Shown piece by piece: positions 1-64,000 of a DNA stretch of 64,000 nucleotides. The stretch lies in contig JAUYRZ010000056.1 in NCBI GenBank assembly GCA_030695565.1, forward strand, positions 1 to 64,000, given 5' to 3'. Under the pieces are notes generated by a model that was not told where the DNA came from, did no database searches, and was given only the letters and a program-made list of their open reading frames with translations. Both the position numbers and the translations under genes were made by a program. Numbering within the stretch: position 1 is the first letter of the stretch; each line of letters begins with the position of its first letter. The DNA is from Archangium sp. GTDB taxonomy: Bacteria > Myxococcota > Myxococcia > Myxococcales > Myxococcaceae.

Positions 1-133
1 GGGCGTCGATGGAGTCCAGACCCAGACCCTTCACGAAAAGAGGCGCGGACGGATCGATGTCGGACACCTTCACGTCCTCGAGGGACAGGGTGTCGATGAT
101 GAACTGCGCGAGTTCCTGCTCAAGGGGCTGCAC
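1..133 (-). CDS. Acyl carrier protein, partial (runs off the window)
   Basis: N-terminal 44 residues of an acyl carrier protein; the rest lies beyond base 1. The sequence ends in the GLGLDSIDA motif, and Ser41 of the DSI triad is the expected phosphopantetheine attachment site. The chosen GTG start at 133 overlaps the end of the acyltransferase by 14 bases, which points to translational coupling. ACPs carry the growing chain between enzymes in type II fatty acid and polyketide synthesis. Its place after a ketosynthase-N-like gene and an acyltransferase matches the order seen in aryl-polyene loci. The motif is clear; that it belongs to a polyene pathway rather than lipid synthesis is inferred from its neighbours. 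Confidence 0.85.
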   Translation of the reverse strand, partial: MQPLEQELAQFIIDTLSLEDVKVSDIDPSAPLFVKGLGLDSIDA

Positions 134-887
134 GAACGGACTCCTGCTCGAAAAAAGACGTCAAATGCTCATTCAGCCGACGGACTGCAACAGGTTCCGC
201 GGCGCCCGACTCCAGAAAGGGGTCTACCTGAAGATCATCGTGAACACGGATGACGAAGTGAATTCTTCTCGGAGGCACCCTGTACCATTTTTGACCCTTG
301 GCCAACCCCCGCGGGTCAGCCGTGATGGTCACCGGAGTGACCGCCTTCCTGCACCGGACGGCCACGTTGGCAGCCCCCCGTTGCAGCGTGACCTCCCCGC
401 TCAGTGGGGTGCGGGTGCCCTCGGGGAAGATGATCAGCGTTTCGTTGCTCTCCAGCGCTTCCCGACAGTCGTCGACCATCGCCAGGCCCGCGTCGTTGGC
501 GATGTAGCCGGAGGCCTTCACCGGGCCCCGGGTGAACGGGTTTCGCATCAGCGCCGACTTCACCACGCAGCCTGACTGCGGGATGAGCGCGATGATGAAG
601 ATGACGTCGATGAGCGTGGGGTGATTGGCCAGGATCAACAGGCCGGGCCGCTGAAGTCGATCGATGCCGTGCAGCTCGTAGGTGAGCACCTTCACGAAGT
701 TCATCAGCCCGATGAAGAAGCGAAAGCAGTGATGCACCACGAAGCGGGAAAACCGCACGCGCTTCAGCGGGTCTCGCACGAAGAGCGTCATCGGCGGGAT
801 CACGAACAGCGTCACCGCCACCCCGCCCAGCCCGAACACGAAGAAGCAGAAACCCGTGGCGACGATGCGCCAGGCCCGTTCAAACAT
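120..887 (-). CDS. Lysophospholipid-type acyltransferase (PlsC/LPLAT fold) of the APE-like locus
   Basis: A 255-residue acyltransferase. The N-terminus has one or two hydrophobic segments (about residues 8-36). The catalytic NHx4D motif is NHPTLID at residues 88-94 and the FPEGTRT substrate motif is at about 154-160, both as in PlsC-type acyltransferases. I chose the ATG at 887 because upstream codons give only low-complexity sequence and this start overlaps the previous stop by 8 bases. In aryl-polyene gene clusters an acyltransferase of this type follows the truncated ketosynthase gene and precedes the ACPs, and that is the arrangement here. A role moving the finished polyene acyl chain from ACP to a lipid or glycan acceptor is inferred. 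A general 1-acylglycerol-phosphate acyltransferase is the alternative. Confidence 0.88.
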   Translation of the reverse strand: MFERAWRIVATGFCFFVFGLGGVAVTLFVIPPMTLFVRDPLKRVRFSRFVVHHCFRFFIGLMNFVKVLTYELHGIDRLQRPGLLILANHPTLIDVIFIIALIPQSGCVVKSALMRNPFTRGPVKASGYIANDAGLAMVDDCREALESNETLIIFPEGTRTPLSGEVTLQRGAANVAVRCRKAVTPVTITADPRGLAKGQKWYRVPPRRIHFVIRVHDDLQVDPFLESGAAEPVAVRRLNEHLTSFFEQESVRAAP

Positions 888-1599
888 GCCGGGTCCACTT
901 CCACCCGGCGGTGCCGTCGCTGCGGGTGAAGGCGTGCTCGTTGCCCAGGATGAATCGGAGCACCGAGAGGCCATGCGGGAGCACGGTGGAGCGGCTCGCG
1001 GGCAGCTCGGCGGACTCGAGACTGAAGGTGGTGCCCCTGGTGATCCGCAAAGCATAAGCGAAGTCGGAGGGCGGCTCGTCGTAGTGGCTGGCGAAGAGGG
1101 CCGGCGGGCTCGCGTCGTAGACCACGATCATCACTTGATCGTGGCCGTCGTGGAGCAGCCCCACCGCTTCCACCACCGCGGCTTCGGCCGTGAACAGGCC
1201 GTTGGAAATGGCGCTCACGTTGGCCGTGTCGGCGTTGATGATGGAGTACTGCGCGCCGATCGCGTTGTGCACGGAGAGGGCGAAGCTCGCGGGGGAAAGG
1301 GGCTCGATCTTCGCGAGGGAGATGAGCAGGTCGGCGCCGCGGCCGGGGTCTCCGTGACGGGAGGCGAAGATCAGCGGGAAACCGTGCGCCTCGCCCTGGC
1401 ACCATTGCGCGACCTGGAAAGCGGGGCGTCCGAGCTTGTCCACCCGGCGACGGGCCATCGCGGGCACTTCGGTGAGCGGCGGCGTGTCTGCGCCTCGGGG
1501 GGCGACGGGGGCAGCGGCGGCCCACTCGCGCCAGGCGTCTTGCGTGGTCAGACCAGGGGCCCAGGCGGACCAGTTGCTGATGGAGAACTCGAGGCGCAC
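880..1599 (-). CDS. Ketosynthase-N-like protein (chain-length-factor type, APE-like locus)
   Basis: About 239 residues resembling the N-terminal half of a beta-ketoacyl synthase only (the Ketoacyl-synt_2 family typical of aryl-polyene clusters). The start FSISNWSAWAPG is characteristic of that family, and a mid-protein SVHNAIGAQYSI stretch occupies the ketosynthase-like core. No complete Cys-His-His triad is visible, which fits a chain-length-factor partner rather than a condensing enzyme. It overlaps the acyltransferase start by 8 bases. The GTG at 1599 is preferred because it puts the conserved segment near the N-terminus; a TTG at 1644 in the same frame is possible. The active ketosynthase partner is probably one of the two at 16-20 kb. 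Function is inferred from family and context. Confidence 0.82.
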   Translation of the reverse strand: MRLEFSISNWSAWAPGLTTQDAWREWAAAAPVAPRGADTPPLTEVPAMARRRVDKLGRPAFQVAQWCQGEAHGFPLIFASRHGDPGRGADLLISLAKIEPLSPASFALSVHNAIGAQYSIINADTANVSAISNGLFTAEAAVVEAVGLLHDGHDQVMIVVYDASPPALFASHYDEPPSDFAYALRITRGTTFSLESAELPASRSTVLPHGLSVLRFILGNEHAFTRSDGTAGWKWTRHV

Positions 1600-1874
1600 G
1601 GCGACGGGAGGAATAGCTGGTTTCGGCCGGGAGGTCGAAGGCAAGCGGGCTGGGGCAATTCGGGGCGTTCAAACGAACAGCCCCTGGGGTGCGTGGGGGT
1701 TGTGAATCTGGCAGTTGCTCGTCTCGCGCAGGCCTCTTCGGCTCCGGGCGAGGACGCGTTCGGTCGCCATCGGGTGCGTTCAGGCGACGCTCGCGACGGG
1801 CGTCGAGCCGCCTGTACGCGGGTGACTTGTACGCCTGAGCCAACTCGCCTACCGCCTCCGTGGCCCCCGGAGAC
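1600..1874. other. Intergenic stretch without a recognisable gene
   Basis: This 275-base gap lies between the hydroxylase stop and the ketosynthase-N-like start. It holds no ORF with protein-family features. There is a short inverted CAGGCG / CGCCTG pair around 1780-1815 and a repeated TGTACGC, neither strong. It is the most likely site for the promoter of the left APE-like block, but I cannot point to convincing -35 and -10 boxes. Confidence 0.4.
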
Positions 1875-2759
1875 CTAACTGACCTTCCGATAGAACGGCG
1901 CTACCAGCTCGCGCCAGATCGACCTCGTGCCCACCGGATGCACGCCCACCGCCAGCTTCACCGGCGACGACGGCTTGAACGTACCGAAGATGCGATCCCA
2001 CACGATGGTGTGGCAGCCGAAGTTCGAGTTGCTCTGCTCCAGCTCCGGCGAGTGATGGAGCGCATGGTAGCCGGGCAGGTTCACCACCCACCCCAGCCCG
2101 CGCTCCGACACGTTCACGTTCGCGTGCGCGAGAACGCCCAGCACCGCCCCGAACGTCGTCGCGGTCACCACCTCATCGACCCCCGCCCCCACCAGCATCA
2201 GCGGCACCGTGCGCACCACGAAGAACAACACGTTGTCGACCGGGTGCGTGCGCAGCGCCTTGAGCCCGTTGAGCTGGGTGATCAGATGGTGCGTGCTGTG
2301 GAACTGCCACAACAACGGGATGCGGTGTGCCGCGCGGTGAAACCAGTACGAGAAGAACTCCGCCACGAAGAACGCCAGCGCGACCTTGAGCCCGAACGGC
2401 GCGTGACCCGGCCACAGATGCGGCAGGTCGAACCCGAAGCCCTGCGAAGCCAACGCCGGCGTGAGCCACCTCGTCGCGAACGCGATCAACAACGCGCTGA
2501 ACTGCGTGATGAAGAACAGGAACACCAGGTCACGCCGCAAGCCGCCCGGCTCGGGTGAAAACAGGTGCCCGTTCGAGCCGGCATCGGCCGGGAAGAATCG
2601 CTCGATGAGCCAGATGAAGAAGATGAGGCTCAACAACACGCACGACGCGTAGTCGATGCGCACGCCCTGCGCCGCGAGCACGCGCTGCCCTTCGTCGCGG
2701 AAGACGATCGAGCCGATCGCCGACGACAACACCACGGGTACGAAGGCGAACCTGATCAA
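1875..2759 (-). CDS. Sterol desaturase / fatty-acid hydroxylase superfamily membrane enzyme
   Basis: A 294-residue integral membrane protein. The histidine clusters that bind the di-iron centre of this superfamily are present: HRAAH (141-145), HSTHH (154-158) and HALHH (232-236), with a further HAN at 212-214. About four to five hydrophobic segments surround them. Family members use O2 to hydroxylate or desaturate lipids and sterols; the substrate cannot be read from sequence. The start is uncertain: the longest frame opens with TTG at 2759, 9 bases after the receptor stop, and later GTG codons are possible. The close spacing suggests one transcript with the TonB receptor upstream. A link to the neighbouring polyene locus, such as tailoring of the acyl acceptor, is only a possibility. 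Confidence 0.85.
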   Translation of the reverse strand: MIRFAFVPVVLSSAIGSIVFRDEGQRVLAAQGVRIDYASCVLLSLIFFIWLIERFFPADAGSNGHLFSPEPGGLRRDLVFLFFITQFSALLIAFATRWLTPALASQGFGFDLPHLWPGHAPFGLKVALAFFVAEFFSYWFHRAAHRIPLLWQFHSTHHLITQLNGLKALRTHPVDNVLFFVVRTVPLMLVGAGVDEVVTATTFGAVLGVLAHANVNVSERGLGWVVNLPGYHALHHSPELEQSNSNFGCHTIVWDRIFGTFKPSSPVKLAVGVHPVGTRSIWRELVAPFYRKVS

Positions 2760-2768
2760 GCGCGCACT

Positions 2769-5402
2769 TCAGTACTCCGCGCGGATTCCGAGGAACGGGC
2801 GAATGGGCAGGTGCTGAAAGCGCCCCTGGTTGGGCATCACGCCGTTGGCGAGGTCGCCTTCTCCGTAGACCCACGAGAACACGTTCATCGTGTTCGTCAC
2901 GTTGAGCACCTCGGCGTAGAACGCGCACGACAGCGGCCCGATGTGGAAGCGGTACTCACCGCGCAACCCGAGCTCGAAGAAGAATGGATACCGCTCCCCT
3001 GAGGTGCGGCCGAACACCGGCAACCAGAACTCGTTGGTGGCGTTGGGCACGAAGGTATCGACCGGCGTGTAGGGCCGCCCCGTGCGGAAGTTCGCGCGCG
3101 TGGTGAACAACCACTTCGAGTTGGGCGACCAGGAGACGCCAGCCGAAGCGGTGAACTGCTGCTCCCACTGCACGGGGTAGGTGCCCCGCGTGGTCGCCAG
3201 CGGGTTCGAGCGATCTGCCCGCAACGCGCCGATGCCTGCGTTGTACGAAAACTGCCGCGTGCGCCCGAAGAGCATCAGGTCGAAGCCGTACGCGAGCCCG
3301 GTGCCGTCGTTGGTGTACACCGGCAGCCCGCCTGCTTCGCGCGCCAGCACCGCGTCGACACTGTCGGGGTTGACCACCAGGTTCGACATCCACTTGCCCC
3401 ACCCCTCCACGCGCAACAGCGCCTCGAACGGCAGCGGCTGTTCGATCGCGCCAATCAACTGCGCGCTGCGTTCGGGCTGCAGCTTCGGATTTCCGTACGT
3501 GGCATCGAGCGCGAGCGGCGTCTGCAACGGCTGCAGCACGTACCCACCCGACAGCTTCACCACCGTGTGGGTGGGCAAGGTGAGCGCACCCGCCAGCCGC
3601 GCCGAGCCGGTGAAGACCTGGTTGGTCACGTCGTACTGCCCGCGCAGGCCCGCTTCGAACGCCAGCGGCTCGAGGGGCACGAAGGTGTGTTCGGCATACG
3701 CCGAGAGCAGGTTTCGGGTGAGCGAAGGCTGAATCATCAACGCCCGCCTGCGCGAGTCGACGATGGGCTCGCGGGCCCACGGAGCGATGCTGCGCGCGTC
3801 GGCCACCGTGCCGGTGAGGTTCACCTGCCGCCACGCGTATTGCACGCCCGCCGAGCTGCGGTTCTGCTTCGAGAAGACCCACTTCAAGTCGCCACGAAGG
3901 ACCACGTCGTTGCGCAGCGCCTGGGTGGCGAGATCGATGGTGCCCTGCACGTCAGACGCGTTCTCGTCTCGCAGGTACGCCGCGGTGAAGCTGAGCTCGC
4001 TGTCACCGGGCAGATCGACCTCGTGCCGCAAGCTCACGATCTGCGCGGTGTTCGCGAGCTTCAGATCGCCCGCGAAGTTGATCAGCACTTCTTCCCCGGG
4101 CTTGACCACCAGGTTGAAGCCGTCGGACGCGTGCGTGAAGGTCAACATCGTGAGGTGTTGGCCGCGCCGGTACGCCACGCGAACGAACGCCTCGGTGATG
4201 TCGGGCGCCACCACGTTCTGGCCGAACAGCTTGAACGCCTTGAGCACCGCGAAATACGCCTCGAAGTAGCTGCGCCTGAAGCTCACCACCGCCGAGAGGC
4301 CTTCGATGCCCAGCGGCACGTCGGCGCGCACCTTGGCGGTGAGCATCGAGACGTCGGCGATCACCTTCACCTTCTTGACGTCACCGCGCACGTAGCGGAT
4401 GTCGAGCACACCCGAGAGCGCAGGCTCGTACCGGGCGGGCGCAGCGCCTGCGTAGAAGTCGGCCGAGTCGATGAGCAGCGGGTTGATGATCGAAGCGAAC
4501 CCCCCCAGGTGGTACGGGTTGCTCAACGGCACGCCGTCGATGAAGACGATCGTCTCGTCGGGCCCACCCCCTCGCACGAAGAAGTTGGCGAGCAGATCCG
4601 GATCTGCCGCGACGCCGGGCAGCTGCTGCACCACGCGGGTGATGTCTTCCAGCGCGCCGGGCGTGCGATCGATGTCGGCGCGGGTGAGGGAGAACCGGCT
4701 GACCTGCGGTGAGCTGTCGGCGTCGGGCACGCTGGGCAACAACCGGCTGCCCTCCACGCGCGTCTCGAAGCCGCGGCTCTTCACGATGCCGTACCGCACC
4801 ACGGTGCGCTGCCCGCTCTTGAACACCTCGGGGAAACCCTTGAGCGCGTAGCCCTCTTTCTCCACCGTCACCCAGGCATCGCCCACCGGCAACGCTTCGA
4901 AGGTGAGCGAGAAGCGACCCTGTGCGTCGGTCTTCGTTTCTTTGTCACCCAGGCTGACCGAAGCACCTTCGATGGGTTCGCCCAGTTCTCCTCCCACGAC
5001 CTCGCCTTCGAGCGTCCACGGGAGCACCGGCGGCACGAACTCGATCGCCATCTCGATCACCGAATGCGCCGGCACGCCGTCGACCTTCGCGGGCCTCAGC
5101 TCACACGTCTCGATCGATCGAAACGCGGCCGCCGAGAAGACCAGCGAAGGCGAAGAGATGATCGCCCTGTCGGTCACCTTGCCGTCAGGCCCCACGCTCA
5201 CGCGCAGCACCACCGTGCCCCGAATGCCGCTGGTGCGCTCGGAGGCCGGGTACTCGGGCGCTCCGGAACACTTCGCAGAAGGCGGTTCGATCACCGGCCC
5301 GGCGTCAGGCGTCTCCACCCCTGCGCCGGGGAGGAGCTCGAGGCCAGCGTCTTCGACAGGCGCCTGCGACACGACGCTGGCGACCAACAGGGTGAGCAGC
5401 AT
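2769..5402 (-). CDS. TonB-dependent outer-membrane receptor with N-terminal TonB_C-like domain
   Basis: An 877-residue outer-membrane protein. In order: signal peptide (MLLTLLVASVVSQA), a TonB C-terminal-like domain at about 43-124 (GIRGTVVLRVSVGPDGKV, then FRSIETCELRPAKVDG), a carboxypeptidase-regulatory-like beta-sandwich at about 130-215, a plug at about 230-340 (FFVRGGGPDETIVFIDGVPL, SGVLDI) and a 22-strand-type barrel ending in an aromatic-rich terminus. The ATG at 5402 is chosen because it opens the signal peptide; the frame runs further upstream but reads as low-complexity arginine/proline. Receptors of this class import siderophores, glycans or cofactors with energy from TonB-ExbBD; the ligand is unknown. 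The lipoprotein gene ends 4 bases upstream, so the two are likely co-transcribed. Confidence 0.9.
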   Translation of the reverse strand: MLLTLLVASVVSQAPVEDAGLELLPGAGVETPDAGPVIEPPSAKCSGAPEYPASERTSGIRGTVVLRVSVGPDGKVTDRAIISSPSLVFSAAAFRSIETCELRPAKVDGVPAHSVIEMAIEFVPPVLPWTLEGEVVGGELGEPIEGASVSLGDKETKTDAQGRFSLTFEALPVGDAWVTVEKEGYALKGFPEVFKSGQRTVVRYGIVKSRGFETRVEGSRLLPSVPDADSSPQVSRFSLTRADIDRTPGALEDITRVVQQLPGVAADPDLLANFFVRGGGPDETIVFIDGVPLSNPYHLGGFASIINPLLIDSADFYAGAAPARYEPALSGVLDIRYVRGDVKKVKVIADVSMLTAKVRADVPLGIEGLSAVVSFRRSYFEAYFAVLKAFKLFGQNVVAPDITEAFVRVAYRRGQHLTMLTFTHASDGFNLVVKPGEEVLINFAGDLKLANTAQIVSLRHEVDLPGDSELSFTAAYLRDENASDVQGTIDLATQALRNDVVLRGDLKWVFSKQNRSSAGVQYAWRQVNLTGTVADARSIAPWAREPIVDSRRRALMIQPSLTRNLLSAYAEHTFVPLEPLAFEAGLRGQYDVTNQVFTGSARLAGALTLPTHTVVKLSGGYVLQPLQTPLALDATYGNPKLQPERSAQLIGAIEQPLPFEALLRVEGWGKWMSNLVVNPDSVDAVLAREAGGLPVYTNDGTGLAYGFDLMLFGRTRQFSYNAGIGALRADRSNPLATTRGTYPVQWEQQFTASAGVSWSPNSKWLFTTRANFRTGRPYTPVDTFVPNATNEFWLPVFGRTSGERYPFFFELGLRGEYRFHIGPLSCAFYAEVLNVTNTMNVFSWVYGEGDLANGVMPNQGRFQHLPIRPFLGIRAEY

Positions 5403-5406
5403 GCGT

Positions 5407-5745
5407 TCAGGGCGTGGGCGGAGGAGGAGGCGGCGGCGGGGGCGGCGCGTTCGGGTCACCGCTGCCGACCGGCGGCGGCAACACCACTTGATCCGCGGGC
5501 ACGTTCGCGCCTTCGATGGCCGAGATGCGCACCGGGCCCTGCTCGCGCGAGTAGGTGTAGACGGCGCGGCGCCCACACGCTTCGGCCAGGTACTGGGCCC
5601 CCGATTTGGAGACCGTGGAGAGCTTCACCTGGCTCTCGGAGCAGCCGAGATCGCGACCCGCCTGCTTGCGGATGTACTTGTTCTTGTTGCCGCCGCAGCC
5701 GACGGCGAACACCACCAGGGCGAACAACAGACTGAACCGCGCCAT
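5407..5745 (-). CDS. Small lipoprotein with polyproline tail
   Basis: A 112-residue protein with a lipoprotein signal (FALVVFAVGC; Cys17 is the expected lipidated residue). A short middle region holds two further cysteines (DLGCSES and AEACGRR) and resembles small myxobacterial lipoproteins with a conserved cysteine pair. It ends in an uninterrupted run of prolines (about residues 101-110). The ATG at 5745 follows a good ribosome-binding site (GGAGG, with the pattern GGAGGTAGGTC before the ATG). It lies just upstream of the TonB receptor on the same strand. I do not recognise a specific function; a structural or partner role for the receptor is possible. Confidence 0.8.
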   Translation of the reverse strand: MARFSLLFALVVFAVGCGGNKNKYIRKQAGRDLGCSESQVKLSTVSKSGAQYLAEACGRRAVYTYSREQGPVRISAIEGANVPADQVVLPPPVGSGDPNAPPPPPPPPPPTP

Positions 5746-5838
5746 GACCTACCTCCACGAAGGAACGGCCCGGTTGTACCAAACGTCGGGGGATTAAGTG
5801 CTGCAACACACGCCCGCTCACGCTACGAGCGCGCGAGC

Positions 5839-7344
5839 ATGGCGCAGCTGCTCACTTTCGACGGTCACCCGCTCCACATCGAAGACGTCACGGCGATCTC
5901 CCGAAGGGAGCTCAACGCCCGGTTGTCAGGCGACTCGACCTTTCTGGCCCGCATCGAAGCGGGCGCCGCCCACGTGGCGCGCACCCTGGCTGAGCAGGGC
6001 GTCATCTACGGCGTGACCACCGGCTACGGCGACTCGGTCACCACCCCGGTGCCGCCAGAGCTGGTCCCCGAGCTCGGTCACCGCCTGTTCACCTACCACG
6101 GCGTGGGCCTCGGCCCCCCGTTCGGCATCGAAGAGACCCGCGCCATTCTCGCGGCGCGATTGCAGTCGCTCTCGCAGGGCCTCTCGGGTGTGAGCGTGGT
6201 GATGCTGCGCCAGCTCGAGCGGTTGTTGGTCGACGACCTTCTGCCCGTCATCCCCCAGGAAGGTTCGGTCGGGGCGAGCGGCGATCTCACCCCGCTCTCC
6301 TACGTGGCGGCCGTCTTGTGCGGCGAGCGCGACGTGTTCGTCGATGGCGTGCGCACGCCCACCGCCGAGGTGTTCAAGGCCCGGGGCATCGCGCCGATTC
6401 AGCTCAAGCCCAAAGAGGGCCTGGCGATCATGAACGGCACCGCCGTGATGACCGGGCTGGCGTGCCTCGCTTTCGAACGCGCCGAGGGGCTCTCGCGGTT
6501 GAGCGCGCACCTGACCGCGATGGCCTCGGCGGCGATGGGCGGCAACCCGCACCACTTCGATGAACGTCTGTTCCAGGCCAAGCCGCACGTGGGCCAGCAG
6601 CGCGTCGCCGGGTGGATCCGCGCGGATCTCGCGGGCTCGGAGCGCAGTGAGTCGCGCCTGCAGGATCGGTATTCGATTCGGTGCGCACCGCACGTGATCG
6701 GGGTGCTCGAAGACACGCTGCCGTTCCTGCGATCGTTGATCGAGAACGAGCTCAACAGCGCGAACGACAACCCGTTGATCGATCCCGAAGATGGCCGGGT
6801 GATGCACGGCGGGCACTTCTACGGCGGGCACATCGCGCTCGCGATGGACACGCTCAAGAACGTGGTGGCGAACCTGGCTGACCTGATGGATCGGCAGATC
6901 GCGCTGCTGGTGGATACCCGGTTCAATCACGGGCTCCCGGCGAACCTGAGCGGTGCGACCGGGCAGCGGGCGTCGGTCAGCCACGGGCTCAAGGCGCTGC
7001 AGATCGGCGCGTCGGCCTGGGCGGCTGAAGCGCTCAAGCTCACCATGCCGGCGTCGGTGTTCTCGCGTTCGACCGAGTGTCACAACCAGGACAAGGTCAG
7101 CATGGGCACCATCGCGGCTCGTGATGCGCTGCGCGTGCTCACGCTGACGGAGCAGGTCGCGGCGGCGCACGTGGTGACCGCGCGGCAGGCGGTGTTCTTG
7201 AAGGCCCGCTCGGGCGCGAAGGTGCCGGCGGGGGTTTTGAAACTTGCCGAGCAGATGGGGGTCGAGCCGTTGATTGAAGATCGGGTGCTCGAGCCGGAGC
7301 TGCGGGGGTTGATTGCTCGCATGCCGGCGCTCGGGAAGATCTGA
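5839..7344 (+). CDS. MIO-dependent aromatic amino acid ammonia-lyase (HAL/PAL family)
   Basis: A 501-residue member of the histidine/phenylalanine/tyrosine ammonia-lyase family. The A146-S147-G148 triad in VGASGDLTPL forms the MIO electrophile; the Tyr loop (YGVTTGYGDS) and the QDKVSMGTIAARDA motif are intact. The ATG at 5839 gives the family-typical N-terminus; the frame extends upstream antisense to other genes. The substrate-selectivity position reads Tyr86-His87, unlike Ser-His in canonical HutH, His-Leu in the Rhodobacter tyrosine lyase or Phe-Leu in phenylalanine lyases. No hutU, hutI or hutG lies nearby. Lying between two APE-like blocks, it most plausibly makes an aryl-acrylate starter, but histidine remains possible. 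It is divergent from the lipoprotein gene across 93 bases. Confidence 0.92.
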   Translation: MAQLLTFDGHPLHIEDVTAISRRELNARLSGDSTFLARIEAGAAHVARTLAEQGVIYGVTTGYGDSVTTPVPPELVPELGHRLFTYHGVGLGPPFGIEETRAILAARLQSLSQGLSGVSVVMLRQLERLLVDDLLPVIPQEGSVGASGDLTPLSYVAAVLCGERDVFVDGVRTPTAEVFKARGIAPIQLKPKEGLAIMNGTAVMTGLACLAFERAEGLSRLSAHLTAMASAAMGGNPHHFDERLFQAKPHVGQQRVAGWIRADLAGSERSESRLQDRYSIRCAPHVIGVLEDTLPFLRSLIENELNSANDNPLIDPEDGRVMHGGHFYGGHIALAMDTLKNVVANLADLMDRQIALLVDTRFNHGLPANLSGATGQRASVSHGLKALQIGASAWAAEALKLTMPASVFSRSTECHNQDKVSMGTIAARDALRVLTLTEQVAAAHVVTARQAVFLKARSGAKVPAGVLKLAEQMGVEPLIEDRVLEPELRGLIARMPALGKI

Positions 7345-7350
7345 GAAAAA

Positions 7351-7463
7351 CCTCTCCCTGCGACGCGGGGAGAGGTCGGCCGCAGGCCGGGTGAGGGGCA
7401 CGGCTCCGGAGCCTGAACGGCCCCTCACCCCGACCCTCTCCCCGCTTCGCAGGGCGAGGGAGA
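7351..7463. repeat. Paired inverted copies of the dispersed palindromic element
   Basis: Two copies of the window's GC-rich element face each other between the ammonia-lyase stop and the convergent hydrolase stop. The left copy holds CCTCTCCC/GGGAGAGG arms and ends GGGTGAGGGG; the right copy opens CCCCTCACCCCGACCCTCTC. The halves are imperfect reverse complements around a centre of about 22 bases. The position suggests a bidirectional transcription terminator, although no T-run follows the stems. Confidence 0.8.
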
Positions 7464-7466
7464 CAC

Positions 7467-8234
7467 TCAGTTCAAGTATTTCTGGATGAACTCGCTGGCC
7501 TGGCGCAGGGCTTCGGGGCTGCGTTGCGTTTCCACGTGATGCACTCCGGGGAGCACCAGCAAACGCGCTCCCAGCCAGGCCGCGACTGCCTTGCCCTGCT
7601 CGAGCTCGTCGTGTTCACCCTGGATCACCAGCGCGGGCACTTTCGGCGGTTCCTTGCGGATGCGGTAGCGATCGGGTTCCTTCAGACGAATGAACGGGCT
7701 CGCGTCACTCGCTTCGAAGACCGACGCGGTGCCCATCACCACCGTCGCCCGCACGTCTTTCTCAGCCGCAACCAGCGCCGAATAGATGCCCATCGAGAAC
7801 CCACCGGTGACGATCCGCTCGGCGCCTTCCTGCTGCTTGAGCCAATCACGCGCCAGCACCGCGTCGCGCTCGAGAGACGCAGGTGAAGGGTGCCCTTCGC
7901 TGTCATAGCCAGGCGGCGCCACCACCAGCAGGCCAATCTCCGGCGGCAGCTGCAGCCCCTCGATCGTGCCCAGCGCTTCTCTGAAATACGTCGAGGTGTT
8001 GCCACCCCAATAGAGCAGCCACGAATGACCGCTGACCGGCCTGCGGATGAGCGCCGTCAGCGTGCCCACCTTCACCGGCTCGAGCCCGAGCGGCTTGCCC
8101 TCCGCGGCGACTTCGCTGAGCGGGCGCGTCGCCAGATCGTACGGCGTCACCGTGGCGGTCGAGCGATACCGCTTCACGCCGAGGCCCAGCCCGACCACGA
8201 CCGCCACGATGCCCGCCACGGCCAGCCCTCTCAT
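7467..8234 (-). CDS. Membrane-anchored or secreted alpha/beta hydrolase
   Basis: A 255-residue alpha/beta-hydrolase. An N-terminal hydrophobic segment (about 4-20, VAGIVAVVVGLGLG) is a signal anchor. The nucleophile elbow is GFSMG; the acid is probably the Asp of QGEHDELE and the base the His of GVHHVE. It has the DUF/dienelactone-hydrolase-like arrangement of small esterases and peptidases. The ATG at 8234 overlaps the preceding gene's TGA (ATGA), making it the last gene of a five-gene overlapping operon with two GNATs, an SGNH-like protein and an MBOAT. A role as an envelope esterase or acyl-transfer enzyme, trimming or transferring groups added by the operon, is inferred; the substrate is unknown. 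Confidence 0.82.
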   Translation of the reverse strand: MRGLAVAGIVAVVVGLGLGVKRYRSTATVTPYDLATRPLSEVAAEGKPLGLEPVKVGTLTALIRRPVSGHSWLLYWGGNTSTYFREALGTIEGLQLPPEIGLLVVAPPGYDSEGHPSPASLERDAVLARDWLKQQEGAERIVTGGFSMGIYSALVAAEKDVRATVVMGTASVFEASDASPFIRLKEPDRYRIRKEPPKVPALVIQGEHDELEQGKAVAAWLGARLLVLPGVHHVETQRSPEALRQASEFIQKYLN

Positions 8235-9367
8235 TCCGCGTGTCTCCGCGCGAACGAGATCAGCTGGCCCAGGCGCGACGACCGATCGCCGAGCTCGAGA
8301 TACGCCCGGTGCACCAGCCCCCCGCGCAACGATTGGCTGGGCAGGTAGACCTCCCGAAACGGAATCTCCACGGGGTCCCACCGGGTCTTCGAGACGTCGC
8401 GGCCCGGCGAGAGGTTGACCACCGCGAAGCGCTGCTCGATCGCCCAGCGAATCGCCTCGGCCACCGTGGTGGTCATGACGCTGTACTGCTTCCACGCGGG
8501 GTCGAAGCCCGAGAAATACAGATAGAGCTGATCATCGAGCGCGAAGGCCAGCCGGGTGGCCACCACCTGCCCGCCGATCTCGAGCTGAAAGACCCGTGCT
8601 TCGCCTGCCCCCGCCGCCGCGGCCATGCAGTCGCGCAAGAAGAGGCGCGAACGTTCGAGCGCGAAGACGTCTTTGTGATCGGTGGTGCCCGTCAACGTCG
8701 AGCGCGCGTTGTGCAGCCGGAAGAAGTGATCGAGCGCCTCGACCATCTCGTCGGGCCGGCTGCGCACCCTCAGCTCGAAGTGGTGGTTGTCGCGCTTGAG
8801 CGAGTTGTAACACTTGCGCAGCGACTCCTTGAGGTTGCGCCCGAGCTGAGCGCGCAGCGCATCCCAGGTGGGCGGCAGCTTGAGCACGAAGCAGGGCTGC
8901 TCGCTGCCCCAGTGCACGTTGCCCCGCGCCTCCAGCACGTTGGCCGCGCTCTCGCGGATGCCGTTGAAGAACACCAGGTCCCACATGCCGTCGTTGGCAT
9001 CGAGGTACTTGAGCAGCGCCTCCAGCACCACGGGCGCGTGCTCCGGAGCGCAGATGGGCGAGCTCAGCTCGGTGATGTTGGGGTCAGCCCCGATCATCCG
9101 CAGCATGCGCGTACGCACCGGGCCGATCGACGGGCGCTGCGAGAGCACCATGGGCGCGAGCCCGCGCAAGACGCCCGTCTCGTCACGCAGGGCGAGCAGC
9201 ATCAGCTCGTCTTTGATCAGCGCACGATCTTCAGCGAAGTGGCGCAGCCACAGGGAGGTCCACCTCGCCGACGAGAACGGCAGCCGGGGAAAGGTGGTGC
9301 GATCGAGCTGCTCCCATTCGGGGCGCAGCGCCTCCAGAGAGGCCACTCGCGAGACGGTGAGCTTCAC
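8231..9367 (-). CDS. CelD/BcsL-type GNAT acetyltransferase (FemAB-like), first of three
   Basis: A 378-residue protein with the GNAT fold of the CelD/BcsL (Acetyltransf_6) family. The recognisable central segment is LGRNLKESLRKCYNSL (about 190-205), followed by a beta-strand region VFQLEIGGQVVATRLAFAL and LYLYFSGFDPAWKQYS, the usual acyl-CoA-site region. The GTG at 9367 overlaps the upstream gene's stop (GTGA). Family members are found in polysaccharide and cellulose operons and in FemAB-like peptide or sugar acylation. It is co-operonic with an MBOAT and an SGNH protein, which suggests envelope polysaccharide or lipid modification. The long frame upstream of the GTG overlaps the neighbouring gene and is not coding. 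Confidence 0.82.
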   Translation of the reverse strand: MKLTVSRVASLEALRPEWEQLDRTTFPRLPFSSARWTSLWLRHFAEDRALIKDELMLLALRDETGVLRGLAPMVLSQRPSIGPVRTRMLRMIGADPNITELSSPICAPEHAPVVLEALLKYLDANDGMWDLVFFNGIRESAANVLEARGNVHWGSEQPCFVLKLPPTWDALRAQLGRNLKESLRKCYNSLKRDNHHFELRVRSRPDEMVEALDHFFRLHNARSTLTGTTDHKDVFALERSRLFLRDCMAAAAGAGEARVFQLEIGGQVVATRLAFALDDQLYLYFSGFDPAWKQYSVMTTTVAEAIRWAIEQRFAVVNLSPGRDVSKTRWDPVEIPFREVYLPSQSLRGGLVHRAYLELGDRSSRLGQLISFARRHAE

Positions 9368-10590
9368 GAGAAAGGGCTCCTCGCGGCCAGGGTGGCGGCG
9401 TTCTGTTCGGTGGCCCCCGCGGCGCGCGCAACCTCGAGCAGGGCAGACAACCGGGCCGAGTCGACGCGCGTCGGGGCTGCCGGCTTGCCCGCGGCCACCT
9501 TGTAGGGGTTCTTGCCCGCGGCTGCCGCCTGCGCGTTGCGAGGATCGACGCGGCGCCAGAAATCGCCGGCCACCGCGCGGAGGTGCCGCCGGCTGCCCAC
9601 CCTGAAGATCTGCACGCTGTGGGTCTCGATGGTCTTCGCGCCCCAACGCGCCTTGTAGTGACTGAAGTCGGGCAGCATGTCGAAGGCCACGCTCTTGCGA
9701 TCGATCGCGTCGGCGATGGTGACCCAGGTCATCAAGGTGCCGGGGGCGAGCGCTTCGTGCGTCTCCGCGTAGATCGTCTGCAGGTGGTAGGTGTGTCGGC
9801 CGTAGTGCACCCACACCGAGCCGGCCATCGGCACGCCGTCCAGACAGGCGATGCACGCCGCGGTCTCCACGGAAGGGTCGGCGATCGCCGCGCGATAGGT
9901 CTTCTCCCGCCGGCCCACGGTCGCCTCCACCCTTGCCTTCCAGCTGCGCTGTTCGATGTCCAGGAACACCTCGAAGAGCGCCGTGCAGCTGGCCGCGGTC
10001 TTCGCGGTGATCAACGACAGCCCGGGCGAGGACAGCAGCCCCTTGAGCTGCTTCTTCGTGCTGTGCCGCATGTTCTTCGAGAGCGAGGCCGCGTAGCTGG
10101 CGCTGTCGGTGAAGGGCAAGGCGAGCACGTTGTTCTGCCGATCGCCCAGGCGACGCAGCCAGTGCCGCGAACCCAGTTCGGCGGGCCCGGGGAAGAGGGG
10201 CGAGGTCTCGTCTTGTTGCACGAACTCGAGCAACTCCCACTCGTCACCGCGGTGAAGCAGCGCGCGCAGGAACGCCTGGGTCACCCGCTCGTCGTCTTCC
10301 GGAGCGGACACCACGCGCGGCCGTTCGACCTCGAGGGTGATGAGCGAGCTGAGCGTGTGGCCATCGGGTGAGACCTTGAGCGGCAGGTAGCCCTTGAGCG
10401 CGCTGCCTTCCCAGGCGGTCAGAATGTACGGCTTCGCGCCCCGCTCCAGGAAGTCGACGTCGTGGGCGAGGAAGTGCCGCAGCCAGGCGGGGCTCGAGAA
10501 GAGCGACGCGCGGTGGGAGGCGGCGTTGACCTTCTCCATCGCGGCGGGATCGAGCTGGGTCAGCTCCTGATGCACACGAACTTCGATCAC
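9364..10590 (-). CDS. CelD/BcsL-type GNAT acetyltransferase (FemAB-like), second of three
   Basis: A 408-residue protein with the same two-lobe GNAT architecture as its neighbours: N-terminal lobe (SSPAWLRHFLAHDVDF), then SLSKNMRHSTKKQLKGL at about 183-200, then the acyl-CoA lobe with CIACLDGVPMAGSVWVHYG and HTYHLQTIYAETHEALAPG. The last phrase (Glu-His-x3-Pro-Gly type) is typical of the family. The GTG at 10590 overlaps the previous gene's stop (GTGA). Identity to the first GNAT looks low, so these are diverged paralogues rather than a recent duplication. Its exact donor and acceptor are unknown; context points to envelope acylation. Confidence 0.82.
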   Translation of the reverse strand: MIEVRVHQELTQLDPAAMEKVNAASHRASLFSSPAWLRHFLAHDVDFLERGAKPYILTAWEGSALKGYLPLKVSPDGHTLSSLITLEVERPRVVSAPEDDERVTQAFLRALLHRGDEWELLEFVQQDETSPLFPGPAELGSRHWLRRLGDRQNNVLALPFTDSASYAASLSKNMRHSTKKQLKGLLSSPGLSLITAKTAASCTALFEVFLDIEQRSWKARVEATVGRREKTYRAAIADPSVETAACIACLDGVPMAGSVWVHYGRHTYHLQTIYAETHEALAPGTLMTWVTIADAIDRKSVAFDMLPDFSHYKARWGAKTIETHSVQIFRVGSRRHLRAVAGDFWRRVDPRNAQAAAAGKNPYKVAAGKPAAPTRVDSARLSALLEVARAAGATEQNAATLAARSPFS

Positions 10591-11813
10591 GGCGAAGCCT
10601 CACAGTGCGGTTCAGCCCGGGCAGAGCCCAGCACGTTGCGCAGCTCAGCCACATCGACGGGGTGGCTGTTCTTCCACGCAGCCAGCTCGCTGCTCACGCG
10701 CGCTCGAACGCTCGCTTCGGTCATCGGCGTCACCCGCTCTCCCCACCCTTCCAACGATTCATCGACCGGCTTGTCGAGGGCCCGCGACAGCGCCACGTCG
10801 CCGAGCTCCTTCTTGTAGTGCGAAGACTCCCAGTACCACCGGGTGCGCGACATGGTGTCGCCCGGCGGGGGCACTTCTTCGGCGGTGGTGCGAGGGTCGG
10901 CGCCGCTGAACTCCCACAGCTCGAAGTCCTTCGAACGTTCGGCGAGCAGCCGTTTGAAGCGCTCCACCTCGGGCCACAGCCCCGCTTCGTCCAGCAGCGC
11001 CAGGCTGCGCGCATGCGAAGGCGACCACAACACGATGAGCCGAATCTTCCGCTCGGTGCAGTAGCGCACCAATTCGTCGAAGTCGGCCAGATGGGTCTCC
11101 AGCCGCGAGGGCTGCGCGCAGACGTAGCTGTCGGCGTAGTCGCGTTCACTCCACACGAAGGCGCCCCGGGCCCCGCCCTGCTCCTCGATGCGCGCTTCCA
11201 TGGTGGCCGGCCGGCGGCGCCCCGTTTCGAAGAAGTAACTGGGGGTCTCCTGTTCCAGCATCGTGCGCCGGCTCAAGCGGAGCGTGTCGAGACTCAAGAG
11301 GGCGGAGGGCACGTCGTCCAGCCAATGGAAGAAATGGGCCTCTCGGCGAGGTGAGACCGCCAGCCGCGACTCGGTGAAGTCGGAGGTGAAGCGGCCGCTA
11401 CCGATGAAACTCAAATAGTCGGCCCCGAACACCACCACCTTCACCGGCGATTGGGCGTCGGCGTGCTGCAGGTAGCGCAAGGCCTCGTAAGGGCTGCCGT
11501 CGGAGAAAGCGGCGTTGGCGGGCCGGGTGGCCACGCCTGCCCAGGCCTTCGCTTCGGGGTCGAGGCCCACCTGCGCACGCGAGGTGCCCAGGATCACCGC
11601 GTCGGGCGCCAGCCGGGTGAGGTCGGCCGCGCGCACCATGCGTTCATGGCCTTTTTGCCGCGGCTTTTGCACGTTGAGGCCCGACCGCGAGGGCAACACC
11701 CGGTACAGCCCGAAAGGATCGACGCCAAGGCTGAACGCGCCCGTGGCCAACATGGCCACCGTGGGCAAGCCGAGCAGCAAAGACAGATACGTGAGCGGGC
11801 GTTCGGTGGTCAT
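10587..11813 (-). CDS. SGNH-like (AlgJ/AlgX/DltD-type) membrane-anchored O-acyl transfer protein
   Basis: A 408-residue protein with an N-terminal membrane anchor (about 6-32) and an extracytoplasmic SGNH-hydrolase-like domain. The nucleophile motif is LGTSRAQVGLD (Ser78 region), a FGADYL block III-like stretch follows, and WYWESSHYKKELGD near 325-338 supplies the Ser-His pair typical of AlgJ/AlgX-like proteins, which pass acetyl groups from an MBOAT partner to a polysaccharide. The ATG at 11813 starts 2 bases after the MBOAT stop. I assign it as the MBOAT's periplasmic partner; the acceptor is not evident. The extracytoplasmic position is inferred from the single N-terminal hydrophobic segment. 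Confidence 0.82.
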   Translation of the reverse strand: MTTERPLTYLSLLLGLPTVAMLATGAFSLGVDPFGLYRVLPSRSGLNVQKPRQKGHERMVRAADLTRLAPDAVILGTSRAQVGLDPEAKAWAGVATRPANAAFSDGSPYEALRYLQHADAQSPVKVVVFGADYLSFIGSGRFTSDFTESRLAVSPRREAHFFHWLDDVPSALLSLDTLRLSRRTMLEQETPSYFFETGRRRPATMEARIEEQGGARGAFVWSERDYADSYVCAQPSRLETHLADFDELVRYCTERKIRLIVLWSPSHARSLALLDEAGLWPEVERFKRLLAERSKDFELWEFSGADPRTTAEEVPPPGDTMSRTRWYWESSHYKKELGDVALSRALDKPVDESLEGWGERVTPMTEASVRARVSSELAAWKNSHPVDVAELRNVLGSARAEPHCEASP

Positions 11814-11815
11814 CT

Positions 11816-13291
11816 TCAGAACTGAAAGTAGAGGAACTCAGAGACGCGGTTGAGCAACAACAGAGACGTGGCCGTGAGCGCCGCAAGACCCAACGCCCAT
11901 CGCGGCGTGAAGGCCACTTGCCATTTCGGTGCCCCTTCGACGGGGGCGAGCAGCGGGTCTTTCGCGGCGAGCCACTGCTGGCTGTTGGGTGCCCAGCGGC
12001 ACCAGCCGTAGAGCACCAGCAGAAACCCGATCGACGCCCACTCCGCGCGCAACACCGAGAGCCCCAGGCCGCCCTGCCCCACCAGGCCCGCGAACACCCG
12101 GCCCGCACCGGCCAGCGAGTTGCTGCGGAAGAACACCCGGCTGGCCATGATCAAGACGAACGTCGTGGTCAGCCCGACCTCGAGCCGCCAGCGCTGTTTC
12201 GGGGGCGCGTTGTCTTTGGGCAGCCCCCAAGCGCCGCGCCAGAGGTGATTGACCACCAGGTAGAGCCCGTTGAGGCCGCCCCACAAGACGAAGCCCCAGC
12301 CTGCGCCGTGCCACAAACCACCGAGCACCATGGTGATGAAGAGGTTCAGGTAGCGGCGGAAGGGGCCGCCGCGATTTCCACCCAGCGGGATGTAGAGATA
12401 GTTCCGCAGGAAACGCGACAGCGTCATGTGCCAGCGCCGCCAGAACTCGATGATGTTGTGCGCGCGGTACGGCGAGTCGAAGTTGGCCGGCAGCTTCAGG
12501 TTGAACATGCGCGCGAGGCCAATCGCCATGTCGGAGTAGCCGGAGAAGTCGAAGTACAGCTGCACGGAGTACGCGACGGTGGCCAACCAGGCGGCGGCCA
12601 GGGTGGGCACCGGTGCACTGGCCGACACGTCGTAGACCCCACCCACATGCCCCGCCACGCTGTCGGCCAGGGCCACCTTTTTGAAGAGCCCGATGGCCAG
12701 CAGGGAAAAGCCCAGGGCGAGGTTGTCGGCGCGCGGCGTGCAGATGCGCGCGTCCATCTGCGCGAGGAGCTCGTCGTGTTGAATGATGGGGCCCGCGATC
12801 AGGTGCGGGAAGAAGGTCACGAAGACGCAGTACTCGAGAAACCCGTAAGGCCTGACGTGGCCCTTCGACGAGTCGACCACGTAGGCAATCTGCTCGAAGG
12901 TGAAGAACGAGATGCCCAGCGGCAACACGATGTGGCGCAGCGCGTAGGGCACGCCGGTCAGCGTGCTGACCGTGCTCAACGCGAAGTCGGTGTATTTGAA
13001 GTAGCCCAGCAGCAGCAGGTTGAAGGCGATCGCCACGGCCAGGAGCGCACGAGATGCGGGGCCCTTGCGACGCTGCGCATCACGGGTGAGGGCGCGCCCG
13101 AAGGCGAAGTTCACCAGCAGCGAAGGAATGAGCAGAAAGAGGTTGTGCCAGTCCCACCAGGCGTAGAAACCAATGCTCAACACGGTCAGCGCGGCCAACG
13201 CGCCCCGCAGGCCCGATCGACCCGAGGAGAACACCGCCAGCAGCGCCAGCGGGAGAAAGCCGAAGAGGAAGAGGTGAGAGTTGAAGAGCAC
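11816..13291 (-). CDS. MBOAT-family membrane O-acyltransferase (AlgI-like)
   Basis: A 491-residue polytopic membrane protein of the MBOAT/AlgI family. It starts with the family-typical MLFNSHLFLFGFLPLAL, has about ten to eleven hydrophobic segments, the conserved FWRRWHMTLSRFLRNYLYIP block, and the catalytic histidine in LGGLWHGAGWGFVLWG. AlgI-type proteins carry acetyl groups from cytoplasmic acetyl-CoA across the membrane to SGNH partners. It is the first gene of a five-gene operon running to 7467, with all following genes overlapping or separated by 2 bases. The GTG start at 13291 gives the canonical N-terminus. The promoter must lie in the 49-base divergent gap before the third GNAT. Confidence 0.93.
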   Translation of the reverse strand: MLFNSHLFLFGFLPLALLAVFSSGRSGLRGALAALTVLSIGFYAWWDWHNLFLLIPSLLVNFAFGRALTRDAQRRKGPASRALLAVAIAFNLLLLGYFKYTDFALSTVSTLTGVPYALRHIVLPLGISFFTFEQIAYVVDSSKGHVRPYGFLEYCVFVTFFPHLIAGPIIQHDELLAQMDARICTPRADNLALGFSLLAIGLFKKVALADSVAGHVGGVYDVSASAPVPTLAAAWLATVAYSVQLYFDFSGYSDMAIGLARMFNLKLPANFDSPYRAHNIIEFWRRWHMTLSRFLRNYLYIPLGGNRGGPFRRYLNLFITMVLGGLWHGAGWGFVLWGGLNGLYLVVNHLWRGAWGLPKDNAPPKQRWRLEVGLTTTFVLIMASRVFFRSNSLAGAGRVFAGLVGQGGLGLSVLRAEWASIGFLLVLYGWCRWAPNSQQWLAAKDPLLAPVEGAPKWQVAFTPRWALGLAALTATSLLLLNRVSEFLYFQF

Positions 13292-13340
13292 GGGAAGAAC
13301 TTCGATCTAGTGAGTCACCGAGGGGAGTGGTCAAGCGGCC

Positions 13341-14435
13341 ATGTTTGAGTACGCAGAAAGTCCCGCGCGGGATAGCTGGGTATTGCTCCGCAGTGGCGCC
13401 TCATTTCAACAGCTCAGTGGCGTGCTCAAGGGCACCACCGATCCCCTGGCCATCACCTACGTAGGGTCGACCGCGCACCAGGAGCAGTGCAGCGTCTTCT
13501 TCGCGGGCCCCTGGGAGCGCAAGCTGGGCGCCTCGCTCCGCCCCGACGTGCTGGTGGTGGCCGAACCGCTGCCGTTGCCGCGCAGTGACGTGCTCCGGTA
13601 CTCGCCTTTTCTCGACGCGGTGCTCGACGTGGAGCCCACGGTGGAGGCGCAGGTGAAGTCGGTGCGCTCGAAGGCCCATCGGCGCCGCCTGCGTAAGGTC
13701 TCGCGCGGCCGCGAGTGGGATTGGAAGGTCAGCTCGACGGCGGAGGCGATGGAGGCGTTCTACCGGGTGTTGCACCGGCCCTACGTCGAGGCCCGGTTCG
13801 GCGAGAAGCAGCTGATCGCCTCGTTGCCGGGGCTGCAGCAGCGCATGGCGCGCGGCGGTCACGTACTCACGGTGACGCACCGGGGCGAGCCGGTGTGCGG
13901 AGCGGCGCTGTTCGAGACGCCCGAGGGGCTCGACTACGACCGCAATGGGTTTCGCCTCGATTCATTGAAGTCGCCGGTGCTGCTCTCGGAGCGCACCGCG
14001 GCGCTCGAGCTGGCGATCTTTCAATTGGCGCGAGAGAAGTCGGCGAAGACGATCTTCCTGGGGTTCTGCCGGGCGCTGGTCGATGACGGGTTGTTCACCC
14101 ACAAGCGGCGGCTGGGCTGCCGGTTCGTTCCGGCGCGCGGCAGTGGGCGCAGTCAGCTGTGGGTTCGCCCGGCGCTGCGGCCGAAGTTCTTCTCGGTGTT
14201 CCCGCTGGTGATGGGGCCTTGCGGGGCGTTCGAGGTGCACGTGGGTCTGTCGAAAGAGGCGGCTCCGCTCACCCGCATTCAGTGGCGGGCGCGGCTGAAG
14301 AATTTTGCGATCCCTTCGGTGGAGCGGGTGGTGGTGTGGACTGATTTCCCGCAGGTCGCCTCACAACGGATCGAGTTCGAGGCTTCGCTTCGAGGCGCGC
14401 TGGGGAAACGCCCGGTGGAGTTTCGCGAGGTGTAG
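13341..14435 (+). CDS. CelD/BcsL-type GNAT acetyltransferase, third of three, divergent
   Basis: A 364-residue FemAB/CelD-like acyltransferase. Recognisable parts are the basic KSVRSKAHRRRLRKVSRG segment (about 120-135), the core EAMEAFYRVLHRPYVEARFG and the acyl-CoA lobe VLTVTHRGEPVCGAALFE and LDYDRNGFRLDSL. It diverges from the MBOAT operon across 49 bases and so may share its promoter region. Three GNATs flanking one MBOAT suggest several acylation steps on one product. A small membrane-protein gene follows 3 bases after its stop and is probably co-transcribed. The specific substrate is unknown. Confidence 0.8.
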   Translation: MFEYAESPARDSWVLLRSGASFQQLSGVLKGTTDPLAITYVGSTAHQEQCSVFFAGPWERKLGASLRPDVLVVAEPLPLPRSDVLRYSPFLDAVLDVEPTVEAQVKSVRSKAHRRRLRKVSRGREWDWKVSSTAEAMEAFYRVLHRPYVEARFGEKQLIASLPGLQQRMARGGHVLTVTHRGEPVCGAALFETPEGLDYDRNGFRLDSLKSPVLLSERTAALELAIFQLAREKSAKTIFLGFCRALVDDGLFTHKRRLGCRFVPARGSGRSQLWVRPALRPKFFSVFPLVMGPCGAFEVHVGLSKEAAPLTRIQWRARLKNFAIPSVERVVVWTDFPQVASQRIEFEASLRGALGKRPVEFREV

Positions 14436-14438
14436 TTC

Positions 14439-15005
14439 GTGGGGCGATCGCCCTATGGTCGTGGCTTGCTCTCGTTCACTTTGATCGTGCTGACCCAGAT
14501 TGGCAGCCCCGCAGGCGTTCACCTGCTCGACGACGCGCCGTTGCTGGCCCAGGTCGCGCCCCCGATGGTGCCCAGTGACGCGCAGGTCTCGGCGCAGCAG
14601 CTCCAGATCGACATCGACGCGCTCAGGAAACAGCGGCCCAGTCTGGGTGGTGGCATCGCGCTCGCCTCGACGGGTGGCGGGCTCGCGTTGCTCGGCGGCC
14701 TCTACCTCGTGGTCAGCGTGGCCATTCCCTTTGGCGGAGCGCTCAGCCCCCTGCTCATCCTCGGCATCATCGGCCTGGCCGTCGGGTTGCCGCTCGCGGG
14801 TATCGGCGTGTGGCTGCTCTTCACCCGGCTCGCCGATCGCCAACGCATCGACGACGAGATCAAGAGCCTGCGCCAGCAGCTGCAGCTCGTTCAACCGCGC
14901 GGGCCGTATCAACAGCAGCCGCGTCAGTACCAGCCGCCTTCGCAGGACATTCCGCCGCCGCAGGTCAGCGCGCCCGACGCCTCGATGTTGATTGCGCGAT
15001 TCTGA
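14439..15005 (+). CDS. Membrane protein with two central TM helices and Gln/Pro-rich tail
   Basis: A 188-residue protein. An N-terminal hydrophobic stretch (about 10-26) looks like a signal sequence; a QQLQIDIDALRKQRPS helix follows, then two strong transmembrane segments (about 71-92 and 95-128), a charged helix (LADRQRIDDEIKSLRQQLQ) and a Gln/Pro-rich C-terminus. The GTG at 14439 is 3 bases after the GNAT stop; it was chosen because the in-frame stop of that gene leaves no room upstream. I do not recognise the family. Such small two-helix proteins are common in myxobacterial genomes and are usually annotated as hypothetical. Confidence 0.65.
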   Translation: MGRSPYGRGLLSFTLIVLTQIGSPAGVHLLDDAPLLAQVAPPMVPSDAQVSAQQLQIDIDALRKQRPSLGGGIALASTGGGLALLGGLYLVVSVAIPFGGALSPLLILGIIGLAVGLPLAGIGVWLLFTRLADRQRIDDEIKSLRQQLQLVQPRGPYQQQPRQYQPPSQDIPPPQVSAPDASMLIARF

Positions 15006-15008
15006 AGT

Positions 15009-15028
15009 CCCCTCACCCCGACCCTCTC
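15009..15028. repeat. Truncated copy of the dispersed element overlapping a stop codon
   Basis: CCCCTCACCCCGACCCTCTC matches the right arm of the dispersed element exactly, but the GGGGAGAGG partner arm is missing. It sits between two convergent genes, and its last bases form part of the stop codon of the CBS gene at 15027. Confidence 0.75.
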
Positions 15029-15416
15029 AGCGGGCGAGCAGCTCACCCAGCACCCGCATGCCGTCGGTGGTAGTGAAGACGCCGACCACCTTGTCGTTCT
15101 CGAGCACCACCGCGCTGCCGAGCTTCTTCTCGGCCATCACGGTGGCGACCTCGACCAGCGGCGTGGTGGGCAACACCGTCCACGGGGCCTGGGTCATCGC
15201 GTCTTCCACCAGGATGCAGGAGGGATCGATCTCCGAGACCGAGCTGATCACCTGCACGTCGCGATCGCTCAAGAGCCCCACCAGCGCGTTGCCCTCGAGC
15301 ACCGGCAGGTGCCGAATGTGGTGCTTCTTCATCAGCCGGGCGGCATCGGCCAGGGTCAGGGAGGCGCCAATGGTGTGCACCGACCGCGTCATCGCGTCGC
15401 GAATGAGGAGCGTCAT
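15027..15416 (-). CDS. Two-CBS-domain protein
   Basis: A 129-residue protein consisting of a Bateman pair: CBS1 at about 5-60 (DAMTRSVHTIGASLTLADAA ... HLPVLEGNALVGLLSDRD) and CBS2 at about 70-127 (EDAMTQAPWTVLPTTPLVEV ... AVVLENDKVVGVFTTTDGMR). Such pairs bind adenosyl nucleotides such as AMP, ATP or SAM and regulate a partner. No effector domain is attached. The ATG at 15416 is preferred over the longer frame because GAGGAG lies 4 bases before it. It stands alone between convergent and tandem genes, so its partner is unknown. Its stop codon lies inside a truncated repeat. Confidence 0.9.
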   Translation of the reverse strand: MTLLIRDAMTRSVHTIGASLTLADAARLMKKHHIRHLPVLEGNALVGLLSDRDVQVISSVSEIDPSCILVEDAMTQAPWTVLPTTPLVEVATVMAEKKLGSAVVLENDKVVGVFTTTDGMRVLGELLAR

Positions 15417-15513
15417 GCAGCTCCTCAGAAGCAAGGAGAACGCCAGCGTGTCCCCTCGGTAACGAGGTCAGGGCAGGCGCAAGACCTGCGGCAGGCGCCC
15501 AGTCGGCGAAAAG

Positions 15514-16434
15514 TTAGCGGTTCTTGAGCTTGGCCATCGCGTTGCCGATGCGCTCGGCATAGCCCGGCGTGCGGAAGCGCGGGCTCTTCTGCATCCACTT
15601 GAGGAAGTCGCGCAGCTCGGTGGGGCGGCGGACCTCGGCGGCGCGCAACATCGCCCAGCACATGCCGTCTGATTCCCGGGCCACCGTGCGGCGGCGGTAC
15701 AAGATGTTGAAGAGCCCGTCGTCTTCGGAGAACTCGGCCAGCACCGCAGCGGCCACGTCGCGCACCCGGAAGTCGTCTGAATCGAGGGCGTGCGCCAGGC
15801 GGCCGGCGGTGTCTTCGTCGGGTTTGCCCAACGCGAGCAGCGCGGCCAGGGGCATGTACGCGGGGCGATCCCCGTCGTTGGGCGTGGGGTGCTCCACGAT
15901 GCTCAAGAGGCACTCGATCACGCCGGGCTCTTTGAGCTCTGCCAGCAGCGCGTCGACGTGCAGGAGCACCTGCGCATCGGGGTACCGCAGCGCCAGCAAC
16001 ACCACGGGCAACACGCCGTCGACGTGCTCGCGCAGCCAGGCCCGGCTGAGGTTGGGGTCGCGCGGCTGGCCGGTCTCCCACCAGGTCAGCTTCTCGATCG
16101 CTTCTTTGGCGAGCGGCTCACCCCCTTCGATCAACTGGGCGCGCAGCACGTCGGCGTCGAAGCCCGCATCGTCGGCCTCCCAGAAGGTCACCAGCTCGTC
16201 GAGGCGGCGTTTCCAGTCGGGGGGCGTGTGTTCGGTGAACCCTTCGGCCAGCTGCTCGCGCACCGAAGCGTCGAGATCGTTGGCGCCCAGCACCGGGGCG
16301 TCGAACTTGCGCTGCCGGGAGACCGTCTCGCCGTCGCTGGTGATGCGCAGCTCGACCACGCTGCCGACCAGGCGAATTTCCCACTGCCGGCCATCAGGGT
16401 GGGTGAAGCGTCGAAAGGGAGGTGGGCGCGCCAT
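15514..16434 (-). CDS. WGR-like plus HEAT-type repeat protein
   Basis: A 306-residue soluble protein. The N-terminus (about 10-65; WEIRLVGSVVELRITSDG, then a basic RQRKF) resembles the WGR fold seen in some DNA-damage and regulatory proteins. The rest is alpha-helical with HEAT-like repeats (ALLALGKPDEDTAGRLAHAL, DFRVRDVAAAVLAEF). It lies 23 bases downstream of the ketosynthase and could be read from the same transcript. Nothing in it suggests polyketide chemistry; HEAT proteins are scaffolds. The WGR assignment is by eye and moderate. The ATG at 16434 is the only good start. Confidence 0.78.
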   Translation of the reverse strand: MARPPPFRRFTHPDGRQWEIRLVGSVVELRITSDGETVSRQRKFDAPVLGANDLDASVREQLAEGFTEHTPPDWKRRLDELVTFWEADDAGFDADVLRAQLIEGGEPLAKEAIEKLTWWETGQPRDPNLSRAWLREHVDGVLPVVLLALRYPDAQVLLHVDALLAELKEPGVIECLLSIVEHPTPNDGDRPAYMPLAALLALGKPDEDTAGRLAHALDSDDFRVRDVAAAVLAEFSEDDGLFNILYRRRTVARESDGMCWAMLRAAEVRRPTELRDFLKWMQKSPRFRTPGYAERIGNAMAKLKNR

Positions 16435-16457
16435 GGCACGCTCCTACCACCTGCCGC

Positions 16458-17687
16458 TCAGGGCCACCTTCGGAAGATGAGCGAAGTGTTGATGCCCCCG
16501 AAGGCGAAGTTGTTGGTCATCACGAACTCGGTGTCGATCACCCGGTGATCCCCGCGGATGTAGTCGAGCACGCCGCACTTCGGGTCGATGGTCTCGAGGT
16601 TCAAGGTGGGCGCCATCCACTTCTCGCGCTGCATCTCGATGGTCATCCACGCCTCGAGCGCACCGCACGCGCCCAGGGTGTGGCCCATGTAGCTCTTCAA
16701 GCTGCTGATGGGCATGCGCTCGCCGAACACCGACTGCGTGGCGTGCGATTCGGCCACGTCGCCCTGGGCGGTGGCCGTGCCGTGGGCGTTCACGTAGCCG
16801 ATCGCCTCGGGCGGCAGCTTCGCGTCGGCAAGCGCGAGCCTCATGGCGTTGGCCATGGTGGAGCTGTTGGGGTTGGTGACGTGGGTGCCGTCGCTGTTGG
16901 TGCCGAAGCCCACCAGCTCCGCGAGGATCTTCGCGCCGCGCGCCTTCGCGTGTTCGAGCTCCTCCAGCACCAGCGTGCCGGCGCCTTCACCGAGCACCAG
17001 GCCGTCGCGGTTGGCGTCGAACGGCCGCGGCGTCTTGCGGGGCGCGTCATTGGTGGTGCTGGTGGCGAACAGCGTGTCGAAGACGGCCACCTGGGTGGCG
17101 TCGAACTCTTCCGCGCCGCCGGCCAGCATGGCGGTCTGCGCCCCGTGGCGGATCGCCTCGTAGCCGTAGCCGATGCCCTGGCTGCCCGAGGTGCACGCGC
17201 TGCTGGTGGTGATGATGCGGCCGGTCAGCCCGAAGAACACGCCCACGTTCACCGGCGCCGTGTGCGACATCATCTTGATGTACGTGGTGGCGGTGATGCC
17301 GTCGGTGGTCTTGTTGAGCAGCATGCGCCCGAAGTCGGCGATGAACTCAGGCGAACCCGATGAGCTGCCGTAGCTGACGCCCATCTGACCGGTCTTGATC
17401 CACGGATCACCGAAGAGCCCGGCGTCGCGCAGGGCGATCTCCGAGGCGCGCGTGGCCATCATCGCCACCCGGCCCATGCCGCGCATGGTCTTCCGGTTGT
17501 AGACCTTCTCGTCGAGCGTGAACGGCGCCGCCAGCGCGGCCAGCCGGGTGCCCATGCCTTCGTACTGCTGGAGCACCTCGGCCACCTGGATGGCGTTCTG
17601 CTTCGCCTTGAGGCGCGCGAAGACGGTCGGCCAGTCGTTTCCCAGTGGGCTCAAGGCCCCGACTCCTGTCACCACCACGCGTCTCAT
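16458..17687 (-). CDS. Beta-ketoacyl-ACP synthase (FabF-like; ApeR-like position)
   Basis: A 409-residue condensing enzyme. The active site is complete: Cys165 in TTSSACTSG, His302 in VNAHGTAT, Lys331 and His336 in KSYMGHTLGA. The C-terminus NNFAFGGINTSLI is canonical. It catalyses decarboxylative Claisen condensation of malonyl-ACP with an acyl-ACP. It follows the ketoreductase with a 1-base TGATG overlap, in the order ketosynthase-dehydratase-ketoreductase-ketosynthase that is conserved in aryl-polyene clusters, where the last ketosynthase is thought to act early or in supporting elongation. A housekeeping FabF role is less likely given that no fabD, fabH or acpP lies beside it, but it cannot be excluded. 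Confidence 0.9.
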   Translation of the reverse strand: MRRVVVTGVGALSPLGNDWPTVFARLKAKQNAIQVAEVLQQYEGMGTRLAALAAPFTLDEKVYNRKTMRGMGRVAMMATRASEIALRDAGLFGDPWIKTGQMGVSYGSSSGSPEFIADFGRMLLNKTTDGITATTYIKMMSHTAPVNVGVFFGLTGRIITTSSACTSGSQGIGYGYEAIRHGAQTAMLAGGAEEFDATQVAVFDTLFATSTTNDAPRKTPRPFDANRDGLVLGEGAGTLVLEELEHAKARGAKILAELVGFGTNSDGTHVTNPNSSTMANAMRLALADAKLPPEAIGYVNAHGTATAQGDVAESHATQSVFGERMPISSLKSYMGHTLGACGALEAWMTIEMQREKWMAPTLNLETIDPKCGVLDYIRGDHRVIDTEFVMTNNFAFGGINTSLIFRRWP

Positions 17688-18418
17688 CAGCCCAGGCCTC
17701 CGTTCACCGAGATCACCTGCCGCGTCACATACGACGCTTCGGGTGAGAGGAGAAAGGCTACCGCGGCCGCGACCTCTTCGGGCTTCCCCAGACGACGGGC
17801 AGGGATGAGCTCGAGCGCGTGTTTGATCACCTCTTCAGACACCATCTCGGTCTCGATGAGCCCGGGCGCCACGCAGTTCACGGTGATCTCACGTTTGGCC
17901 AGCTCGAGCGCGAGCGCCTTGGTGGCCCCGATGATGCCGGCCTTGGCCGCGCTGTAGTTGACCTGCCCGCGGTTGCCGAGCACCCCCGACACCGACGAGA
18001 TGGTCACGATGCGGCCCGGCTTGCGGCGCTGCACCAGCGGCATCACCAGCGGGCGGAGCACGTTGTAGAAGGCGTCGAGGTTGGTGTGGATGACGCTGTC
18101 CCACTCCTCGCCGGTCATCGCGGGGAAGGCCGTGTCGCGGGCGATGCCGGCGTTGCACACCACCCCGTAGTAGGCGCCGTGCGCTTCCACGTCGGCTTCC
18201 AGCGCCGCGGCGGTGGCCGCCCGATCGCTCACGTCGAAGGTGAGCAGGCGGGTCTTCGCCCCCAGCGCGGTGAGCTGCTCCATCACGGCCTTCGCTTCGT
18301 CGACCCGCGAGCGGCAGTGCACCACCACGTCGAACCCGTCTTTTCCCGCGCGCAGGGCGATGGCGCGGCCGATGCCTCGCGATGAGCCGGTGACGAGAAC
18401 CGTCTGCCTTTCAGCCAT
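17687..18418 (-). CDS. 3-oxoacyl-ACP reductase (FabG-like; APE-like locus)
   Basis: A 243-residue short-chain dehydrogenase. The NADPH loop is TGSSRGIG (residues 10-17), the CNAG motif is at 88-91 and the catalytic residues are Ser142, Tyr155 and Lys159 (NYSAAKAG). It reduces the beta-keto group on ACP-bound chains. The start overlaps the dehydratase's 3' end by 8 bases and its stop overlaps the next ketosynthase by 1 base, so the block is translationally coupled. Context identifies it as the ketoreductase of an aryl-polyene-type iterative synthase. The sequence alone fits any FabG. Confidence 0.92.
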   Translation of the reverse strand: MAERQTVLVTGSSRGIGRAIALRAGKDGFDVVVHCRSRVDEAKAVMEQLTALGAKTRLLTFDVSDRAATAAALEADVEAHGAYYGVVCNAGIARDTAFPAMTGEEWDSVIHTNLDAFYNVLRPLVMPLVQRRKPGRIVTISSVSGVLGNRGQVNYSAAKAGIIGATKALALELAKREITVNCVAPGLIETEMVSEEVIKHALELIPARRLGKPEEVAAAVAFLLSPEASYVTRQVISVNGGLG

Positions 18419-18875
18419 GGGTGTTGCCTCGCAGGTATTCTTCGACGTTGGGGGGTTGAAAGGCGTTGAGCTGGGCCGTGGCGATGAGCTCGTGCTTCAG
18501 CGTCAGGCGGCAGGCGAAGACGGCCAGCCCGTTTTCACCCACCATCTCTTCGCGGGCTTCGATCTCCAGCCGCGAACCGACGGGGAAGAAGGGCCGGGCA
18601 CACTCGTAGCGGCGGGTGCCCAGCAGGAACCCCAGCTTCACCGGTTCGTGCTTCGCCAGCGCGCGCAAGCCCGCCCAGGACGCCACGGTCTGCGCCATCA
18701 GCTCGATGCCCACCCAGGCCGGGAGGCCTTCGGGGGTGAGGAAGAGCTGGTCAGGCTTGACGATCGACTCCACCCGCACCAACTCGGGGGTGTCTTCCAG
18801 CAGTCGATCGATGAGCAGCATCGGCCCGCGGTGAGGCACCAGGTTCGAGATGTGACCTTCGTACGAACGGGCCAT
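18411..18875 (-). CDS. 3-hydroxyacyl-ACP dehydratase, hotdog fold (ApeP-like)
   Basis: A 154-residue hotdog-fold protein of the FabZ/FabA-like type found in aryl-polyene clusters. The catalytic His is His15 in LVPHRGPMLLID and the acidic partner is Glu58 in WVGIELMAQTVA. It would dehydrate 3-hydroxyacyl-ACP to give trans double bonds in the polyene. It starts 1 base after the upstream ketosynthase stop and overlaps the reductase start. Compared with FabZ (about 145 residues) the length is normal. The ATG at 18875 gives MARSYEGHIS, as in relatives. Confidence 0.88.
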   Translation of the reverse strand: MARSYEGHISNLVPHRGPMLLIDRLLEDTPELVRVESIVKPDQLFLTPEGLPAWVGIELMAQTVASWAGLRALAKHEPVKLGFLLGTRRYECARPFFPVGSRLEIEAREEMVGENGLAVFACRLTLKHELIATAQLNAFQPPNVEEYLRGNTHG

Positions 18876-18876
18876 G

Positions 18877-20046
18877 TCAGCTCCGCACCAGCGCGAGGGA
18901 GGCGTTGCTGCCCCCGAACGCGAACGAGTTGCTCAGCGCAGCGCGCACCGGCGCGCGTTCACCCGGCGTCACCAACCGCAGTCGAGGCAGCTCGACCTCG
19001 CGTTCGCCGTCGAACCAGTGGGGCGGCAGGCGGTGGGCGGGGTCGGTCAGGGTCAACCAGCAGATCGCGGCTTCGAGCGCACCGGCAGCGCCCAGGGTGT
19101 GACCGGTGAGCGGCTTGGTCGAGCTCGAGGGCACCTGGAGACCGAGCACGGCGTCGACCGCGCGGGACTCCATGGCGTCGTTCTGCGGCGTCGCGGTGCC
19201 GTGCAGGTTGAGATAGCCGATGTCGCTGGCCTTCAGCTGCGCGCGGGCGAGGGCCTGGCGCATCGCCTCGGCGGCGCCTTTGCCAGTGGGTTCAGGGGCA
19301 GAGAGATGGTGCGCGTCTGAGGTCTCCCCCCACCCCGCCAGCCGCACCGGGCCCGCCTCGCGGGTGACCAGGAAGAGCGTGGCGGCCTCACCGATGTTGA
19401 TGCCGTTGCGGTTCTTGCTCATCGGGTTGCAACGTTCGGCGCTGACCGACTCCAGCGCGCTGAAGCCGGCGATGGTGAAGCGGCACAGTGAATCGGCACC
19501 GCCGGCGATCACCGCGTCGACGAAACCCGCTTCGAGCCAGCGGGCGGCCGAAGCCAGCGCCTTCGCGCTCGAGCTGCAGGCGGTGGAGATGACGCAGGTC
19601 GGGCCGCGCGTGCCCAGCGTGGCGGCGAGGAAGCGCGCCGGAGAGCCGAGCTCCTGCATGGTGTAGTGGTAGCCCGGAGTCAGCGCGCCGGCCTTCACCA
19701 ACGCGTCGATGGCCAGCTCGGCTTCACCGATGCCCGAGGTGCTGGTGCCCATCACCACGCCGATGCGCGCGGGGCCGAAGCGGGCGATCGCCGCGTCGAC
19801 CGCGGGGCGGATCTGGGCGAGCGCGAGGCGCACCAACGCGTTGTTGCGGCTGCGAAACTCGACCGCGGCGTCTTCGAGTGAGGGCATCACCGCGTCGATG
19901 CGGCCGAGCGCGAGGGGGCGATCGGGGGCGTAGAAATCGGTCGTCTTCACGCCGGAAGGTGCGGGGCCGAAGAGCGCTTCACGCACGGCGTGTTGGCCTT
20001 CGCCCAGTGCGCAGACGAGGCCGAGCTCTGAGAGGTAAGCGCTCAT
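18877..20046 (-). CDS. Beta-ketoacyl-ACP synthase (ApeO-like)
   Basis: A 389-residue condensing enzyme with a full catalytic set: Cys157 in STACSSS, His282 in LNLHGTAT, Lys311 and His316 in KPLTGHTLGA, ending in NSFAFGGSNASLAL. In aryl-polyene systems the ketosynthase in this position works as a heterodimer with a chain-length factor; here the candidate factor is the protein at 880-1599, some 17 kb away. It begins a tightly coupled ketosynthase-dehydratase-ketoreductase-ketosynthase run. The gap of 73 bases to the lipoprotein upstream has no obvious promoter, so it is probably co-transcribed. Confidence 0.9.
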   Translation of the reverse strand: MSAYLSELGLVCALGEGQHAVREALFGPAPSGVKTTDFYAPDRPLALGRIDAVMPSLEDAAVEFRSRNNALVRLALAQIRPAVDAAIARFGPARIGVVMGTSTSGIGEAELAIDALVKAGALTPGYHYTMQELGSPARFLAATLGTRGPTCVISTACSSSAKALASAARWLEAGFVDAVIAGGADSLCRFTIAGFSALESVSAERCNPMSKNRNGINIGEAATLFLVTREAGPVRLAGWGETSDAHHLSAPEPTGKGAAEAMRQALARAQLKASDIGYLNLHGTATPQNDAMESRAVDAVLGLQVPSSSTKPLTGHTLGAAGALEAAICWLTLTDPAHRLPPHWFDGEREVELPRLRLVTPGERAPVRAALSNSFAFGGSNASLALVRS

Positions 20047-20119
20047 GAAGACACCGTAAGCAACTCCGCTCCTGAGGAACTGCCCACCGCGCTCGATGCG
20101 AACGGTGCCGCTCGGGTCT

Positions 20120-20656
20120 TCACGGCGCCACCGATTCGATCTCGAGCACGTACCCGAACCGCTGCTGCGTCAGCCGCACGAGCTTCCACGCCGGCGCCGC
20201 ACCTTCGTAAGCGACCGAAGCAAACGCCCGCCCGTCTTGCGTCAGCACCCGCGTGCCACTCGCCTCTTCCAGCGCGTAGCCGGCGGGCAGCCCGGCCCTG
20301 ACCGCTTCAGCCGGCCACCAGGCCAGCTGCACATCACTCAAGATCCGCGAAGCCGTGACCGAAGGCGGCACGTGCACCGAGACCTTGTGTTCCAGGGTCT
20401 TCCCATCCCAAAGCAGCGTCGCGATGGTCTGACCCATCGCCACCGCGGCGATGCGCACGGCGCTGGCATCGACCTCGAGCTGCGCGTCGAAGCTGCGCCG
20501 CTCTTCACCCCGCACCACGGTCACGCGCTGCGAGAGCTGCAGCTCGCGGCCCAATGACGCAGGCGAGAGGCGCAGCCCGAACTCCACCTCAGCCGGAGGT
20601 TTTGGAGTCGTGACGCACCCTGAAGCCAGCAAGAAGACGATCAGCCCTGCGCGCAC
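20120..20656 (-). CDS. DUF3261 lipoprotein of the APE-like locus
   Basis: A 178-residue lipoprotein. The signal ends in the lipobox LLASGC. The body carries the DUF3261 pattern familiar from aryl-polyene clusters: LSPASLGRELQLSQRVTV, then AVAMGQTIATLLWDGKTL, then LSDVQLAWWPAEAVRAGLP. This has a LolB-like look, so it may bind the hydrophobic product at the outer membrane. The GTG at 20656 overlaps the stop of the flavoenzyme gene by 16 bases. Earlier in-frame codons would run deep into that gene and lack a signal peptide. The role in polyene localisation is inferred from cluster conservation. Confidence 0.8.
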   Translation of the reverse strand: MRAGLIVFLLASGCVTTPKPPAEVEFGLRLSPASLGRELQLSQRVTVVRGEERRSFDAQLEVDASAVRIAAVAMGQTIATLLWDGKTLEHKVSVHVPPSVTASRILSDVQLAWWPAEAVRAGLPAGYALEEASGTRVLTQDGRAFASVAYEGAAPAWKLVRLTQQRFGYVLEIESVAP

Positions 20657-21873
20657 ACCTGCTCCAGCACCGTGAGGCGGCGCTTGGGCTCGGCCACGTA
20701 CGGATTGGTGGTGTCCCACGCGTAGCCCGCGAGGATCGAGCAGATCATCCGGCGGATGTCGGCCTGGGGCGCGGGGTGGAAGATGATCTTTTGAAAGCCG
20801 CCCGCGTACCAGGCCTCGACGAAGGTGCGGAACGCGTCGACGCCCTTCCGCAGCGGCACGGCAAAATCGGCCTGCCAATCGACCGTCTCGCCGCCGAGCT
20901 CGCGGTGCGCGCACTTCGCGGCGAGGCTGGCCGAGGTCATGGCGATGGTGACGCCCGACGAGAAGACCGGATCGAGGAACTCGCCTGCGTTACCCAGCAG
21001 CGCATAGCCCTTGCCGCACAGCTGCTTCACGTTCGACGCGTAGCCGCGCAGGGTGCGAGCCGGCGTGTCCCAGACCGCGTTCTTCAAGAGCTCCTTGAGC
21101 GACGGATCTTCGTTCACCAGCGTGCGCAGCTTGGTCATCTCGTCGCCCTGGTAGGTGTCGAGGAACTCCGCCGAGGCGACCACGCCCAACGAGCAGCGCC
21201 CCCCGGAGAACGGAATGACCCAGTACCAGACGTCAGGACGCTCGGGGTGCACGGCCACGCGGATCTTGTTGCGATCGAAGCCGTTGCCCATGGCCATGCG
21301 ATCTTCCACGTGCGTGAAGAACGCCTGGCGCACCGGGAAGGCCGAGGGCTGCTCGAGCTCGAGCAACCGCGGGAGCAAGCGGGCAAAGCCGCTGGCGTCG
21401 AGAATCAGCTTCGTCTCCACCTGGTACGACTCGCCGGTGTCTGACTTGACGGTGATCGTCGGAGTGCCGGTGACGTCGACCGCGGTCACGGTGTGGCGGT
21501 AGCGAACGTCAGCGCCCATGCGGGCGGCGGCATCGGCGAGCACCTTGTCGAACTTGCCGCGCTCCACCTGGTAGGTGGTGCCCCAGCCCTGGCTGAACTT
21601 GTCGCGAAAATCGAACTCGGTGGTGCGGCCCTGCCACGAGAACGACGCGCCGTTCTTGTGCTGAAAGCCGGCTTCGACCACGTCCTTCAACATGCCGGCC
21701 TCTTCGATGTACGTCATCGTCTGGGGCAGCAGGCTCTCGCCGATGGAGAAGCGCGGAAAGGTCTCCTTCTCGAGCACGAGCACCTGGTGACCCTGCTTGC
21801 GAAGCAGACCTGCAGCCACCGCGCCCGACGGACCTGCCCCCGTGATGACGACTTCAAACTTCTCGACGCGCAT
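20641..21873 (-). CDS. FAD-dependent halogenase-like oxidoreductase of the APE-like locus
   Basis: A 410-residue flavoprotein. The FAD-binding GAGPSG motif is at 12-17, FPRFSIGESLLP at 39-50, a lysine in FQHKNGASFSW at residue 73, and WYWVIP at 216-221. The latter matches the WxWxIP signature of flavin-dependent halogenases, and Lys73 falls where the catalytic lysine of phenolic halogenases lies. Related proteins in xanthomonadin and flexirubin loci are annotated as halogenases, but others in the superfamily are not halogenases. A GGAGG site 8 bases before the ATG at 21873 supports the start. It is the first gene of the right-hand APE-like block. Confidence 0.85.
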   Translation of the reverse strand: MRVEKFEVVITGAGPSGAVAAGLLRKQGHQVLVLEKETFPRFSIGESLLPQTMTYIEEAGMLKDVVEAGFQHKNGASFSWQGRTTEFDFRDKFSQGWGTTYQVERGKFDKVLADAAARMGADVRYRHTVTAVDVTGTPTITVKSDTGESYQVETKLILDASGFARLLPRLLELEQPSAFPVRQAFFTHVEDRMAMGNGFDRNKIRVAVHPERPDVWYWVIPFSGGRCSLGVVASAEFLDTYQGDEMTKLRTLVNEDPSLKELLKNAVWDTPARTLRGYASNVKQLCGKGYALLGNAGEFLDPVFSSGVTIAMTSASLAAKCAHRELGGETVDWQADFAVPLRKGVDAFRTFVEAWYAGGFQKIIFHPAPQADIRRMICSILAGYAWDTTNPYVAEPKRRLTVLEQVCAQG

Positions 21874-21952
21874 GAGACGGCCTCCAATGGGAACTGGGTA
21901 CCCTCCTACACAAGGCGCGCCCGGGCTCCAAGACGGCGCTACCCTCCCCGGC

Positions 21953-22759
21953 ATGATCGGCACGATCGTCCTGGCGGCGGTATTGACTCAGGCAGCGCCG
22001 CACCAACTGAAATGGGAGCCCCGGGTCGACCTGCCGGTGACGGGCGCGCTGGTCACCGGCTGGCTGGTCTCTGAGTTCGCCTTCAAGAAGCAGCTCGCCG
22101 CCAACCCCTGCCGCTGGTGTGAGCCGAACGGCTTCGACACGGCGGTGCGCGTGGCCTTCAACCCGAACCTCACGCCCAGCGCCGAAGGCATCGGGCCGGC
22201 GCACGTGGCGAGCAACCTGGTGGGCTTCATCGCGCTGCCTTTGGCGATGATCGGCCTCGACGCCTTGCTCTCCTGGCGCGACGGCGTCTTCCGGGACGCC
22301 TTCTGGATCGATCTGGTGCTGATCCTCGAGGCGACTTTCACTGCGCAGGGGCTCAACCAGGCCGTGAAGTTCGCGGTGGGCCGGGCGCGGCCGTACACCA
22401 TCGGGGCGAGCGACGAGCTGCTGGCCCAGGGGCATGACTTCGCCGACAACAACCTCTCGTTCTTCAGCGGGCACGCCACCTTTTCGTTCGCGCTGGTCTC
22501 GTCGGCGGCCACGGTGGCCGGGCTGCGCGGCTACCGGCACGCGTGGGTGCTGTGGGCCGCCGGGCTCCCGCTCGCGGCGACCACGGCGATCCTCCGGTTG
22601 GCGGCCGACAAACACTGGGCGAGCGACATTTTGCTGGGAGCGGCGATCGGCACCAGCATCGGGATCCTGATGCCCACCCTGCTCCATGGGCGCGTGGGGC
22701 CCATCAGCGCGCGGCTGACCCCCATGGGCAACGGGTTGGCCCTCAGCGGACGTTTCTAA
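21953..22759 (+). CDS. PAP2-family membrane phosphatase
   Basis: A 268-residue integral membrane phosphatase with the three-part PAP2 signature: KFAVGRARP, FSGHATFSF and RLAADKHWASD, supplying the catalytic histidines of SGH and of the Rx5Hx3D block. About five to six transmembrane segments follow a possible signal sequence. PAP2 enzymes dephosphorylate lipid phosphates such as undecaprenyl diphosphate or phosphatidic acid. The N-terminal region has a Cys pair in NPCRWCEPN facing the outside. It diverges from the flavoenzyme across 79 bases and is followed after 7 bases by lspA. The ATG at 21953 is preferred to the longer frame. Confidence 0.88.
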   Translation: MIGTIVLAAVLTQAAPHQLKWEPRVDLPVTGALVTGWLVSEFAFKKQLAANPCRWCEPNGFDTAVRVAFNPNLTPSAEGIGPAHVASNLVGFIALPLAMIGLDALLSWRDGVFRDAFWIDLVLILEATFTAQGLNQAVKFAVGRARPYTIGASDELLAQGHDFADNNLSFFSGHATFSFALVSSAATVAGLRGYRHAWVLWAAGLPLAATTAILRLAADKHWASDILLGAAIGTSIGILMPTLLHGRVGPISARLTPMGNGLALSGRF

Positions 22760-22766
22760 ACGGAGA

Positions 22767-23357
22767 GTGGACGGGCCTCGGGTCATCGTGGCAAGTGACG
22801 CCTCGATGGTTCGCCCCCGCCTCCCAGTGTTCTTTTCCGTCTTCATCGGGCAGGTGGTCCTCGATCAGTGGACGAAGCAGCTCGCGATCGCGCACCTGAA
22901 GGACACCCCGACGTTGGTGTACCTGGGTGACGTCTTCCGGCTGCAGTACGCGACCAACGAAGGCGCGTTTCTGTCGCTGGGCGCGAGCCTGCCCCCGGGT
23001 GCGCGCTACTGGCTGCTCACCATCGGCGTGGGGCTGCTGCTGGCGGCGTTGACGGTGTACGCGTTGTTCAGCGAGTCGATCTGGAAGACCAAGCTCGATC
23101 GCGTGCAGGTCGCTGCGTATTCGTTGATCGCTTCGGGTGGGTTCTCGAACTGGGTCGATCGCGCGCGGTTCGACGGCAGCGTGGTCGACTTCATGAACCT
23201 CGGCCTGGGCTCGCTGCGCATCGGCAACTTCCCCCTGCGCACCGGCGTCTTCAACGTGGCCGACCTGGCGATCCTCGGCGGCATCGGGATCTTGTTCGTG
23301 CATGGCTGGAAGGAAGAGCGCCGGATGAAGGCGCTCAAGACCGCGCCTCAAGCCTGA
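22767..23357 (+). CDS. lspA: Lipoprotein signal peptidase II
   Basis: A 196-residue (183 if the ATG at 22806 is used) inner-membrane aspartyl protease that cuts prolipoproteins before the lipidated cysteine. The conserved blocks are present: DQWTKQLA, NEGAFLSLG, GGFSNWVDR with the first catalytic Asp, and FNVADLAI with the second. Four transmembrane segments are visible. The GTG at 22767 opens the longest frame, but MVRPRLPVFFSVF from 22806 is the more usual N-terminus for the family. It is 7 bases downstream of the PAP2 gene. The many lipoproteins in this window would be its substrates. Confidence 0.95.
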   Translation: MDGPRVIVASDASMVRPRLPVFFSVFIGQVVLDQWTKQLAIAHLKDTPTLVYLGDVFRLQYATNEGAFLSLGASLPPGARYWLLTIGVGLLLAALTVYALFSESIWKTKLDRVQVAAYSLIASGGFSNWVDRARFDGSVVDFMNLGLGSLRIGNFPLRTGVFNVADLAILGGIGILFVHGWKEERRMKALKTAPQA

Positions 23358-23559
23358 GCTGTTCGCTCCGTCGTCGAAGATCAAAGTGACAGCGCCGCCG
23401 AGAGTGGGGAAGCCACAGAGCGGGCGGGCTCATGCAGGCCCAGCCAGGATCGAACCCGAGGCGGCTCTTGAGAGTCGCGCGATCAGGGGGCGTCCAGGAC
23501 TTCTTCTTCGGGGCGGCGCTGTCGACGAGTTCAGACGAACGACCGTCGCGTTTCCTGAC
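23358..23559. other. Intergenic stretch, nothing recognised
   Basis: About 200 bases between the convergent ends of lspA and the reductase fragment. There is no credible ORF, no copy of the dispersed repeat and no clear hairpin. A tRNA-like T-loop string occurs but does not fold (see rejected items). It may be decayed sequence from the truncated reductase gene. Confidence 0.4.
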
Positions 23560-23829
23560 TCAGGGCCGAATGGCGAGCAGCTGCTGGGTCTGGCCCGGTG
23601 CGGCCAGGGTCATCGCGTCGATCATCGCGCGTGGCTCGGAGGGCCCGAACTCGCCCAGATCGCGCACGCCGGCGGTGCGGCTGAGCAGCCAGATCAGCGT
23701 GTGGAGCATGAACCGCGGCATCCTCGTTACCGTGCGACCGGCGGCGTTGAGGGTGTGCCCCAGGCCGCGGACCATGGTCATTCCTTCCAGGATCGCAGCG
23801 GTCACCTTGCGCGCCTCGGCCCAGGTCAT
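23560..23829 (-). pseudogene. C-terminal fragment resembling a ketopantoate-reductase-like protein
   Basis: An 89-residue frame with protein-like composition. It reads MTWAEARKVTAAILEGMTM and ends with FGPSEPRAMIDAM and LLAIRP. This resembles the C-terminal helical domain of atypical 2-dehydropantoate 2-reductase family proteins. The N-terminal NADP-binding domain, which should be about 180 residues, is absent, and the amidase gene occupies the upstream DNA. I therefore read it as a remnant rather than a working enzyme. It could instead be an independent small helical protein. The ATG at 23829 was chosen; a GTG at 23850 is also in frame. Confidence 0.4.
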
Positions 23830-23874
23830 GGGTACCGCGTTACATGGCACCCGCCGGTTAAGTTTCGTTGCGGC

Positions 23875-25617
23875 TCAGTAGACGCCGACCAGGTCGAGCA
23901 CCAGGTGCTGCGGGGCGATGGTGGTGATGCACAACGAGCCCGTCGAGCGCACCACGCCGAAGGTGGCCACCACCTCCCCCACGGTGGCGTTCTGATTCGA
24001 GTGCGTCGCCTCTCCCGTACAGTCCCAGACGCGGGCGAACCCCGGCGCCTGCGCGTCGATGCCCGTGAGCGTGAACGCCACCGCGCTGCTGCCCTGCCAG
24101 CCCGGCATCGACGAGAGCTCCACCCGCATCACCTGACCGGGCGTGGGCCGGCCCAACCAGCCACCTTCGCCGGTGCGCGTATCGAGCACGCGCGCGGGGG
24201 AGACCAGGGTGAGGCTCGCCCCACCCGCGCCGTAGTAGCCGGCCACGTCGATCACCACGTCGACCGGCACGTTGGAGAACAGACACACGTTGCCGCCGCT
24301 CACCGCCGCCAGCGCCGCGCTCGAGGCCACGCCGTCGGTGCCGAAGTTCACCGCCGAGGTCTTCACCGGAGCGCCACACGGCACCACCGAGACGAAACCC
24401 GGCTGGCCACGCGAGATGGCCGCGATGCCCAGCTGCGCCGCCATCGCCGAAGCCGGCACGCCGAAGGGCAGGAGCGAGATCGTACGCACTTCGCCGCCCC
24501 CGATGGCTGCGCCTGCGCGGGTGTCGAGCGCGCGCGTGGGGCCCAGCGCCGTGAAGCCGGCACCGCTGCTCCCGAAACGCGCCTGCTCATCGACCACCAC
24601 GTGCGTGCGCTGCGGCGAGACCATCGACACCACGCCCGAGCTCAATGAGACGATGGTCTGGTTCGCGCGCACCGTGCCTTTGAGCGCGTTGACCGTGGAG
24701 GTGGGCGCGGGGCTCCGGCCACCGAAGAGGGACAAGAAGGTGTCTGCCTCGGGCTGAACGAGCGCCACGCCCAGCGCCACCGCACGAGCACCACCCAGGT
24801 CAGCCGCGGTGAACGCTTCGGAGACCTGGTTGCCGCCGAGCACTCCGGAGTTGCGCGTGTCGAGCAGCCGCTCGGCGCCCACGCTGGTCAGCCGCAGCCC
24901 ACTCGCGCTCACGCTGAAAGCAGGCAACTGGGCAGGCACCGCCACCGCGCCCGTGGGAGCAGGCGTCGTCGCGCCAGCCGCGGCCACCCAGGCATCCAGC
25001 TTCGGGTACGCGGTGTTACCGGGGCACGAGGTCTGGCCCACCTGGCGATGACCGAGCACCGTCTGGCGATTGACGGGGAAGCGGTACTCCGCGGCGATCG
25101 CCCTCATCATCTTCTGCAATGAAGCGACCTGCGCCGCCGACGGAGCGCGCGCGGTGTAGTCGCCCATCAGCACGATCGCGACCGTGCGCGAGTTGGCGTC
25201 GCTCGCGTGCGCGCCTTCCACCCCGGTGGCCACCATCTCGTAGACGATGCCCTGCTCGTCGATCCCGAAGTGGTACATCAAATCGCACCAGCCGCGGTTG
25301 ACCCGCACCTCGCGGTCGTACCAGGCCAACCACGCCCGCGAGTCCGGCACCGAGCCCGCCACGTGATGCACGATCACCCGGTTGGGCACCTGGCCGCGGC
25401 GGCACGTGCCGGCGGGCCGAGCGCCCCACGCTTCACGCGAGACGATGCCCAGCCCCCGGCTCAGCAACGGGCGGGCGGCCGACAGCTCTGAAGAGACGCT
25501 CGCTTCGGGCGCCACCACGTCTTCGGTGGCGTCATCGAGCACCGACAGCGTCGCTTCACCGCAGCTCAGCAGGCACAGCGACAACGCCAACGACACAGCA
25601 GTCATGTGGTTTCGCAT
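23875..25617 (-). CDS. Secreted PGRP/N-acetylmuramoyl-L-alanine amidase lipoprotein with three LDTR repeats
   Basis: A 580-residue exported protein. The lipobox LLSC lies at about 16-19. A peptidoglycan-recognition/Amidase_2 domain spans about 55-212: VIVHHVAGS has the first zinc His (84), MGDYTA follows, and the GHRQ plus SCPGN segment supplies His190 and Cys198. The remainder is three repeats of about 113 residues, each with an RxLDTR motif (LDTR at about 252, 364 and 478) and ending in a VDVVIDVAGYY-like strand. The repeats probably bind the cell wall or a surface. It would cleave peptidoglycan stem peptides outside the cell, of itself or prey. A FadR-like palindrome sits 22 bases before the start. 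Confidence 0.88.
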   Translation of the reverse strand: MRNHMTAVSLALSLCLLSCGEATLSVLDDATEDVVAPEASVSSELSAARPLLSRGLGIVSREAWGARPAGTCRRGQVPNRVIVHHVAGSVPDSRAWLAWYDREVRVNRGWCDLMYHFGIDEQGIVYEMVATGVEGAHASDANSRTVAIVLMGDYTARAPSAAQVASLQKMMRAIAAEYRFPVNRQTVLGHRQVGQTSCPGNTAYPKLDAWVAAAGATTPAPTGAVAVPAQLPAFSVSASGLRLTSVGAERLLDTRNSGVLGGNQVSEAFTAADLGGARAVALGVALVQPEADTFLSLFGGRSPAPTSTVNALKGTVRANQTIVSLSSGVVSMVSPQRTHVVVDEQARFGSSGAGFTALGPTRALDTRAGAAIGGGEVRTISLLPFGVPASAMAAQLGIAAISRGQPGFVSVVPCGAPVKTSAVNFGTDGVASSAALAAVSGGNVCLFSNVPVDVVIDVAGYYGAGGASLTLVSPARVLDTRTGEGGWLGRPTPGQVMRVELSSMPGWQGSSAVAFTLTGIDAQAPGFARVWDCTGEATHSNQNATVGEVVATFGVVRSTGSLCITTIAPQHLVLDLVGVY

Positions 25618-25638
25618 GACCCGTTATCGGAAGCGCCC

Positions 25639-25655
25639 AACTGGTCTGACCAGTT
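25639..25655. promoter_or_regulatory. 17-base palindrome matching a FadR-type operator
   Basis: AACTGGTCTGACCAGTT is a perfect palindrome around one central base, 22 bases upstream of the amidase start. It matches the Escherichia coli FadR half-site pattern TGGTCNGACCA as I recall it. Its position favours an operator over the amidase promoter. The regulator is not in the window. Confidence 0.55.
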
Positions 25656-25694
25656 CAAAACGTCAACGGCTCAGACGAAATCGGCGTCTTTTCA

Positions 25695-25711
25695 GCCCCG
25701 AATTCCGGGGC
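25695..25711. terminator. Short hairpin after the outer-membrane protein gene
   Basis: GCCCCG and CGGGGC pair around the loop AATTC, 5 bases past the stop of the outer-membrane protein gene on the minus strand. No T-run follows, so intrinsic termination is only possible. Confidence 0.35.
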
Positions 25712-25716
25712 GAATT

Positions 25717-26517
25717 TCAGAAGTAGTACTTCAGCGAGAGCGTCGAGGCGATGACCGAGCCCGCGTCACCCGAGAGCGAGGTGGAGAAGCGGAAGGTCTC
25801 GTTGGTGAGCGTGTTTCCCCCGGGGCCGAGGGGGGCGAAGTTCGAGAGGCCCTGCGCCTCGCGCATGAAACCCACGCGGATCGCCGCCTCCAGGGAGAGC
25901 TCGGGCACACCGATGAAGCCGAAGAACAACTCGACCGCGCCGCGCAAGGCGAGCTCGAGCAACGAACCGGTGAGGGCGAAGCTGCCGTCGTTGAGCAACG
26001 TCGAGTAGCCCGCGCGCAGCTCGGGGGCGAGGAGCACGATCACGTGCTGCGTGCTGGCGATGGCGATCGGCAGGCCCGCGTGCGCGACCAACTGCAGGCT
26101 GGGCGTGTTCGTCAGTGCACCCGAGGTTTCAGAGCCTGCGGTCACCATGGCGCCCAGGCCCAGGTCGAGGCCCAGGCGCGAGTCGCGAAACCACCAGCGC
26201 ACCCCGAGAATGGGCGCCGACACCCGGAAGGCGCTCAACGAGCCCAGCCCGCCGAGGCCGCCACCGAGGCCACCGAACAACGGCGTCATCCCGGCCACCC
26301 CGAGGTAGCCGACGCCCACCGTGCCACTGCGGGCCTGGCGCGCCGTCGGCGGCGGAGGCATGGGCTTGAGCATCACCTTCGTGGACTCCAGGGCCTTCGG
26401 CTCGACGGCCTCCTGCTCGACGGCGGGGGGCGGCGGGGTCGGTTCAACGGCGCCCCCCTCTTGAGCGAAAGAAACAGAGGCCGCGAACAGCAGGAGGGTC
26501 GAGAGGAGACGAGCCAT
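25717..26517 (-). CDS. Outer-membrane beta-barrel protein with proline-rich N-terminus
   Basis: A 266-residue exported protein. The signal peptide MARLLSTLLLFAASVSFAQ is followed by a Pro/Glu-rich linker (about 20-60) and a beta-rich region of alternating hydrophobic residues with a glycine-rich turn (FGGLGGGLGGLGSL), ending in Phe (LSLKYYF), as expected for an outer-membrane barrel recognised by BamA. About eight to ten strands are plausible. The function is unknown; it resembles small myxobacterial porin-like proteins. The ATG at 26517 is chosen because it starts the signal peptide. It diverges from a broken lipoprotein gene across 34 bases. Confidence 0.75.
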   Translation of the reverse strand: MARLLSTLLLFAASVSFAQEGGAVEPTPPPPAVEQEAVEPKALESTKVMLKPMPPPPTARQARSGTVGVGYLGVAGMTPLFGGLGGGLGGLGSLSAFRVSAPILGVRWWFRDSRLGLDLGLGAMVTAGSETSGALTNTPSLQLVAHAGLPIAIASTQHVIVLLAPELRAGYSTLLNDGSFALTGSLLELALRGAVELFFGFIGVPELSLEAAIRVGFMREAQGLSNFAPLGPGGNTLTNETFRFSTSLSGDAGSVIASTLSLKYYF

Positions 26518-26551
26518 CGGCCGGGTGTAGCAAGCTCGAATCGCGCGCGAC

Positions 26552-26987
26552 ATGACTCGCATCAGTCCGACGTTCTTCCTCGCCGCGCTCGCGATCAGCT
26601 GCAGCGGTGCCGGCCCCGACGACAGCTTCTATCTTCGTTTCGACCCGCTGCTCGCGCCCGACACGCCGCAGTTCATCGGCGAGTTCCGCGTGGCGCTCTT
26701 CAAAGACCGCATCTTCTCCACCGGCCGCACGGGCACCGGCGAGATGCTGGCGACCAGCGTTCGGCAGATGGATCCGCGTGATGCTCCGTCAGCTCGACAA
26801 CCAGCTGCGCTGGCAACGCCTCAAGGAGCTCGACGTGGGCGAGCAGGTCAAAATCCGCTCGTTGAGCAACAACGCCGCGAAGCAGAACGGTCTCGGATCC
26901 CGCCGATGAGACCTGTCTCGGGGTCTACGTCGTCTCGATGGCCAAAGAGTCGACGATCGTGGCCAACAAGCCGGAGTCGACAGTCGA
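26552..26987 (+). pseudogene. Frameshifted small lipoprotein gene
   Basis: Three overlapping segments in three frames seem to form one protein. Frame one, from the ATG at 26552, gives a lipoprotein signal (AALAISCSG) and FYLRFDPLLAPDTPQFIGEF up to about 26765. Frame two then continues with VMLRQLDNQLRWQRLKELD to about 26895. Frame three continues ADETCLGVYVVSMAKE before running into the repeat at 26988. Each switch is in the same direction. The total would be about 140 residues. Either the gene is decayed or the assembly has two errors. The function is unknown. Confidence 0.5.
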
Positions 26988-27033
26988 GCCCCTCACCCCG
27001 ACCCTCTCCCGATGGGCCCGATGGGAGAGGGGG
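26988..27033. repeat. Dispersed palindromic element, single copy
   Basis: GCCCCTCACCCCGACCCTCT leads into a perfect 9-base stem: CCCTCTCCC (27002-27010) with GGGAGAGGG (27023-27031) around a 12-base loop. It separates the convergent broken lipoprotein gene and PBP1C gene and ends 1 base before the PBP1C stop codon. It probably works as a two-way terminator. Confidence 0.8.
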
Positions 27034-27034
27034 A

Positions 27035-29446
27035 TCAGCGGCGAACGACGAACTTCACGGTGTCGAGCAGCACGCCCGAACGATCGCGCACCTCCATCAC
27101 GTGCGCGCCCTGGGTCGCGGGCAGGTGGCCGGTGAAGGGCGGCGCCAGCTCGAGCGCCCTTTCACCATCGACCCAGATCGCGAGTGGGCCCGAAGACGAC
27201 GCGGCCCTGACGCGCACGGGGATGGCTTGATCAGCGAGCGGAAGATCAGCCAACAAGAGGAACTCGCCGCCGTTCACCGGGTGGAGCACGCGCGCGCTGC
27301 CGTCACGCTCCGCGCTGCCCATGCACGCGGCCGCCAGCCAGGGCTCGCGCGCGAGGCCTTCGTTCTTCGCCCAGTCGTAGAAGTCGAGCCCGAGATCGAC
27401 CAGCCGCCCCTGCGAGGCCGCGAGCTGCAGGCATTGCTGGCGCAGCTCGGGCGACAAGGTGGCCGAGAGCTCGCCGTGCATCTCGCACGAGCTGGTGGGG
27501 CCGGTGCCGGGCACGAAGAGCTCCTCCATCGCGGCCGGGCAGCTGGCCCCTGCGAGGTGACCGGAGAGCGGGCAGATCGCGAAGGCGTCGAGCCCGCGGC
27601 GATCCACGAGTGACTGCGGCACCACGTCTTTCATCGCCTTGGTCATCACCCGCTTGAAGATGGGGCCTGCGCCGGTGATGCCCGAAACCTGAATCATCGG
27701 GGTGCCGTCGAAGTTGCCGGCCCAGACCGCGACCGTTCGCTCCCGGGTGAACCCCACCGTCCAGTTGTCGGAGTAGCCCTTCGAGGTGCCCGTCTTCGCC
27801 GCCGCGGGGAAGGGCAGCCGCAACGCGTTGTCGATGCCGAAGGCGCGCGCACGGGCGGCGTTGTCGCTGAGGATGTGCGTCACCAACGCGACGGCGCGCG
27901 ATTCAGCAAAGCGGCGTGGCTTGAGCTCGCGGCGAACGGGCAGCGGGTTGCCTTCCGCGTCCCACGCACGAAGCACGGGCACCAACGGGTGCACCACGCC
28001 GCCCCGAGAGAGACCGGAGTACGCGCGCGCGGCTTCCCACAAGGAGACCTCTCCGTTGCCGAGCGCAAGGCCGAGGCCGTAGTGCTCTGCGCCTGACTTG
28101 AGCGAGTCGAACCCTGCGCGGCGCAACACGGCCAGCGCGTTGCCCAGGCCCACGTCGTCGGCCACCCGCACCGCGGGCACGTTGTAGGAGTTCGCCAGTG
28201 CTTCTCGTGCACGCACCGGTCCGTGCAGGCGGCGGTCGTAGTTCTTCGGCGAGTAACTGCCCTTGGGTGCGTTGAAGGCCGTGTCGAGATCGGGAATGAC
28301 CGTGGCCGGCGTGTAGCCATGCGCAAAGGCCTCGGCGTAGATGAACGGCTTGAGCGCCGAGCCGGGCTGGCGGTGCATCTGGATGCCGTCGTTCTGGCCG
28401 AAGATCGCGTCGTTGAAGAAGTCGGCAGAGCCGGCGTACGCGAGGATTTCTCCGGTGGCGTTGTCGACCACGAGGCTGGCCGCCGAGGAGACGCGCCGCT
28501 CGGTGAGGCGTCCGACTTCCTGAGCAATCTGCTCTTCGACTTCGGGTTGCAGCCGCGGATCGAGGGAGGTCTCCACCACGGCGGCCTTCGCGAGCCCCCA
28601 GTCGGAGAGGTGCGCGGCGATGTATTCCACGAAGTGTGGCGCGCGGAAGGCGGCCGTGAAGGCGGTGAGATCGAGCGGCTCTGCTTTCGCCGAAGCGACC
28701 AGGTCAGGGGTGGCGAGGCCGGTGACCTCGAGGCGTTGGAGCACCCAGGCGCGGCGGGCTTCGAGCTGACGGGGGCGGCGGTAGGGATCGTAGGCGGTCG
28801 GCCCGCGTGGGATCGAGGCCAGCATCGCGGCCTGCCCGAGGGAAAGGTGGCGGGCGCGCTTTCCGAAGTAGAGCTGCGCGGCGGCTTCGAGGCCGAAGGT
28901 GTTGTTCCCGAAGGGGATGCGGTTCAGGTACTGCGTGAGGATCTCGTCTTTCGACAGGTGCGCTTCGAGGCGCAGAGCCCAGAGCGCTTCCTGCGCTTTG
29001 CCGAAGAAGGTGCGCGGGCGCGGGACCAGGGTGCGGGCGAGCTGCTGCGTGATGGTGGAGCCGCCGGCGACGAGGTGACCTGCTTTGAGGTTCTGCTTTG
29101 CGGCTCGGAGGATCGCGGTGGGCGAGATGCCGACGTGACCGTGGAAGCGGTGATCTTCGGCGGCGAGGAACGCGGCCTGGACTTGTGGGGTGAGGTCTTC
29201 TGATTTGAGCGGCGTCGATCGGCCATCGGTGGTGCTTCGCAGCTCACGCAGGAGCTGACCGTCTCGGTCGAGGAGTTTGACCGAGGAGATCGCGCGGTAG
29301 TCGAGCAGGCCTGCTGGCAGCGGCGCTGCGATGAAGGCCAGCAGCGGCATCAGGGGGATTGCCAACAGGAGATACCTCTCCCTGCGACCGCGGGGAGAGG
29401 TCGGTCCTGAGCCTTGCGAAGGACCGGGTGAGGGGCGCTTTTTCAA
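27035..29446 (-). CDS. pbpC: Penicillin-binding protein 1C (bifunctional transglycosylase/transpeptidase)
   Basis: Up to 803 residues. After an N-terminal membrane anchor come the glycosyltransferase-51 domain (AAEDHRFHGHVGISP, GGSTITQQLAR), the transpeptidase domain with PGSALKPF (SxxK), SYN-type NSYNVP and KTGTSKG, and a C-terminal PBP1C-specific domain of about 90 residues (LHPVNGGEFLL ... KFVV). It polymerises and crosslinks peptidoglycan. It lies directly downstream of the alpha-2-macroglobulin gene, the conserved pairing in Gram-negatives. The start is unsure: TTG 29446 (used here) places part of the N-terminus within a repeat; TTG 29365 and ATG 29350 are alternatives. TTG 29446 gives a basic stretch before the membrane helix. 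Confidence 0.95.
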   Translation of the reverse strand: MKKRPSPGPSQGSGPTSPRGRRERYLLLAIPLMPLLAFIAAPLPAGLLDYRAISSVKLLDRDGQLLRELRSTTDGRSTPLKSEDLTPQVQAAFLAAEDHRFHGHVGISPTAILRAAKQNLKAGHLVAGGSTITQQLARTLVPRPRTFFGKAQEALWALRLEAHLSKDEILTQYLNRIPFGNNTFGLEAAAQLYFGKRARHLSLGQAAMLASIPRGPTAYDPYRRPRQLEARRAWVLQRLEVTGLATPDLVASAKAEPLDLTAFTAAFRAPHFVEYIAAHLSDWGLAKAAVVETSLDPRLQPEVEEQIAQEVGRLTERRVSSAASLVVDNATGEILAYAGSADFFNDAIFGQNDGIQMHRQPGSALKPFIYAEAFAHGYTPATVIPDLDTAFNAPKGSYSPKNYDRRLHGPVRAREALANSYNVPAVRVADDVGLGNALAVLRRAGFDSLKSGAEHYGLGLALGNGEVSLWEAARAYSGLSRGGVVHPLVPVLRAWDAEGNPLPVRRELKPRRFAESRAVALVTHILSDNAARARAFGIDNALRLPFPAAAKTGTSKGYSDNWTVGFTRERTVAVWAGNFDGTPMIQVSGITGAGPIFKRVMTKAMKDVVPQSLVDRRGLDAFAICPLSGHLAGASCPAAMEELFVPGTGPTSSCEMHGELSATLSPELRQQCLQLAASQGRLVDLGLDFYDWAKNEGLAREPWLAAACMGSAERDGSARVLHPVNGGEFLLLADLPLADQAIPVRVRAASSSGPLAIWVDGERALELAPPFTGHLPATQGAHVMEVRDRSGVLLDTVKFVVRR

Positions 29447-29496
29447 GTGAGGCCCCTCACCCCGACCCTCTCCCCGCTGGCGCAGGGAGAGGGAGA
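29375..29496. repeat. Paired inverted copies of the dispersed element at the macroglobulin-pbpC junction
   Basis: The left copy has CCTCTCCCTGCGACCGCGGG and the GGGGAGAGG arm; the right copy opens GCCCCTCACCCCGACCCTCT and has its own CGCAGGGAGAGGGAGA arm. They are inverted around about 16 bases containing a T5 run. Unlike most copies this one lies between tandem genes, and it overlaps the possible N-terminal codons of pbpC. Confidence 0.8.
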
Positions 29497-29504
29497 GAAT
29501 TGAT

Positions 29505-32500
29505 TCACTTCTGGGTCACCGGCGTGGGCAGCTCGACGGTGAACGTGCCGCCTTCACTGCGACCCCAGACCTCGGGCTCGTACATGAGCTCACCGCGTGC
29601 AGGCTTGAGCACGAACACACCCGGCGTGGTCGCGCGCGCCACGAAGCTGGTCACGTGCACACCCGGCGGCAAATGATCCGCGAAGATCACCACCCGGCTG
29701 TCGCGCATCTCCACGTGGTTGAAGGGGCTCCAGAACCGGTACGCCCACGGGTTGTATTCCTCTTCTTCCGCGTCGCCTTCGGCCCCGTCTTCCCCGCCCT
29801 CGTTCTCGTACCCGACGTCGTTCTGCTCCTCACCAGGTGAACGCCCGAGCTTCGCGGTGGTGGAAAGCGAGGTGTCGACCGGCTCGAGGCCCGCAGGCAG
29901 CGGTACTTCGAAGGCCGCCCAGTGACGTTCCTGGTTCGACGCGATGCGCACCCGAATTCGCACCAGATCGCCCGCGAAGAACTTGGTCGACTGCCCACCA
30001 CCCGCGTACGGCTCGAACCACCGCTGCACGAACAGCCCGCTGTCGAGCGGCTTGGTGGGCATCTCCTTCGGCGCGTACTTGAGCAGCGCCGAGTAATAGA
30101 GCACGCCCGCGCCCTCCTTCTTGAAGGTGAGCTTCTGCTCTGCCCCGCCCGACTTCGCGAGCAGCTCCTTCATGGGAATGGCCTTCACCTCGGTCTTCAT
30201 CGAGCGGCCCTTGAAGGCGATGCCCATCAGCTCGGCGGTGCCCATGGTGAGCGAGGCCTTGAAGTCCGGGGTGTCCTTCTCCTTGGTGCGCAGCACCTGG
30301 GTCAGCCCGATGAGCGACCAGGCGGCCTCCTGGGTGGTGCGCCACTGGCCGTCACCCTGCCGAACACCCGTGAGGTACTTCGCCATCTTCCCCACGAACG
30401 GATGCTCGGGGGTGATGTCGGTGAGCGCCTGCAGCACCACGCCGGTGGTGCGCGTGTCGGAGTTGAACAGCGTCGCGTAGGTCTCGTTCTGCACCTCGGC
30501 GATCGACAGGCCCTTGGGCGACTCCTTCGCGTTGTTGAGGATCTCCTGCATCAGCGCGTTGGCCTGCTTGCGATCACCCCCGCCGACGAACATCGCGTTG
30601 GCCAGCAGCGCGCGGGAGAAGATCGAGAGCTTGTCGCGCCGCGCGTAGAACTCGGCGTAGCTCGAGGGCTTGGGCTTCTTCATGCGCGCCAGCACGTAGC
30701 TGGCGAACACCCGCGTCTCGTCACCGCAGTAGATCGAGTTCCAGCAACCGCCGCAGTTACCGCCGACGACGTTGCCGAGGTACTTCTCGGCGCGCGCGAG
30801 GCGATCGGCCGGCACCGTGAAGCCGACTTCCCTGGCCCGGTAGAGCGCCATCGTCGCGTACGTGCTCGACCACGGGTCGGAGCACATCGACGAAGGCCAG
30901 TACCGGAAGCTGCCGTCACCATCCTGCAGCGAGAGAATGCTCTTCACCGTCGCGTTGATGACCTCGTCGGGATCCTTCTTGTCGGAGACGTCGAGGGTGC
31001 TGAAGAGATACGTGTTGATGAGCGCGTTCATCTCATCGTTGGCCGCTGCCTTCTTCTTGTCCGGCCCGGGCCACGGCACGCCGAACTGACCGGCGATTTC
31101 ACGCAGCGCGATGAAGGGCACCAGCCGCGACGACTGCTGCTCGAGGCAACCGTACGGGTACTCGATCAACTGCTGGAAGCCGCGATCGAAGCCACCCAGT
31201 GAGGTCGACGACATCGACACCGTCAGGCCGCCGAGATCTTCGTACACGTCCTTCGGAGGCGTGATGCCTTCGACCCGCTGATCGGTGGTGTCGCCGTAGG
31301 TCGCCACCGCGTCGGTCTCCACCGGCAGCTCGATGGGCAACTTCTCCTCGACGCCATCCGTCGCACCGCCGCCCACCACCTTGAAGCGGAACGCAGTCAC
31401 GCCCGGCTTCATGGCCTTGAAGGAGAAGCGCACCTCGCGCGGGCTGCCTTCTTTGAGCGACACCTTCTGCTCGGCCGCGCCGGTGAGCTGGGCGCCCGCG
31501 CCTTCGATGGTCGCGGTGACCGTCACTTCACTCTCCGGAATACCGTGCGCGTGCACCACCACGCCGGCCTCGAACGCATCACCCACGCGCGCGAACCGGG
31601 GCATCGCGGGCAACGCCATCACCGGCTTGTTCACCTGCACGCTGGTCTCACCGCTGCCGAAACGATCGGTCTGGGTGATCACCACCGCCATGATGCGGAA
31701 GGCGGTCAGGTTGTCGGGCAGCGAGAACGAAGTCGTCGCCGAGCCGTTGTTCACCTCGAGCGTCGGGTTGAAGAGCACCGTGGTCTTGAACTGGTTGCGG
31801 AACCCGCCCCCCGAACCATCACCACCACCACCGCCCGCCTCTTCACCCTTCTCTCCGTACGAACGCTTGCGCACCAGGTGCAGCAGCGGCTCGCCCAGGC
31901 GCATCGACAGCGGGCGCTCCGGGTAGATCGACGCGATCGGATCGGGCACTTCGTAGCTGGTGAGCCGCAGCACGGCCTCATCGACCACGTAGAGCGTCAC
32001 CTCACCCGAAGCCGGCTTGCCCGCCGAGTCCTTCACGTCGAGCGTCACGTTGACCGTCTCGCGCGGCTGGTAGTCCTTCTTGTCGGTCTTCACGGAGACC
32101 GCGAGGCGCTTGGTCTTCTTCTCCACGTTCAACTTCACCAGGCCGATGCGCGCATTGGGCCGGCCGGGATCGTCGCCGGTCTCGATGCCGCCCTCCTTCA
32201 CGCGCGAGCGCATGATCAACACGCCGGCGAACACGTTGGGCACCATCTCTTCGGTGATCGGCACGTCGATGGTGACCACCGAACCCTTGAGGTCGACCAG
32301 CTTGCGCGACAACACGCCTTCGCGCTCGACGGTGAACATCGCCTTCGCTTCGGGGTACGGCGACTTGATGAGCACCTTCGCGACGTCGCCCACGTCGTAG
32401 GTCGGCTTGTCGGTGATCAACTCCACCCGGTCGGTGTCGTTGCGCTGCCAGGCCACCCATTCGTTGCCCGTCGCGTACACACCCATCGACGACGAGTGCT

Positions 32501-35474
32501 GGCGGCCCTGCTCGTCTTTCACCACGCCGCGCACGATGAAGAAGCCCGCGTTGGCCGGCTTGAAGGCGCAGGGCACCACGCCTTCGGCGCTCTCCAGCTC
32601 GCACTTCTTCACCTCGGTCTCCACCGGCTCGGAGATGGTGGTGAAGCCGCCCGAAGCGTCTTTCTGCTTCACGGACTTCCAGGTGCGGCTGGTGATGGTG
32701 ACGGTGACCTTCTTGCCCCTGGTGCGCTTGCCTTCGGTGTCGAGCACCAGCGCCTCCATGCCGTACTCGGTGCCCACCTGGAGGAAGTACGCGGGCGAAC
32801 GCAGGCCGACGTAATAGTTCGCCGGGTGCACCATCACTTCGGTGCGGCCCGCCACCGACTGCCGGTTCACGTCGGTGACCTCGGCCTCGAAGGTGTACGT
32901 GTACGGCTTCTCACCGGGCGCCTCCGTGTTGCCCGCCTTCACGGCCAGCGCGCCTTGCGTATCGGCCTTGCCCTCGCCTGAAGCGAAGAAGCCGCTCGCG
33001 TCGTGCGGCTGGTGGTCGTCCCACCACCAGGTCTCCTGCGCGAAGGTGAAGCCCACCCCCGACTCCGAAGAGAAGCTGGTGCTGGTGCGCTGCGAGCTCC
33101 ACTTCACCTGCACATCGTTCATCGCGCCGCCGAAGAGGTAGCGCGCGAAGACGGTGGCCTCGAGCGGGTCGCCCGCGATGAGTGACTTCTTCTTCGACTC
33201 CACGTCGACGCGGAACTGCGGCGCTCGGTACTCTTCGACGCGGAATTGGCTCGAGACGTTGAGGTCGCCGCCCGCGATCTTCCCGGCGGTCTGCACGGAG
33301 TAGTAGCCGGTGGGCGCTTCTTTCCCGATGGTCGCCTTGAGCGAGAAGGTGCCGTACTTCGTCACCTTCACCGTCTCGGTCTTCACCTTCTCGCCCTTCG
33401 AGTCGTTGATGGTCACGGTGAGCGAGCTGCCTTCTGAAGGCGCGCGCAGCTCACCCAGCACGCGGTAGCGCACCACGCCCTTCACGAACACCTCGTCACC
33501 CGGCTTGTAGATGCCGCGATCGGTGAAGGTGAAGCTGGCCGACTCCGGCCGCTCCCCCTCCCAGCCCTGGCTCAAGCTGAACTCGTAGGGCTCGACGCCG
33601 CTGTCCCAGGTGCTGGCCGTGGCGGAGACGTCGCCGTCTTTCTGAGCGACCACGAGGGAGAACGGCACCTCCCACTGGTAGCGCGGGTTCTTCAGCTTCA
33701 TGGCCACCGCACCGGGCGCGTCGGCGAACCCGTCGGCGTTTGACTTGCCGGCCCACACCTGCGTGCCCGCCGAGTCGAAGATGGTCACCTCGGCATCTGC
33801 CACCGGCTTGCCATCGGAGAGCCGGGTCACCCAGACCAGCGACGACTTGGGACCGATCTTGATGTGCGCGGCGAGGTCGGTGACCTGCACCACCTGCTGG
33901 TAGCCACGCGGCGGCTTGTATTCGAGATCGGGCGAGTTCACGTTGATGAGCGCGAGGCCCGTCTTCACGCCGGCGCCGAAGATCTTCTCGAGCTTGAGCG
34001 GGTGCACCCGCGCGAGGTTCTTGCCGTAGGTGAGCTTCTCGTCTTCGGAGAAGTCAGCGCTGCGGCCCAGGCCCTTCACGTCGTCTTCGTCGCTGCCCAG
34101 CACCTTGGCCAGCTCGGGGATGGTGAGCTTCCACATGCTCACGTTGAGCGTCTTGAGGTTGCTCACCTCGACGGGAACGATGGGGGCGTCGCTCTTCTCG
34201 ACCACGCCGAGCGAGCCGCCGGTGATGAGCGAGGCGGAGAGATCATTGGTCTGCAGCGTGGCGTTGAGGCCCTGGGCCGCCGCCTGCTTGAAGATGTCGG
34301 CGACGCCGCCGGCGATCTCGATCTTGTACTGCGTGCCCGCCTTGAATTTGCCCGGGATGGTGACGGTCGGGCGGCGGTTGCTGATCTCCCACTCGGAGTG
34401 CGGCGTGCTCGTCGACGCGGAGTCCCACAGCAGCTCGACGGCCGGGGTCACCTTGATGCGCGTCTTGAGCGTGTCGAGCTCGACTTCGTTGGTGGTGTTG
34501 ATCACCAGCGGGCCATACGGGCAGCGCCACTCGCCTTCGCAGAACCGCGCGCTCTCCAGCTTGAGCGGGCCGTAGGTGCGCCAGCTCACGTCGACCGGCA
34601 CGGTCATGGGCAGCGCGCCGTCTTTTCCGTGCAGCGACGGATCGAACTGCAGGGTGAGCGCCTGGTCGAGCGGCAACGCGGTCTGCGGCTTCAAGATGTA
34701 GCGGGTCTGCCGATTGCGGTAGCCGCGCTCTTGATCGTCCATCGCCTCGTAGCTGCGGCCGTTCTTCTTCGCTTCTTCGATCTGCGCGCGGCGTTCGTCC
34801 TGAATCGAGATCTCCTTCTCCACCTTGAGCGCGATCGCCGTCGAGCCGGCGGTGAACTTGAGCGCCTTCTCGAGGTCGGCGGCGAGCACCGGCTGGTTGA
34901 AGAGCAGCGTCACCGTGCTGTCGGGGCGCAGCCACCGATCGCCCCGCGCGGGCGAGACGTCCTGCAGCTCGAGCCGAGGCGTGGTGAAGGTGAAGGTGTA
35001 GTCCTCGGCGAGCTTGGCGCCGTCGAGCGCGGTGAGCCCCTTGAACACGGTCACCGTGAAGGTGCTGGAGAACGGCACCAGGCCTTTGGGCACGAACTCG
35101 GCAGACGCGCTGCCCAGCCAACGCCACTCGCCTTCGATCGCGGGGTCGATCTTCGCGAAGGGTTTGGCCGCGTCCTTCGCGCGGGTGTCTTCCACTTCCT
35201 GCAGGCCCTGCACGGGGCGCGAGAAGGTGACGGTGGGCCGTACTTCGCCCTGTTGTTCACCCTGGGGGCGCGCGGCGACGACCGACAGATCTTCACCCGC
35301 ACCGGGCATCGACTCGTGCGGCACGTCGAGCGTCGGCGCCTGCGGCAGCGGGTTGAGCTGGCGCGTTCCATCCTGCCCCTGAGGGTTCATGGGATCAGTG
35401 GGCGTCTTGCCCTTGTCGCAGGTACAGCCCACGGCAACGACGAGACAGAGCGGCAGCAGTTTTCGGAAGAACAC
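29505..35474 (-). CDS. Bacterial alpha-2-macroglobulin lipoprotein with thioester
   Basis: A 1989-residue periplasmic lipoprotein. The signal ends in the lipobox AVGC (Cys17), with Thr at +2, which favours outer-membrane sorting. Ig-like MG domains fill the first 1300 residues or so. The bait-and-thioester region holds YPYGCLEQQ with Cys1443 and Gln1446 forming the reactive thioester, followed by the alpha-helical TED domain and a receptor-binding-like end. Family members trap proteases and protect the periplasm when the outer membrane is breached, working with PBP1C, encoded next. The GTG at 35474 is chosen because it opens the signal peptide. Length is somewhat above the usual 1500-1900. 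Confidence 0.95.
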   Translation of the reverse strand: MFFRKLLPLCLVVAVGCTCDKGKTPTDPMNPQGQDGTRQLNPLPQAPTLDVPHESMPGAGEDLSVVAARPQGEQQGEVRPTVTFSRPVQGLQEVEDTRAKDAAKPFAKIDPAIEGEWRWLGSASAEFVPKGLVPFSSTFTVTVFKGLTALDGAKLAEDYTFTFTTPRLELQDVSPARGDRWLRPDSTVTLLFNQPVLAADLEKALKFTAGSTAIALKVEKEISIQDERRAQIEEAKKNGRSYEAMDDQERGYRNRQTRYILKPQTALPLDQALTLQFDPSLHGKDGALPMTVPVDVSWRTYGPLKLESARFCEGEWRCPYGPLVINTTNEVELDTLKTRIKVTPAVELLWDSASTSTPHSEWEISNRRPTVTIPGKFKAGTQYKIEIAGGVADIFKQAAAQGLNATLQTNDLSASLITGGSLGVVEKSDAPIVPVEVSNLKTLNVSMWKLTIPELAKVLGSDEDDVKGLGRSADFSEDEKLTYGKNLARVHPLKLEKIFGAGVKTGLALINVNSPDLEYKPPRGYQQVVQVTDLAAHIKIGPKSSLVWVTRLSDGKPVADAEVTIFDSAGTQVWAGKSNADGFADAPGAVAMKLKNPRYQWEVPFSLVVAQKDGDVSATASTWDSGVEPYEFSLSQGWEGERPESASFTFTDRGIYKPGDEVFVKGVVRYRVLGELRAPSEGSSLTVTINDSKGEKVKTETVKVTKYGTFSLKATIGKEAPTGYYSVQTAGKIAGGDLNVSSQFRVEEYRAPQFRVDVESKKKSLIAGDPLEATVFARYLFGGAMNDVQVKWSSQRTSTSFSSESGVGFTFAQETWWWDDHQPHDASGFFASGEGKADTQGALAVKAGNTEAPGEKPYTYTFEAEVTDVNRQSVAGRTEVMVHPANYYVGLRSPAYFLQVGTEYGMEALVLDTEGKRTRGKKVTVTITSRTWKSVKQKDASGGFTTISEPVETEVKKCELESAEGVVPCAFKPANAGFFIVRGVVKDEQGRQHSSSMGVYATGNEWVAWQRNDTDRVELITDKPTYDVGDVAKVLIKSPYPEAKAMFTVEREGVLSRKLVDLKGSVVTIDVPITEEMVPNVFAGVLIMRSRVKEGGIETGDDPGRPNARIGLVKLNVEKKTKRLAVSVKTDKKDYQPRETVNVTLDVKDSAGKPASGEVTLYVVDEAVLRLTSYEVPDPIASIYPERPLSMRLGEPLLHLVRKRSYGEKGEEAGGGGGDGSGGGFRNQFKTTVLFNPTLEVNNGSATTSFSLPDNLTAFRIMAVVITQTDRFGSGETSVQVNKPVMALPAMPRFARVGDAFEAGVVVHAHGIPESEVTVTATIEGAGAQLTGAAEQKVSLKEGSPREVRFSFKAMKPGVTAFRFKVVGGGATDGVEEKLPIELPVETDAVATYGDTTDQRVEGITPPKDVYEDLGGLTVSMSSTSLGGFDRGFQQLIEYPYGCLEQQSSRLVPFIALREIAGQFGVPWPGPDKKKAAANDEMNALINTYLFSTLDVSDKKDPDEVINATVKSILSLQDGDGSFRYWPSSMCSDPWSSTYATMALYRAREVGFTVPADRLARAEKYLGNVVGGNCGGCWNSIYCGDETRVFASYVLARMKKPKPSSYAEFYARRDKLSIFSRALLANAMFVGGGDRKQANALMQEILNNAKESPKGLSIAEVQNETYATLFNSDTRTTGVVLQALTDITPEHPFVGKMAKYLTGVRQGDGQWRTTQEAAWSLIGLTQVLRTKEKDTPDFKASLTMGTAELMGIAFKGRSMKTEVKAIPMKELLAKSGGAEQKLTFKKEGAGVLYYSALLKYAPKEMPTKPLDSGLFVQRWFEPYAGGGQSTKFFAGDLVRIRVRIASNQERHWAAFEVPLPAGLEPVDTSLSTTAKLGRSPGEEQNDVGYENEGGEDGAEGDAEEEEYNPWAYRFWSPFNHVEMRDSRVVIFADHLPPGVHVTSFVARATTPGVFVLKPARGELMYEPEVWGRSEGGTFTVELPTPVTQK

Positions 35475-35659
35475 GGCATCCCCCAGAGGGAAACGAGTTG
35501 TGTGCCTTGTAGCTGAAGTCGCTGGGCACCCCACCTCAATCTGGTCTGTTGCGAGGTCGCCTCACCACCAGCGTCACAACCCTGACCCACCAGCACGGCG
35601 GGAAACGCGTTGAAACTCGGCGAAGTCCGCCGGGCATGCGCGTTGCTCAGGGCAGCCGC

Positions 35660-37318
35660 ATGCGAACTCCCCTGCTCTTCGCCGCGCTCGTTCTCGCCGC
35701 ATGCAATCAACCTGAATCGCCCGCCCCGGAAATCACCCTCGCCCAGTTCACCGTCGAGGTGCCGGGTCAGGAGTTCCCCACCCACACTGCGCTGCAGCTC
35801 CGCGCGGTGGCGATCTACAGCGACGGCAGGAAGGTCAACGTCAGCGCCAAAACCGATTGGACCACGCTCGACTCGAACGTCGGGGTGATCGGCACCAGCG
35901 GCATCGCGCAGCTCAACGGCGTCGGTCTCGCGCGGTTCGAAGGCGTGTTCGAAGGCCACCATGTGCCGGTGAACATCCAGGTCACCGGGGCGACGTTGGA
36001 GTCGCTGAGCCTCTTCAGCACTGACTCGGCCGAGCTGGCGCGCGGCGACACGCGGCAGTTCAGCGCGCGGGCGCGGTTCTCCGACGGCAGCATCGTCGAC
36101 GTCACCGAGCAGGCCAGCTGGAGCGTGGCAGGCACGTTGAAGCTGGAGCGCGCGGGCGTGGTGAAGGGCGTCGACAAGGGCTTCGGCGACGTGCGCGTTC
36201 GCTACTTTTCGCAGTCAGCCGGCGCGAACTTCGAGATCGTCGGGCCGCGCTTCAGGGCGCTCCACCTGAATGGGCCGTGGGTTGCGCTGAGCCCCGGTTC
36301 GACCTGGCCGCTGCAGGTGGAGGCCACCTTCTCCGACGGCTCGCGCCGTGACGTCTCCACCCTCGCGGCGTGGACTTCGTCGAAGCCCAACGTGGTCGAC
36401 GTCTCCCCCAGTGGCGCACTCTTCGCCCGGGCCGACGGCCGCGCGCGCATCACCGCGAGCTGGAACGACGCGATGGCCACCATCGAGCTGGTGGTCGACC
36501 CCCGGCCGGTCGTCGGGGTGCACTTCACCCTGCCCGCCCTGCACCTGCCCGCGGGCCGTTCGGGTTCGCTCGAGCTGCTGGCCGACTTCGAAGACGGCAG
36601 CAGTGAAGTGGTGAGCGCCGCGGCGCAGTGGGCCTCGACGCACCCCTCGTTCGCAGAAGTCGCCGCTGACGGCACGGTGAGCGCGCACTCGATGGGCGCC
36701 GCGACGATCGTCGCGCACTACGCCGGTCACGAAGCGACGTACGACGTGATGGTCACGGCCCCCGTGCTCACCGCGATCAACGCGACGATGAGCGGCGGCC
36801 GGCTGGTGGTGGGCCAGGAAGCGACGTTGATGGTGAGCGGCACGTTCTCCGACGGCGCGGTGCTCAACCTCTCCCCGATGGTCTCGCTGTTCCACGGCGC
36901 GGCCGTCACGGCCGAGCACGGGAACAATCAGATCAAGGTCACCGGCGCGCTGCTGGGCACCGCGGAGATCGAACTCGAACTCGCCGGCGTGAGCACCCAG
37001 GTCACCTTCGAAGTGAGCGACGCGCACGTGGTCACGCTGGAGGTGCACCCGTACCCGCGCCGCATGTGGACCTCGAGCAACTCTTCACTCGAGGGGCCCA
37101 ACCGCTTCCACGCGGTGGCCATCTGGAGCGACGGCGCCGAGCTCGACGCGACCGAGCTCTGCACCTGGTTCCTCGGCGACACGACGATCGCCTCGATCTC
37201 GAACCTGCCCGGTTCACGCGGCCACTTCGAGCTGTCGCTCGGCGGTCAGAGCCACGTGGGCGTCACGATGGTGGGTCTCACCAGCGCTCTCTACTGGGAG
37301 TTCCCCGCCCAGCCGTGA
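35660..37318 (+). CDS. Surface lipoprotein with bacterial Ig-like (Big_2-type) repeats
   Basis: A 552-residue exported protein. The lipobox is VLAAC (Cys at about residue 15). The rest is about five to six Ig-like domains of about 85-90 residues with the repeated phrase FSDGS or YSDGR followed by VDVT-like strands and a WxS/WAS tryptophan (for example FSDGSIVDVTEQASWSVAG, FSDGSRRDVSTLAAWTS). No catalytic motif is visible. Such proteins are adhesins or spacers at the cell surface. The ATG at 35660 is chosen for its signal peptide. It diverges from the macroglobulin gene across 185 bases with no confident promoter. Confidence 0.85.
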   Translation: MRTPLLFAALVLAACNQPESPAPEITLAQFTVEVPGQEFPTHTALQLRAVAIYSDGRKVNVSAKTDWTTLDSNVGVIGTSGIAQLNGVGLARFEGVFEGHHVPVNIQVTGATLESLSLFSTDSAELARGDTRQFSARARFSDGSIVDVTEQASWSVAGTLKLERAGVVKGVDKGFGDVRVRYFSQSAGANFEIVGPRFRALHLNGPWVALSPGSTWPLQVEATFSDGSRRDVSTLAAWTSSKPNVVDVSPSGALFARADGRARITASWNDAMATIELVVDPRPVVGVHFTLPALHLPAGRSGSLELLADFEDGSSEVVSAAAQWASTHPSFAEVAADGTVSAHSMGAATIVAHYAGHEATYDVMVTAPVLTAINATMSGGRLVVGQEATLMVSGTFSDGAVLNLSPMVSLFHGAAVTAEHGNNQIKVTGALLGTAEIELELAGVSTQVTFEVSDAHVVTLEVHPYPRRMWTSSNSSLEGPNRFHAVAIWSDGAELDATELCTWFLGDTTIASISNLPGSRGHFELSLGGQSHVGVTMVGLTSALYWEFPAQP

Positions 37319-37321
37319 GGC

Positions 37322-37462
37322 CTACGACTCGGCTCGCTGGCTCTGCTCAATCTCGACGCCCAGCGAGAGCAACAGGGTGGCCTTGTTCGCCAACGCCTCA
37401 CCGAGCTTCCTGTGTTCCGTCACGACTCGAGGAAGCGCAGGGCCGAGCCCCCGCACTTCCAC
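37322..37462 (-). CDS. Possible 46-residue ORF
   Basis: A short minus-strand frame from GTG 37462 reads VEVRGLGPALPRVVTEHRKL and ends GVEIEQSQRAES. Its charged, helical composition looks more protein-like than the shadows around it, and it fills most of the 200-base gap between two plus-strand genes. There is no clear ribosome-binding site and I recognise no family. Confidence 0.2.
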   Translation of the reverse strand: MEVRGLGPALPRVVTEHRKLGEALANKATLLLSLGVEIEQSQRAES

Positions 37463-37518
37463 TCGCCATGAATCACGCCAGTGACTGGTCGCGCGGGACG
37501 GTGTAGCGAACGAGGCCG

Positions 37519-38172
37519 ATGCCCACCCGCGAGGTCCACTGCACCGAAGGAATCGCCTGGCTCACCGCGCAGAAGTTCGGCCCGGAGGTCGCGGTGGTGA
37601 CCTCGATGCCCGACAGCTCTGAAGTTCCGGGGCTGGGGTTCGACGGCTGGAGGCAGTGGTTCATCGACACCTCCGCGCTCATCTGCCGTCAGCTCAGCGA
37701 CGAAGGCGTGGCGATCTTCTACCAGACCGACGTGAAGCTCGACGGCCGCTGGGTCGACAAGAGCTTCCTGGTCTCGCTCGGAGCAGAGAACGCAGGCAGC
37801 TCGTGTCTCTGGCACAAGGTGATCTGCCGCGCGCCCGCCGGGCTCACCACCTTCGGCCGGCCCGCGTATGCGCACCTGCTCTGCTTCAGCCGCAGCAAGC
37901 GCCTCGAGAAAGGTCAGGCCTTCGCCGACGTGTTGCCGCGCCTGGGCGAGATGACCTGGGCCCGCGCCATGGGGCTCGAGGCCTGCGAGGCCATCGCCAC
38001 CTTCCTGGTGAAACACACCGCCACCCGCACCGTGGTCGACCCCTTCTGCGGCGTGGGCACCATGCTGGCCGTCGCCAACCGGCACGGCCTCGACGCGGTC
38101 GGCGTGGAGCTCTCGGCCAAGCGCGCGGAAAAGGCCCGGAATCTCGAAGTGCGCGCGCCCAAATTCGATTGA
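37519..38172 (+). CDS. SAM-dependent methyltransferase, D12/N6-like fold with variant catalytic motif
   Basis: A 217-residue methyltransferase-like protein. The SAM-binding motif is VVDPFCGVGTMLAVANRHGL (about 173-192), followed by AVGVELS. This arrangement, with the SAM motif near the C-terminus, is that of permuted N6/N4 amino-methyltransferases. The expected catalytic D/S-P-P-Y/F motif is replaced by TSMPDSSE (about 28-35), so the target may be RNA or another substrate rather than DNA. No restriction enzyme is nearby. The ATG at 37519 is chosen. Its 3' end overlaps the operator of ohrR. The substrate is unknown. Confidence 0.75.
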   Translation: MPTREVHCTEGIAWLTAQKFGPEVAVVTSMPDSSEVPGLGFDGWRQWFIDTSALICRQLSDEGVAIFYQTDVKLDGRWVDKSFLVSLGAENAGSSCLWHKVICRAPAGLTTFGRPAYAHLLCFSRSKRLEKGQAFADVLPRLGEMTWARAMGLEACEAIATFLVKHTATRTVVDPFCGVGTMLAVANRHGLDAVGVELSAKRAEKARNLEVRAPKFD

Positions 38173-38194
38173 ATGCGATTTAATTGCATTCAAT
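38168..38194. promoter_or_regulatory. OhrR-type operator upstream of ohrR-ohr
   Basis: A 27-base AT-rich near-palindrome: ATTGAATGC, nine spacer bases (GATTTAATT), GCATTCAAT. The outer arms pair perfectly and the spacer is itself almost symmetric. It stands out in GC-rich surroundings, lies 26 bases before the ohrR GTG, and overlaps the last codons of the methyltransferase gene. OhrR operators are known AT-rich inverted repeats, so autoregulation is likely. Confidence 0.75.
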
Positions 38195-38219
38195 TCAATT
38201 GCCGAGCATCTCCTGGGGC

Positions 38220-38681
38220 GTGAACCCGCTCCGACTGGACTCACAGCTCTGCTTCTCGCTCTACGCCGCCTCGCGGGCGATGACCGCCGCCTACGCGCCG
38301 CTGCTCGAGCCGCTGGGGCTGACCTACCCCCAGTACCTCGTGGTGATGGTGCTCTGGGAAACCGACGGCAGCTCGGTGAAGGAGATCGGCGATCGGCTGC
38401 AGCTCGACTCCGGCACGTTGACGCCGCTGATCAAGAAGCTCGAGGCGCAGGGTCTGGTCACCCGCGCGCGTGACGATCAGGACGCGCGGGTGGTGCGCGT
38501 CACCCTCACCCGCCCCGGCCGCGCGCTGGAGCGAAAAGCCCAGGGCATTCCGCACGCGCTGGTCTGCAAATTTGGAATGGAGCTCCCCGCCGTCGCCCGG
38601 CTCCGCAAGGAGCTGACGGCGCTCACCCAGACCCTCCGCGAGGCGAACGCAGAGGGCTCATCGAAAGAGGACTCACCGTGA
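38220..38681 (+). CDS. ohrR: Organic-hydroperoxide sensor, MarR family
   Basis: A 153-residue MarR-type repressor. The N-terminal LDSQLCFSLYAASRAM carries the peroxide-sensing cysteine (Cys11) followed by a family-typical pattern, and the winged helix is at about 40-110 (VKEIGDRLQLDSGTLTPLIKKL with the wing RDDQDARVVRVTLT). Oxidation of the cysteine by organic peroxides releases it from DNA. The GTG at 38220 gives the usual short N-terminus; TTG 38184 would lie inside the operator. The stop overlaps the ohr start (GTGA). The operator at 38168-38194 suggests autoregulation. Confidence 0.92.
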   Translation: MNPLRLDSQLCFSLYAASRAMTAAYAPLLEPLGLTYPQYLVVMVLWETDGSSVKEIGDRLQLDSGTLTPLIKKLEAQGLVTRARDDQDARVVRVTLTRPGRALERKAQGIPHALVCKFGMELPAVARLRKELTALTQTLREANAEGSSKEDSP

Positions 38682-39100
38682 CGACCCCCACCCCCCTGTA
38701 CACCGCGAACGCCACCTCCAAAGGAGGCCGCGGCGGCAACGTGAAGTCTGACGACGGCCTGATCGACCTGAACCTCACCACGCCCAGGTCGATGGGCGGT
38801 GACGGCGCCGTGGGGAGCAACCCCGAGCAGCTCTTCGCGGCGGGCTACTCCGCCTGCTTCGCCGGCGCGCTGGGCGTGGTCGCGCGCATGGAGAAGATCA
38901 ACCCGGGCGCCTTCACCATCAGCGCCGCGGTGACCTTCAACAAGGGCGATGACGGCTACTCGATCAGCACCAAGCTCACCGGCACCTTCCCCGATCTCGA
39001 GAAGAGCAAGGCCGAGGCGTTGATGCAGGCAGCGCATCAGGTGTGCCCGTACTCCAAGGCCACCCGGGGCAACATGGCGGTCGAGCTGAGCGTCGCTTGA
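38678..39100 (+). CDS. ohr: Organic hydroperoxide resistance protein
   Basis: A 140-residue Ohr/OsmC-family thiol peroxidase. Both catalytic cysteines are present: GYSACFAGAL (about residue 60) and the second in QVCPYSKATRGN (about 125). It reduces organic hydroperoxides using lipoylated partners as electron donor. The GTG start at 38678 overlaps the ohrR stop by 4 bases, so expression is coupled to the sensor. The length matches the family. The end is followed by a copy of the dispersed repeat. Confidence 0.95.
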   Translation: MTTPTPLYTANATSKGGRGGNVKSDDGLIDLNLTTPRSMGGDGAVGSNPEQLFAAGYSACFAGALGVVARMEKINPGAFTISAAVTFNKGDDGYSISTKLTGTFPDLEKSKAEALMQAAHQVCPYSKATRGNMAVELSVA

Positions 39101-39104
39101 GGTC

Positions 39105-39190
39105 TCCCTCTCCCTGCGAAGAGTGGTGGCAAGGCAGTGGCCCCTCACCCGGCCCTTTGGGCCGACCTCTCCCCGCTTCGCAGGGCGAGG
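39105..39190. repeat. Dispersed palindromic element between ohr and the SET gene
   Basis: The full right copy (CCCCTCACCCGGCCCTTTGG onward, 39141-39190, ending CGCAGGGCGAGG) is preceded by a partial left copy, CCCTCTCCCTGCGAAG (39106-39121). It fills the gap between convergent genes. The inner GGCCC TTT GGGCC stem is an extra hairpin not seen in the other copies. Confidence 0.75.
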
Positions 39191-39193
39191 TTT

Positions 39194-39616
39194 CTACCGC
39201 TTCATCAAGTGCAGCTCTTCTTCCCTCACGATCCACCCGCGGCACTGCGCCGAGCCACAGGTGCAAGGCACGGCCAGCTCCGCGGGGAACTCGTAATCGA
39301 AGGTGACCTCCTCACCCGCCGCGATGTCCCGCCACGCGTAGAGCTTCGCCCACGGCTCGCCGTGCTCATCGAGCCCGAGATCGATCTCTGCGTTGGCGGT
39401 GCAGCTGTGATTCATCCACCGCGTCTGATCGACCATGTCGAACGACACCGCATCCGTGATGCGCAGCGTATAGGTGTCGTCCCACCACTCGCCCTCACGC
39501 CAGGTGACGCCTTCGATGTCGGCCATCATGTCGCCCTCTTTGAAGTCCTTGAGAGCGAGCAAGCCGTAACCATGCACTGAGCTGCGCACGACGCGCAGTC
39601 CGGGAATCTGAGCCAT
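39194..39616 (-). CDS. Small SET-domain lysine methyltransferase-like protein
   Basis: A 140-residue protein that is almost only a SET domain. The N-terminal strand SSVHGYGLLALKDFKEGDMM is followed by RWMNHSCTANAEI with the NHSC motif and GEEVTFDYEF with the catalytic tyrosine. It ends in a post-SET-like zinc site (CTCGSAQCRGW). SET enzymes transfer methyl groups from SAM to protein lysines. Free-standing bacterial SET proteins have unknown targets in most species. The ATG at 39616 is preferred over the longer frame, which runs antisense under the next gene. It diverges from the giant lipoprotein gene across 70 bases. Confidence 0.88.
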   Translation of the reverse strand: MAQIPGLRVVRSSVHGYGLLALKDFKEGDMMADIEGVTWREGEWWDDTYTLRITDAVSFDMVDQTRWMNHSCTANAEIDLGLDEHGEPWAKLYAWRDIAAGEEVTFDYEFPAELAVPCTCGSAQCRGWIVREEELHLMKR

Positions 39617-39686
39617 GAAGGGCCTATGCCAGAACTTGGGCCTCGGCTGGTCTAGGCTTTCTGATCTCCCCGGCGAGGCCTCCCCC

Positions 39687-42600
39687 ATGGTTCGAAGAGC
39701 GTTGTGTCTGTGTGTGATCGTGCTTGCGTCGTGCAAGGCAGACCTCGAAATCCCTCCGGCGCCTGTCTCTGCGTCCGTCGTCGGAGCGGTCGATACCGAC
39801 CCCGCCCAGACCAACGTCGCGCCGGGCGGCATCACGGTGCAGCTGATCGACGACGACGGGCTCAAGCGCTCGACGCTCACCGACGCCGACGGCGGCTTCG
39901 CCCACGTCGGGGTGCAGCCCGGCCTCTACGCACTCGAGGTGACCGCGCCCACCTTCGCCACGCTGATCGTGCCCAACGTGCGCGTGCGTTCGGGCGTACC
40001 CACGGATGTCGGCGTGCTCTCGCCCACCAGCACCCGCAACTCACCCGACGAAGGCCGCCTCACCGGCCTGGTCAGCGCCCCCGCGGGCGCGTCGGTCGCC
40101 GGCGCCACCGTGCAGTTTCTCTTGAAGCCCAATGACGACCTGCTCGGCCAGGTGACGGTGGGTTTCGACGGCGTCTTCACCGAGCGGCTGCCGCCCGGCC
40201 ACTACGTGCTGCGCGCCTCGCACCCCGACTTCACCAGCGTCGACTCGATGGAGCTCGAGCTGCTGCGCGGCCAGGTGCAGGACCTGCGCATGACGCCGCT
40301 GCTGCTGGGGCTCAACCCCGCAACGCTCACCGGCACCGTGATGCGCGAAGTCGAAGGCGGGCCCGCGGTTCCGGCCGACGGCGCGTTGGTCACGCTGGGC
40401 AACGGAGCGACCACCACCACCGACGCCCAGGGCGCCTTCATTCTCACCGGGCTGCCCGCGGGCTCGTTCACCTTGCGCGCGGCCCTGGCGGCCCACTTCG
40501 ATCCCTCTCCTGCACGGATGGTCACCTTGCGCGCCGGCCAGACCACCGCGGCCGATCCGTTTACCGTCTCGCTCGTGCGCGGCACCATCGAGGGCACCGT
40601 CGAGCTGTCTGATCGCGCGCCCATCGACGTGGTGAGCGTGAGCGCGGTCTCCGCCTCCACCATGCGCGGTTACGCGGCCGTGGTTTCGCCCGATCCCCTG
40701 CTCCCCTACCGCGGCACCTTCACCATCAACGACGTGCCTTCGGGCTCGTATGAAGTGCAGGCCGCCAAGGCCCGCTACAGCCGCGCCACCACCACGGTGA
40801 GCGTCACCACCGGCAGCACGCCCGCGGGCAACCTGTTGCTCGCGCTCCAGCAGGGCGACTTCCTCATCGACGACGCCGACACCACCAACGTCTCGGGCTA
40901 CACCCGCACGCGCGACGTGACCCTGCGCTTCACCGGCTTCCCGGCGACCGGCGTCACCAGCTTCCGCGTGGCCGAAGATCCGGGCTTTCCCGATGCCGGT
41001 TTTGCCCCCTACACCGGCGTGCAGCAGCCCTACAGCTTGAGCAGCAGCGGGGACGGCCTCAAGACGGTCTTCGCCCAGTACCGCGACAACACCGGCGCCA
41101 CGAGCCCCACGTTTCAAAACAGCATCATCCTCGACCAGGTGGCCCCGCCCGCACCGGGAGTCACGCTGCAGAGCACCGGCACGCCCAACGGCGCGGTGCG
41201 TTTTGCCCGCACCAACCAGGTGCTCCCGCTGAGCCTGGTGGCCACCGATGATCGCGGGCTGGCCGCGATGAAGATCTCCGGCAGCAACTCGCTGGGCACC
41301 GATGGCACGTTGATCGGCCCCCGCTTGAGCGTGCAGGGCACCACCACCTTCGCGCGCTCGACCTCTGCCGATGGGGCGCAGACCGTCTACGTGCAGCTGG
41401 TCGACAACGCGGGCAACCTCAGTCCCCTGGGCCAGGACACCATCGTGGTCGACGCCACGGCGCCCGGGGTGAGCGTCAGCACGCTCGCCATTCCCCGCGG
41501 GCTTCGCGCCAGCGTCGATGGGTTCACCAACAGCCCCTTCGTCGACGTGACGGTGGCAGCCACGCCGCAAGCAAACGGCGAAGCGCTCTACATCAAGCTC
41601 GCCAACGCCACGGGCGCTGAGCTCGACGCGGCGAACTTCACGCCCGTGCGCGCTTCCTTCTCGTGGATCGTCACGCCTGCCGATGGGCTCAAGACGGTCT
41701 CGGCGGTGTTGATGGACAGCGCGGGCAATACCAGCGCGATCGCCAGCTCGACCATCACGCTCGACACCACCCCGCCGTCGCCGGTGAGCGCCACGCTCGC
41801 GTCCGGACTGGTGCGGGGCTCGCCGGTGCGCGTGAACGTGGCCTCCACCGCGGTCGATCTCTCGCCCACCGTGGGCCTGGCGACCTCTGACAACCCGGGC
41901 TTTCCGGGCGCCGCGGGACCGTTGCCAGCGGGCGGCTTCGTCGACGTGCCGCTCACCACCGTGCCGTCGTCGCCGGGCGTCTATCCGGCCACCGTCTACG
42001 CACGCTTCCGCGATCGCGCGGGCAACGACGCGGTCATCTCGTTGCCGCTCACCGTCGACTCCGAACCGCCGGCTGGCTTCATCACGCTGCAGGGTGCGTT
42101 GGCCGATGGCACGCCTGATTCGTCACTGACCGCCGGTGCCGCTGTCAGCGTGTTGGCCGGCACCGTGACCGGCGCCTCTGGCTACGTGCTGGGCGACGCC
42201 TCGCTCACGGCGTGCCCCAACCCGCAGACCACCACCTACGCCGCGATGCCCACCACCGGCGTGTTGCCGCACACCCTCACCGGCTCGGGCTCTCCGCGCG
42301 AAGTGCGCGCCTGTTTCCGCGACGCCGCCGGCAACGTCTTCGGCGGCCTGGTGAGCGGCGCCTGGGTGCCCTCGACCACCATCGGCTTCGACGCCACGCC
42401 GCCCACGGGCTGCACGCTGTCGGTCTCTGGCCGCAAGGTCGACGGCACGCCTGCCCCCGCGGGGCGCACGGCCAGCGTCGACGTGATCACCCAGCTCACC
42501 GGCTGCAGCGGCGCGCTCGAGGCGGTGATCAGCAACGGCGTGGTGACCTGCAGCAACACGGTCACCGGCTGGGCTGCGCTCACAGGGCTCGCCTCGCCGC

Positions 42601-45600
42601 AGCTGCCCCCGGTCGATGGCACCAAGACCGTGTCGGCCTGCGTGCGAGATGCCGCGCGCAACGTGGCCAGCGTCGCCTCGGTGAACATCGTGCTCGACAC
42701 CGCACCTCCCTCAGCCGCGTCGGTGGAGATCGAATTCCTCGAAGGCGTGGTGAACCGCACCGAAGCCAGCGGGCGAAGCCCCGACGGCGGGCTCTTCGTG
42801 AGCGCCGCGGTCAGGGCCACCTGGGCCGACGCCACCGAGCTGGTGTTGGAGACCTCCGATGGCCGCGGCCCGCTCGACGCTGGCGCCGTCTTCACGCCGC
42901 TCTCCCCCGGGTTGCGCTCGGTGACCTCGGATCAAGGCGGCGGCTCGGCCCTGGTGCAGTTGCTCGATCTCTCATCCCTCGGCGCTTCGCCCGACGCCTT
43001 CAGGCTGGGCATCGGCGCCCGCTTCCGTGACGACGTGGGAAACGCCACCGAGCGCGTCGACACCCAGGTGCTGCTCGACGTCACCCGGCCGCTGCCTCCG
43101 ACCCTCACGGGCCTGTCGACGGGCAATCGGTCCGGCACGCTCTTCTGGTTGGCCTCGCCCTCCTTCGACGTCACCAATTACGAGCTGGGCACGGGTACCT
43201 CGATGTTCGTGGTGGGTGGTCAGGCCCCCGCCGGCGCGCGCACCGGTACGGCCATCGGCTTGCGGAACCGGCGCGAGTACCAGTTCGCCGTGCGCGCGGT
43301 CGACGGTGCCGGCAACCGCTCGCTGCTCTCGAACGCGCTGACAGGCACCTCGGGCTGGCGCGCCGCCACCGTGCCGCTCAACAGCGTCTACCCGGTGCGA
43401 CCGCTCGACGTGGCGGTCAAAGGTGAAGACATCTACCTCACGTTCTCCGAGCGCGACGTGGAGGGCTCGGTCGAGACGGGGAATCTGCGCATGGCCCACT
43501 CGCCCGATCGGGGCCGCACCTGGCAGCTGTCGACCATCGACGCTTCCTTCGCGTGGAACCGCAAGGTGGGCCGCATCAACGTGCAGGACACGCAGATCGC
43601 CGTGACCACCATCGGCAGCGATCAGGATCCCTCGACCACCAACTACCCCACGCTCGGCGAGGCGAAGATCTACTCGTCGATCGATGGCGTGAGCTGGACG
43701 AAGTGGACCGACTCCAATCTGCCGATGCAGGCCAACTGGGGTGAAGTGGGCGGGCCGGGCCTGGTGGTCAGCGGAACCTTCGGCCGCATGTATTACGTGC
43801 AGAACCCGGGCGCGGCGAACCTGATCCGCACGTATGGCACCACGCTCGTCTCGGGCTTCAACTTCCCCCTCCTCTCCACCTTCTACGACGCGCCCGACAC
43901 CGTGCAGATGAACGATCTGGCGGTCTGCGATGGCAACTACCTCAAGGTGATGGTGTGGAAAGAAGCGGGGCAGCTCAACTCGCTGACCCATCGCTTCGTC
44001 TACGACACCGACTACGTGGGCACCGAAGGCAACGGCGCCCTGGTGCAATCGGGCGCGAACGACTCGTTCGATCTCGCGTGCTCTTCGTTGCCCGGGCGGG
44101 CCAATGCGTACGTCGTCTACAAGCAGGGCGCGACGATCGGATTCCGCGGCAGGCAGGCGAGCGGCACCTGGCTGGGCAATGGCGGCTTCTCGGTGGTCAA
44201 CGACGCCGACGTGCGGTTCCCCCCTCGCATCCACGCAGCGGGCACCATCGCGGCGATGGTCTACCGGCCCCAGAGCGGCGGCGTGCGCCTGGGCGTGGTC
44301 ACGGATGAGGGGAGCGGCTTCTCGCCCACCGATTGGGATCGGGTGGAGGCCAACCCGCTCCAGGGCTACTGGCCCGTGGTGGGCGGCGAGGCGATCGACG
44401 ATCTGGCCATCGCGTACACCGACTCCGATGCCGCCACGCTGACCGTGCTGGTGCCCGAGCTGCGCGGCGTGACCGGCCGCGGGCTGCCGGGCATCAACAC
44501 CGCTTCTCTCTCGTGGTCCAGCGGAGGCCTGAGCGACTTCATCGTCGGCACCGACGACAACGCCAGCTTCGTCACCCCGCAGCAGAGCTTCTACATGAGC
44601 CAGCCCACCTTCGACGTGGCCGTGCCTGCCGATGAGCCGCTCTACCACCGCATCGGCGCGCGTGATTCGTTCGGCCAGGGGTCGGAGGAAGGCGAGATCT
44701 GGCAGATGGCGCCGTTCGAACAGACGACCCTCTTCACCGCAAACTTCAGCGTGGGCACCGGCGCGACCTCCACCGCGGGGGTGGTGGCGCACGACAACAC
44801 CGTGGTGGTCTTGCCGCCCTACGGCCTCAAGATGACCACTGACTCCGACCTGACGCTCTACCGCTCGGTCGATCAAGGGCGGAACTGGGCGGCGCTCCAA
44901 CCGCCCGCCGCCGTGGTGACCTCCGCCGCGCGCTCGATGGATGGCGCGCTGGGTCGCGCGGTGTTGGCGTACCGGCTCTCGGCCTCCATCGGCGTGCGCG
45001 CCCGGCTCTTCTCCAGCCTGACGGGCGCCTACCCGGCAGAGACGATGATCGACGCCACCATGAACGCCGATCACATCGCGGTGGGCACCGATCGCAACAA
45101 CCGCTTCGCCATCGTCTCCAGCTCAGTGGCGACCGACCAGATCGGCATCGCGTGGTCGAACGACGGCGTCACCTTCGTCAACCGCGCGCGGCTCACCATT
45201 CCCGCGGCGGCCAGCTACGCCATCACCGACGTGTCGGTGTGGCGCGTCGATCCCTTCCGGCTGATCATCTCGTGGCGTCAGAGCGGCGCCGGCAGCGAGC
45301 GCATCTACTTCGCCGAGTCGACCGACCAGGGCGTCACCTTCGGAGTTCCGGTGCTGCTGGTCGACGGCACCACCGGCGGCTCGGGCAACCAGTTCGTCAA
45401 CAGCCAGACCATCACCCGGGGCTCGGGCAACGACGCCTACAGCATCCTCGGGTACGTCAGTCAGAACGCGGTCACCCCGCCCCGCTCGGCCAACCTGTTC
45501 CTGGCCATCACGGGCACCGATCACCCTCCCACCACGGGCAACTTCACCCAGTTCCTGCTCGACCAGGATCCCGCGGTGAAAGACAGCTTCGATCTCACCT

Positions 45601-45887
45601 CGACCAGCGATGGCCACGTGGTGGCGTACCAGACGACCAACCTGGTGGGCTCGGTCAACGAGATCTCACTCAAGGCCGCGCTCTGCACCACCGACTGTCA
45701 CCTGCTCAAGAACTGGTACCGGCGATCACTCGCCACCTGGCCGGGCAACTCCGCCACCCGGCTCTCTCCGGTGGTCACTCAGTCGACCACCAGCGGCGGC
45801 GCCATCGGGCCCCGGTGGTACGTCACCTTCCGCGAAGCCGGGCAGCTGCGCATCTTGCGCGGGGGCCTGGTGCGCCGGGTGCGCTGA
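39687..45887 (+). CDS. Giant multidomain surface lipoprotein (CarboxypepD_reg-like, Ig-like, FN3, BNR/Asp-box)
   Basis: A 2066-residue exported protein. The lipobox is VLASC (about residue 16). In order: three or four carboxypeptidase-regulatory-like domains (GGITVQLIDDDG, SLTRGTIEGTV-type starts, LTDADGGFAHV); Ig-like repeats with DNAGN / DRAGND and ITLDTTPPSP-type borders (about 420-1150); an FN3-like domain (about 1160-1250); then a beta-propeller-like region with Asp-boxes (SPDRGRTWQL, SVDQGRNWAAL, STDQGVTF). There is no sialidase catalytic set. It is probably an adhesin or surface scaffold. The ATG at 39687 opens the signal peptide. Long antisense frames below it are shadows. Confidence 0.88.
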   Translation: MVRRALCLCVIVLASCKADLEIPPAPVSASVVGAVDTDPAQTNVAPGGITVQLIDDDGLKRSTLTDADGGFAHVGVQPGLYALEVTAPTFATLIVPNVRVRSGVPTDVGVLSPTSTRNSPDEGRLTGLVSAPAGASVAGATVQFLLKPNDDLLGQVTVGFDGVFTERLPPGHYVLRASHPDFTSVDSMELELLRGQVQDLRMTPLLLGLNPATLTGTVMREVEGGPAVPADGALVTLGNGATTTTDAQGAFILTGLPAGSFTLRAALAAHFDPSPARMVTLRAGQTTAADPFTVSLVRGTIEGTVELSDRAPIDVVSVSAVSASTMRGYAAVVSPDPLLPYRGTFTINDVPSGSYEVQAAKARYSRATTTVSVTTGSTPAGNLLLALQQGDFLIDDADTTNVSGYTRTRDVTLRFTGFPATGVTSFRVAEDPGFPDAGFAPYTGVQQPYSLSSSGDGLKTVFAQYRDNTGATSPTFQNSIILDQVAPPAPGVTLQSTGTPNGAVRFARTNQVLPLSLVATDDRGLAAMKISGSNSLGTDGTLIGPRLSVQGTTTFARSTSADGAQTVYVQLVDNAGNLSPLGQDTIVVDATAPGVSVSTLAIPRGLRASVDGFTNSPFVDVTVAATPQANGEALYIKLANATGAELDAANFTPVRASFSWIVTPADGLKTVSAVLMDSAGNTSAIASSTITLDTTPPSPVSATLASGLVRGSPVRVNVASTAVDLSPTVGLATSDNPGFPGAAGPLPAGGFVDVPLTTVPSSPGVYPATVYARFRDRAGNDAVISLPLTVDSEPPAGFITLQGALADGTPDSSLTAGAAVSVLAGTVTGASGYVLGDASLTACPNPQTTTYAAMPTTGVLPHTLTGSGSPREVRACFRDAAGNVFGGLVSGAWVPSTTIGFDATPPTGCTLSVSGRKVDGTPAPAGRTASVDVITQLTGCSGALEAVISNGVVTCSNTVTGWAALTGLASPQLPPVDGTKTVSACVRDAARNVASVASVNIVLDTAPPSAASVEIEFLEGVVNRTEASGRSPDGGLFVSAAVRATWADATELVLETSDGRGPLDAGAVFTPLSPGLRSVTSDQGGGSALVQLLDLSSLGASPDAFRLGIGARFRDDVGNATERVDTQVLLDVTRPLPPTLTGLSTGNRSGTLFWLASPSFDVTNYELGTGTSMFVVGGQAPAGARTGTAIGLRNRREYQFAVRAVDGAGNRSLLSNALTGTSGWRAATVPLNSVYPVRPLDVAVKGEDIYLTFSERDVEGSVETGNLRMAHSPDRGRTWQLSTIDASFAWNRKVGRINVQDTQIAVTTIGSDQDPSTTNYPTLGEAKIYSSIDGVSWTKWTDSNLPMQANWGEVGGPGLVVSGTFGRMYYVQNPGAANLIRTYGTTLVSGFNFPLLSTFYDAPDTVQMNDLAVCDGNYLKVMVWKEAGQLNSLTHRFVYDTDYVGTEGNGALVQSGANDSFDLACSSLPGRANAYVVYKQGATIGFRGRQASGTWLGNGGFSVVNDADVRFPPRIHAAGTIAAMVYRPQSGGVRLGVVTDEGSGFSPTDWDRVEANPLQGYWPVVGGEAIDDLAIAYTDSDAATLTVLVPELRGVTGRGLPGINTASLSWSSGGLSDFIVGTDDNASFVTPQQSFYMSQPTFDVAVPADEPLYHRIGARDSFGQGSEEGEIWQMAPFEQTTLFTANFSVGTGATSTAGVVAHDNTVVVLPPYGLKMTTDSDLTLYRSVDQGRNWAALQPPAAVVTSAARSMDGALGRAVLAYRLSASIGVRARLFSSLTGAYPAETMIDATMNADHIAVGTDRNNRFAIVSSSVATDQIGIAWSNDGVTFVNRARLTIPAAASYAITDVSVWRVDPFRLIISWRQSGAGSERIYFAESTDQGVTFGVPVLLVDGTTGGSGNQFVNSQTITRGSGNDAYSILGYVSQNAVTPPRSANLFLAITGTDHPPTTGNFTQFLLDQDPAVKDSFDLTSTSDGHVVAYQTTNLVGSVNEISLKAALCTTDCHLLKNWYRRSLATWPGNSATRLSPVVTQSTTSGGAIGPRWYVTFREAGQLRILRGGLVRRVR

Positions 45888-45951
45888 AGCAGCGGTCAGC
45901 TTCGGGCAGCTCGTCCGGTCAGCCGGAGGACCTCACCCCAGGAGCACTCCC

Positions 45952-46965
45952 ATGCAACGCGCCCTCGCTTCGATCACCCGCATCACCGAGCTGACGCCCA
46001 TCGCTGGCGCCGATCGCATCGAGCTGGCCCGCGTGGCGGGGTGGCAGTGCGTGGTGAAGAAGGGCGAGTTTCGACCCGGTGAGCTCGCGGTGTACCTCGA
46101 GATCGACGCCGTGCCGCCCGACCGCGAGGCCTTCTCGTGGTTGTGGCAGCCGAAGGGCCAGACCGGTGTTCCGCGGCCCGACTCGTTTCGCATTCGCACG
46201 CTGCGGCTGCGCGGCACCCTCTCGCAGGGGCTGCTGATGCCGCTGGCCCAGGCCGGGCTCACCCACGCCCTCGAAGGCGCCGACGTGACGGAGCAGCTGG
46301 GGGTGATCAAGTACGAGCCGCCAGCGCCCAGCGGCATGGGCGACTGGCGCGCCGCGTTCCCTTCGCTCGTGCCGAAGACCGACGAGATGCGCGTGCAGGC
46401 CGTGCCGCAGGTGCTCGAGGAGCTGCGCGGCAAGCCCTTCGTGGCCACCGTGAAGATGGACGGCACCAGCTCGACCTTCGTGATGATCGACGGGGGGCTG
46501 CATGCGTGCGGGCGCAACCACTCCATCGCCGAAGGCGAGAACCTCTACTGGCACGTGGCCAGGAAGCACCGGCTGGCCGACGTGCTGGGCGGTTCGTCAC
46601 TCGCCCTTCAGGGCGAGATCGTGGGGCCGGGCGTGCAGAAGAACCCGGCTGGGCTGAAGGACAAGAGCCTCTTCGTGTTCAACCTCTACGACACGCGAAC
46701 GGGTGAACACCTGAGCGACGGTGAGCTGCGGAAGTTCTGCCAGCAGCACGGGCTGATGCCGGTGCCGCTCGCCTTCGAAGGAGCGCGCTTCGACGAGACG
46801 GTCGACTCGTTGCTCCAGAAGGCGGAGGGCACGTACGAAAACACCGGCAACCAGCGAGAGGGCATCGTGATCAGGCCGGTACAACCGATGCGCTCAGACG
46901 TGCTGGGGGGCCGGCTGTCGTTCAAGGCGATCTCGAACCGCTACCTGCTCGACGAACGTGACTGA
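45952..46965 (+). CDS. ATP-dependent RNA ligase, Rnl5 (DraRnl-like) family
   Basis: A 337-residue nucleotidyltransferase. The N-terminal OB-like module (ADRIELARVAGWQCVVKKGEF, about 18-38) is characteristic of the Deinococcus radiodurans RNA ligase. The ligase core has Lys168 in motif I (KMDGTS), motif III-like LFVFNLYD, motif IV EGIVIRP and motif V SFKAISNRYLL. It would adenylate and seal 3'-OH/5'-PO4 RNA nicks. AGGAG lies 8 bases before the ATG at 45952. A 13-base stem follows its stop. Its place upstream of uvrA may be chance or tie it to damage repair. Confidence 0.88.
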   Translation: MQRALASITRITELTPIAGADRIELARVAGWQCVVKKGEFRPGELAVYLEIDAVPPDREAFSWLWQPKGQTGVPRPDSFRIRTLRLRGTLSQGLLMPLAQAGLTHALEGADVTEQLGVIKYEPPAPSGMGDWRAAFPSLVPKTDEMRVQAVPQVLEELRGKPFVATVKMDGTSSTFVMIDGGLHACGRNHSIAEGENLYWHVARKHRLADVLGGSSLALQGEIVGPGVQKNPAGLKDKSLFVFNLYDTRTGEHLSDGELRKFCQQHGLMPVPLAFEGARFDETVDSLLQKAEGTYENTGNQREGIVIRPVQPMRSDVLGGRLSFKAISNRYLLDERD

Positions 46966-46969
46966 TGAA

Positions 46970-47005
46970 GGCCCGCTCCACGCCCAGCCGCTCGTGGAGC
47001 GGGCC
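46970..47005. terminator. Strong hairpin between RNA ligase and uvrA
   Basis: A perfect 13-base stem, GGCCCGCTCCACG (46970-46982) and CGTGGAGCGGGCC (46993-47005), around a 10-base loop, starting 5 bases after the ligase stop. The T-run expected of an intrinsic terminator is weak (CGCTCTTC). It is unrelated to the dispersed element. Confidence 0.6.
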
Positions 47006-47032
47006 GCGCTCTTCGGGTAGGGAATTCTTGAC

Positions 47033-47049
47033 CTGAACACCCGTTCCGG
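47033..47049 (+). promoter_or_regulatory. LexA/SOS-box-like site upstream of uvrA
   Basis: CTGAACACCCGTTCCGG fits the Myxococcus xanthus LexA consensus CTRHAMRYBYGTTCAGS (from memory) at 16 of 17 positions and contains the GAAC-N4-GTTC core. It lies 53 bases before the uvrA ATG and overlaps TTGACC (47028-47033), a good -35 box; no convincing -10 box is evident. uvrA is a classic SOS gene. Confidence 0.6.
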
Positions 47050-47101
47050 GCGAAGTCGCGCGGGCGCTGGCACCCCATCGGCGCTACTTCAGGGCAACCC
47101 C

Positions 47102-49966
47102 ATGGCCGAACCCGACTACGTCAGCATTCGCGGCGCCAAAGAGCACAACCTCAAAGGCGTCTCTCTCGACATCCCCAAGAAGAAGCTCGTGGTGTTCACG
47201 GGCGTCTCGGGCTCTGGCAAGAGCTCGCTCGCCTTCGACACGCTCTACGCCGAAGGGCAGCGCCGCTATGTCGAATCGCTCTCGGCCTACGCCCGCCAGT
47301 TCCTCGGGCAGATGGAGAAGCCCCGCTACGACACCATTCGGGGGCTCTCCCCCACCATCTCGATCGAGCAGAAGGCGGCGTCGAACAACCCGCGCTCGAC
47401 GGTGGGCACCGTCACCGAGGTGCACGACTACCTGCGCGTGCTCTACGCGAACATCGGCGTGCAGCACTGCAACAACTGCGGCCGCAAGGTGGGCAAGCAG
47501 TCGGCGCAGCAGATCGTCGAGGAGATCCTCAAGTCGCCCGCGGGCACCAAGCTTCAACTGCTCGCGCCCATCGTGGTGAACCGCAAGGGCGAGCACAAAG
47601 ACCTGCTCGTCGATGCCTTGAAGAGAGGCTTCAGCCGCGCGCGCGTCGACGGCAAGGTGCGATCGCTCGAAGAAAAGTTCGAGCTCGACAAGAAATCGAA
47701 GCACGACGTCGAGCTGATCATCGATCGGCTGGTGCTCAAGGCCGACCTGCGCCCCCGCCTGACCGACTCGGTGGAGCAGGCGCTGCGCGAAGGCAAAGGC
47801 GTGTTGATCGTCACCGACGAGAACGGCACCAAGAGCGCCGACCGCACGATGAGCGAGCACAACTCGTGTCATCACTGCGCGTTGTCGTTCCCCGAGCTGG
47901 CGCCTTCGTCGTTCTCATTCAACAACCCGCTGGGCATGTGCACCGAGTGCAGTGGCCTGGGCACCCGCGCGGAGATGGATCCGGATCTGATCGTCCCCGA
48001 CAAGACGCGGTCGATCAAAGACGGCGCGGTCGAGGTGTGGGCCTCGGGCGTGTCACGCGGCGAAGGGTGGACGGCCGACCTGGTGGACACCCTGGCGCGC
48101 GCGTTCTCCATCGATCTCGAGACGCCGTGGAACCAGCTGCCGAAGAAGCAGACCGACGTGGTGCTCTACGGGAGCAGCGGCAAAGAGCTCTCGATGAAGT
48201 GGGGCGAGGCCCGCTGGAAGATGGAGTGGGAGGGCCTGGTCAACAAGCTGTGGCGCAGCTTCAACTCGACGACCTCGGAGTCGATGAAGCAGTACTACAT
48301 GAAGTTCTTGAGCGATAAGCCGTGCCCGACCTGCAACGGCGAGCGGCTCCGGCCCGAGTCGCGCGCGGTGAAGGTGGGCGGCAACAGCATCGTCGACCTC
48401 TCGCGCATGACCATCCGGCAGGCGTTGGACTTTCTGGCGGCGCTGCCGTTGAGCAAGAACGAGGCGACCATCGCCGCGGAGCTGCTCAAGGAGATCCGCT
48501 CGCGCCTCTCGTTCCTGGCCGACGTGGGGCTCACGTATCTCTCACTCGATCGCGCGGCCTCCACGCTGTCGGGTGGCGAGAGCCAGCGCATTCGCCTCGC
48601 TTCGCAGATGGGCAGCGAGCTGACCGGCGTCATCTACATTCTCGACGAGCCGTCGATCGGCCTGCACCAGCGCGACAACGGCCGGTTGATCGCCACGCTC
48701 AAGAAGCTGCGCGATCTGGGCAACTCGGTGCTGGTGGTCGAGCACGACGAAGAGACGATGGAAGAGGCCGACTGGATCATCGACTTCGGGCCGGGCGCAG
48801 GTGAACTCGGCGGCGCGGTGATCGCGGAGGGAACTCCGAAGCAGGTGATGGCCAACGAGAAGAGCGTGACCGGCGGGTACCTGTCGGGCCGGCTCGAGAT
48901 CACCGTGCCCGAGACGCGCCGCAAGCCGGGCAAGCAGAAGATCACCATCAAGGGCGCCAAGGAGAACAACCTCAAGGACGTGAGCGTCGACATCCCGCTT
49001 GGGTTGTTCGTCTCGGTGACCGGCGTCTCGGGCGCGGGCAAGTCGACTCTGATCAACGAGATCCTCTACCCGGCGCTGGCGCGGCACATCTACGAGACCC
49101 GCGACGTGCCCGGAAAACACCAGTCGATCCTCGGCCTCGAGTACCTCGACAAGGTGATCGACATCGATCAGCGGCCCATCGGGCGCACGCCGCGTTCGAA
49201 CCCCGCCACGTACACCAAGGTGTTCGATGCGATCCGCGAGGTGCTCGCGCAGACGCAGGAAGCGCGCACGTACGGCTACACGCCGGGCCGCTTCAGCTTC
49301 AACGTGAAGGGGGGCCGCTGCGAGTCGTGTGAAGGCGACGGCGTGAAGAAGGTCGAGATGCACTTCCTCGCTGACGTCTACGTGCCCTGTGAAGTGTGCG
49401 GCGGAAAGCGGTTCAACGAGGCGACGCTGCGGGTCCGCTACAAGGGCAAGAACGTGGCGGAGATCCTCGACATGTCGGTGCGCGAGGCGATGGTGCACTT
49501 CGAGGTGCATCGCGACATCAGCCGCGTGCTCAGGACGCTGGAAGACGTGGGCCTGAGCTACATCAAGCTGGGCCAGCCCTCGACCACGCTGTCGGGAGGT
49601 GAAGCGCAGCGCATCAAGCTGTCGCGAGAGCTCGCCAAGGTGTCGACCGGCCGCACCCTGTACATCCTCGATGAGCCGACCACGGGTCTGCACTTCGAAG
49701 ACATGCGCAAGCTGCTCATCGTGCTCAACCGGCTCGTCGAGGCGGGCAACACGGTGGTGGTGATCGAGCACAACCTCGACGTGATCAAGTCGTCTGACTG
49801 GGTGATCGATCTGGGGCCTGAAGGCGGCAGCGGTGGTGGTGAGATCCTGGCCATCGGTACGCCGGAGGAAGTGTCCGAGGTGAAGGGCAGCTACACCGGC
49901 AAGTACTTGAAGCACGTGCTGAACAAGGCGCGGAAGCAGCGGGTCGGCCAGCGCGTGGCGAGCTGA
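47102..49966 (+). CDS. uvrA: Excinuclease ABC subunit A
   Basis: A 954-residue UvrA, the damage sensor of nucleotide excision repair. It has two ABC ATPase modules: the first Walker A GVSGSGKSSLAFDT (about 34-47) with its signature LSGGESQRIRL, the second Walker A GVSGAGKSTL (about 640-650) with LSGGEAQRIKL. The zinc modules are at CNNCGRK / CHHC and CESCEGDG / CEVCGGKR. It loads UvrB on damaged DNA. The ATG at 47102 gives the canonical N-terminus MAEPDYVSIRGAKEHNL. An SOS-like box and a hairpin lie upstream. Length is normal. Confidence 0.98.
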   Translation: MAEPDYVSIRGAKEHNLKGVSLDIPKKKLVVFTGVSGSGKSSLAFDTLYAEGQRRYVESLSAYARQFLGQMEKPRYDTIRGLSPTISIEQKAASNNPRSTVGTVTEVHDYLRVLYANIGVQHCNNCGRKVGKQSAQQIVEEILKSPAGTKLQLLAPIVVNRKGEHKDLLVDALKRGFSRARVDGKVRSLEEKFELDKKSKHDVELIIDRLVLKADLRPRLTDSVEQALREGKGVLIVTDENGTKSADRTMSEHNSCHHCALSFPELAPSSFSFNNPLGMCTECSGLGTRAEMDPDLIVPDKTRSIKDGAVEVWASGVSRGEGWTADLVDTLARAFSIDLETPWNQLPKKQTDVVLYGSSGKELSMKWGEARWKMEWEGLVNKLWRSFNSTTSESMKQYYMKFLSDKPCPTCNGERLRPESRAVKVGGNSIVDLSRMTIRQALDFLAALPLSKNEATIAAELLKEIRSRLSFLADVGLTYLSLDRAASTLSGGESQRIRLASQMGSELTGVIYILDEPSIGLHQRDNGRLIATLKKLRDLGNSVLVVEHDEETMEEADWIIDFGPGAGELGGAVIAEGTPKQVMANEKSVTGGYLSGRLEITVPETRRKPGKQKITIKGAKENNLKDVSVDIPLGLFVSVTGVSGAGKSTLINEILYPALARHIYETRDVPGKHQSILGLEYLDKVIDIDQRPIGRTPRSNPATYTKVFDAIREVLAQTQEARTYGYTPGRFSFNVKGGRCESCEGDGVKKVEMHFLADVYVPCEVCGGKRFNEATLRVRYKGKNVAEILDMSVREAMVHFEVHRDISRVLRTLEDVGLSYIKLGQPSTTLSGGEAQRIKLSRELAKVSTGRTLYILDEPTTGLHFEDMRKLLIVLNRLVEAGNTVVVIEHNLDVIKSSDWVIDLGPEGGSGGGEILAIGTPEEVSEVKGSYTGKYLKHVLNKARKQRVGQRVAS

Positions 49967-49989
49967 GGTTAAAAAAACTGGCCCCCATC

Positions 49990-50475
49990 ATGTCGACCAG
50001 GAACGCCGTCGCCGTCGCAAGTGTGCTCACCGTCGGAGTCTTCGCCTCGGTGCTCTTCGCCGCGGCGCTCGCGACCTCGCCCTCGCTGAGCCTCCTTGAC
50101 GGCACGAATTTCACGCTGGTGAAGCAGGCGCAGATCAGAATCCTGCAAGTCTCGATGACGCTGATCTCCACGGCCTACACGGTGTTCGCGGTGTGGCTGC
50201 TGGTGATCGCGCGCAAGGAGAAGAACACGCAGGTGTTCCGCCTGACGTTGATCGCGTTGCTGCTGATCGTGGCTGCGATCCTCTACAGCGTGCCGACTGA
50301 CATTGCGTACAACCAGCAGATCCTCAGTTGGAACCCGGCTGCGCCGCCTGCGGATTGGGCGGCGGTTCGCGACGCGTGGGACTTGTCGAACATGCTGCGC
50401 GCGGTGCCGTCGCTGTTGGCGTTCGCGCTGCAGACGATCGCGATGCTGTCGCTCGAAGTGAAGGCAGCGAGCTAA
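49990..50475 (+). CDS. Four-helix membrane protein, DUF1772-like
   Basis: A 161-residue integral membrane protein with four predicted transmembrane helices (about 7-30, 50-72, 83-100 and 135-155) and an external loop between helices three and four that includes WNPAAPPADWAAVRDAWDLS. The layout, and the helix RAVPSLLAFALQTIAMLS after a Trp/Arg segment, resemble DUF1772 (anthrone oxygenase-like) proteins, but the match is by eye. The start is 24 bases after uvrA stop, so it may be co-transcribed, though no DNA repair role is evident. Confidence 0.65.
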   Translation: MSTRNAVAVASVLTVGVFASVLFAAALATSPSLSLLDGTNFTLVKQAQIRILQVSMTLISTAYTVFAVWLLVIARKEKNTQVFRLTLIALLLIVAAILYSVPTDIAYNQQILSWNPAAPPADWAAVRDAWDLSNMLRAVPSLLAFALQTIAMLSLEVKAAS

Positions 50476-50692
50476 GTCGACAAGAGGAAACAAAATCCAT
50501 GAGGTCCACCCTTGCTCGGGGGGGAGGCGGGGCTTCCTGGGTGAGCATCCGTGCGTCGAGCGAGCAGGCCTCGCGGCGCGCGGCTCATGTCACTCGCTGC
50601 ACGCGGCTTCGCCCCAGTGAACGAGTCACACGAGCGCACTTCGCGCGAGGTCGAGAGGCCTGCGTGAGGCGAGCACCAACAGAACAGTGAAC
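50476..50692. other. Intergenic gap between convergent genes
   Basis: About 217 bases between the convergent membrane-protein and LamG-protein genes. I see no repeat element and no credible ORF. A GGGGGGGAGGCGGGG purine-rich tract lies near 50519-50534; an AT-rich ACAAAATCC before it is unusual for the window. Confidence 0.4.
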
Positions 50693-52924
50693 TCACCGCG
50701 CGCCCCGGGGCTGTTGAGAGCATGCGGCGTATGGACTTTGTTTACTCTTCGCGAGTGAGCGGTCGCCACGCCTTCGCAACAACGCCGCCGCGATCCCCAG
50801 GAGCACGAGAAGATCTGGGGAGACCCCGGGACCACACCCGCAGCCGACGGGATCGACCCCGCCGACCACGGATCCGCCCCCCGTCCCTGGGCCGCCTCCA
50901 GACGCAGCGCCGCCACCCGTCGCAGAACCGCCACCCGTCGCAGAACCGCCACCCGTCGCAGAACCACCACCCGTCGCAGAACCGCCACCCGTCGCAGAAC
51001 CGCCACCCGTCGCAGAACCACCACCCGTCGGAGAACCGCCACCCGTCGCAGAACCACCACCTGTCGGAGAGCCGCCACCCGTCGGAGAGCCGCCACCCGT
51101 CGCAGAGCCGCCACCGCCACCACCAGTCGCTGAGCCACCACCACCACCCGTCCCCATCTGGGAAGGCGGCGTGCCGTACCTCCACGCACGGCTGATCGCG
51201 ACCTCATCCAGCTCCCCCGCGAAGGCTCCGTCACCCGTGGGAGGACACGCCGCCCGAACCCCGGGCCCGCCGAACGTCAGCGCCTGAGTCGTTCCCTCGA
51301 GCAACGCCGGAGCCCGCGTCACGCGCGCCGTCTCCACGCCGTTCACCAGAAAATTCATCACCCCACTCGCCGCGTCGTACTGAAACGCCACGTGACTCCA
51401 CTGCCCCACCGGCAGCGTGGTCATCGATCGAAGGTCGTACTGCACCGCGCCCGCCACCTGCACCCGGGCCTGCAAGCTCAAGTCATCCTCGAGCACCAGG
51501 CTGTACGCGCCGTTGATGTTCGGCTTCCCGAGCAGCAGCCGGTAGTTGTTGTTCGCATCACAATCCGGAGAGCTCGCCGGCTTGACCCACGCCTCGATGG
51601 TGATCGCGTTCACCGGCTGCAGACTCGACGCGTGAGGCACCTCCACCCGCCCGCTCACGCCATCGAACAGCACCGCCTTGCCCAGCTTGCCGTTGTTGCG
51701 CAGCGGAAAGCTCGCCCCACCCCGCAGCGTGCCGGTGTTCGAGTACCCCGAGCTATCGGCGGTGCGCGTGCGATCATAGTTGCCCGCGGCGGTGACGAAC
51801 TCGTTCAGGTGCCAGAAGCCCGCGTACCTTCCATCAAGGCCGTCATCGAAGACGATCTCCCCGTAGTTCTGCGTGTTGCTCCCGAAGAACGGCCACACAT
51901 CGCGGCCCACGGTCACTGGCAACGGCATCGCCCCCGCGGGCCCCGGCGACGAGAAGAACAGCCGCACCGTGTTGTCCGTGTCGGGGTTCAACGCGCCGTC
52001 GACGTGCGCGACCTGCCAGTTGGTCGGGTAGCCCAGGAACGCCAGCGCGTTCCGCCGAGGCCCGCACCCGGGCGGATCTTCATTCGGTGGACCACTGCGG
52101 CAGGGCATGTTCACCGCGGTGAAGTTGATCGCCTCTCCCTCGGGGAAGATCCACGGGTACCCGCCGTACACCACCTGGGTGGGTGAGAACGCCACGCCAT
52201 GCGGATCGCGCAGGGGCCGCTCGGCCAACCGGTAGCGCCCCAGGACGTTCGCATCGGTGTTCATCGCCGCGATCGTCTTCGGCGCAGTCCACCCCGACAC
52301 CGCGCACGCAGACGGGTTGTACGAATACACCACGGTGTCGATCGCCCCGTTGTTCGCCGGGATCCCCTGCCACACCAACAACTTCCCATCGCGGGTGACG
52401 CTGGGCTCGATGCCGCGCAGCGTCGTCTGCAACGGCGTGAGCTGCGGCTCGGTCCACGTGAAGCTGGCGATCTCGGCCGACGCGGTGTTGGGGGCCGAGA
52501 CCACCACCTTCAGTCTCCGCCGACGCATCACGTTGTTCGGCGCCGGCACCAGCGCGTCGGAGTCGATCACGAACACGTCGTAGCAGGCGTGGCTGCCCGC
52601 CCCGTTCGCCGAGCCATCGGGGTTGCACCGCGTGGGCTGCGGCGTCGCCTCGCACAGCGCCAGCGCGTTCTCGTTGTTCGCGTCGTTCTGCACCAGCACC
52701 GGCGTCGAGAACGAGTCGCCGATGTCGGGCACGCCCGCATTCACGCTGACCGCCTCGCGCCGCAACATGCGCGCTTCCCACCCCGCCCCCGTGCGCACCA
52801 CGAAGAGCCGCCCATCGAAGCTGACGTTGTGCCCGTTGCCGCCCATCGGGCTGCTCACAGCCAGGGGACTGGTCGCTGCGACGGCGAGGTTCGCTGCGAG
52901 GAACACCATCACGAGTGCGCGCAT
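50693..52924 (-). CDS. LamG-domain surface protein with Gly/Ser/Thr stalk and MYXO-CTERM-like anchor
   Basis: A 743-residue exported protein. A signal peptide (VMVFLAANLAVAA) leads into a beta-rich N-terminal region of about 370 residues, then a LamG/concanavalin-like domain (about 400-590; ADSSGYSNTGTLRGG, VLFDGVSGRVEVPHASSL, ITIEAWVKP, GELDEVAIS). Next come hexapeptide GGGSAT repeats (about 600-690), then the cysteine-containing GCGCGPG motif, a hydrophobic helix (LLVLLGIAAALL) and RRR, as in MYXO-CTERM anchored proteins. Unusually, 24 residues follow the arginines. It is presumably cell-surface exposed. The ATG at 52924 starts the signal. Confidence 0.85.
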   Translation of the reverse strand: MRALVMVFLAANLAVAATSPLAVSSPMGGNGHNVSFDGRLFVVRTGAGWEARMLRREAVSVNAGVPDIGDSFSTPVLVQNDANNENALALCEATPQPTRCNPDGSANGAGSHACYDVFVIDSDALVPAPNNVMRRRRLKVVVSAPNTASAEIASFTWTEPQLTPLQTTLRGIEPSVTRDGKLLVWQGIPANNGAIDTVVYSYNPSACAVSGWTAPKTIAAMNTDANVLGRYRLAERPLRDPHGVAFSPTQVVYGGYPWIFPEGEAINFTAVNMPCRSGPPNEDPPGCGPRRNALAFLGYPTNWQVAHVDGALNPDTDNTVRLFFSSPGPAGAMPLPVTVGRDVWPFFGSNTQNYGEIVFDDGLDGRYAGFWHLNEFVTAAGNYDRTRTADSSGYSNTGTLRGGASFPLRNNGKLGKAVLFDGVSGRVEVPHASSLQPVNAITIEAWVKPASSPDCDANNNYRLLLGKPNINGAYSLVLEDDLSLQARVQVAGAVQYDLRSMTTLPVGQWSHVAFQYDAASGVMNFLVNGVETARVTRAPALLEGTTQALTFGGPGVRAACPPTGDGAFAGELDEVAISRAWRYGTPPSQMGTGGGGGSATGGGGGGSATGGGSPTGGGSPTGGGSATGGGSPTGGGSATGGGSATGGGSATGGGSATGGGSATGGGSATGGGAASGGGPGTGGGSVVGGVDPVGCGCGPGVSPDLLVLLGIAAALLRRRGDRSLAKSKQSPYAACSQQPRGAR
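50885..51163 (-). repeat. In-frame 18-base tandem repeat encoding a GGGSAT stalk
   Basis: About 14 to 15 units of 18 bases, most reading GGGSAT with three GGGSPT variants, and imperfect units (GGGAAS, GGGPGT) at the carboxyl end. It lies within the surface protein gene and separates the LamG domain from the membrane anchor. Copy number probably varies between strains. Confidence 0.9.
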
Positions 52925-52972
52925 GCACGGTGCGTAGCCGAGCCCGCGAAGCCGATACAAGAGAGCACCGGA

Positions 52973-52999
52973 CTGTGCACTGATCACTCCAGTGCACAG
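52973..52999. promoter_or_regulatory. 27-base perfect inverted repeat in a divergent promoter region
   Basis: CTGTGCACTG, a 7-base spacer (ATCACTC) and CAGTGCACAG. The arms pair at all ten positions. It lies 49 bases upstream of the surface-protein start and 28 bases upstream of the lipoprotein start, so one dimeric regulator could control both. I do not recognise the site. Confidence 0.5.
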
Positions 53000-53026
53000 G
53001 TGCACGACGCCCCCACTTTGATCACA

Positions 53027-54208
53027 ATGCTTCACGTGCGCGCCCCGCTCGTCTGCCTCGTCGTGCTCTGCGCCTGCGGCCCGAAGCCCCAAGCAGCCGA
53101 TGCGGGATCAGACGGCGACGCCGGGCCGACCGAGGTCGATGCAGGCGCTCTGCAAATACCTGAGATCGTCATCGAACGAAGCCTCTTCTGGGGAAGCGAC
53201 GCCGGGGTGCTCGACGAGGCGCAGCTCGTCTCCTTCGCGAAGCTGATGGCCCTGGCTGCGGGCCAGGGCAACGGCGGCCCCCTGCTGGCCCAGTGGTTCC
53301 ACCGCTTCTCCACCACGGCGCACTCCGAGCGCGCGCTCCCGGCGCAGTTCATCGACGCGGTGAGCGCCGCCCAGGGGCCCGACCCGAGCCGGTGGGATCT
53401 GTCGTTGCTCCCCTTCAAGGTGACGGGTGTGCACAACCGCATCGATCTCGCCGACCTCTCCCCCTCCGGTCACTGCGGAGAGCTGCGTGTCTCCGTCTCC
53501 AGCTCCGACGTGACGCTGCAGCCCTTTCACGCGCTCTTCCTCTTCCGCCAGCCGCTGGGTGAAGACGACGTGGTGAACGGCCAGGTCACCTGCGAAGGCG
53601 CCGCCCGCCGCTGGGCCGCGTTGAGCGGGCTGGGAGGCTCACAGTTCGAGGCCGCTCTTCGAAGCGCGCTCACCGAGGGCCTCACCTCGGCGCGGTTCGT
53701 GATGGTGGAGACGGTGGAGTTCACCCTCGCGCCCTGGGAGTGGCGGCAGTGGGTGCCCGCACCCGACGGCGGCCTGGAGAACCCGCCGCTCTTCCAACAG
53801 CTCGACGTGGAGAACCTCAACCGCGCGGGCCCCTTGCGCACCGACTTCCTCGCCTGGGTCGACGCCAACGCCGCGCAGCTCGATCGACGCCGCGGGCTCA
53901 TCCCCGAACGGTTCCGCACGCAGTCAGTGCGGGTCACGCAGGGTGTGATGGGCCAGCCCCTTTCCCTCCAGGGCGCCGGCGCGGCTTCGACGTTTCCCGA
54001 CCTCAGAAGGCAGCTCGAGCTCGTCGGCTGCGCGGCCTGCCACACCGCCGACGCCGAGTTCGTGCAGACCCGCAACGACCGCTCGGTGAGCCCTTTCTAC
54101 GAGAAGGAGCTGCGCGCCCGCGCCGAGCACCTCGCGGCCCTGGCCCGAGGCGATGCACCCGCTCCGCCCTTCGGCCCGCTGCAGGCAGCGCCCGTGCTCC
54201 CCCCTTGA
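53027..54208 (+). CDS. Lipoprotein with single CxxCH haem-type motif
   Basis: A 393-residue exported lipoprotein. The lipobox is LVVLCAC. A D/G-rich linker follows (SDGDAGPTEVDAG), then a soluble domain with VTGVHNRIDLADLS and an acidic-Trp cluster (LAPWEWRQWVP). A lone CxxCH motif (VGCAACHTAD, about residue 335) near the C-terminus suggests covalent haem c binding, although one motif may also be chance. No electron-transfer partner is adjacent. It diverges from the LamG protein across a 102-base region with a strong palindrome. The function is unknown. The ATG at 53027 opens the signal; longer frames are antisense shadow. Confidence 0.72.
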   Translation: MLHVRAPLVCLVVLCACGPKPQAADAGSDGDAGPTEVDAGALQIPEIVIERSLFWGSDAGVLDEAQLVSFAKLMALAAGQGNGGPLLAQWFHRFSTTAHSERALPAQFIDAVSAAQGPDPSRWDLSLLPFKVTGVHNRIDLADLSPSGHCGELRVSVSSSDVTLQPFHALFLFRQPLGEDDVVNGQVTCEGAARRWAALSGLGGSQFEAALRSALTEGLTSARFVMVETVEFTLAPWEWRQWVPAPDGGLENPPLFQQLDVENLNRAGPLRTDFLAWVDANAAQLDRRRGLIPERFRTQSVRVTQGVMGQPLSLQGAGAASTFPDLRRQLELVGCAACHTADAEFVQTRNDRSVSPFYEKELRARAEHLAALARGDAPAPPFGPLQAAPVLPP

Positions 54209-54243
54209 CCTCCCTCGCCCTGCGAAGAAGCGGGCAGAGGGAG
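54209..54243. repeat. Degenerate copy of the dispersed element
   Basis: CTCCCTC (54210-54216) pairs with GAGGGAG (54237-54243), with an inner GCCC/GGGC pair and a TGCGAAGAAG loop like the CTGCGAAG core of other copies. The CCCCTCACCCC portion is missing. It sits between convergent genes 1 base after the lipoprotein stop. Confidence 0.6.
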
Positions 54244-54250
54244 CCAGACG

Positions 54251-55825
54251 CTAAGCCGCGTCGGACTTCCGGTAGTTGTCCACGACGGTGTACTTCCGCG
54301 CGTAGAGCGCAAACGCACCCGCCGCCACGAACGCGAAGCCCGCAAAGAAGTACATCTGCGTCGCCACCACGCCCCAGCCCTGCTCCGTGATCCGCCGGGT
54401 CACGCTCTCGTTCTTCACGCTCGCGTTCACCAGCAGCACCCAGAGGTTCCCGATGGTGACCGAGAGGCTCCAGAAGCTCATCAGCACGCCCTTCATCCGT
54501 CGAGGGGCCTGGCTGTAGGCGAACTCGAGCCCCGTGGCCGACACCAGCACCTCGCCGAACGTCAGCAGCGCGTAGGGAAGAATCTGCCAGAGGATGGGCA
54601 ACGACTGCCCGCCGTCGATCGCCAGTTGCAGCGAGCCCACGACGATCCACGAGAGCCCCGAGAACGCGATGCCCAACCCCATGCGCCGCAGCGCCGTCGG
54701 CTCGACGCCCCGCTTCTTGAGGCCCGGGTAGAGCACCAGGTTGTTGAAGGGAATGAGCAACATCACCAACAGCGGGTTCAAGGCCTGCATCTGCGAGGCG
54801 GTGGTGAACCAGCTCCAACCCGGCAGTTGCATCGACTTGGCCTGAAGGATCCACGTGGAGGCCTTCTGATCGAACAACGACCAGAACGGCGTCACCAGCG
54901 CGAAGATCACCAACACGCGCAGCACCGCCTTCACGCCATCGACGTCTTCATCGGGGTGAACACCACGTGCGTTCTCGGCCCGCAGCCACACCCCTGCTCC
55001 GGCGAAGCTCAGGAAGATGACGATGGAGAGACAGGCCGTGGCCACCAGCCCCAGCGACTGCCAGAGCAACAGCGCGCCCAGCGCACCCACCGAGCCGAGG
55101 CCCACCAGCACCGAGCCCGCGTTGAGCCCGCCCCCGCGGAAGAGCGCCGTGATGCACACCGAGAGGAACCCGTTCGGGTCTTTCCCCGCGGGCGCCACGT
55201 GCACGTACTTCTTGCGGCCGGCGAACAGCACCACCGTGCTCACCGCCATGAGAATCGCCGGCACCCCGAAGGCCCAGCGCGCGTGCCCCGACTTGAGCAG
55301 CGGCGGAATCAGCAACGACGCGAAGAACGAGCCGAAGTTGATGATGAAATAGAAGGCGTCGAACACCACCTTGGCCAGGTGCTTGTTCGTCTGGTCGAAC
55401 TGGTCGCCCACGAAGGCCGAGACGCACGGCTTGATGCCCCCGCTCCCCAGCGCGATCAAGAAGAGGCCCGCGTAGAAGCCCTCCTTCGAGTCGATGCTGT
55501 ACGCCAGCAGCGCCTGGCCCACGCAGTAGACGATCGAGAGCCAGAAGATGACGCGGTACTTCCCCAGGAACCGGTCGGCCAGCCAGCCGCCCAGCAGGGG
55601 GAAGAAGTACACCCCCATCACGAAGATGTGGAAGACCTCCTTCGCCGCGGGCTGACGGTCGGCTTCGGCCAGCGAGATGAGCAAGTAGCCCACGAGGAAG
55701 TCCGTGAGCACGTTGCGCATGCCGTAGAAGCTGAAGCGCTCACACGCTTCGTTGCCGATGATGAAGGGGATCTGCCGGGGCATCGTGCCCTGCGGCGCGG
55801 AAGCGGCTGCGAGAGGTGCTCTCAT
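54251..55825 (-). CDS. POT-family proton-coupled peptide transporter, copy 1
   Basis: A 524-residue membrane transporter of the PTR2/POT type. The N-terminal IPFIIGNEACERFSFYGM contains the family ExxERFxYYG proton-coupling motif (with Phe for Tyr), followed by LADRFLGKYRVI and GSGGIKPCVSAFVGDQF signatures, and about fourteen hydrophobic helices. It takes up di- and tripeptides with protons, which fits a predatory or proteolytic lifestyle. The UPF0158 gene lies immediately upstream (10-base gap) and a second POT gene beyond that. The ATG at 55825 is used; the short polar leader MRAPLAAAS precedes the first motif. Confidence 0.92.
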   Translation of the reverse strand: MRAPLAAASAPQGTMPRQIPFIIGNEACERFSFYGMRNVLTDFLVGYLLISLAEADRQPAAKEVFHIFVMGVYFFPLLGGWLADRFLGKYRVIFWLSIVYCVGQALLAYSIDSKEGFYAGLFLIALGSGGIKPCVSAFVGDQFDQTNKHLAKVVFDAFYFIINFGSFFASLLIPPLLKSGHARWAFGVPAILMAVSTVVLFAGRKKYVHVAPAGKDPNGFLSVCITALFRGGGLNAGSVLVGLGSVGALGALLLWQSLGLVATACLSIVIFLSFAGAGVWLRAENARGVHPDEDVDGVKAVLRVLVIFALVTPFWSLFDQKASTWILQAKSMQLPGWSWFTTASQMQALNPLLVMLLIPFNNLVLYPGLKKRGVEPTALRRMGLGIAFSGLSWIVVGSLQLAIDGGQSLPILWQILPYALLTFGEVLVSATGLEFAYSQAPRRMKGVLMSFWSLSVTIGNLWVLLVNASVKNESVTRRITEQGWGVVATQMYFFAGFAFVAAGAFALYARKYTVVDNYRKSDAA

Positions 55826-55835
55826 GAAATGGAAG

Positions 55836-56288
55836 TCAGGCGGCGCGAGCGGTGGGCACGATGCCCTGCTCTTCGAGCCAGCTCAGCGCCCGCTGCTGGC
55901 AGTGTTCGCGGTGCCATGCGTGCCACTGCTGCTGCCGCTCCGGCAGCCACGACAGGGCCGTCTTGAAGCGCCGCTCGGGGCGTGAAGCAGAGAGCGCCAG
56001 CTCGAGCGACTCCTGAAGCTTCTCGTCTCCCAACGAGGTGACGAACGCCCTCATCTCGTCGATCACCCGCTGCGGGTTGCCCGGCGGCACGCGCACGAAT
56101 CGTTCGGGCTCGCTCTCGATCTCCGTCACCGTGAGCCCGCCGTGTTCGGCCGGCTCGAACTCGTGGGTGACCAGCAAGACGTCGCCGGTGCGCAGGTCGA
56201 GGTACCAGCGCAGGTCGGCAGTCTCTGCCTCCAGCGCGATGGAGAGCTCTTCGAGATCGACTGGCAGGGAGCGGTTCGAGAGGGTCAA
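55836..56288 (-). CDS. UPF0158 family protein
   Basis: A 150-residue soluble protein of the UPF0158 type. Recognisable are DLEELSIALEAE at the N-terminus, the WYLDLRTGDVLLV motif (about 28-40), RFVRVPPGNPQRVIDEMRAF and the C-terminal tryptophan-rich WHAWHREHCQ plus ALSWLEEQGI. Its function is not known. It lies between two POT transporter genes with short gaps (10 and 104 bases), which suggests an operon. The start used, TTG 56288, is weak; no better ATG is in frame and no strong ribosome-binding site is visible. Confidence 0.85.
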   Translation of the reverse strand: MTLSNRSLPVDLEELSIALEAETADLRWYLDLRTGDVLLVTHEFEPAEHGGLTVTEIESEPERFVRVPPGNPQRVIDEMRAFVTSLGDEKLQESLELALSASRPERRFKTALSWLPERQQQWHAWHREHCQQRALSWLEEQGIVPTARAA

Positions 56289-56392
56289 GAGCGGTTCCGT
56301 TGAGGGGCCTGCGGCGTCTACGCAAACCCTGCGTTGTGCTCAAGACCCCCCAGTGATTCTCAGCGTCTGCGTGACGCTGTGCATCATTCCGT

Positions 56393-57991
56393 TCAGGCAG
56401 CCTTCGCGGGCTCTTCCGGAGCCGGGTCTTCGCTGCGCACGAAGTCCTGCTCCTTGTAGAACTTCGCGTAGACCGCGAAGACCAGCGCGGTGATCCAGAT
56501 CACGATGATGAAGAAGTAATAGTAGGCGCCGCCCACCAGCGCGTAGGTGGAGACCTCGGCCTTGGGGCCCATCTCGCCGCTCGACACCACCGGGGTGCGC
56601 TCGGGGGTCATGATGCGCAAGCGAGAGCCCTGAATTTCGGCGATCAAGAACGTGCCTGCGAGGTCCTTGCCCTTGGTGTCCTTCACGCCGGTCTCGCCGG
56701 TGAAGTCGATCTTCTGGCCCACCACGAACTGGGAGGCTTCATCGAGGGTCAGCCAGGTCTCGGCGCCCGACTCGATCTTCGTCGCGTGCACCGGCTTGAT
56801 GATGGCGAAGTTCACCACCGCGACCAGCATGTTCCCGAGGCTGGTGGAGAGCAGGAAGAGCGCCATGATGAAGCTCTTGATGCGCAACGGCGCCTGCTTG
56901 TACGAGAACTCCAGCGCGGTCACCGAGACGAGCAGCTCGGCGGCCGTGAGGATGAAGTACGCCAGAATCTGCCACCACACCGACATCGACTCGCCGCGCA
57001 TCATGCGGTCTTCGAGCCAGCCGACCACGATGAACGAGATGCCCATCACCACCAGGCCCGCGCCGATCTTGCGCAGCGGCGTGACCTTCACGAACTTGTT
57101 CACGAACGGGAAGATGCCGAACGAGAAGACGGGCGCCAGCATCAGGATGAAGAGGCCGTTGACCACCTGCACCTGAGAAGGCTTGAAGGTGAACAGGCCG
57201 AAGATCGACTTGTCCATCAGGGGCGACTGGGCCTGCAGCACGAGCGCGCCACCATTGCCCTGGTCCCACAGCATCCAGAACAGGGCCACGAACACGTAGA
57301 GGCCACCCAGCCGGGCGATGAGCGAGAGGCCGCTGACCGAGAAGACCTCCTTGACCCACGCCTTACCGGCCGGGGGCACCTTCACGTAGCGGGCGCGCCC
57401 GGCGATGAACACCAGGGTCGCCATCACCATCATGATCGCCGGCACTCCGAAGGCCCACTTCGGGCCCCAGTTCGGGTTCGCCAGCAGCTCGGGGCACAGC
57501 AGAATCGAGATCGACGAGCCGGCGTTGATCGCCATGTAGAACATCGAGAACGCCCGCTCGATGAGGTGCGCGTTCTTGGCGCTGAACTGATCGCCCACGT
57601 TGGTCGAGACGCACGGCTTGATGCCGCCGGTGCCCAGGGCCACCATGCCCAGGCTCGCCACGAGGGCGAACTCGCTGTGGCCCATCAACGCGAGCGAGAC
57701 GCAGCCCGCCGCGTAGATGATCGAGAAGACGAAGATCGTGCGGAACTTGCCCCAGAAGACGTCGGAGATGATCGCGCCGACCAACGGGAAGAAGTAGGCC
57801 GCCGACTTGAAGAGCGCGCCCCACGCGAGCGCCTTGCCGTCGGTGAACTTCATGGTGCCGACCATGAACGCCACCAGGATCGAGTTGATGCCGTAGAAGC
57901 AGAACCGCTCGGCGAACTCGTTGCTGATGATGAAGGGGATGCTCGAAGGCATCTTGTTGTCAGCAGGGTCGATTGTGGCGGGTGCGGTCAC
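56393..57991 (-). CDS. POT-family proton-coupled peptide transporter, copy 2, with extra loop domain
   Basis: A 532-residue POT transporter related to copy 1. It has IPFIISNEFAERFCFYGI, SDVFWGKFRTI and GTGGIKPCVSTNVGDQFS signatures and about twelve to fourteen helices. Between the last helices is an inserted soluble segment of about 80 residues (about 400-482) with beta-type phrases IDFTGETGVKDTKGKDLAG and SRLRIMTPE. Copy 1 lacks it. The insert may be a small beta-barrel facing one side of the membrane. The GTG at 57991 follows GAGGAG by 5 bases. It is first in the POT-UPF0158-POT order. Confidence 0.92.
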   Translation of the reverse strand: MTAPATIDPADNKMPSSIPFIISNEFAERFCFYGINSILVAFMVGTMKFTDGKALAWGALFKSAAYFFPLVGAIISDVFWGKFRTIFVFSIIYAAGCVSLALMGHSEFALVASLGMVALGTGGIKPCVSTNVGDQFSAKNAHLIERAFSMFYMAINAGSSISILLCPELLANPNWGPKWAFGVPAIMMVMATLVFIAGRARYVKVPPAGKAWVKEVFSVSGLSLIARLGGLYVFVALFWMLWDQGNGGALVLQAQSPLMDKSIFGLFTFKPSQVQVVNGLFILMLAPVFSFGIFPFVNKFVKVTPLRKIGAGLVVMGISFIVVGWLEDRMMRGESMSVWWQILAYFILTAAELLVSVTALEFSYKQAPLRIKSFIMALFLLSTSLGNMLVAVVNFAIIKPVHATKIESGAETWLTLDEASQFVVGQKIDFTGETGVKDTKGKDLAGTFLIAEIQGSRLRIMTPERTPVVSSGEMGPKAEVSTYALVGGAYYYFFIIVIWITALVFAVYAKFYKEQDFVRSEDPAPEEPAKAA

Positions 57992-58058
57992 AGGGGCTCC
58001 TCGTTACGTGCGAAAGCGCCGGTCCGCATAGCAGCCCCCCTGAAAGCTGGGAAGCGCC

Positions 58059-58496
58059 CTACAGCTCGTCCGAGCGGGCCAGCATGCCCGCGTGGCCGAG
58101 CAGCTTTCTCTCGAGACGCTCCATCTTGCGGGCGTCTTTCGGGGTCTGGTGGTCGTGGCCGAGCAGGTGAAGCAGCCCGTGCGCGAGGTACAGCGCCAGC
58201 TCGAGGTCGAGCGTGGTGCCGAGCTCCTGGGCCTGGCGTTGGGCGGTGTCGAGCGAGATGACGATGTCGCCCAGGGGTCGCAGCCCCCCACCGGGGAAGT
58301 CACCCGCGGGGAAGGAGAGCACGTCGGTGGCGGCGTCGATGCCGAAGTACGCGCGCTTGAGCTTGCGGATCGCCGGGTCTCGCACGAGGGAGAGCGAGAG
58401 TTCGACGTCTTCGAGCTTCAGGGTCTTGGCGAACGAGGTCGCGAGAGTGGTGAGGCGTTTGGCCTGCGCCGACTTCGAGCTGCAGAGGACTTTCAC
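58059..58496 (-). CDS. ybeY: Endoribonuclease YbeY
   Basis: A 145-residue single-strand endoribonuclease involved in rRNA maturation and ribosome quality control. The metal-binding motif is HGLLHLLGHDHQ, the family HGxLHLxGxDH, with DVLSFPAGDFP and LGDIVISLDTA as conserved segments. The GTG at 58496 is chosen; a longer frame starts inside the repeat just upstream and gives a low-complexity leader. The repeat ends a few bases before and supplies the only ribosome-binding-like GAGAGGG. It follows pgpH on the same strand, a common arrangement. Confidence 0.95.
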   Translation of the reverse strand: MKVLCSSKSAQAKRLTTLATSFAKTLKLEDVELSLSLVRDPAIRKLKRAYFGIDAATDVLSFPAGDFPGGGLRPLGDIVISLDTAQRQAQELGTTLDLELALYLAHGLLHLLGHDHQTPKDARKMERLERKLLGHAGMLARSDEL

Positions 58497-58504
58497 CGCG
58501 AGAC

Positions 58505-58542
58505 GCCCTCTCCCCGACCCTCTCCCCCGCGGGGAGAGGGAG
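58505..58542. repeat. Dispersed palindromic element abutting the ybeY start
   Basis: Perfect 10-base stem: CCCTCTCCCC (58518-58527) and GGGGAGAGGG (58531-58540) with a 3-base loop, preceded by a second GCCCTCTCCCCGA. It lies between the tandem pgpH and ybeY genes and begins 8 bases before the ybeY start codon. On the minus strand it reads GGGGAGAGGGC, which could act as a ribosome-binding site. Confidence 0.8.
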
Positions 58543-58566
58543 CGCATCGGTGGAGTTCAGCCGTGC

Positions 58567-60951
58567 TCACTTCACCACCGACAACGGCTTCATCACGTCG
58601 CGCTCCGGCGGCTTCCCCCCGCCGATCGCCCCCGCCGGGTACTGCGGCCGCGCGTGGTAAATCCCCTCGAGCGTGCTGGTGAACGACGCGCCCATCAGGT
58701 GCAGATCCTTCAGCGTCAGCTCGCACTCATCGAGCTGACCTTCACTGAAGATGAGGTTGATCATCTTCTGCACCAACGCGCGCAGCTTCTCGGTGGTCGG
58801 CTCGGGCATCGAGCGGCTGGCCGCCTCGCACGCATCGGCGATCATCACCAGCGCGGTCTCCCGCGACTGCGGCTTGGGGCCCGGGTAGCGGAAGAGCGCC
58901 TCGTCGATGGGCTTGGCGTCGTCACGCCCCTCGAGCTCCTTCTGCGCCTTGTGAAAGAAGTACCCCACCAGCCGCGTGCCGTGATGCTCGGGGATCGCGT
59001 CGGCCACCCGGCGCGGCAGCTTGTACTCGCGCGCCATCTCCAGGCCCTCGGTGACGTGGCGCTTGATGATCACCGCGCTCATCGACGGCGCGAGCTTGTC
59101 GTGCGCGTTCTCGCCCTTCTGGTTCTCGCCGAAGTAGGCCGGGTTCCGGCCCTTTCCGATGTCGTGGTAGTACGCGCAGCTTCGCGCGAGCAGCGGGTTG
59201 GCGCCGATCGCCTCGGCCGCCGACTCCACCAGCGAACCCATCACGATGCTGTGGTGGTAGGTGCCGGGCGCGTTGAGCACCAGCTCCTTGAGCGCCGGGT
59301 GGTTCAAGTTCGCCAGCTCGAGCAGCTTGAGATCTGACGCGTAGCCGAAGATGCCTTCGACCAGCGGGGTGAGCGCCAGCACCAGCGAGGGCAGCAAGAA
59401 GGCCGCGGCCAGCAGCGCGAACATGCCGCTGTAGAGCATCTCGATGCCCAGGCCCTTCGCGGCGGCCAGCTGAATGAAGACCATCAACCCGAAGCCCACC
59501 ACGCCCGTCGCGAAGCCGGCGCGGAAGATGCCGGCGCGATCTTTTGCCCGGCCGATGCGATCGGCCGCCACCATCGAGGTGACGAGCGAGAAGAGGAAGA
59601 ACGAGAGCGAGTTGCCCAGCAAGACGCCCGCGAGCGCGGAGAAGATGATGGCGAAGAAGAGCGCTGCCGACTCCGACAAGACGAAGCGCACCAGCATCGC
59701 GCCCGCCGCCACCGGGAAAGCGAACTGCAACGCCTCGATGGGCAACGAGGGGTACCCGTTCTGCACCACGTCGGCCACCAGCACCCAGAGGTGCAAGCCG
59801 CCCAACAGCCCCGTGCCCAGGATGCCCATGAACGCCACGTCACGGCGCGAAGGGCGGAACTGGCGCAACGACGCGGTGAAGAACAACCACGCCCCGCTCA
59901 CCAGCAAGGCCACGATGCCCGCGCCCCCCAGCTGCAACTGAAGCAGGTCGAGCTCGCTGGTCTGCGCCCGCAGGCTGCGGGTGACCAGCACGTGCTGCTC
60001 GGTGACCAGCTCGCCGTCGCCGATGATGCGCTGGCCCTTCTTGATCGACAGGTTCACCGGCTTGACCGCGTCCCAGGCGGCCTTCCGGCGCGCTTCGGTC
60101 TCCGCGATGTTGACCGTGAGGTTCGCGCGCACCTGCTTACGCGCCAGGCGCAGCACCGCGCGGCGCACCGGGGTGGGCGAGTCGGGCAGCAGGTTTCCGG
60201 GCACCGAGGAGAACCGGTCCAGCTCGGTGCTCACTTCTTTCAAGTCGAAGGCGCCCGGCTGCGCGGTGGTCATCTCGTATTCGGTGGTGCCCCCCACGAT
60301 GCGCACGGTGATGCCGTTGGTGTCGATGCGCGAGAGCTCGTCACGCGAGGTGACCACCTTGCCGCGGTAGGCGAGGTCGATGAGCGTCATCACCGCCTGC
60401 TCCAGCTCCGGGCCAAACCGGCCGCGGGCCAGCACCTCGAAGTCTTCGTCGTCGGGCGGCACCGCCGTCGCCTCGAACAGCTTGCGGTTCTCCCGCAGCG
60501 CGGTCAGCAGGTCTTGCTCGTCTTTGCCGAGCGGCGCGTTCGGCTTGCGATTGGGGTCGGGTTTGGCCGCGAAAGGCGCCGCCACCTCCTGCATCTGCTC
60601 GAAGGCTTCCCGCAGGCCGTGTTTCACCTTCGATTCGACGAGGGTGTCGTAGTCGAACACCGGCCGCACCCGGGCCCTCGCATCGTCCCGGCGTTGTTGG
60701 GTGCGCCCCTCATCGGGCACCTCGAAGTCACGGCTGGCCTTGAAGACCGCCACCGACTTGGCCGCGAAGGGCCGGCCCAGCTGCTCTTCCCCCAACTCGG
60801 GGAGCCGCTGACCGGACAAGCCAGGCGTCAGGAGGAACGCCGAAGCGACCGAAACGCCAAGGAGCACCGCCCCCAACGCGATCGGGCGCGGCAAGGCCAG
60901 CGACTGGAGCCACGTGGCGAAGCGAGAAGGGGAGGAGGGGCCATCGGCCAT
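58567..60951 (-). CDS. PgpH-type 7TMR-HD phosphodiesterase
   Basis: A 794-residue membrane protein. A first transmembrane segment (about 24-44) is followed by a large extracytoplasmic 7TMR-HDED domain (about 50-310), seven transmembrane segments (about 330-540) and a cytoplasmic HD phosphohydrolase domain (about 555-760) with GTYHHSIVMG, AYYHDIGKG (HD pair) and AIPEHHGT. PgpH proteins of this layout hydrolyse c-di-AMP. Whether this organism makes c-di-AMP cannot be seen here. It lies upstream of ybeY as in many bacteria. The ATG at 60951 is certain by context. Confidence 0.93.
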   Translation of the reverse strand: MADGPSSPSRFATWLQSLALPRPIALGAVLLGVSVASAFLLTPGLSGQRLPELGEEQLGRPFAAKSVAVFKASRDFEVPDEGRTQQRRDDARARVRPVFDYDTLVESKVKHGLREAFEQMQEVAAPFAAKPDPNRKPNAPLGKDEQDLLTALRENRKLFEATAVPPDDEDFEVLARGRFGPELEQAVMTLIDLAYRGKVVTSRDELSRIDTNGITVRIVGGTTEYEMTTAQPGAFDLKEVSTELDRFSSVPGNLLPDSPTPVRRAVLRLARKQVRANLTVNIAETEARRKAAWDAVKPVNLSIKKGQRIIGDGELVTEQHVLVTRSLRAQTSELDLLQLQLGGAGIVALLVSGAWLFFTASLRQFRPSRRDVAFMGILGTGLLGGLHLWVLVADVVQNGYPSLPIEALQFAFPVAAGAMLVRFVLSESAALFFAIIFSALAGVLLGNSLSFFLFSLVTSMVAADRIGRAKDRAGIFRAGFATGVVGFGLMVFIQLAAAKGLGIEMLYSGMFALLAAAFLLPSLVLALTPLVEGIFGYASDLKLLELANLNHPALKELVLNAPGTYHHSIVMGSLVESAAEAIGANPLLARSCAYYHDIGKGRNPAYFGENQKGENAHDKLAPSMSAVIIKRHVTEGLEMAREYKLPRRVADAIPEHHGTRLVGYFFHKAQKELEGRDDAKPIDEALFRYPGPKPQSRETALVMIADACEAASRSMPEPTTEKLRALVQKMINLIFSEGQLDECELTLKDLHLMGASFTSTLEGIYHARPQYPAGAIGGGKPPERDVMKPLSVVK

Positions 60952-61021
60952 GGAGCGGGCACCCTACGGCCCACGCCCCGCTGGTTCAAGGCGACTCACC
61001 GGTCGCCCCCAGCGCGGTCCG

Positions 61022-61267
61022 CTAGTTGTGAGCGGCCGTTGCCGTGCTGGTGAACAGGAAGACCTTCATGCCCGAACGCGCCACGCCGAAGTGCTGCTTG
61101 AGCGGGCGTTTCTCGTTCGCCACGAAAGCCTTCAGGCCCGGGTAGAGCTGCATCAACGTGGTGATGATGTCGGCCACGTCGGAGCTCGCAGGCACGCCGA
61201 GCTCGATCTTCGCCCTGCCCTCACAAGCAGCCTGCAACGTTCTGGGGATGATCACGGTGATGTTCAT
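61022..61267 (-). CDS. MoaD/ThiS-like beta-grasp protein, C-terminus lacking Gly-Gly
   Basis: An 81-residue beta-grasp (ubiquitin-like) protein: MNITVIIPRTLQ, then the helix VADIITTLMQLYPGLKAFV and a strand GVARSGMKVFLF. It resembles MoaD/ThiS family proteins that carry sulfur on a C-terminal Gly-Gly, but it ends in TSTATAAHN with no diglycine, shortly after the position where the VNG / FL..L segment is expected. It may be non-sulfur-transferring, or the tail may have been altered by mutation. The ATG at 61267 is used. It stands between pgpH and truB. Confidence 0.75.
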   Translation of the reverse strand: MNITVIIPRTLQAACEGRAKIELGVPASSDVADIITTLMQLYPGLKAFVANEKRPLKQHFGVARSGMKVFLFTSTATAAHN

Positions 61268-61331
61268 CGGGTGCGCACGGCTGAGCATGGCACGGGCGAA
61301 CACCCGGCGGAGGACGAAACGAAACGCTCCG

Positions 61332-62204
61332 CTACTCGGGCAGGAAGACCCGGCGGTACACCAGCCGGCCCCGGGTGACCTCGGCCACCGAGAGCAACGC
61401 GCCCGACGGCTCGAGCACCCGGTGCAGGCCGCTGAGCTGCCCCGCCACCTCGACCAGGCCGCCGTGCTTCACGCGGCCGGCTTCGGCTTCCGTCACCTGG
61501 AGCGCCGGGAGATCTTTGAGTGAGTCGTTGAGCCCCACCAGGCGCGCGGTGGCCAGCTCCGGGCCGCCCGCCACCAGCTCGGCCAGCGGGAGCGCCTGAG
61601 CGAGCGCAAACGGGCCGCTCTGGGTGCGCCGCAGCGCGCAGAGGTGGGCGCCACACCCGAGCGCTTCACCCAGCTCGGCCGCCAGGGTGCGCACGAAGAA
61701 GCCCTTGCTGCAGGTCACCGACAGCTTGATCTCATCGGCCGAAAAATCACGCAGGAGCAGCTCGAACACCGTCACCGGCCGCGCCGCCCGCTCCACTTCT
61801 TCACCGGCGCGCGCCAGCTCGTAGAGGCGCTTGCCGCCGATCTTCACGGCCGAATACATCGGCGGCGTCTGCAGGATGGGCCCGCGGAACTTCGCGAAGG
61901 CCGCTTCGATGAGCTCGCGCGTCAACGTCGGCACGGGCCTGGTCTCCAGCACCTTGCCCTCGGCATCGAGCGTGTCGGTGGTGGCGCCGAGCTTCAGCGT
62001 GGCGTCGTAGGCCTTGGTGGCCTCGGTGATGAACTGGGCGATCTTGGTGCCGTCCCCGATGCAGATGGGGAGCACGCCGGTGGCCATCGGGTCGAGCGTG
62101 CCGGTGTGGCCGACCTTCTTCACCTTCAAGGCCCGCCGCACGTCGCGCACCACGTCGAACGAGGTGATGCCCCTGGGCTTGTCGACCACCAAAACGCCGT
62201 TCAT
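61332..62204 (-). CDS. truB: tRNA pseudouridine-55 synthase
   Basis: A 290-residue TruB. The catalytic aspartate lies in KKVGHTGTLDPMATGVLPIC (about 29-48). The substrate-binding CSKGFFVRTLAAELG and LRRTQSGPF motifs follow, then a C-terminal PUA-like domain (about 225-290). It makes pseudouridine-55 in the tRNA T-loop. It is downstream of rbfA in the conserved infB-ylxP-rbfA-truB order. The ATG at 62204 gives MNGVLVVDKPRGITSFD, the canonical start. Confidence 0.97.
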   Translation of the reverse strand: MNGVLVVDKPRGITSFDVVRDVRRALKVKKVGHTGTLDPMATGVLPICIGDGTKIAQFITEATKAYDATLKLGATTDTLDAEGKVLETRPVPTLTRELIEAAFAKFRGPILQTPPMYSAVKIGGKRLYELARAGEEVERAARPVTVFELLLRDFSADEIKLSVTCSKGFFVRTLAAELGEALGCGAHLCALRRTQSGPFALAQALPLAELVAGGPELATARLVGLNDSLKDLPALQVTEAEAGRVKHGGLVEVAGQLSGLHRVLEPSGALLSVAEVTRGRLVYRRVFLPE

Positions 62205-62294
62205 TTTCCTGACCTCTCCACCCCGGCCGGCCGTCCGCTTCGCGCCCGTCCGTCTCGCGCAGCGTTTCGCTGCTGCCGGTTGCGCTTCATGAAG

Positions 62295-62651
62295 TCACCA
62301 GCCTTCTTTGCTCCGCACTTCCTTGAGCAGCCGTTCGATCTTGTCGCCCTCGTCGAGCGAGGGGTCGAAGGTGAAGAACACCTCGGGGCTGATGCGCAGC
62401 TTGACCCGCTTGGTCACCTCGCGCCGCACGTAGCCCTTGGCCGCCGTGAGCCCGGCCTGGGTCTCGGCCTTCTCTTCGTCGGTGCCAATCATCGAATAGT
62501 AGACCTGCGCCACCGAGAGATCGGGCGAGACCTTCACGCCGGTCAGGGTGATGTAGCCGATGCGCGGATCGTGGATGTCGCCACGGATCAGCAGGTCCGC
62601 GATGGCCGCCTGAATCTCCGCTGCCACTCTGTCAGGACGAACTGAAGCCAT
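62295..62651 (-). CDS. rbfA: Ribosome-binding factor A
   Basis: A 118-residue KH-fold protein that helps 30S maturation and cold adaptation. The family pattern is visible: [20 protein letters not shown] (strand-helix junction), [16 protein letters not shown], and [18 protein letters not shown]. It starts 6 bases after the DUF503 stop and precedes truB by 90 bases. The ATG at 62651 is used. The length is normal. Confidence 0.96.
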
Positions 62652-62657
62652 GGTGCA

Positions 62658-63191
62658 TCACTCCTTTTCCCACTCGCGGCGGTTGCGCAGGCTGCGCGCC
62701 ACCGCCCGGGCGTCGGTGAGGTTTACTTCCTTCTCCTTCTTCTTCGGGGCCTTCTTCGCCGGAGAAGAAGGCGACGGAGGGGGAATGCCCTTGCTGTGCC
62801 GATCTTCCCACGCCCCCAACCCCTCGGCCTCCGCCAGCGAACGTTCGCCTCGCGGAATGGTCAGCAGCAGGTCGCCTTGGGGCGGCCCCTGGAAGAGATC
62901 TTCGCCGAACGAGAGGATCTCGAACTCCCGCGAGCTCACCGGCGCGACGTACATGTCGTCGATGTACTGGAAGATCTTGTCCATCATCTCGTTGACGTGA
63001 CTGCGGTCGTTGCCGACCACCGACATGGCCACCACCGCGCGGTTGAGCGCGTCGTTGTCGTCGACCTCGGCGACCGCCACGTTGAACTTCGCCTTCACCC
63101 GGTCGGTCACGCGCCGCACCACCTGGCGCTTGGCCTTGAGCGATCCAGCGGCGGGAATGTCGAGGGTGACTCGGGACACGCAGACGAACAT
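62658..63191 (-). CDS. DUF503 (YlxP-like) protein with long lysine-rich C-terminal extension
   Basis: A 177-residue protein. The first 95 or so residues are a DUF503/YlxP domain: MFVCVSRVTLDIPAAGSLKA, KFNVAVAEVDDNDALNRAVV and a C-terminal helix region MMDKIFQYIDD. YlxP homologues in other bacteria are encoded next to rbfA and bind ribosomes. Here an additional tail of about 80 residues contains PPPSPSSPAKKAPKKKEKE and a charged helix ARAVARSLRNRREWEKE. Most DUF503 proteins are only about 90-100 residues, so the tail is unusual. It lies between infB and rbfA. Confidence 0.9.
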   Translation of the reverse strand: MFVCVSRVTLDIPAAGSLKAKRQVVRRVTDRVKAKFNVAVAEVDDNDALNRAVVAMSVVGNDRSHVNEMMDKIFQYIDDMYVAPVSSREFEILSFGEDLFQGPPQGDLLLTIPRGERSLAEAEGLGAWEDRHSKGIPPPSPSSPAKKAPKKKEKEVNLTDARAVARSLRNRREWEKE

Positions 63192-63256
63192 AAGAAGACT
63201 CCGTCGAAGAGCGACGCGGGGTCGCTCCAGGCTCTGACCGCACGATAACGCGCCGA

Positions 63257-63279
63257 CCCCCGAAGTGTTCCTTCAGGGG
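63257..63279. terminator. Weak hairpin after infB
   Basis: On the minus strand, CCC-T-GAAG and CTTC-GGG pair with one bulged T around a 5-base loop, between the infB stop and the DUF503 start. No T-run follows. It may attenuate rather than end transcription, because the downstream genes belong to the same conserved operon. Confidence 0.3.
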
Positions 63280-63295
63280 CCGGCTCGTCGTCAGC

Positions 63296-64000
63296 TCAGC
63301 TGAGCGACGGGCGGGTCTCCTCGACCTCGTAGGCCTCGATGATGTCTCCGGCCTGAATGTCGGAGAAGCCTTCGATGCCGATACCGCACTCGTAGCCCAT
63401 GGTGACTTCCTTCACGTCATCCTTGAAGCGCTTGAGGCTGGCGAGCTTGCCCTGGAACAGCTGCTTGTTCTGGCGCATCAGCTTCAAGATCGAGGCGCGT
63501 TTGATGACGCCTTCGGTCACGGCAGAACCCGCGATGGTGCCCAGCTTGGGCACGTTGAAGAGGTTGCGCACCTCGGCCCGGCCGATCTTCTTCTCGGTGC
63601 GGATCGGGTCCAGCAGGTCCTCCATCATCTTGATCACGCCATCGAGCAGCTCGTAGATGATCCCGAAGGTCTCCCACTTGACGCCCTTGTGCTTGGCGGC
63701 CGATTCGGCGCCCGACTCAGGCTTGCTGTTGAAGCCGATCACCACGGCGGCGAAGGCCTCGCCCGTGCCGATGTCGGTCTCGGTCATCATGCCGACACCC
63801 TTCTGCACGATGGTGACCTTGACCTTCTTGGTCGACAGCTTCTGGATCGCGTCTGCCACGGCCTCGAGCGAACCCGAGACGTCGGCCTTGAGCACGATCT
63901 TGAGCTCCTTCTGATCAGACGCCTTCTGCTTGGCGAGCAGATCTTCGAGCGACTCACGGCTCGTCTTGCCGGCTTCGGCCTGGCGCGCCTTCAAGATGCG
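63296..64000 (-). CDS. infB: Translation initiation factor IF-2, C-terminal part (runs off the window)
   Basis: The last 234 residues of IF-2; the GTPase domain lies beyond base 64000. Visible are the linker into domain III (ELKIVLKADVSGSLEAVADA), domain III (VQKGVGMMTETDI, then VVIGFNSKP) and domain IV, which binds fMet-tRNA (RAEVRNLFNVPKLGTIAGSA, TMGYECGIGIEGFSDIQAGD). IF-2 brings initiator tRNA to the 30S subunit. The order infB, DUF503, rbfA, truB is the conserved ribosome-biogenesis operon. The frame is open to the window edge. Confidence 0.97.
   Translation of the reverse strand, partial: RILKARQAEAGKTSRESLEDLLAKQKASDQKELKIVLKADVSGSLEAVADAIQKLSTKKVKVTIVQKGVGMMTETDIGTGEAFAAVVIGFNSKPESGAESAAKHKGVKWETFGIIYELLDGVIKMMEDLLDPIRTEKKIGRAEVRNLFNVPKLGTIAGSAVTEGVIKRASILKLMRQNKQLFQGKLASLKRFKDDVKEVTMGYECGIGIEGFSDIQAGDIIEAYEVEETRPSLS

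Follow-up and report, generated by a model that had tools for sequence, protein, structure and literature searches.

TonB-dependent transporters (TBDTs) with an N-terminal extension are a known kind of receptor. In FecA, FpvA and FoxA the extra N-terminal periplasmic domain located ahead of the TonB box is an STN domain; as far as the accessible text of the sources goes, the signalling domain of FpvA pairs with the strand of its own TonB box and that of FecA can block the box (PMC11658791), and in FoxA TonB is held constitutively by the residues that immediately precede the box (PMC6699858). Oar of Myxococcus xanthus and SusC-type receptors are characterized by a CarboxypepD_reg extension followed by the TonB box and the plug; according to the available portion of PMC6434023, Oar remains able to support PopC secretion when the N-terminal extension is missing, and no TonB_C domain is mentioned for it there. 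In the same portion, Gómez-Santos et al. (2019) assign 34,893 TBDTs to five types of N-terminal architecture made of CarboxypepD, STN, AMIN or none; the named domains do not include TonB_C and the architecture described below is absent from the five-class list, although receptors of this type may have been left out of that survey because a PF00593 match was required, a rule by which the protein described here would have been missed. The nearest published idea found is VreA (PA0674) of Pseudomonas aeruginosa, in the accessible text of PMC2729926 a receptor-related periplasmic protein of 23 kDa modelled with an STN domain first and a TolA/TonB-like domain second, lacking the barrel that the receptor considered here possesses.

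This receptor is encoded in the window, the stretch of 64,000 nucleotides of Archangium sp. DNA (contig JAUYRZ010000056.1) that was analysed. Like FecA, FpvA and FoxA it has an additional periplasmic domain ahead of the TonB box, but the domain is a TonB C-terminal domain (CTD) and no FecR match lies near such fusions in six genomes; like Oar and the SusC-type receptors it has CarboxypepD_reg, box and plug in this order, but with TonB_C in addition. In comparison to TonB, the domain shares fold and core residues, whereas both the inner-membrane anchor and the rod are missing and the domain is part of an exported receptor. No description of a fusion of TonB_C with a receptor was found in the titles and abstract openings of the open-licence literature; TonB_C as an extension appears to be new, and, judged from profiles and predicted models, the architecture is well supported.

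Organization of the Receptor Gene

The features of the gene and of its upstream neighbour are collected in Table 1.

Table 1. Features of the receptor gene and of the neighbouring gene (positions in the window).
Feature	Position	Strand	Basis
Receptor ORF, 877 aa	2769-5402	minus	
Probable signal peptide, residues 1-15 (MLLTLLVASVVSQAP)	5358..5402	minus	Hydrophobic start, by eye in translation
TonB_C (TonB C-terminal domain), residues 37-126	5025..5294	minus	Pfam, AF2 model, structural matches
CarboxypepD_reg beta-sandwich, residues 130-194	4821..5015	minus	Pfam PF13620, E 1.7e-9
Candidate TonB box FETRVEGSR, residues 212-220	4743..4769	minus	Position shortly before plug, alignment
Plug domain, residues 234-328	4419..4703	minus	Pfam PF07715, E 8.3e-11; fit to BtuB
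Outer-membrane beta-barrel, residues 336-877	2772..4397	minus	AF2 strands; Foldseek and VIA matches to TonB-dependent transporters
Small lipoprotein-like gene, 112 aa (LVVFAVGCGG...)	5407..5745	minus	ORF list; 4 bases upstream of receptor ORF

Sequence and model together indicate a TonB-dependent transporter, with a plug (42.8 bits, cut-off 23.9), a fitting barrel and a TonB-box candidate before the plug; the CarboxypepD_reg domain (38.3 bits, cut-off 32.3) also precedes the plug, as in Oar-type receptors. The barrel profile PF00593 gave no match in the protein at E<=0.1; in the full-length AF2 model (pLDDT 84.7), built on an alignment of 85 sequences (A3: 75 of 77 reference sequences and ten others), plug and barrel (residues 211-877) superpose on BtuB with a VIA Z of 36.7 and an rmsd of 2.3 over 517 residues. 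The region ahead of TonB_C is limited to the start resembling a signal peptide and some 20 further residues; neither a proline-rich rod nor a membrane anchor of the TonB type is present. The start codon is provisional, the reading frame being open up to a GTG at 5576. From spacing and strand, the lipoprotein-like gene, whose product has no Pfam match at E<=0.01, and the receptor probably form one operon. The receptor gene is located 2.8 kb from the end of its contig.

A TonB C-Terminal Domain within the Receptor

The first-pass annotation had placed a segment resembling TonB_C at about residues 43-124, between the signal peptide and the plug and followed by a beta-sandwich; this order is right, and Pfam locates TonB_C (PF03544) at residues 48-123 of the whole protein (E 5.7e-12, 46.4 bits, cut-off 24.6), with 51.7 bits for the isolated segment, while the NCBIfam model tonB_Cterm (TIGR01352) matches residues 49-122 at 1.2e-9. 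Domain order and placement of the TonB_C match are direct observations, the match lying far above chance. By sequence, the isolated segment matches solved TonB C-terminal domains weakly (best 0.0011). In an alignment of 111 TonB_C segments, 90 receptor-borne and 21 TonB-borne (A4: 108 of 114 reference sequences with the window, L045 and L046), PF03544 is found in all 111, and the families matching them at E<=0.01 do not include STN; in the window protein STN (PF07660) has no match at E<=0.1.

The AF2 model of residues 37-128 alone, obtained with the 111-sequence alignment (pLDDT 92.8), shows the TonB C-terminal fold. When it was used as a Foldseek query, TonB or the TonB homologue FusB occupied all of the top 16 places, with E<=0.001 for three, and TolA and HasB came next; VIA gave a Z of 11.0 to Neisseria TonB (82 residues, 1.8 Å) and of 10.3 to Pseudomonas TonB bound to FoxA. 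The fold search with the full-length model was uninformative on TonB_C because barrels filled the match list. That the segment is merely another CarboxypepD-regulatory or STN fold, the identity considered as an alternative from the beginning, was looked for by profile and by model and not found.

Distribution of the Fusion in Myxococcota

The fusion is a widespread architecture among myxobacterial receptors and not a one-off. In the genome of the window, 9 of 21 Plug matches (E<=0.001) are preceded, towards the N terminus, by an in-frame TonB_C; in five genomes of other genera or families the fusions amount to 5/25, 1/3, 3/6, 3/16 and 5/14 Plug matches, giving 26/85 for the six genomes together, with coordinates matched by eye. 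This is a low estimate, because a second fusion in G104 (C92) was found by a custom profile and missed by the Plug model. A profile of the region from TonB_C to plug matches 181 of 195 genomes of the phylum at 1e-10, matches that may be partial and cannot be read as a number of fusions. The loci fetched yielded 216 verified fusion ORFs from 121 genomes and 29 family codes of one phylum, Myxococcota, a few places being counted twice (e.g. L069/L162, L079/L221) here and in the locus entries given below; L133, L268, L303 and L304, among the loci from L099 up, were not accepted as fusions and are excluded from the count. TonB_C lies ahead of the plug in 216/216. A plasmid search with the receptor gave 20 records, in none of which 80% of the query was covered; the matches of the best 15 of the 20 begin at query residue 107 or beyond and thus leave out the TonB_C part.

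The architecture also occurs in the family of MxcH, the TonB-dependent receptor of myxochelin (NCBIfam NF038079). The start of this model matches TonB_C segments, at positions 9-89 for the window receptor and from position 1 onwards in each of the eight paralogues scanned from the same genome; the window receptor, with 40.5 bits against a curated cut-off of 925 and its best stretch in the TonB_C part, is not MxcH. Among the 34 matches listed for the family, 26 begin at model position 1-2, seven at 79-115 and one at 254; TonB_C is present in 5/5 genes fetched from the 26, and in 0/7 of the members starting at 79-115, for which three frames of the receptor's strand were covered. In the five genes with TonB_C, a linker, as seen by eye, and not CarboxypepD as in the window receptor, lies between the domain and the box.

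TonB Box and Energy Supply

A search for a TonB box, the element normally contacted by TonB, gave the candidate F-E-T-R-V-E-G-S-R shortly before the plug, in which T214 and V216 are invariant in an alignment of 12 receptors. The consensus over 198 non-redundant fusions is [YF]-E-T-V-V-R-G-x-R; a strict box, E-[TA]-[VTIR]-[VI], is found in 122 of them, and a very loose pattern, which chance would often meet too, in 178.

The genome of the window encodes an exbB-exbD-tonB operon (L050, 12504-14436) as well as other TonB_C proteins that stand alone. In 31 of 207 locus entries, a set biased to tonB genes in the part obtained by a TonB_C search (L069-L098), another ORF on the same strand has a TonB_C whose end lies 88-652 nt ahead of the receptor's TonB_C (limit <900 nt); in the other 176 no tonB-type domain was seen just upstream, and no tonB adjoins the receptor gene of the window.

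Phylogeny and Constraint

A tree was calculated for 156 TonB_C domains, of which 92 are receptor-borne (fusions thinned at 62% identity), 62 TonB-borne (from 77 other TonB_C ORFs, after weak, duplicate and truncated ones were dropped) and two derive from the short-linker fusions L049 and L059 of the window's genome, which the plug profile missed and which were added by hand as 'rec2'. The alignment is short (91 columns) and 79 of 153 inner branches are open; on this tree the change between receptor-borne and TonB-borne occurs 5 times, compared with about 49 on average after shuffling. A constrained tree with the 92 receptor-borne rows as one clade scored better than the free quick tree by 100.6 log units (p-AU 0.988); a single clade of the 92, with the two 'rec2' rows outside the test, is not rejected by these sequences. 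The TonB_C of the window is divergent, with L292 as its closest row. A recent capture of the domain from an adjoining tonB was considered and gained no support: the similarity within pairs is 0.329 vs 0.325 to other TonBs, and adjacent pairs are mostly apart in the tree.

In the tree built on CarboxypepD and plug, the presence of TonB_C changes 5 times against a shuffled mean of 18.7 (92 receptors with and 20 without the domain, the latter being L309-L327 and L047, picked for lacking it; L328 was dropped, as its contig ends inside an apparent TonB_C tail). The nearest relative of the window receptor is L047, which has no TonB_C and keeps box and plug; the relatives L045 and L046 carry the domain, and L048 is an uninformative contig-end piece. 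Among the window receptor, L045 and L046, dN/dS is 0.29-0.46 for TonB_C, 0.17-0.29 for CarboxypepD, 0.19-0.30 for the barrel, 0.07-0.23 for the box-linker and 0.01-0.04 for the plug; TonB_C evolves faster than every other domain when either relative is compared with the window receptor, and for L045 vs L046 it is on a par with CarboxypepD and barrel. As judged from these sequences, the constraint on TonB_C is real but weak, and the domain is kept but dispensable.

Receptor-Borne and TonB-Borne Domains

Both kinds of domain have in common the core residues P41, P52, G74, V76, F102, P104 and F122. The window's own copy has L at 102. TonB-borne copies, in addition, conserve R56 (0.89), R57 (0.68), E61 (0.95) and K/R at 107 (0.66, all residue frequencies), whereas receptor-borne copies, which are usually acidic, do not keep the residues conserved in TonB (R56 0.12, E61 0.32, V/I at 107). 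The mean net charge over residues 51-122 is -4.7 in receptor-borne (n=92) vs +1.4 in TonB-borne domains (n=62), a difference that may trace to one lineage, for which reason its p-value of 1.6e-21 is not independent evidence; in all of the 12 adjacent tonB-receptor pairs that de-replication left (12/12), the more acidic copy is that of the receptor. The TonB_C of the window is neutral (net 0 over 51-122), an exception among the seven own-genome copies listed, which range from -2 to -7.

Acidity extends to other parts of the receptors: per 100 aa, the mean charge in the fusions is -6.8 for TonB_C, -3.8 for CarboxypepD and -1.9 for the plug, and in the window receptor CarboxypepD and plug reach -6.4 and -8.1. 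The box-linker is basic in the fusions by computation and looks basic by eye in the 20 receptors without TonB_C. Because it is basic with or without the domain, charge cannot choose between a contact with TonB and a contact with the receptor's own box, and charge complementarity between the domain and its own box-linker was dropped as special evidence.

Possible Roles of the Fused Domain

It had been suggested at first that the domain may gate, mimic or replace the contact between TonB and the box. Mimicry stands at the level of the fold, as judged by Foldseek and VIA. Replacement, in which the receptor would energise itself with its TonB_C acting in the stead of TonB, could appeal to the fold common with the TonB CTD but is very improbable: the genome encodes exbB-exbD-tonB, the box is kept in most fusions, relatives without the domain exist and keep box and plug, and, in the absence of a TonB-type inner-membrane anchor and rod, the fused domain would have no link to the proton-motive force. 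Gating is possible, gained no support and is an unlikely role; it would consist of a self-capping in which TonB_C binds its own box by strand addition at rest and releases it on substrate binding. This would agree with the beta-strand addition by which TonB and TolA CTDs bind their targets (accessible text of PMC12204202), with the precedents of FpvA and FecA (available portion of PMC11658791), with the high local concentration that a tether should produce and with the short-linker kinds (L049, L059, L308, MxcH), which have no CarboxypepD between domain and box. Against it, region 210-225 is disordered and forms no strand in the full-length AF2 model of the window receptor (pLDDT <50), a basic box-linker is also seen by eye in receptors lacking the domain, and the top coupling between TonB_C and box (3.9 sd) lies within noise, compared with 5.5 between TonB_C and plug and 6.1 between TonB_C and CarboxypepD, in a mean-field analysis of 217 sequences which, with an effective number of only 155, is underpowered. 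The coupling analysis ranked plausible pairs within TonB_C highest.

The position of TonB_C, which is that of STN, the occurrence of STN in 0/85 Plug matches of the six genomes vs 26/85 with TonB_C, and the precedent of VreA, with STN joined to a TolA/TonB-like domain (accessible text of PMC2729926), could point to surface signalling, in which the domain would replace the STN of FecA/FpvA systems and relay a ligand-bound signal to an inner-membrane regulator. Such a role is decidedly unlikely, since by profile the domain is TonB_C and not STN and inspection by eye of the 5 kb around each of the 26 fusions in six genomes, several of them near contig ends, showed no FecR match; the contig of the window has no FecR match, and, with the receptor 2.8 kb from its end, a neighbour may be hidden. 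Generic docking to another periplasmic partner or to the cell wall, or a spacer of little function, is also doubtful. It would explain that TonB_C is absent from L047, that some MxcH-family members have, by eye, a CarboxypepD-like segment or nothing in its place and that the constraint is weaker than on the plug; the conserved fold core and the occurrence in 29 families argue against a mere relic.

The role tentatively preferred is that of an accessory periplasmic module with the fold of the TonB CTD that would tune TonB engagement, most likely via the transducing TonB itself. The module lies ahead of the box, at the place of the STN signalling domain in other bacteria, and would deliver no energy; it may touch the transducing TonB, CTD to CTD, with opposite charge helping in most members, or alternatively lie otherwise beside the box, and would set the ease with which TonB engages its own receptor among the many in the cell, while the real TonB, driven by ExbBD, would still pair with the box and open the plug. 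Such an accessory module is favoured by the TonB-CTD fold together with the strict box in 122/198 fusions and the stand-alone exbB, exbD and tonB, by the invariable position before the plug together with the clustering apart from TonB and the loss of TonB residues, and by the charge difference, the upstream tonB-type domains of 31/207 entries and the dispensability seen in L047 and in seven MxcH-family receptors. The neutral domain of the window, the lack of an adjoining tonB there and of an upstream tonB in 176/207 entries count against it, as do the acidity of CarboxypepD and plug, a charge effect of possibly a single lineage and the weak constraint.

A wider scenario, possible though rather unlikely, is that a TonB domain separated from the Ton machine on a single occasion, reversed its charge and took the place of STN on the receptors of Myxococcota, where it would now be a built-in partner or brake of TonB. 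If so, the module could fix the share of TonB that goes to each receptor in a cell where TonBs are few and receptors number in the dozens. The competition of receptors for TonB is a long-standing question; with a TonB domain in cis, relatives of the same family with and without it in one genome and examples throughout the phylum, it becomes testable by simple domain deletion. In the MxcH family, pairs with and without the domain are found inside one genome in G162, G073 and G075.

N-terminal TonB_C domain of the receptor

In the full-length AF2 model of the window receptor, two cysteines of the TonB_C domain are located on β-strands, C45 on strand 42–45 and C100 on strand 100–103, and mean-field coupling analysis revealed a coupling between positions 45 and 101; a C45–C100 disulphide is possible in this domain. 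In the MxcH family (myxochelin receptors), members without TonB_C show by eye, in its place, a CarboxypepD-like segment (L337 and L339) or almost nothing (L340); therefore, the N-terminal module seems to be exchangeable inside one receptor family.

Genomic context of the fused receptors

In several families, including those of the Myxococcota loci L288, L069 and L301, a tonB-type gene ends about 100–300 nt before the TonB_C of the fused receptor, resulting in two TonB_C copies arranged head to tail across the gene boundary. Three fusions of the window's own genome are directly followed by a gene for a lipoprotein-like protein of about 400 residues, which suggests receptor–lipoprotein pairs; the L050 and L053 copies are 51% and 41% identical, respectively, to that of L060, in which a Pfam scan found nothing at E ≤ 0.01. 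The genes around the window receptor (880–20046) have the look of an aryl-polyene or flexirubin-type pathway. Synthase-like and hydroxylase-like ORFs similar to those of the window were also seen by eye close to the receptor orthologue at L045, a relative's locus.

Coordinates of the features discussed
Feature	Location	Strand	Basis
Lipoprotein-like gene after fusion	L060:5202-6434		
Lipoprotein-like gene after fusion	L050:9305-10486		
Lipoprotein-like gene after fusion	L053:9749-10834		
Ketoacyl-synt_2 gene	window 880-1644		Pfam match
Fatty-acid hydroxylase gene	window 1875-2759		Pfam match
Aromatic amino-acid lyase gene	window 5869-7344	+	Pfam match
Ketosynthase-, reductase- and dehydratase-like ORFs	window 16458-20046		by eye
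C45 of receptor TonB_C	window 5268-5270	-	common to relatives' orthologues at L045 and L046 (alignment)
C100 of receptor TonB_C	window 5103-5105	-	common to relatives' orthologues at L045 and L046 (alignment)

Follow-up and report, generated by a model that had tools for sequence, protein, structure and literature searches.

Few bacterial natural products are as widespread as the aryl polyenes (APEs), whose clusters differ in whether they carry a halogenase gene and in how the aromatic head is supplied. In xanthomonadin-type clusters, such as those with halogenase H of Xanthomonas or arcA of Azoarcus, a gene annotated 'halogenase' lies beside the aryl-polyene type II PKS genes (PMC3691225, PMC3949708, PMC3838355), and the chorismatase XanB2 leads to a hydroxybenzoate head. 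The Xanthomonas clusters carry a halogenase and their pigments are brominated (PMC3691225), xanthomonadin I being dibrominated (PMC3949708). Lysobacter enzymogenes lacks the halogenase gene, and its pigment lacks a bromine pattern (PMC3691225). X. (now Stenotrophomonas) maltophilia forms halogenated pigments, according to Jenkins and Starr (1985) as cited in PMC3949708. Flexirubins have a tyrosine-derived 4-hydroxyphenyl head and are ring-chlorinated in some forms (PMC3992019). The E. coli APE cluster (apeA-R) has the same N-O-P-Q-R gene order and enzyme types as the locus described below, and its gene table includes neither a halogenase nor a lyase; E. coli ApeN is a DUF3261 protein (PMC8253772). 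A further layout, which we call lyase-type, is found in Myxococcus dinghuensis (L041), Arenimonas (L036), Pseudoxanthomonas (L046), S. maltophilia (L087) and Acinetobacter (L147): lyase, thioesterase and exporter genes lie upstream of a gene whose product is 51-70% identical to the Archangium enzyme studied here, and N-O-P-Q-R follow, all in one block.

The Archangium pathway departs from the one-block clusters in its split layout, and from the XanB2 clusters in having an aromatic ammonia-lyase. Within the window (the whole 64,000-nucleotide stretch that was analysed), a minus-strand ORF runs from an ATG at 21873 to 20641 and encodes 410 amino acids plus a stop; a plus-strand reading of the same interval is interrupted by a stop codon. 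The enzyme belongs to a known group, the 'halogenase' of xanthomonadin-type clusters, to which it is likened by annotation. Its gene opens a six-gene, operon-like run on the minus strand (halogenase-N-O-P-Q-R) that ends at 16458 (Table 1), in agreement with the first-pass annotation, which had placed it at the head of a polyene block.

Table 1. Features assigned to the aryl-polyene pathway in the Archangium window.
Feature	Coordinates	Strand	Basis
Flavin-dependent halogenase-like enzyme	20641..21873	minus	Motifs, Pfam, phmmer, alignment, fold
DUF3261 LolB-like lipoprotein, ApeN position	20120..20656	minus	Pfam DUF3261, 112 bits
Beta-ketoacyl-ACP synthase, ApeO position	18877..20046	minus	NF006618, 504 bits; synteny
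ApeP-like 3-hydroxyacyl-ACP dehydratase	18411..18875	minus	Pfam ApeP-like, 68.5 bits
FabG-type ketoreductase, ApeQ position	17687..18418	minus	NCBIfam FabG, 391 bits; FlxB, 271 bits
Beta-ketoacyl-ACP synthase, ApeR position, last gene of the run	16458..17687	minus	NF006587, 682 bits; synteny
MIO-type aromatic ammonia-lyase	5839..7344	plus	Pfam Lyase_aromatic, 520 bits

The first-pass annotation had also read halogenase signatures from this protein, and its residue numbers proved exact on the minus-strand translation: the GxGxxG flavin-binding motif is GAGPSG at residues 12-17, with glycines invariant in an alignment of 30 orthologues; Lys73 lies within FQHKNGASF; and the WxWxIP motif, thought to stop monooxygenation (PMC8407142), is WYWVIP at residues 216-221. 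A third halogenase mark had been missed. The Fx.Px.Sx.G motif, which lines the tunnel from the flavin to the halogenation site (PMC8407142, PMC12871659), is present as FLDPVFSSG at residues 299-307. The resemblance is far beyond chance: the Pfam Trp_halogenase model, whose cut-off is 21 bits, scores 88 bits. A phmmer search with the 410-aa protein returned the structure 3nix (E 3e-112) and seven crystallised halogenases (E 4e-31 to 3e-42). The NCBIfam names for single enzymes (CmlS, QhpG and LodB) were rejected, with scores far below their cut-offs. A scan for a promoter or terminator 5' of the gene found none.

The run contains the APE core set, namely the ApeO and ApeR ketosynthases, the ApeP dehydratase, the ApeQ reductase and ApeN, and the lipoprotein gene likely begins at a GTG that overlaps the 3' end of the halogenase gene. 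Upstream lie divergent PAP2 and signal peptidase II (lspA) genes, and the halogenase half of the cluster has this pair upstream in two other Archangium genomes as well (L149 and L150); in L150 the lyase lies just past the last ketosynthase. Using Myxococcus dinghuensis cluster proteins as bait, we located most of the missing half of the pathway in the same genome on contig C38, with an exporter 45% identical (E 1e-171) and a ligase-dehydratase fusion 43% identical (E 3e-121). The end of that contig (37535-44946, L121) carries genes for an ACP, an ApeH-ApeI fusion, a glycosyltransferase, an acyltransferase, a thioesterase, a LolA-like protein and an MMPL exporter, together with a small membrane-type protein in the place of ApeG. 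As for the chain-length factor ApeC, the contig stops beside the ACP gene. Because the C38 genes directly precede the halogenase gene in other bacteria, where the exporter side runs straight into it, the Archangium cluster is split between the exporter (M) and the halogenase. An assembly break is an unlikely cause, as the halogenase gene sits well inside an 87.7-kb contig and has the same neighbours in the two same-genus genomes.

The aromatic ammonia-lyase also stands apart, 13 kb from the halogenase gene within the window. It is 60-67% identical to the lyases inside orthologous clusters, where the gene lies between those for the acyltransferase and the thioesterase. Its highest NCBIfam scores were to the BagA/FevW tyrosine lyase (388 bits) and hutH (379 bits), none above its cut-off, and these scores lie too near each other to separate tyrosine, phenylalanine and histidine as substrate. 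Among solved structures, the protein matches a tyrosine aminomutase best. By eye, it has Tyr-His at the usual selectivity position, where histidine lyases have Ser-His. The gene is probably a relocated part of this pathway that supplies its tyrosine ammonia-lyase.

A scan of genome contigs identified at least 80 related loci, at 59-86% identity, in Beta- and Gammaproteobacteria, Myxococcota and Elusimicrobiota. The same ketosynthase gene followed 3' on the same strand within 2 kb in 75 of the 80 listed loci, and among the 71 listed loci with at least 9 kb of upstream sequence, the lyase was present upstream in 66 and the exporter in 69. Across the alignment of 30 orthologues, which share 60-86% identity with its first sequence, Lys73, W216, W218, I220 and P221 were invariant, as was the Fx.Px.Sx.G motif. 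Lys73 was aligned in all 39 rows of the clade and in all seven PDB rows, matching the lysine of PltA, Mpy16, ChlB4, CndH, CmlS and FasV. Full-length homologues retained WxWxIP and Fx.Px.Sx.G at identities as low as about 27%, and the two motifs were missing only from four distant reductase-like proteins (24-26%). One feature marks the clade off: its signature GNAxEFLDP (residues 294-302), in which Asn295 replaces the usual Asp, occurs throughout the aryl-polyene clade and in 3nix, whereas all other halogenases compared have GD or GDA in place of GN at 294-295. Clusters of Acinetobacter and Pseudoalteromonas also contain the gene, under the label 'NAD(P)/FAD-dependent oxidoreductase' or under 'tryptophan 7-halogenase'.

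Some matches lay further afield. Two Neisseria gonorrhoeae records (NZ_CP119140.1, 158252-159466; NZ_CP119142.1, 157380-158594) contain a match of 54% identity that is broken into three pieces and may be what is left of this gene. Among relatives, halogenase-like homologues 54-57% identical were seen on contig C5 of genome G003 (L031), where it is a second copy, and on contig C80 of G026 (L013), where it adjoins ketosynthase-like genes.

An AlphaFold model of the 410-aa protein, built from 30 sequences (pLDDT 91, pTM 0.90), was closest to 3nix (Z 55.8), a Cytophaga hutchinsonii flavoprotein/dehydrogenase that is 44% identical over its full length, shares the same motifs and GNAxEFLDP, and comes from a flexirubin-type (Bacteroidota) organism. 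The halogenases ChlB4, PltA, Mpy16, FasV, Bmp2, RadH and CndH came next (Z 45-39), and p-hydroxybenzoate hydroxylases scored 35.8 or lower, the best of them 9 Z units under the best proven halogenase. The ranking is not clean, as CmlS, a longer true halogenase, scored 35.2, no higher than the hydroxylases; the predicted fold nevertheless mostly resembles halogenases more closely than it does hydroxylases or reductases. PltA, Mpy16, ChlB4, CndH, CmlS and Bmp2 share this fold and, in those aligned, the lysine, WxWxIP and Fx.Px.Sx.G, but they are only about 25-30% identical, have GD and not GN at 294-295, and serve other pathways.

In a maximum-likelihood tree the Archangium protein, 3nix and their relatives formed a clade with support of 100/100, with 3nix in a separate sub-clade (99/90), set off from other halogenases by a long stem. 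The first-pass annotation had named placement with reductases or hydroxylases lacking halogenase activity as one outcome that would overturn its reading. The best tree joins the clade to the halogenases (87/50), as that reading predicts, but an alternative that groups it with the reductase-like rows was not rejected (p-AU 0.31). Because this deep split is weakly supported, we dropped the tree as proof of halogenase kinship, and the halogenase assignment rests on the conserved lysine, the motifs and the fold.

We consider the gene to encode a two-component flavin-dependent halogenase of the APE pathway, at a probability of roughly 0.7. From the gene, its motifs and fold, the operon, its conserved synteny and most of the remaining pathway genes, we infer activity, halide, substrate, timing and position as follows. 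FADH2 from a separate reductase would bind the GxGxxG fold; no separate flavin reductase gene was found within the six-gene operon, and any cellular reductase could serve. With O2, the reduced flavin would form a C4a-peroxide, and attack on it by halide would give HOX, which would travel along the tunnel lined by FLDPVFSSG to be held by Lys73, while WYWVIP would keep the substrate off the flavin. Most likely, the electron-rich ring of the aryl head would be halogenated regioselectively, at a position ortho to its phenolic hydroxyl. The substrates of PltA, Mpy16, Bmp2, ChlB4 and CndH are carrier-bound and, since this is true of most of the closest solved halogenases, the substrate would most likely be an aryl or aryl-polyenoyl chain bound as a thioester to the acyl carrier protein of the cluster. 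The head, a 4-hydroxyphenyl group, would probably derive from tyrosine through the lyase, as suggested by the putative specificity of that enzyme and by flexirubin biosynthesis (PMC3992019).

The enzyme probably chlorinates or brominates the pigment, and a halogenated polyene, as first proposed from the sequence, is a plausible product of this Archangium. The evidence on pigments consists of correlations at the level of species, drawn partly from titles and annotations. When the S. maltophilia genome was searched, the homologous gene was its only Trp_halogenase-family locus. We found no demonstrated reaction or assay in the literature for any member of the halogenase-like clade. The Azoarcus BH72 cluster contains arcA, annotated as a halogenase, and its pigment arcuflavin (C41H52O4) is halogen-free (PMC3949708). 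This last case raises a reading that we regard as rather unlikely, in which a halogenase-fold enzyme does another job, oxidizing or hydroxylating the aryl polyene or carrying out a cryptic halogenation that is later lost, and the mature pigment is free of halogen. The clade-specific GNAxE signature would be consistent with this, as would the deposition of 3nix as a dehydrogenase. So would the strength of conservation, which resembles that of the core enzymes: median identity across the listed loci is 65% for the halogenase-like gene against 61% and 69% for the core ketosynthases, which may exceed what a dispensable tailoring step requires. Full-length members nevertheless keep Lys73, WxWxIP and Fx.Px.Sx.G intact, one of these motifs being the one thought to stop monooxygenation, and the fold is closer to most halogenases than to hydroxylases. 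A single halogen-free pigment, moreover, may reflect the halide supply in the medium.

If the enzyme is an active halogenase, it might instead act chiefly on the polyene chain or on some other acyl group bound to a carrier. One bromine of xanthomonadin I sits on the polyene chain, and the enzyme's gene adjoins those for chain elongation; yet the closest solved halogenases of known substrate mostly act on aromatic rings, and the lyase suggests a ring that is phenolic and activated, so that we think a chain target improbable. We give very little credence to an ordinary flavin hydroxylase, or an enzyme of the geranylgeranyl-reductase type, whose halogenase marks are superficial. The weak deep split in the tree would allow it, and the geranylgeranyl reductase model TIGR02032 does score 118 bits, but this is below its curated cut-off of 158.8; the gap in Z score between the hydroxylases and the best proven halogenase also argues against it, and Lys73 is absent from the same four motif-less reductase/monooxygenase-like relatives that lack WxWxIP.

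The clade is near-constant in lyase-type APE clusters from Myxococcota to Acinetobacter, often under the annotation 'NAD(P)/FAD-dependent oxidoreductase', and the enzyme is a regular part, of putative function, of one large cluster branch. We advance only tentatively the broader proposal that the clade represents one of two things: a source of halogenated outer-membrane lipids that is very common but has gone unrecognised, or an enzyme of halogenase fold, marked by GNAxEFLDP, whose essential step involves no halogenation or a cryptic one. If its members halogenate, membrane pigments carrying halogen would occur far more often than the few records, from Xanthomonas, Stenotrophomonas and flexirubin producers, suggest. 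If they do not, a family that has every motif by which halogenases are recognised would stand as a caution against annotating from motifs.

Other large genes share the window. A bacterial alpha-2-macroglobulin of 2009 aa is encoded on the minus strand at 29505-35534, adjoined by a penicillin-binding-protein-like gene at 27035-29446, and a 2090-aa protein with repeated carboxypeptidase-regulatory-like domains is encoded on the plus strand at 39615-45887.
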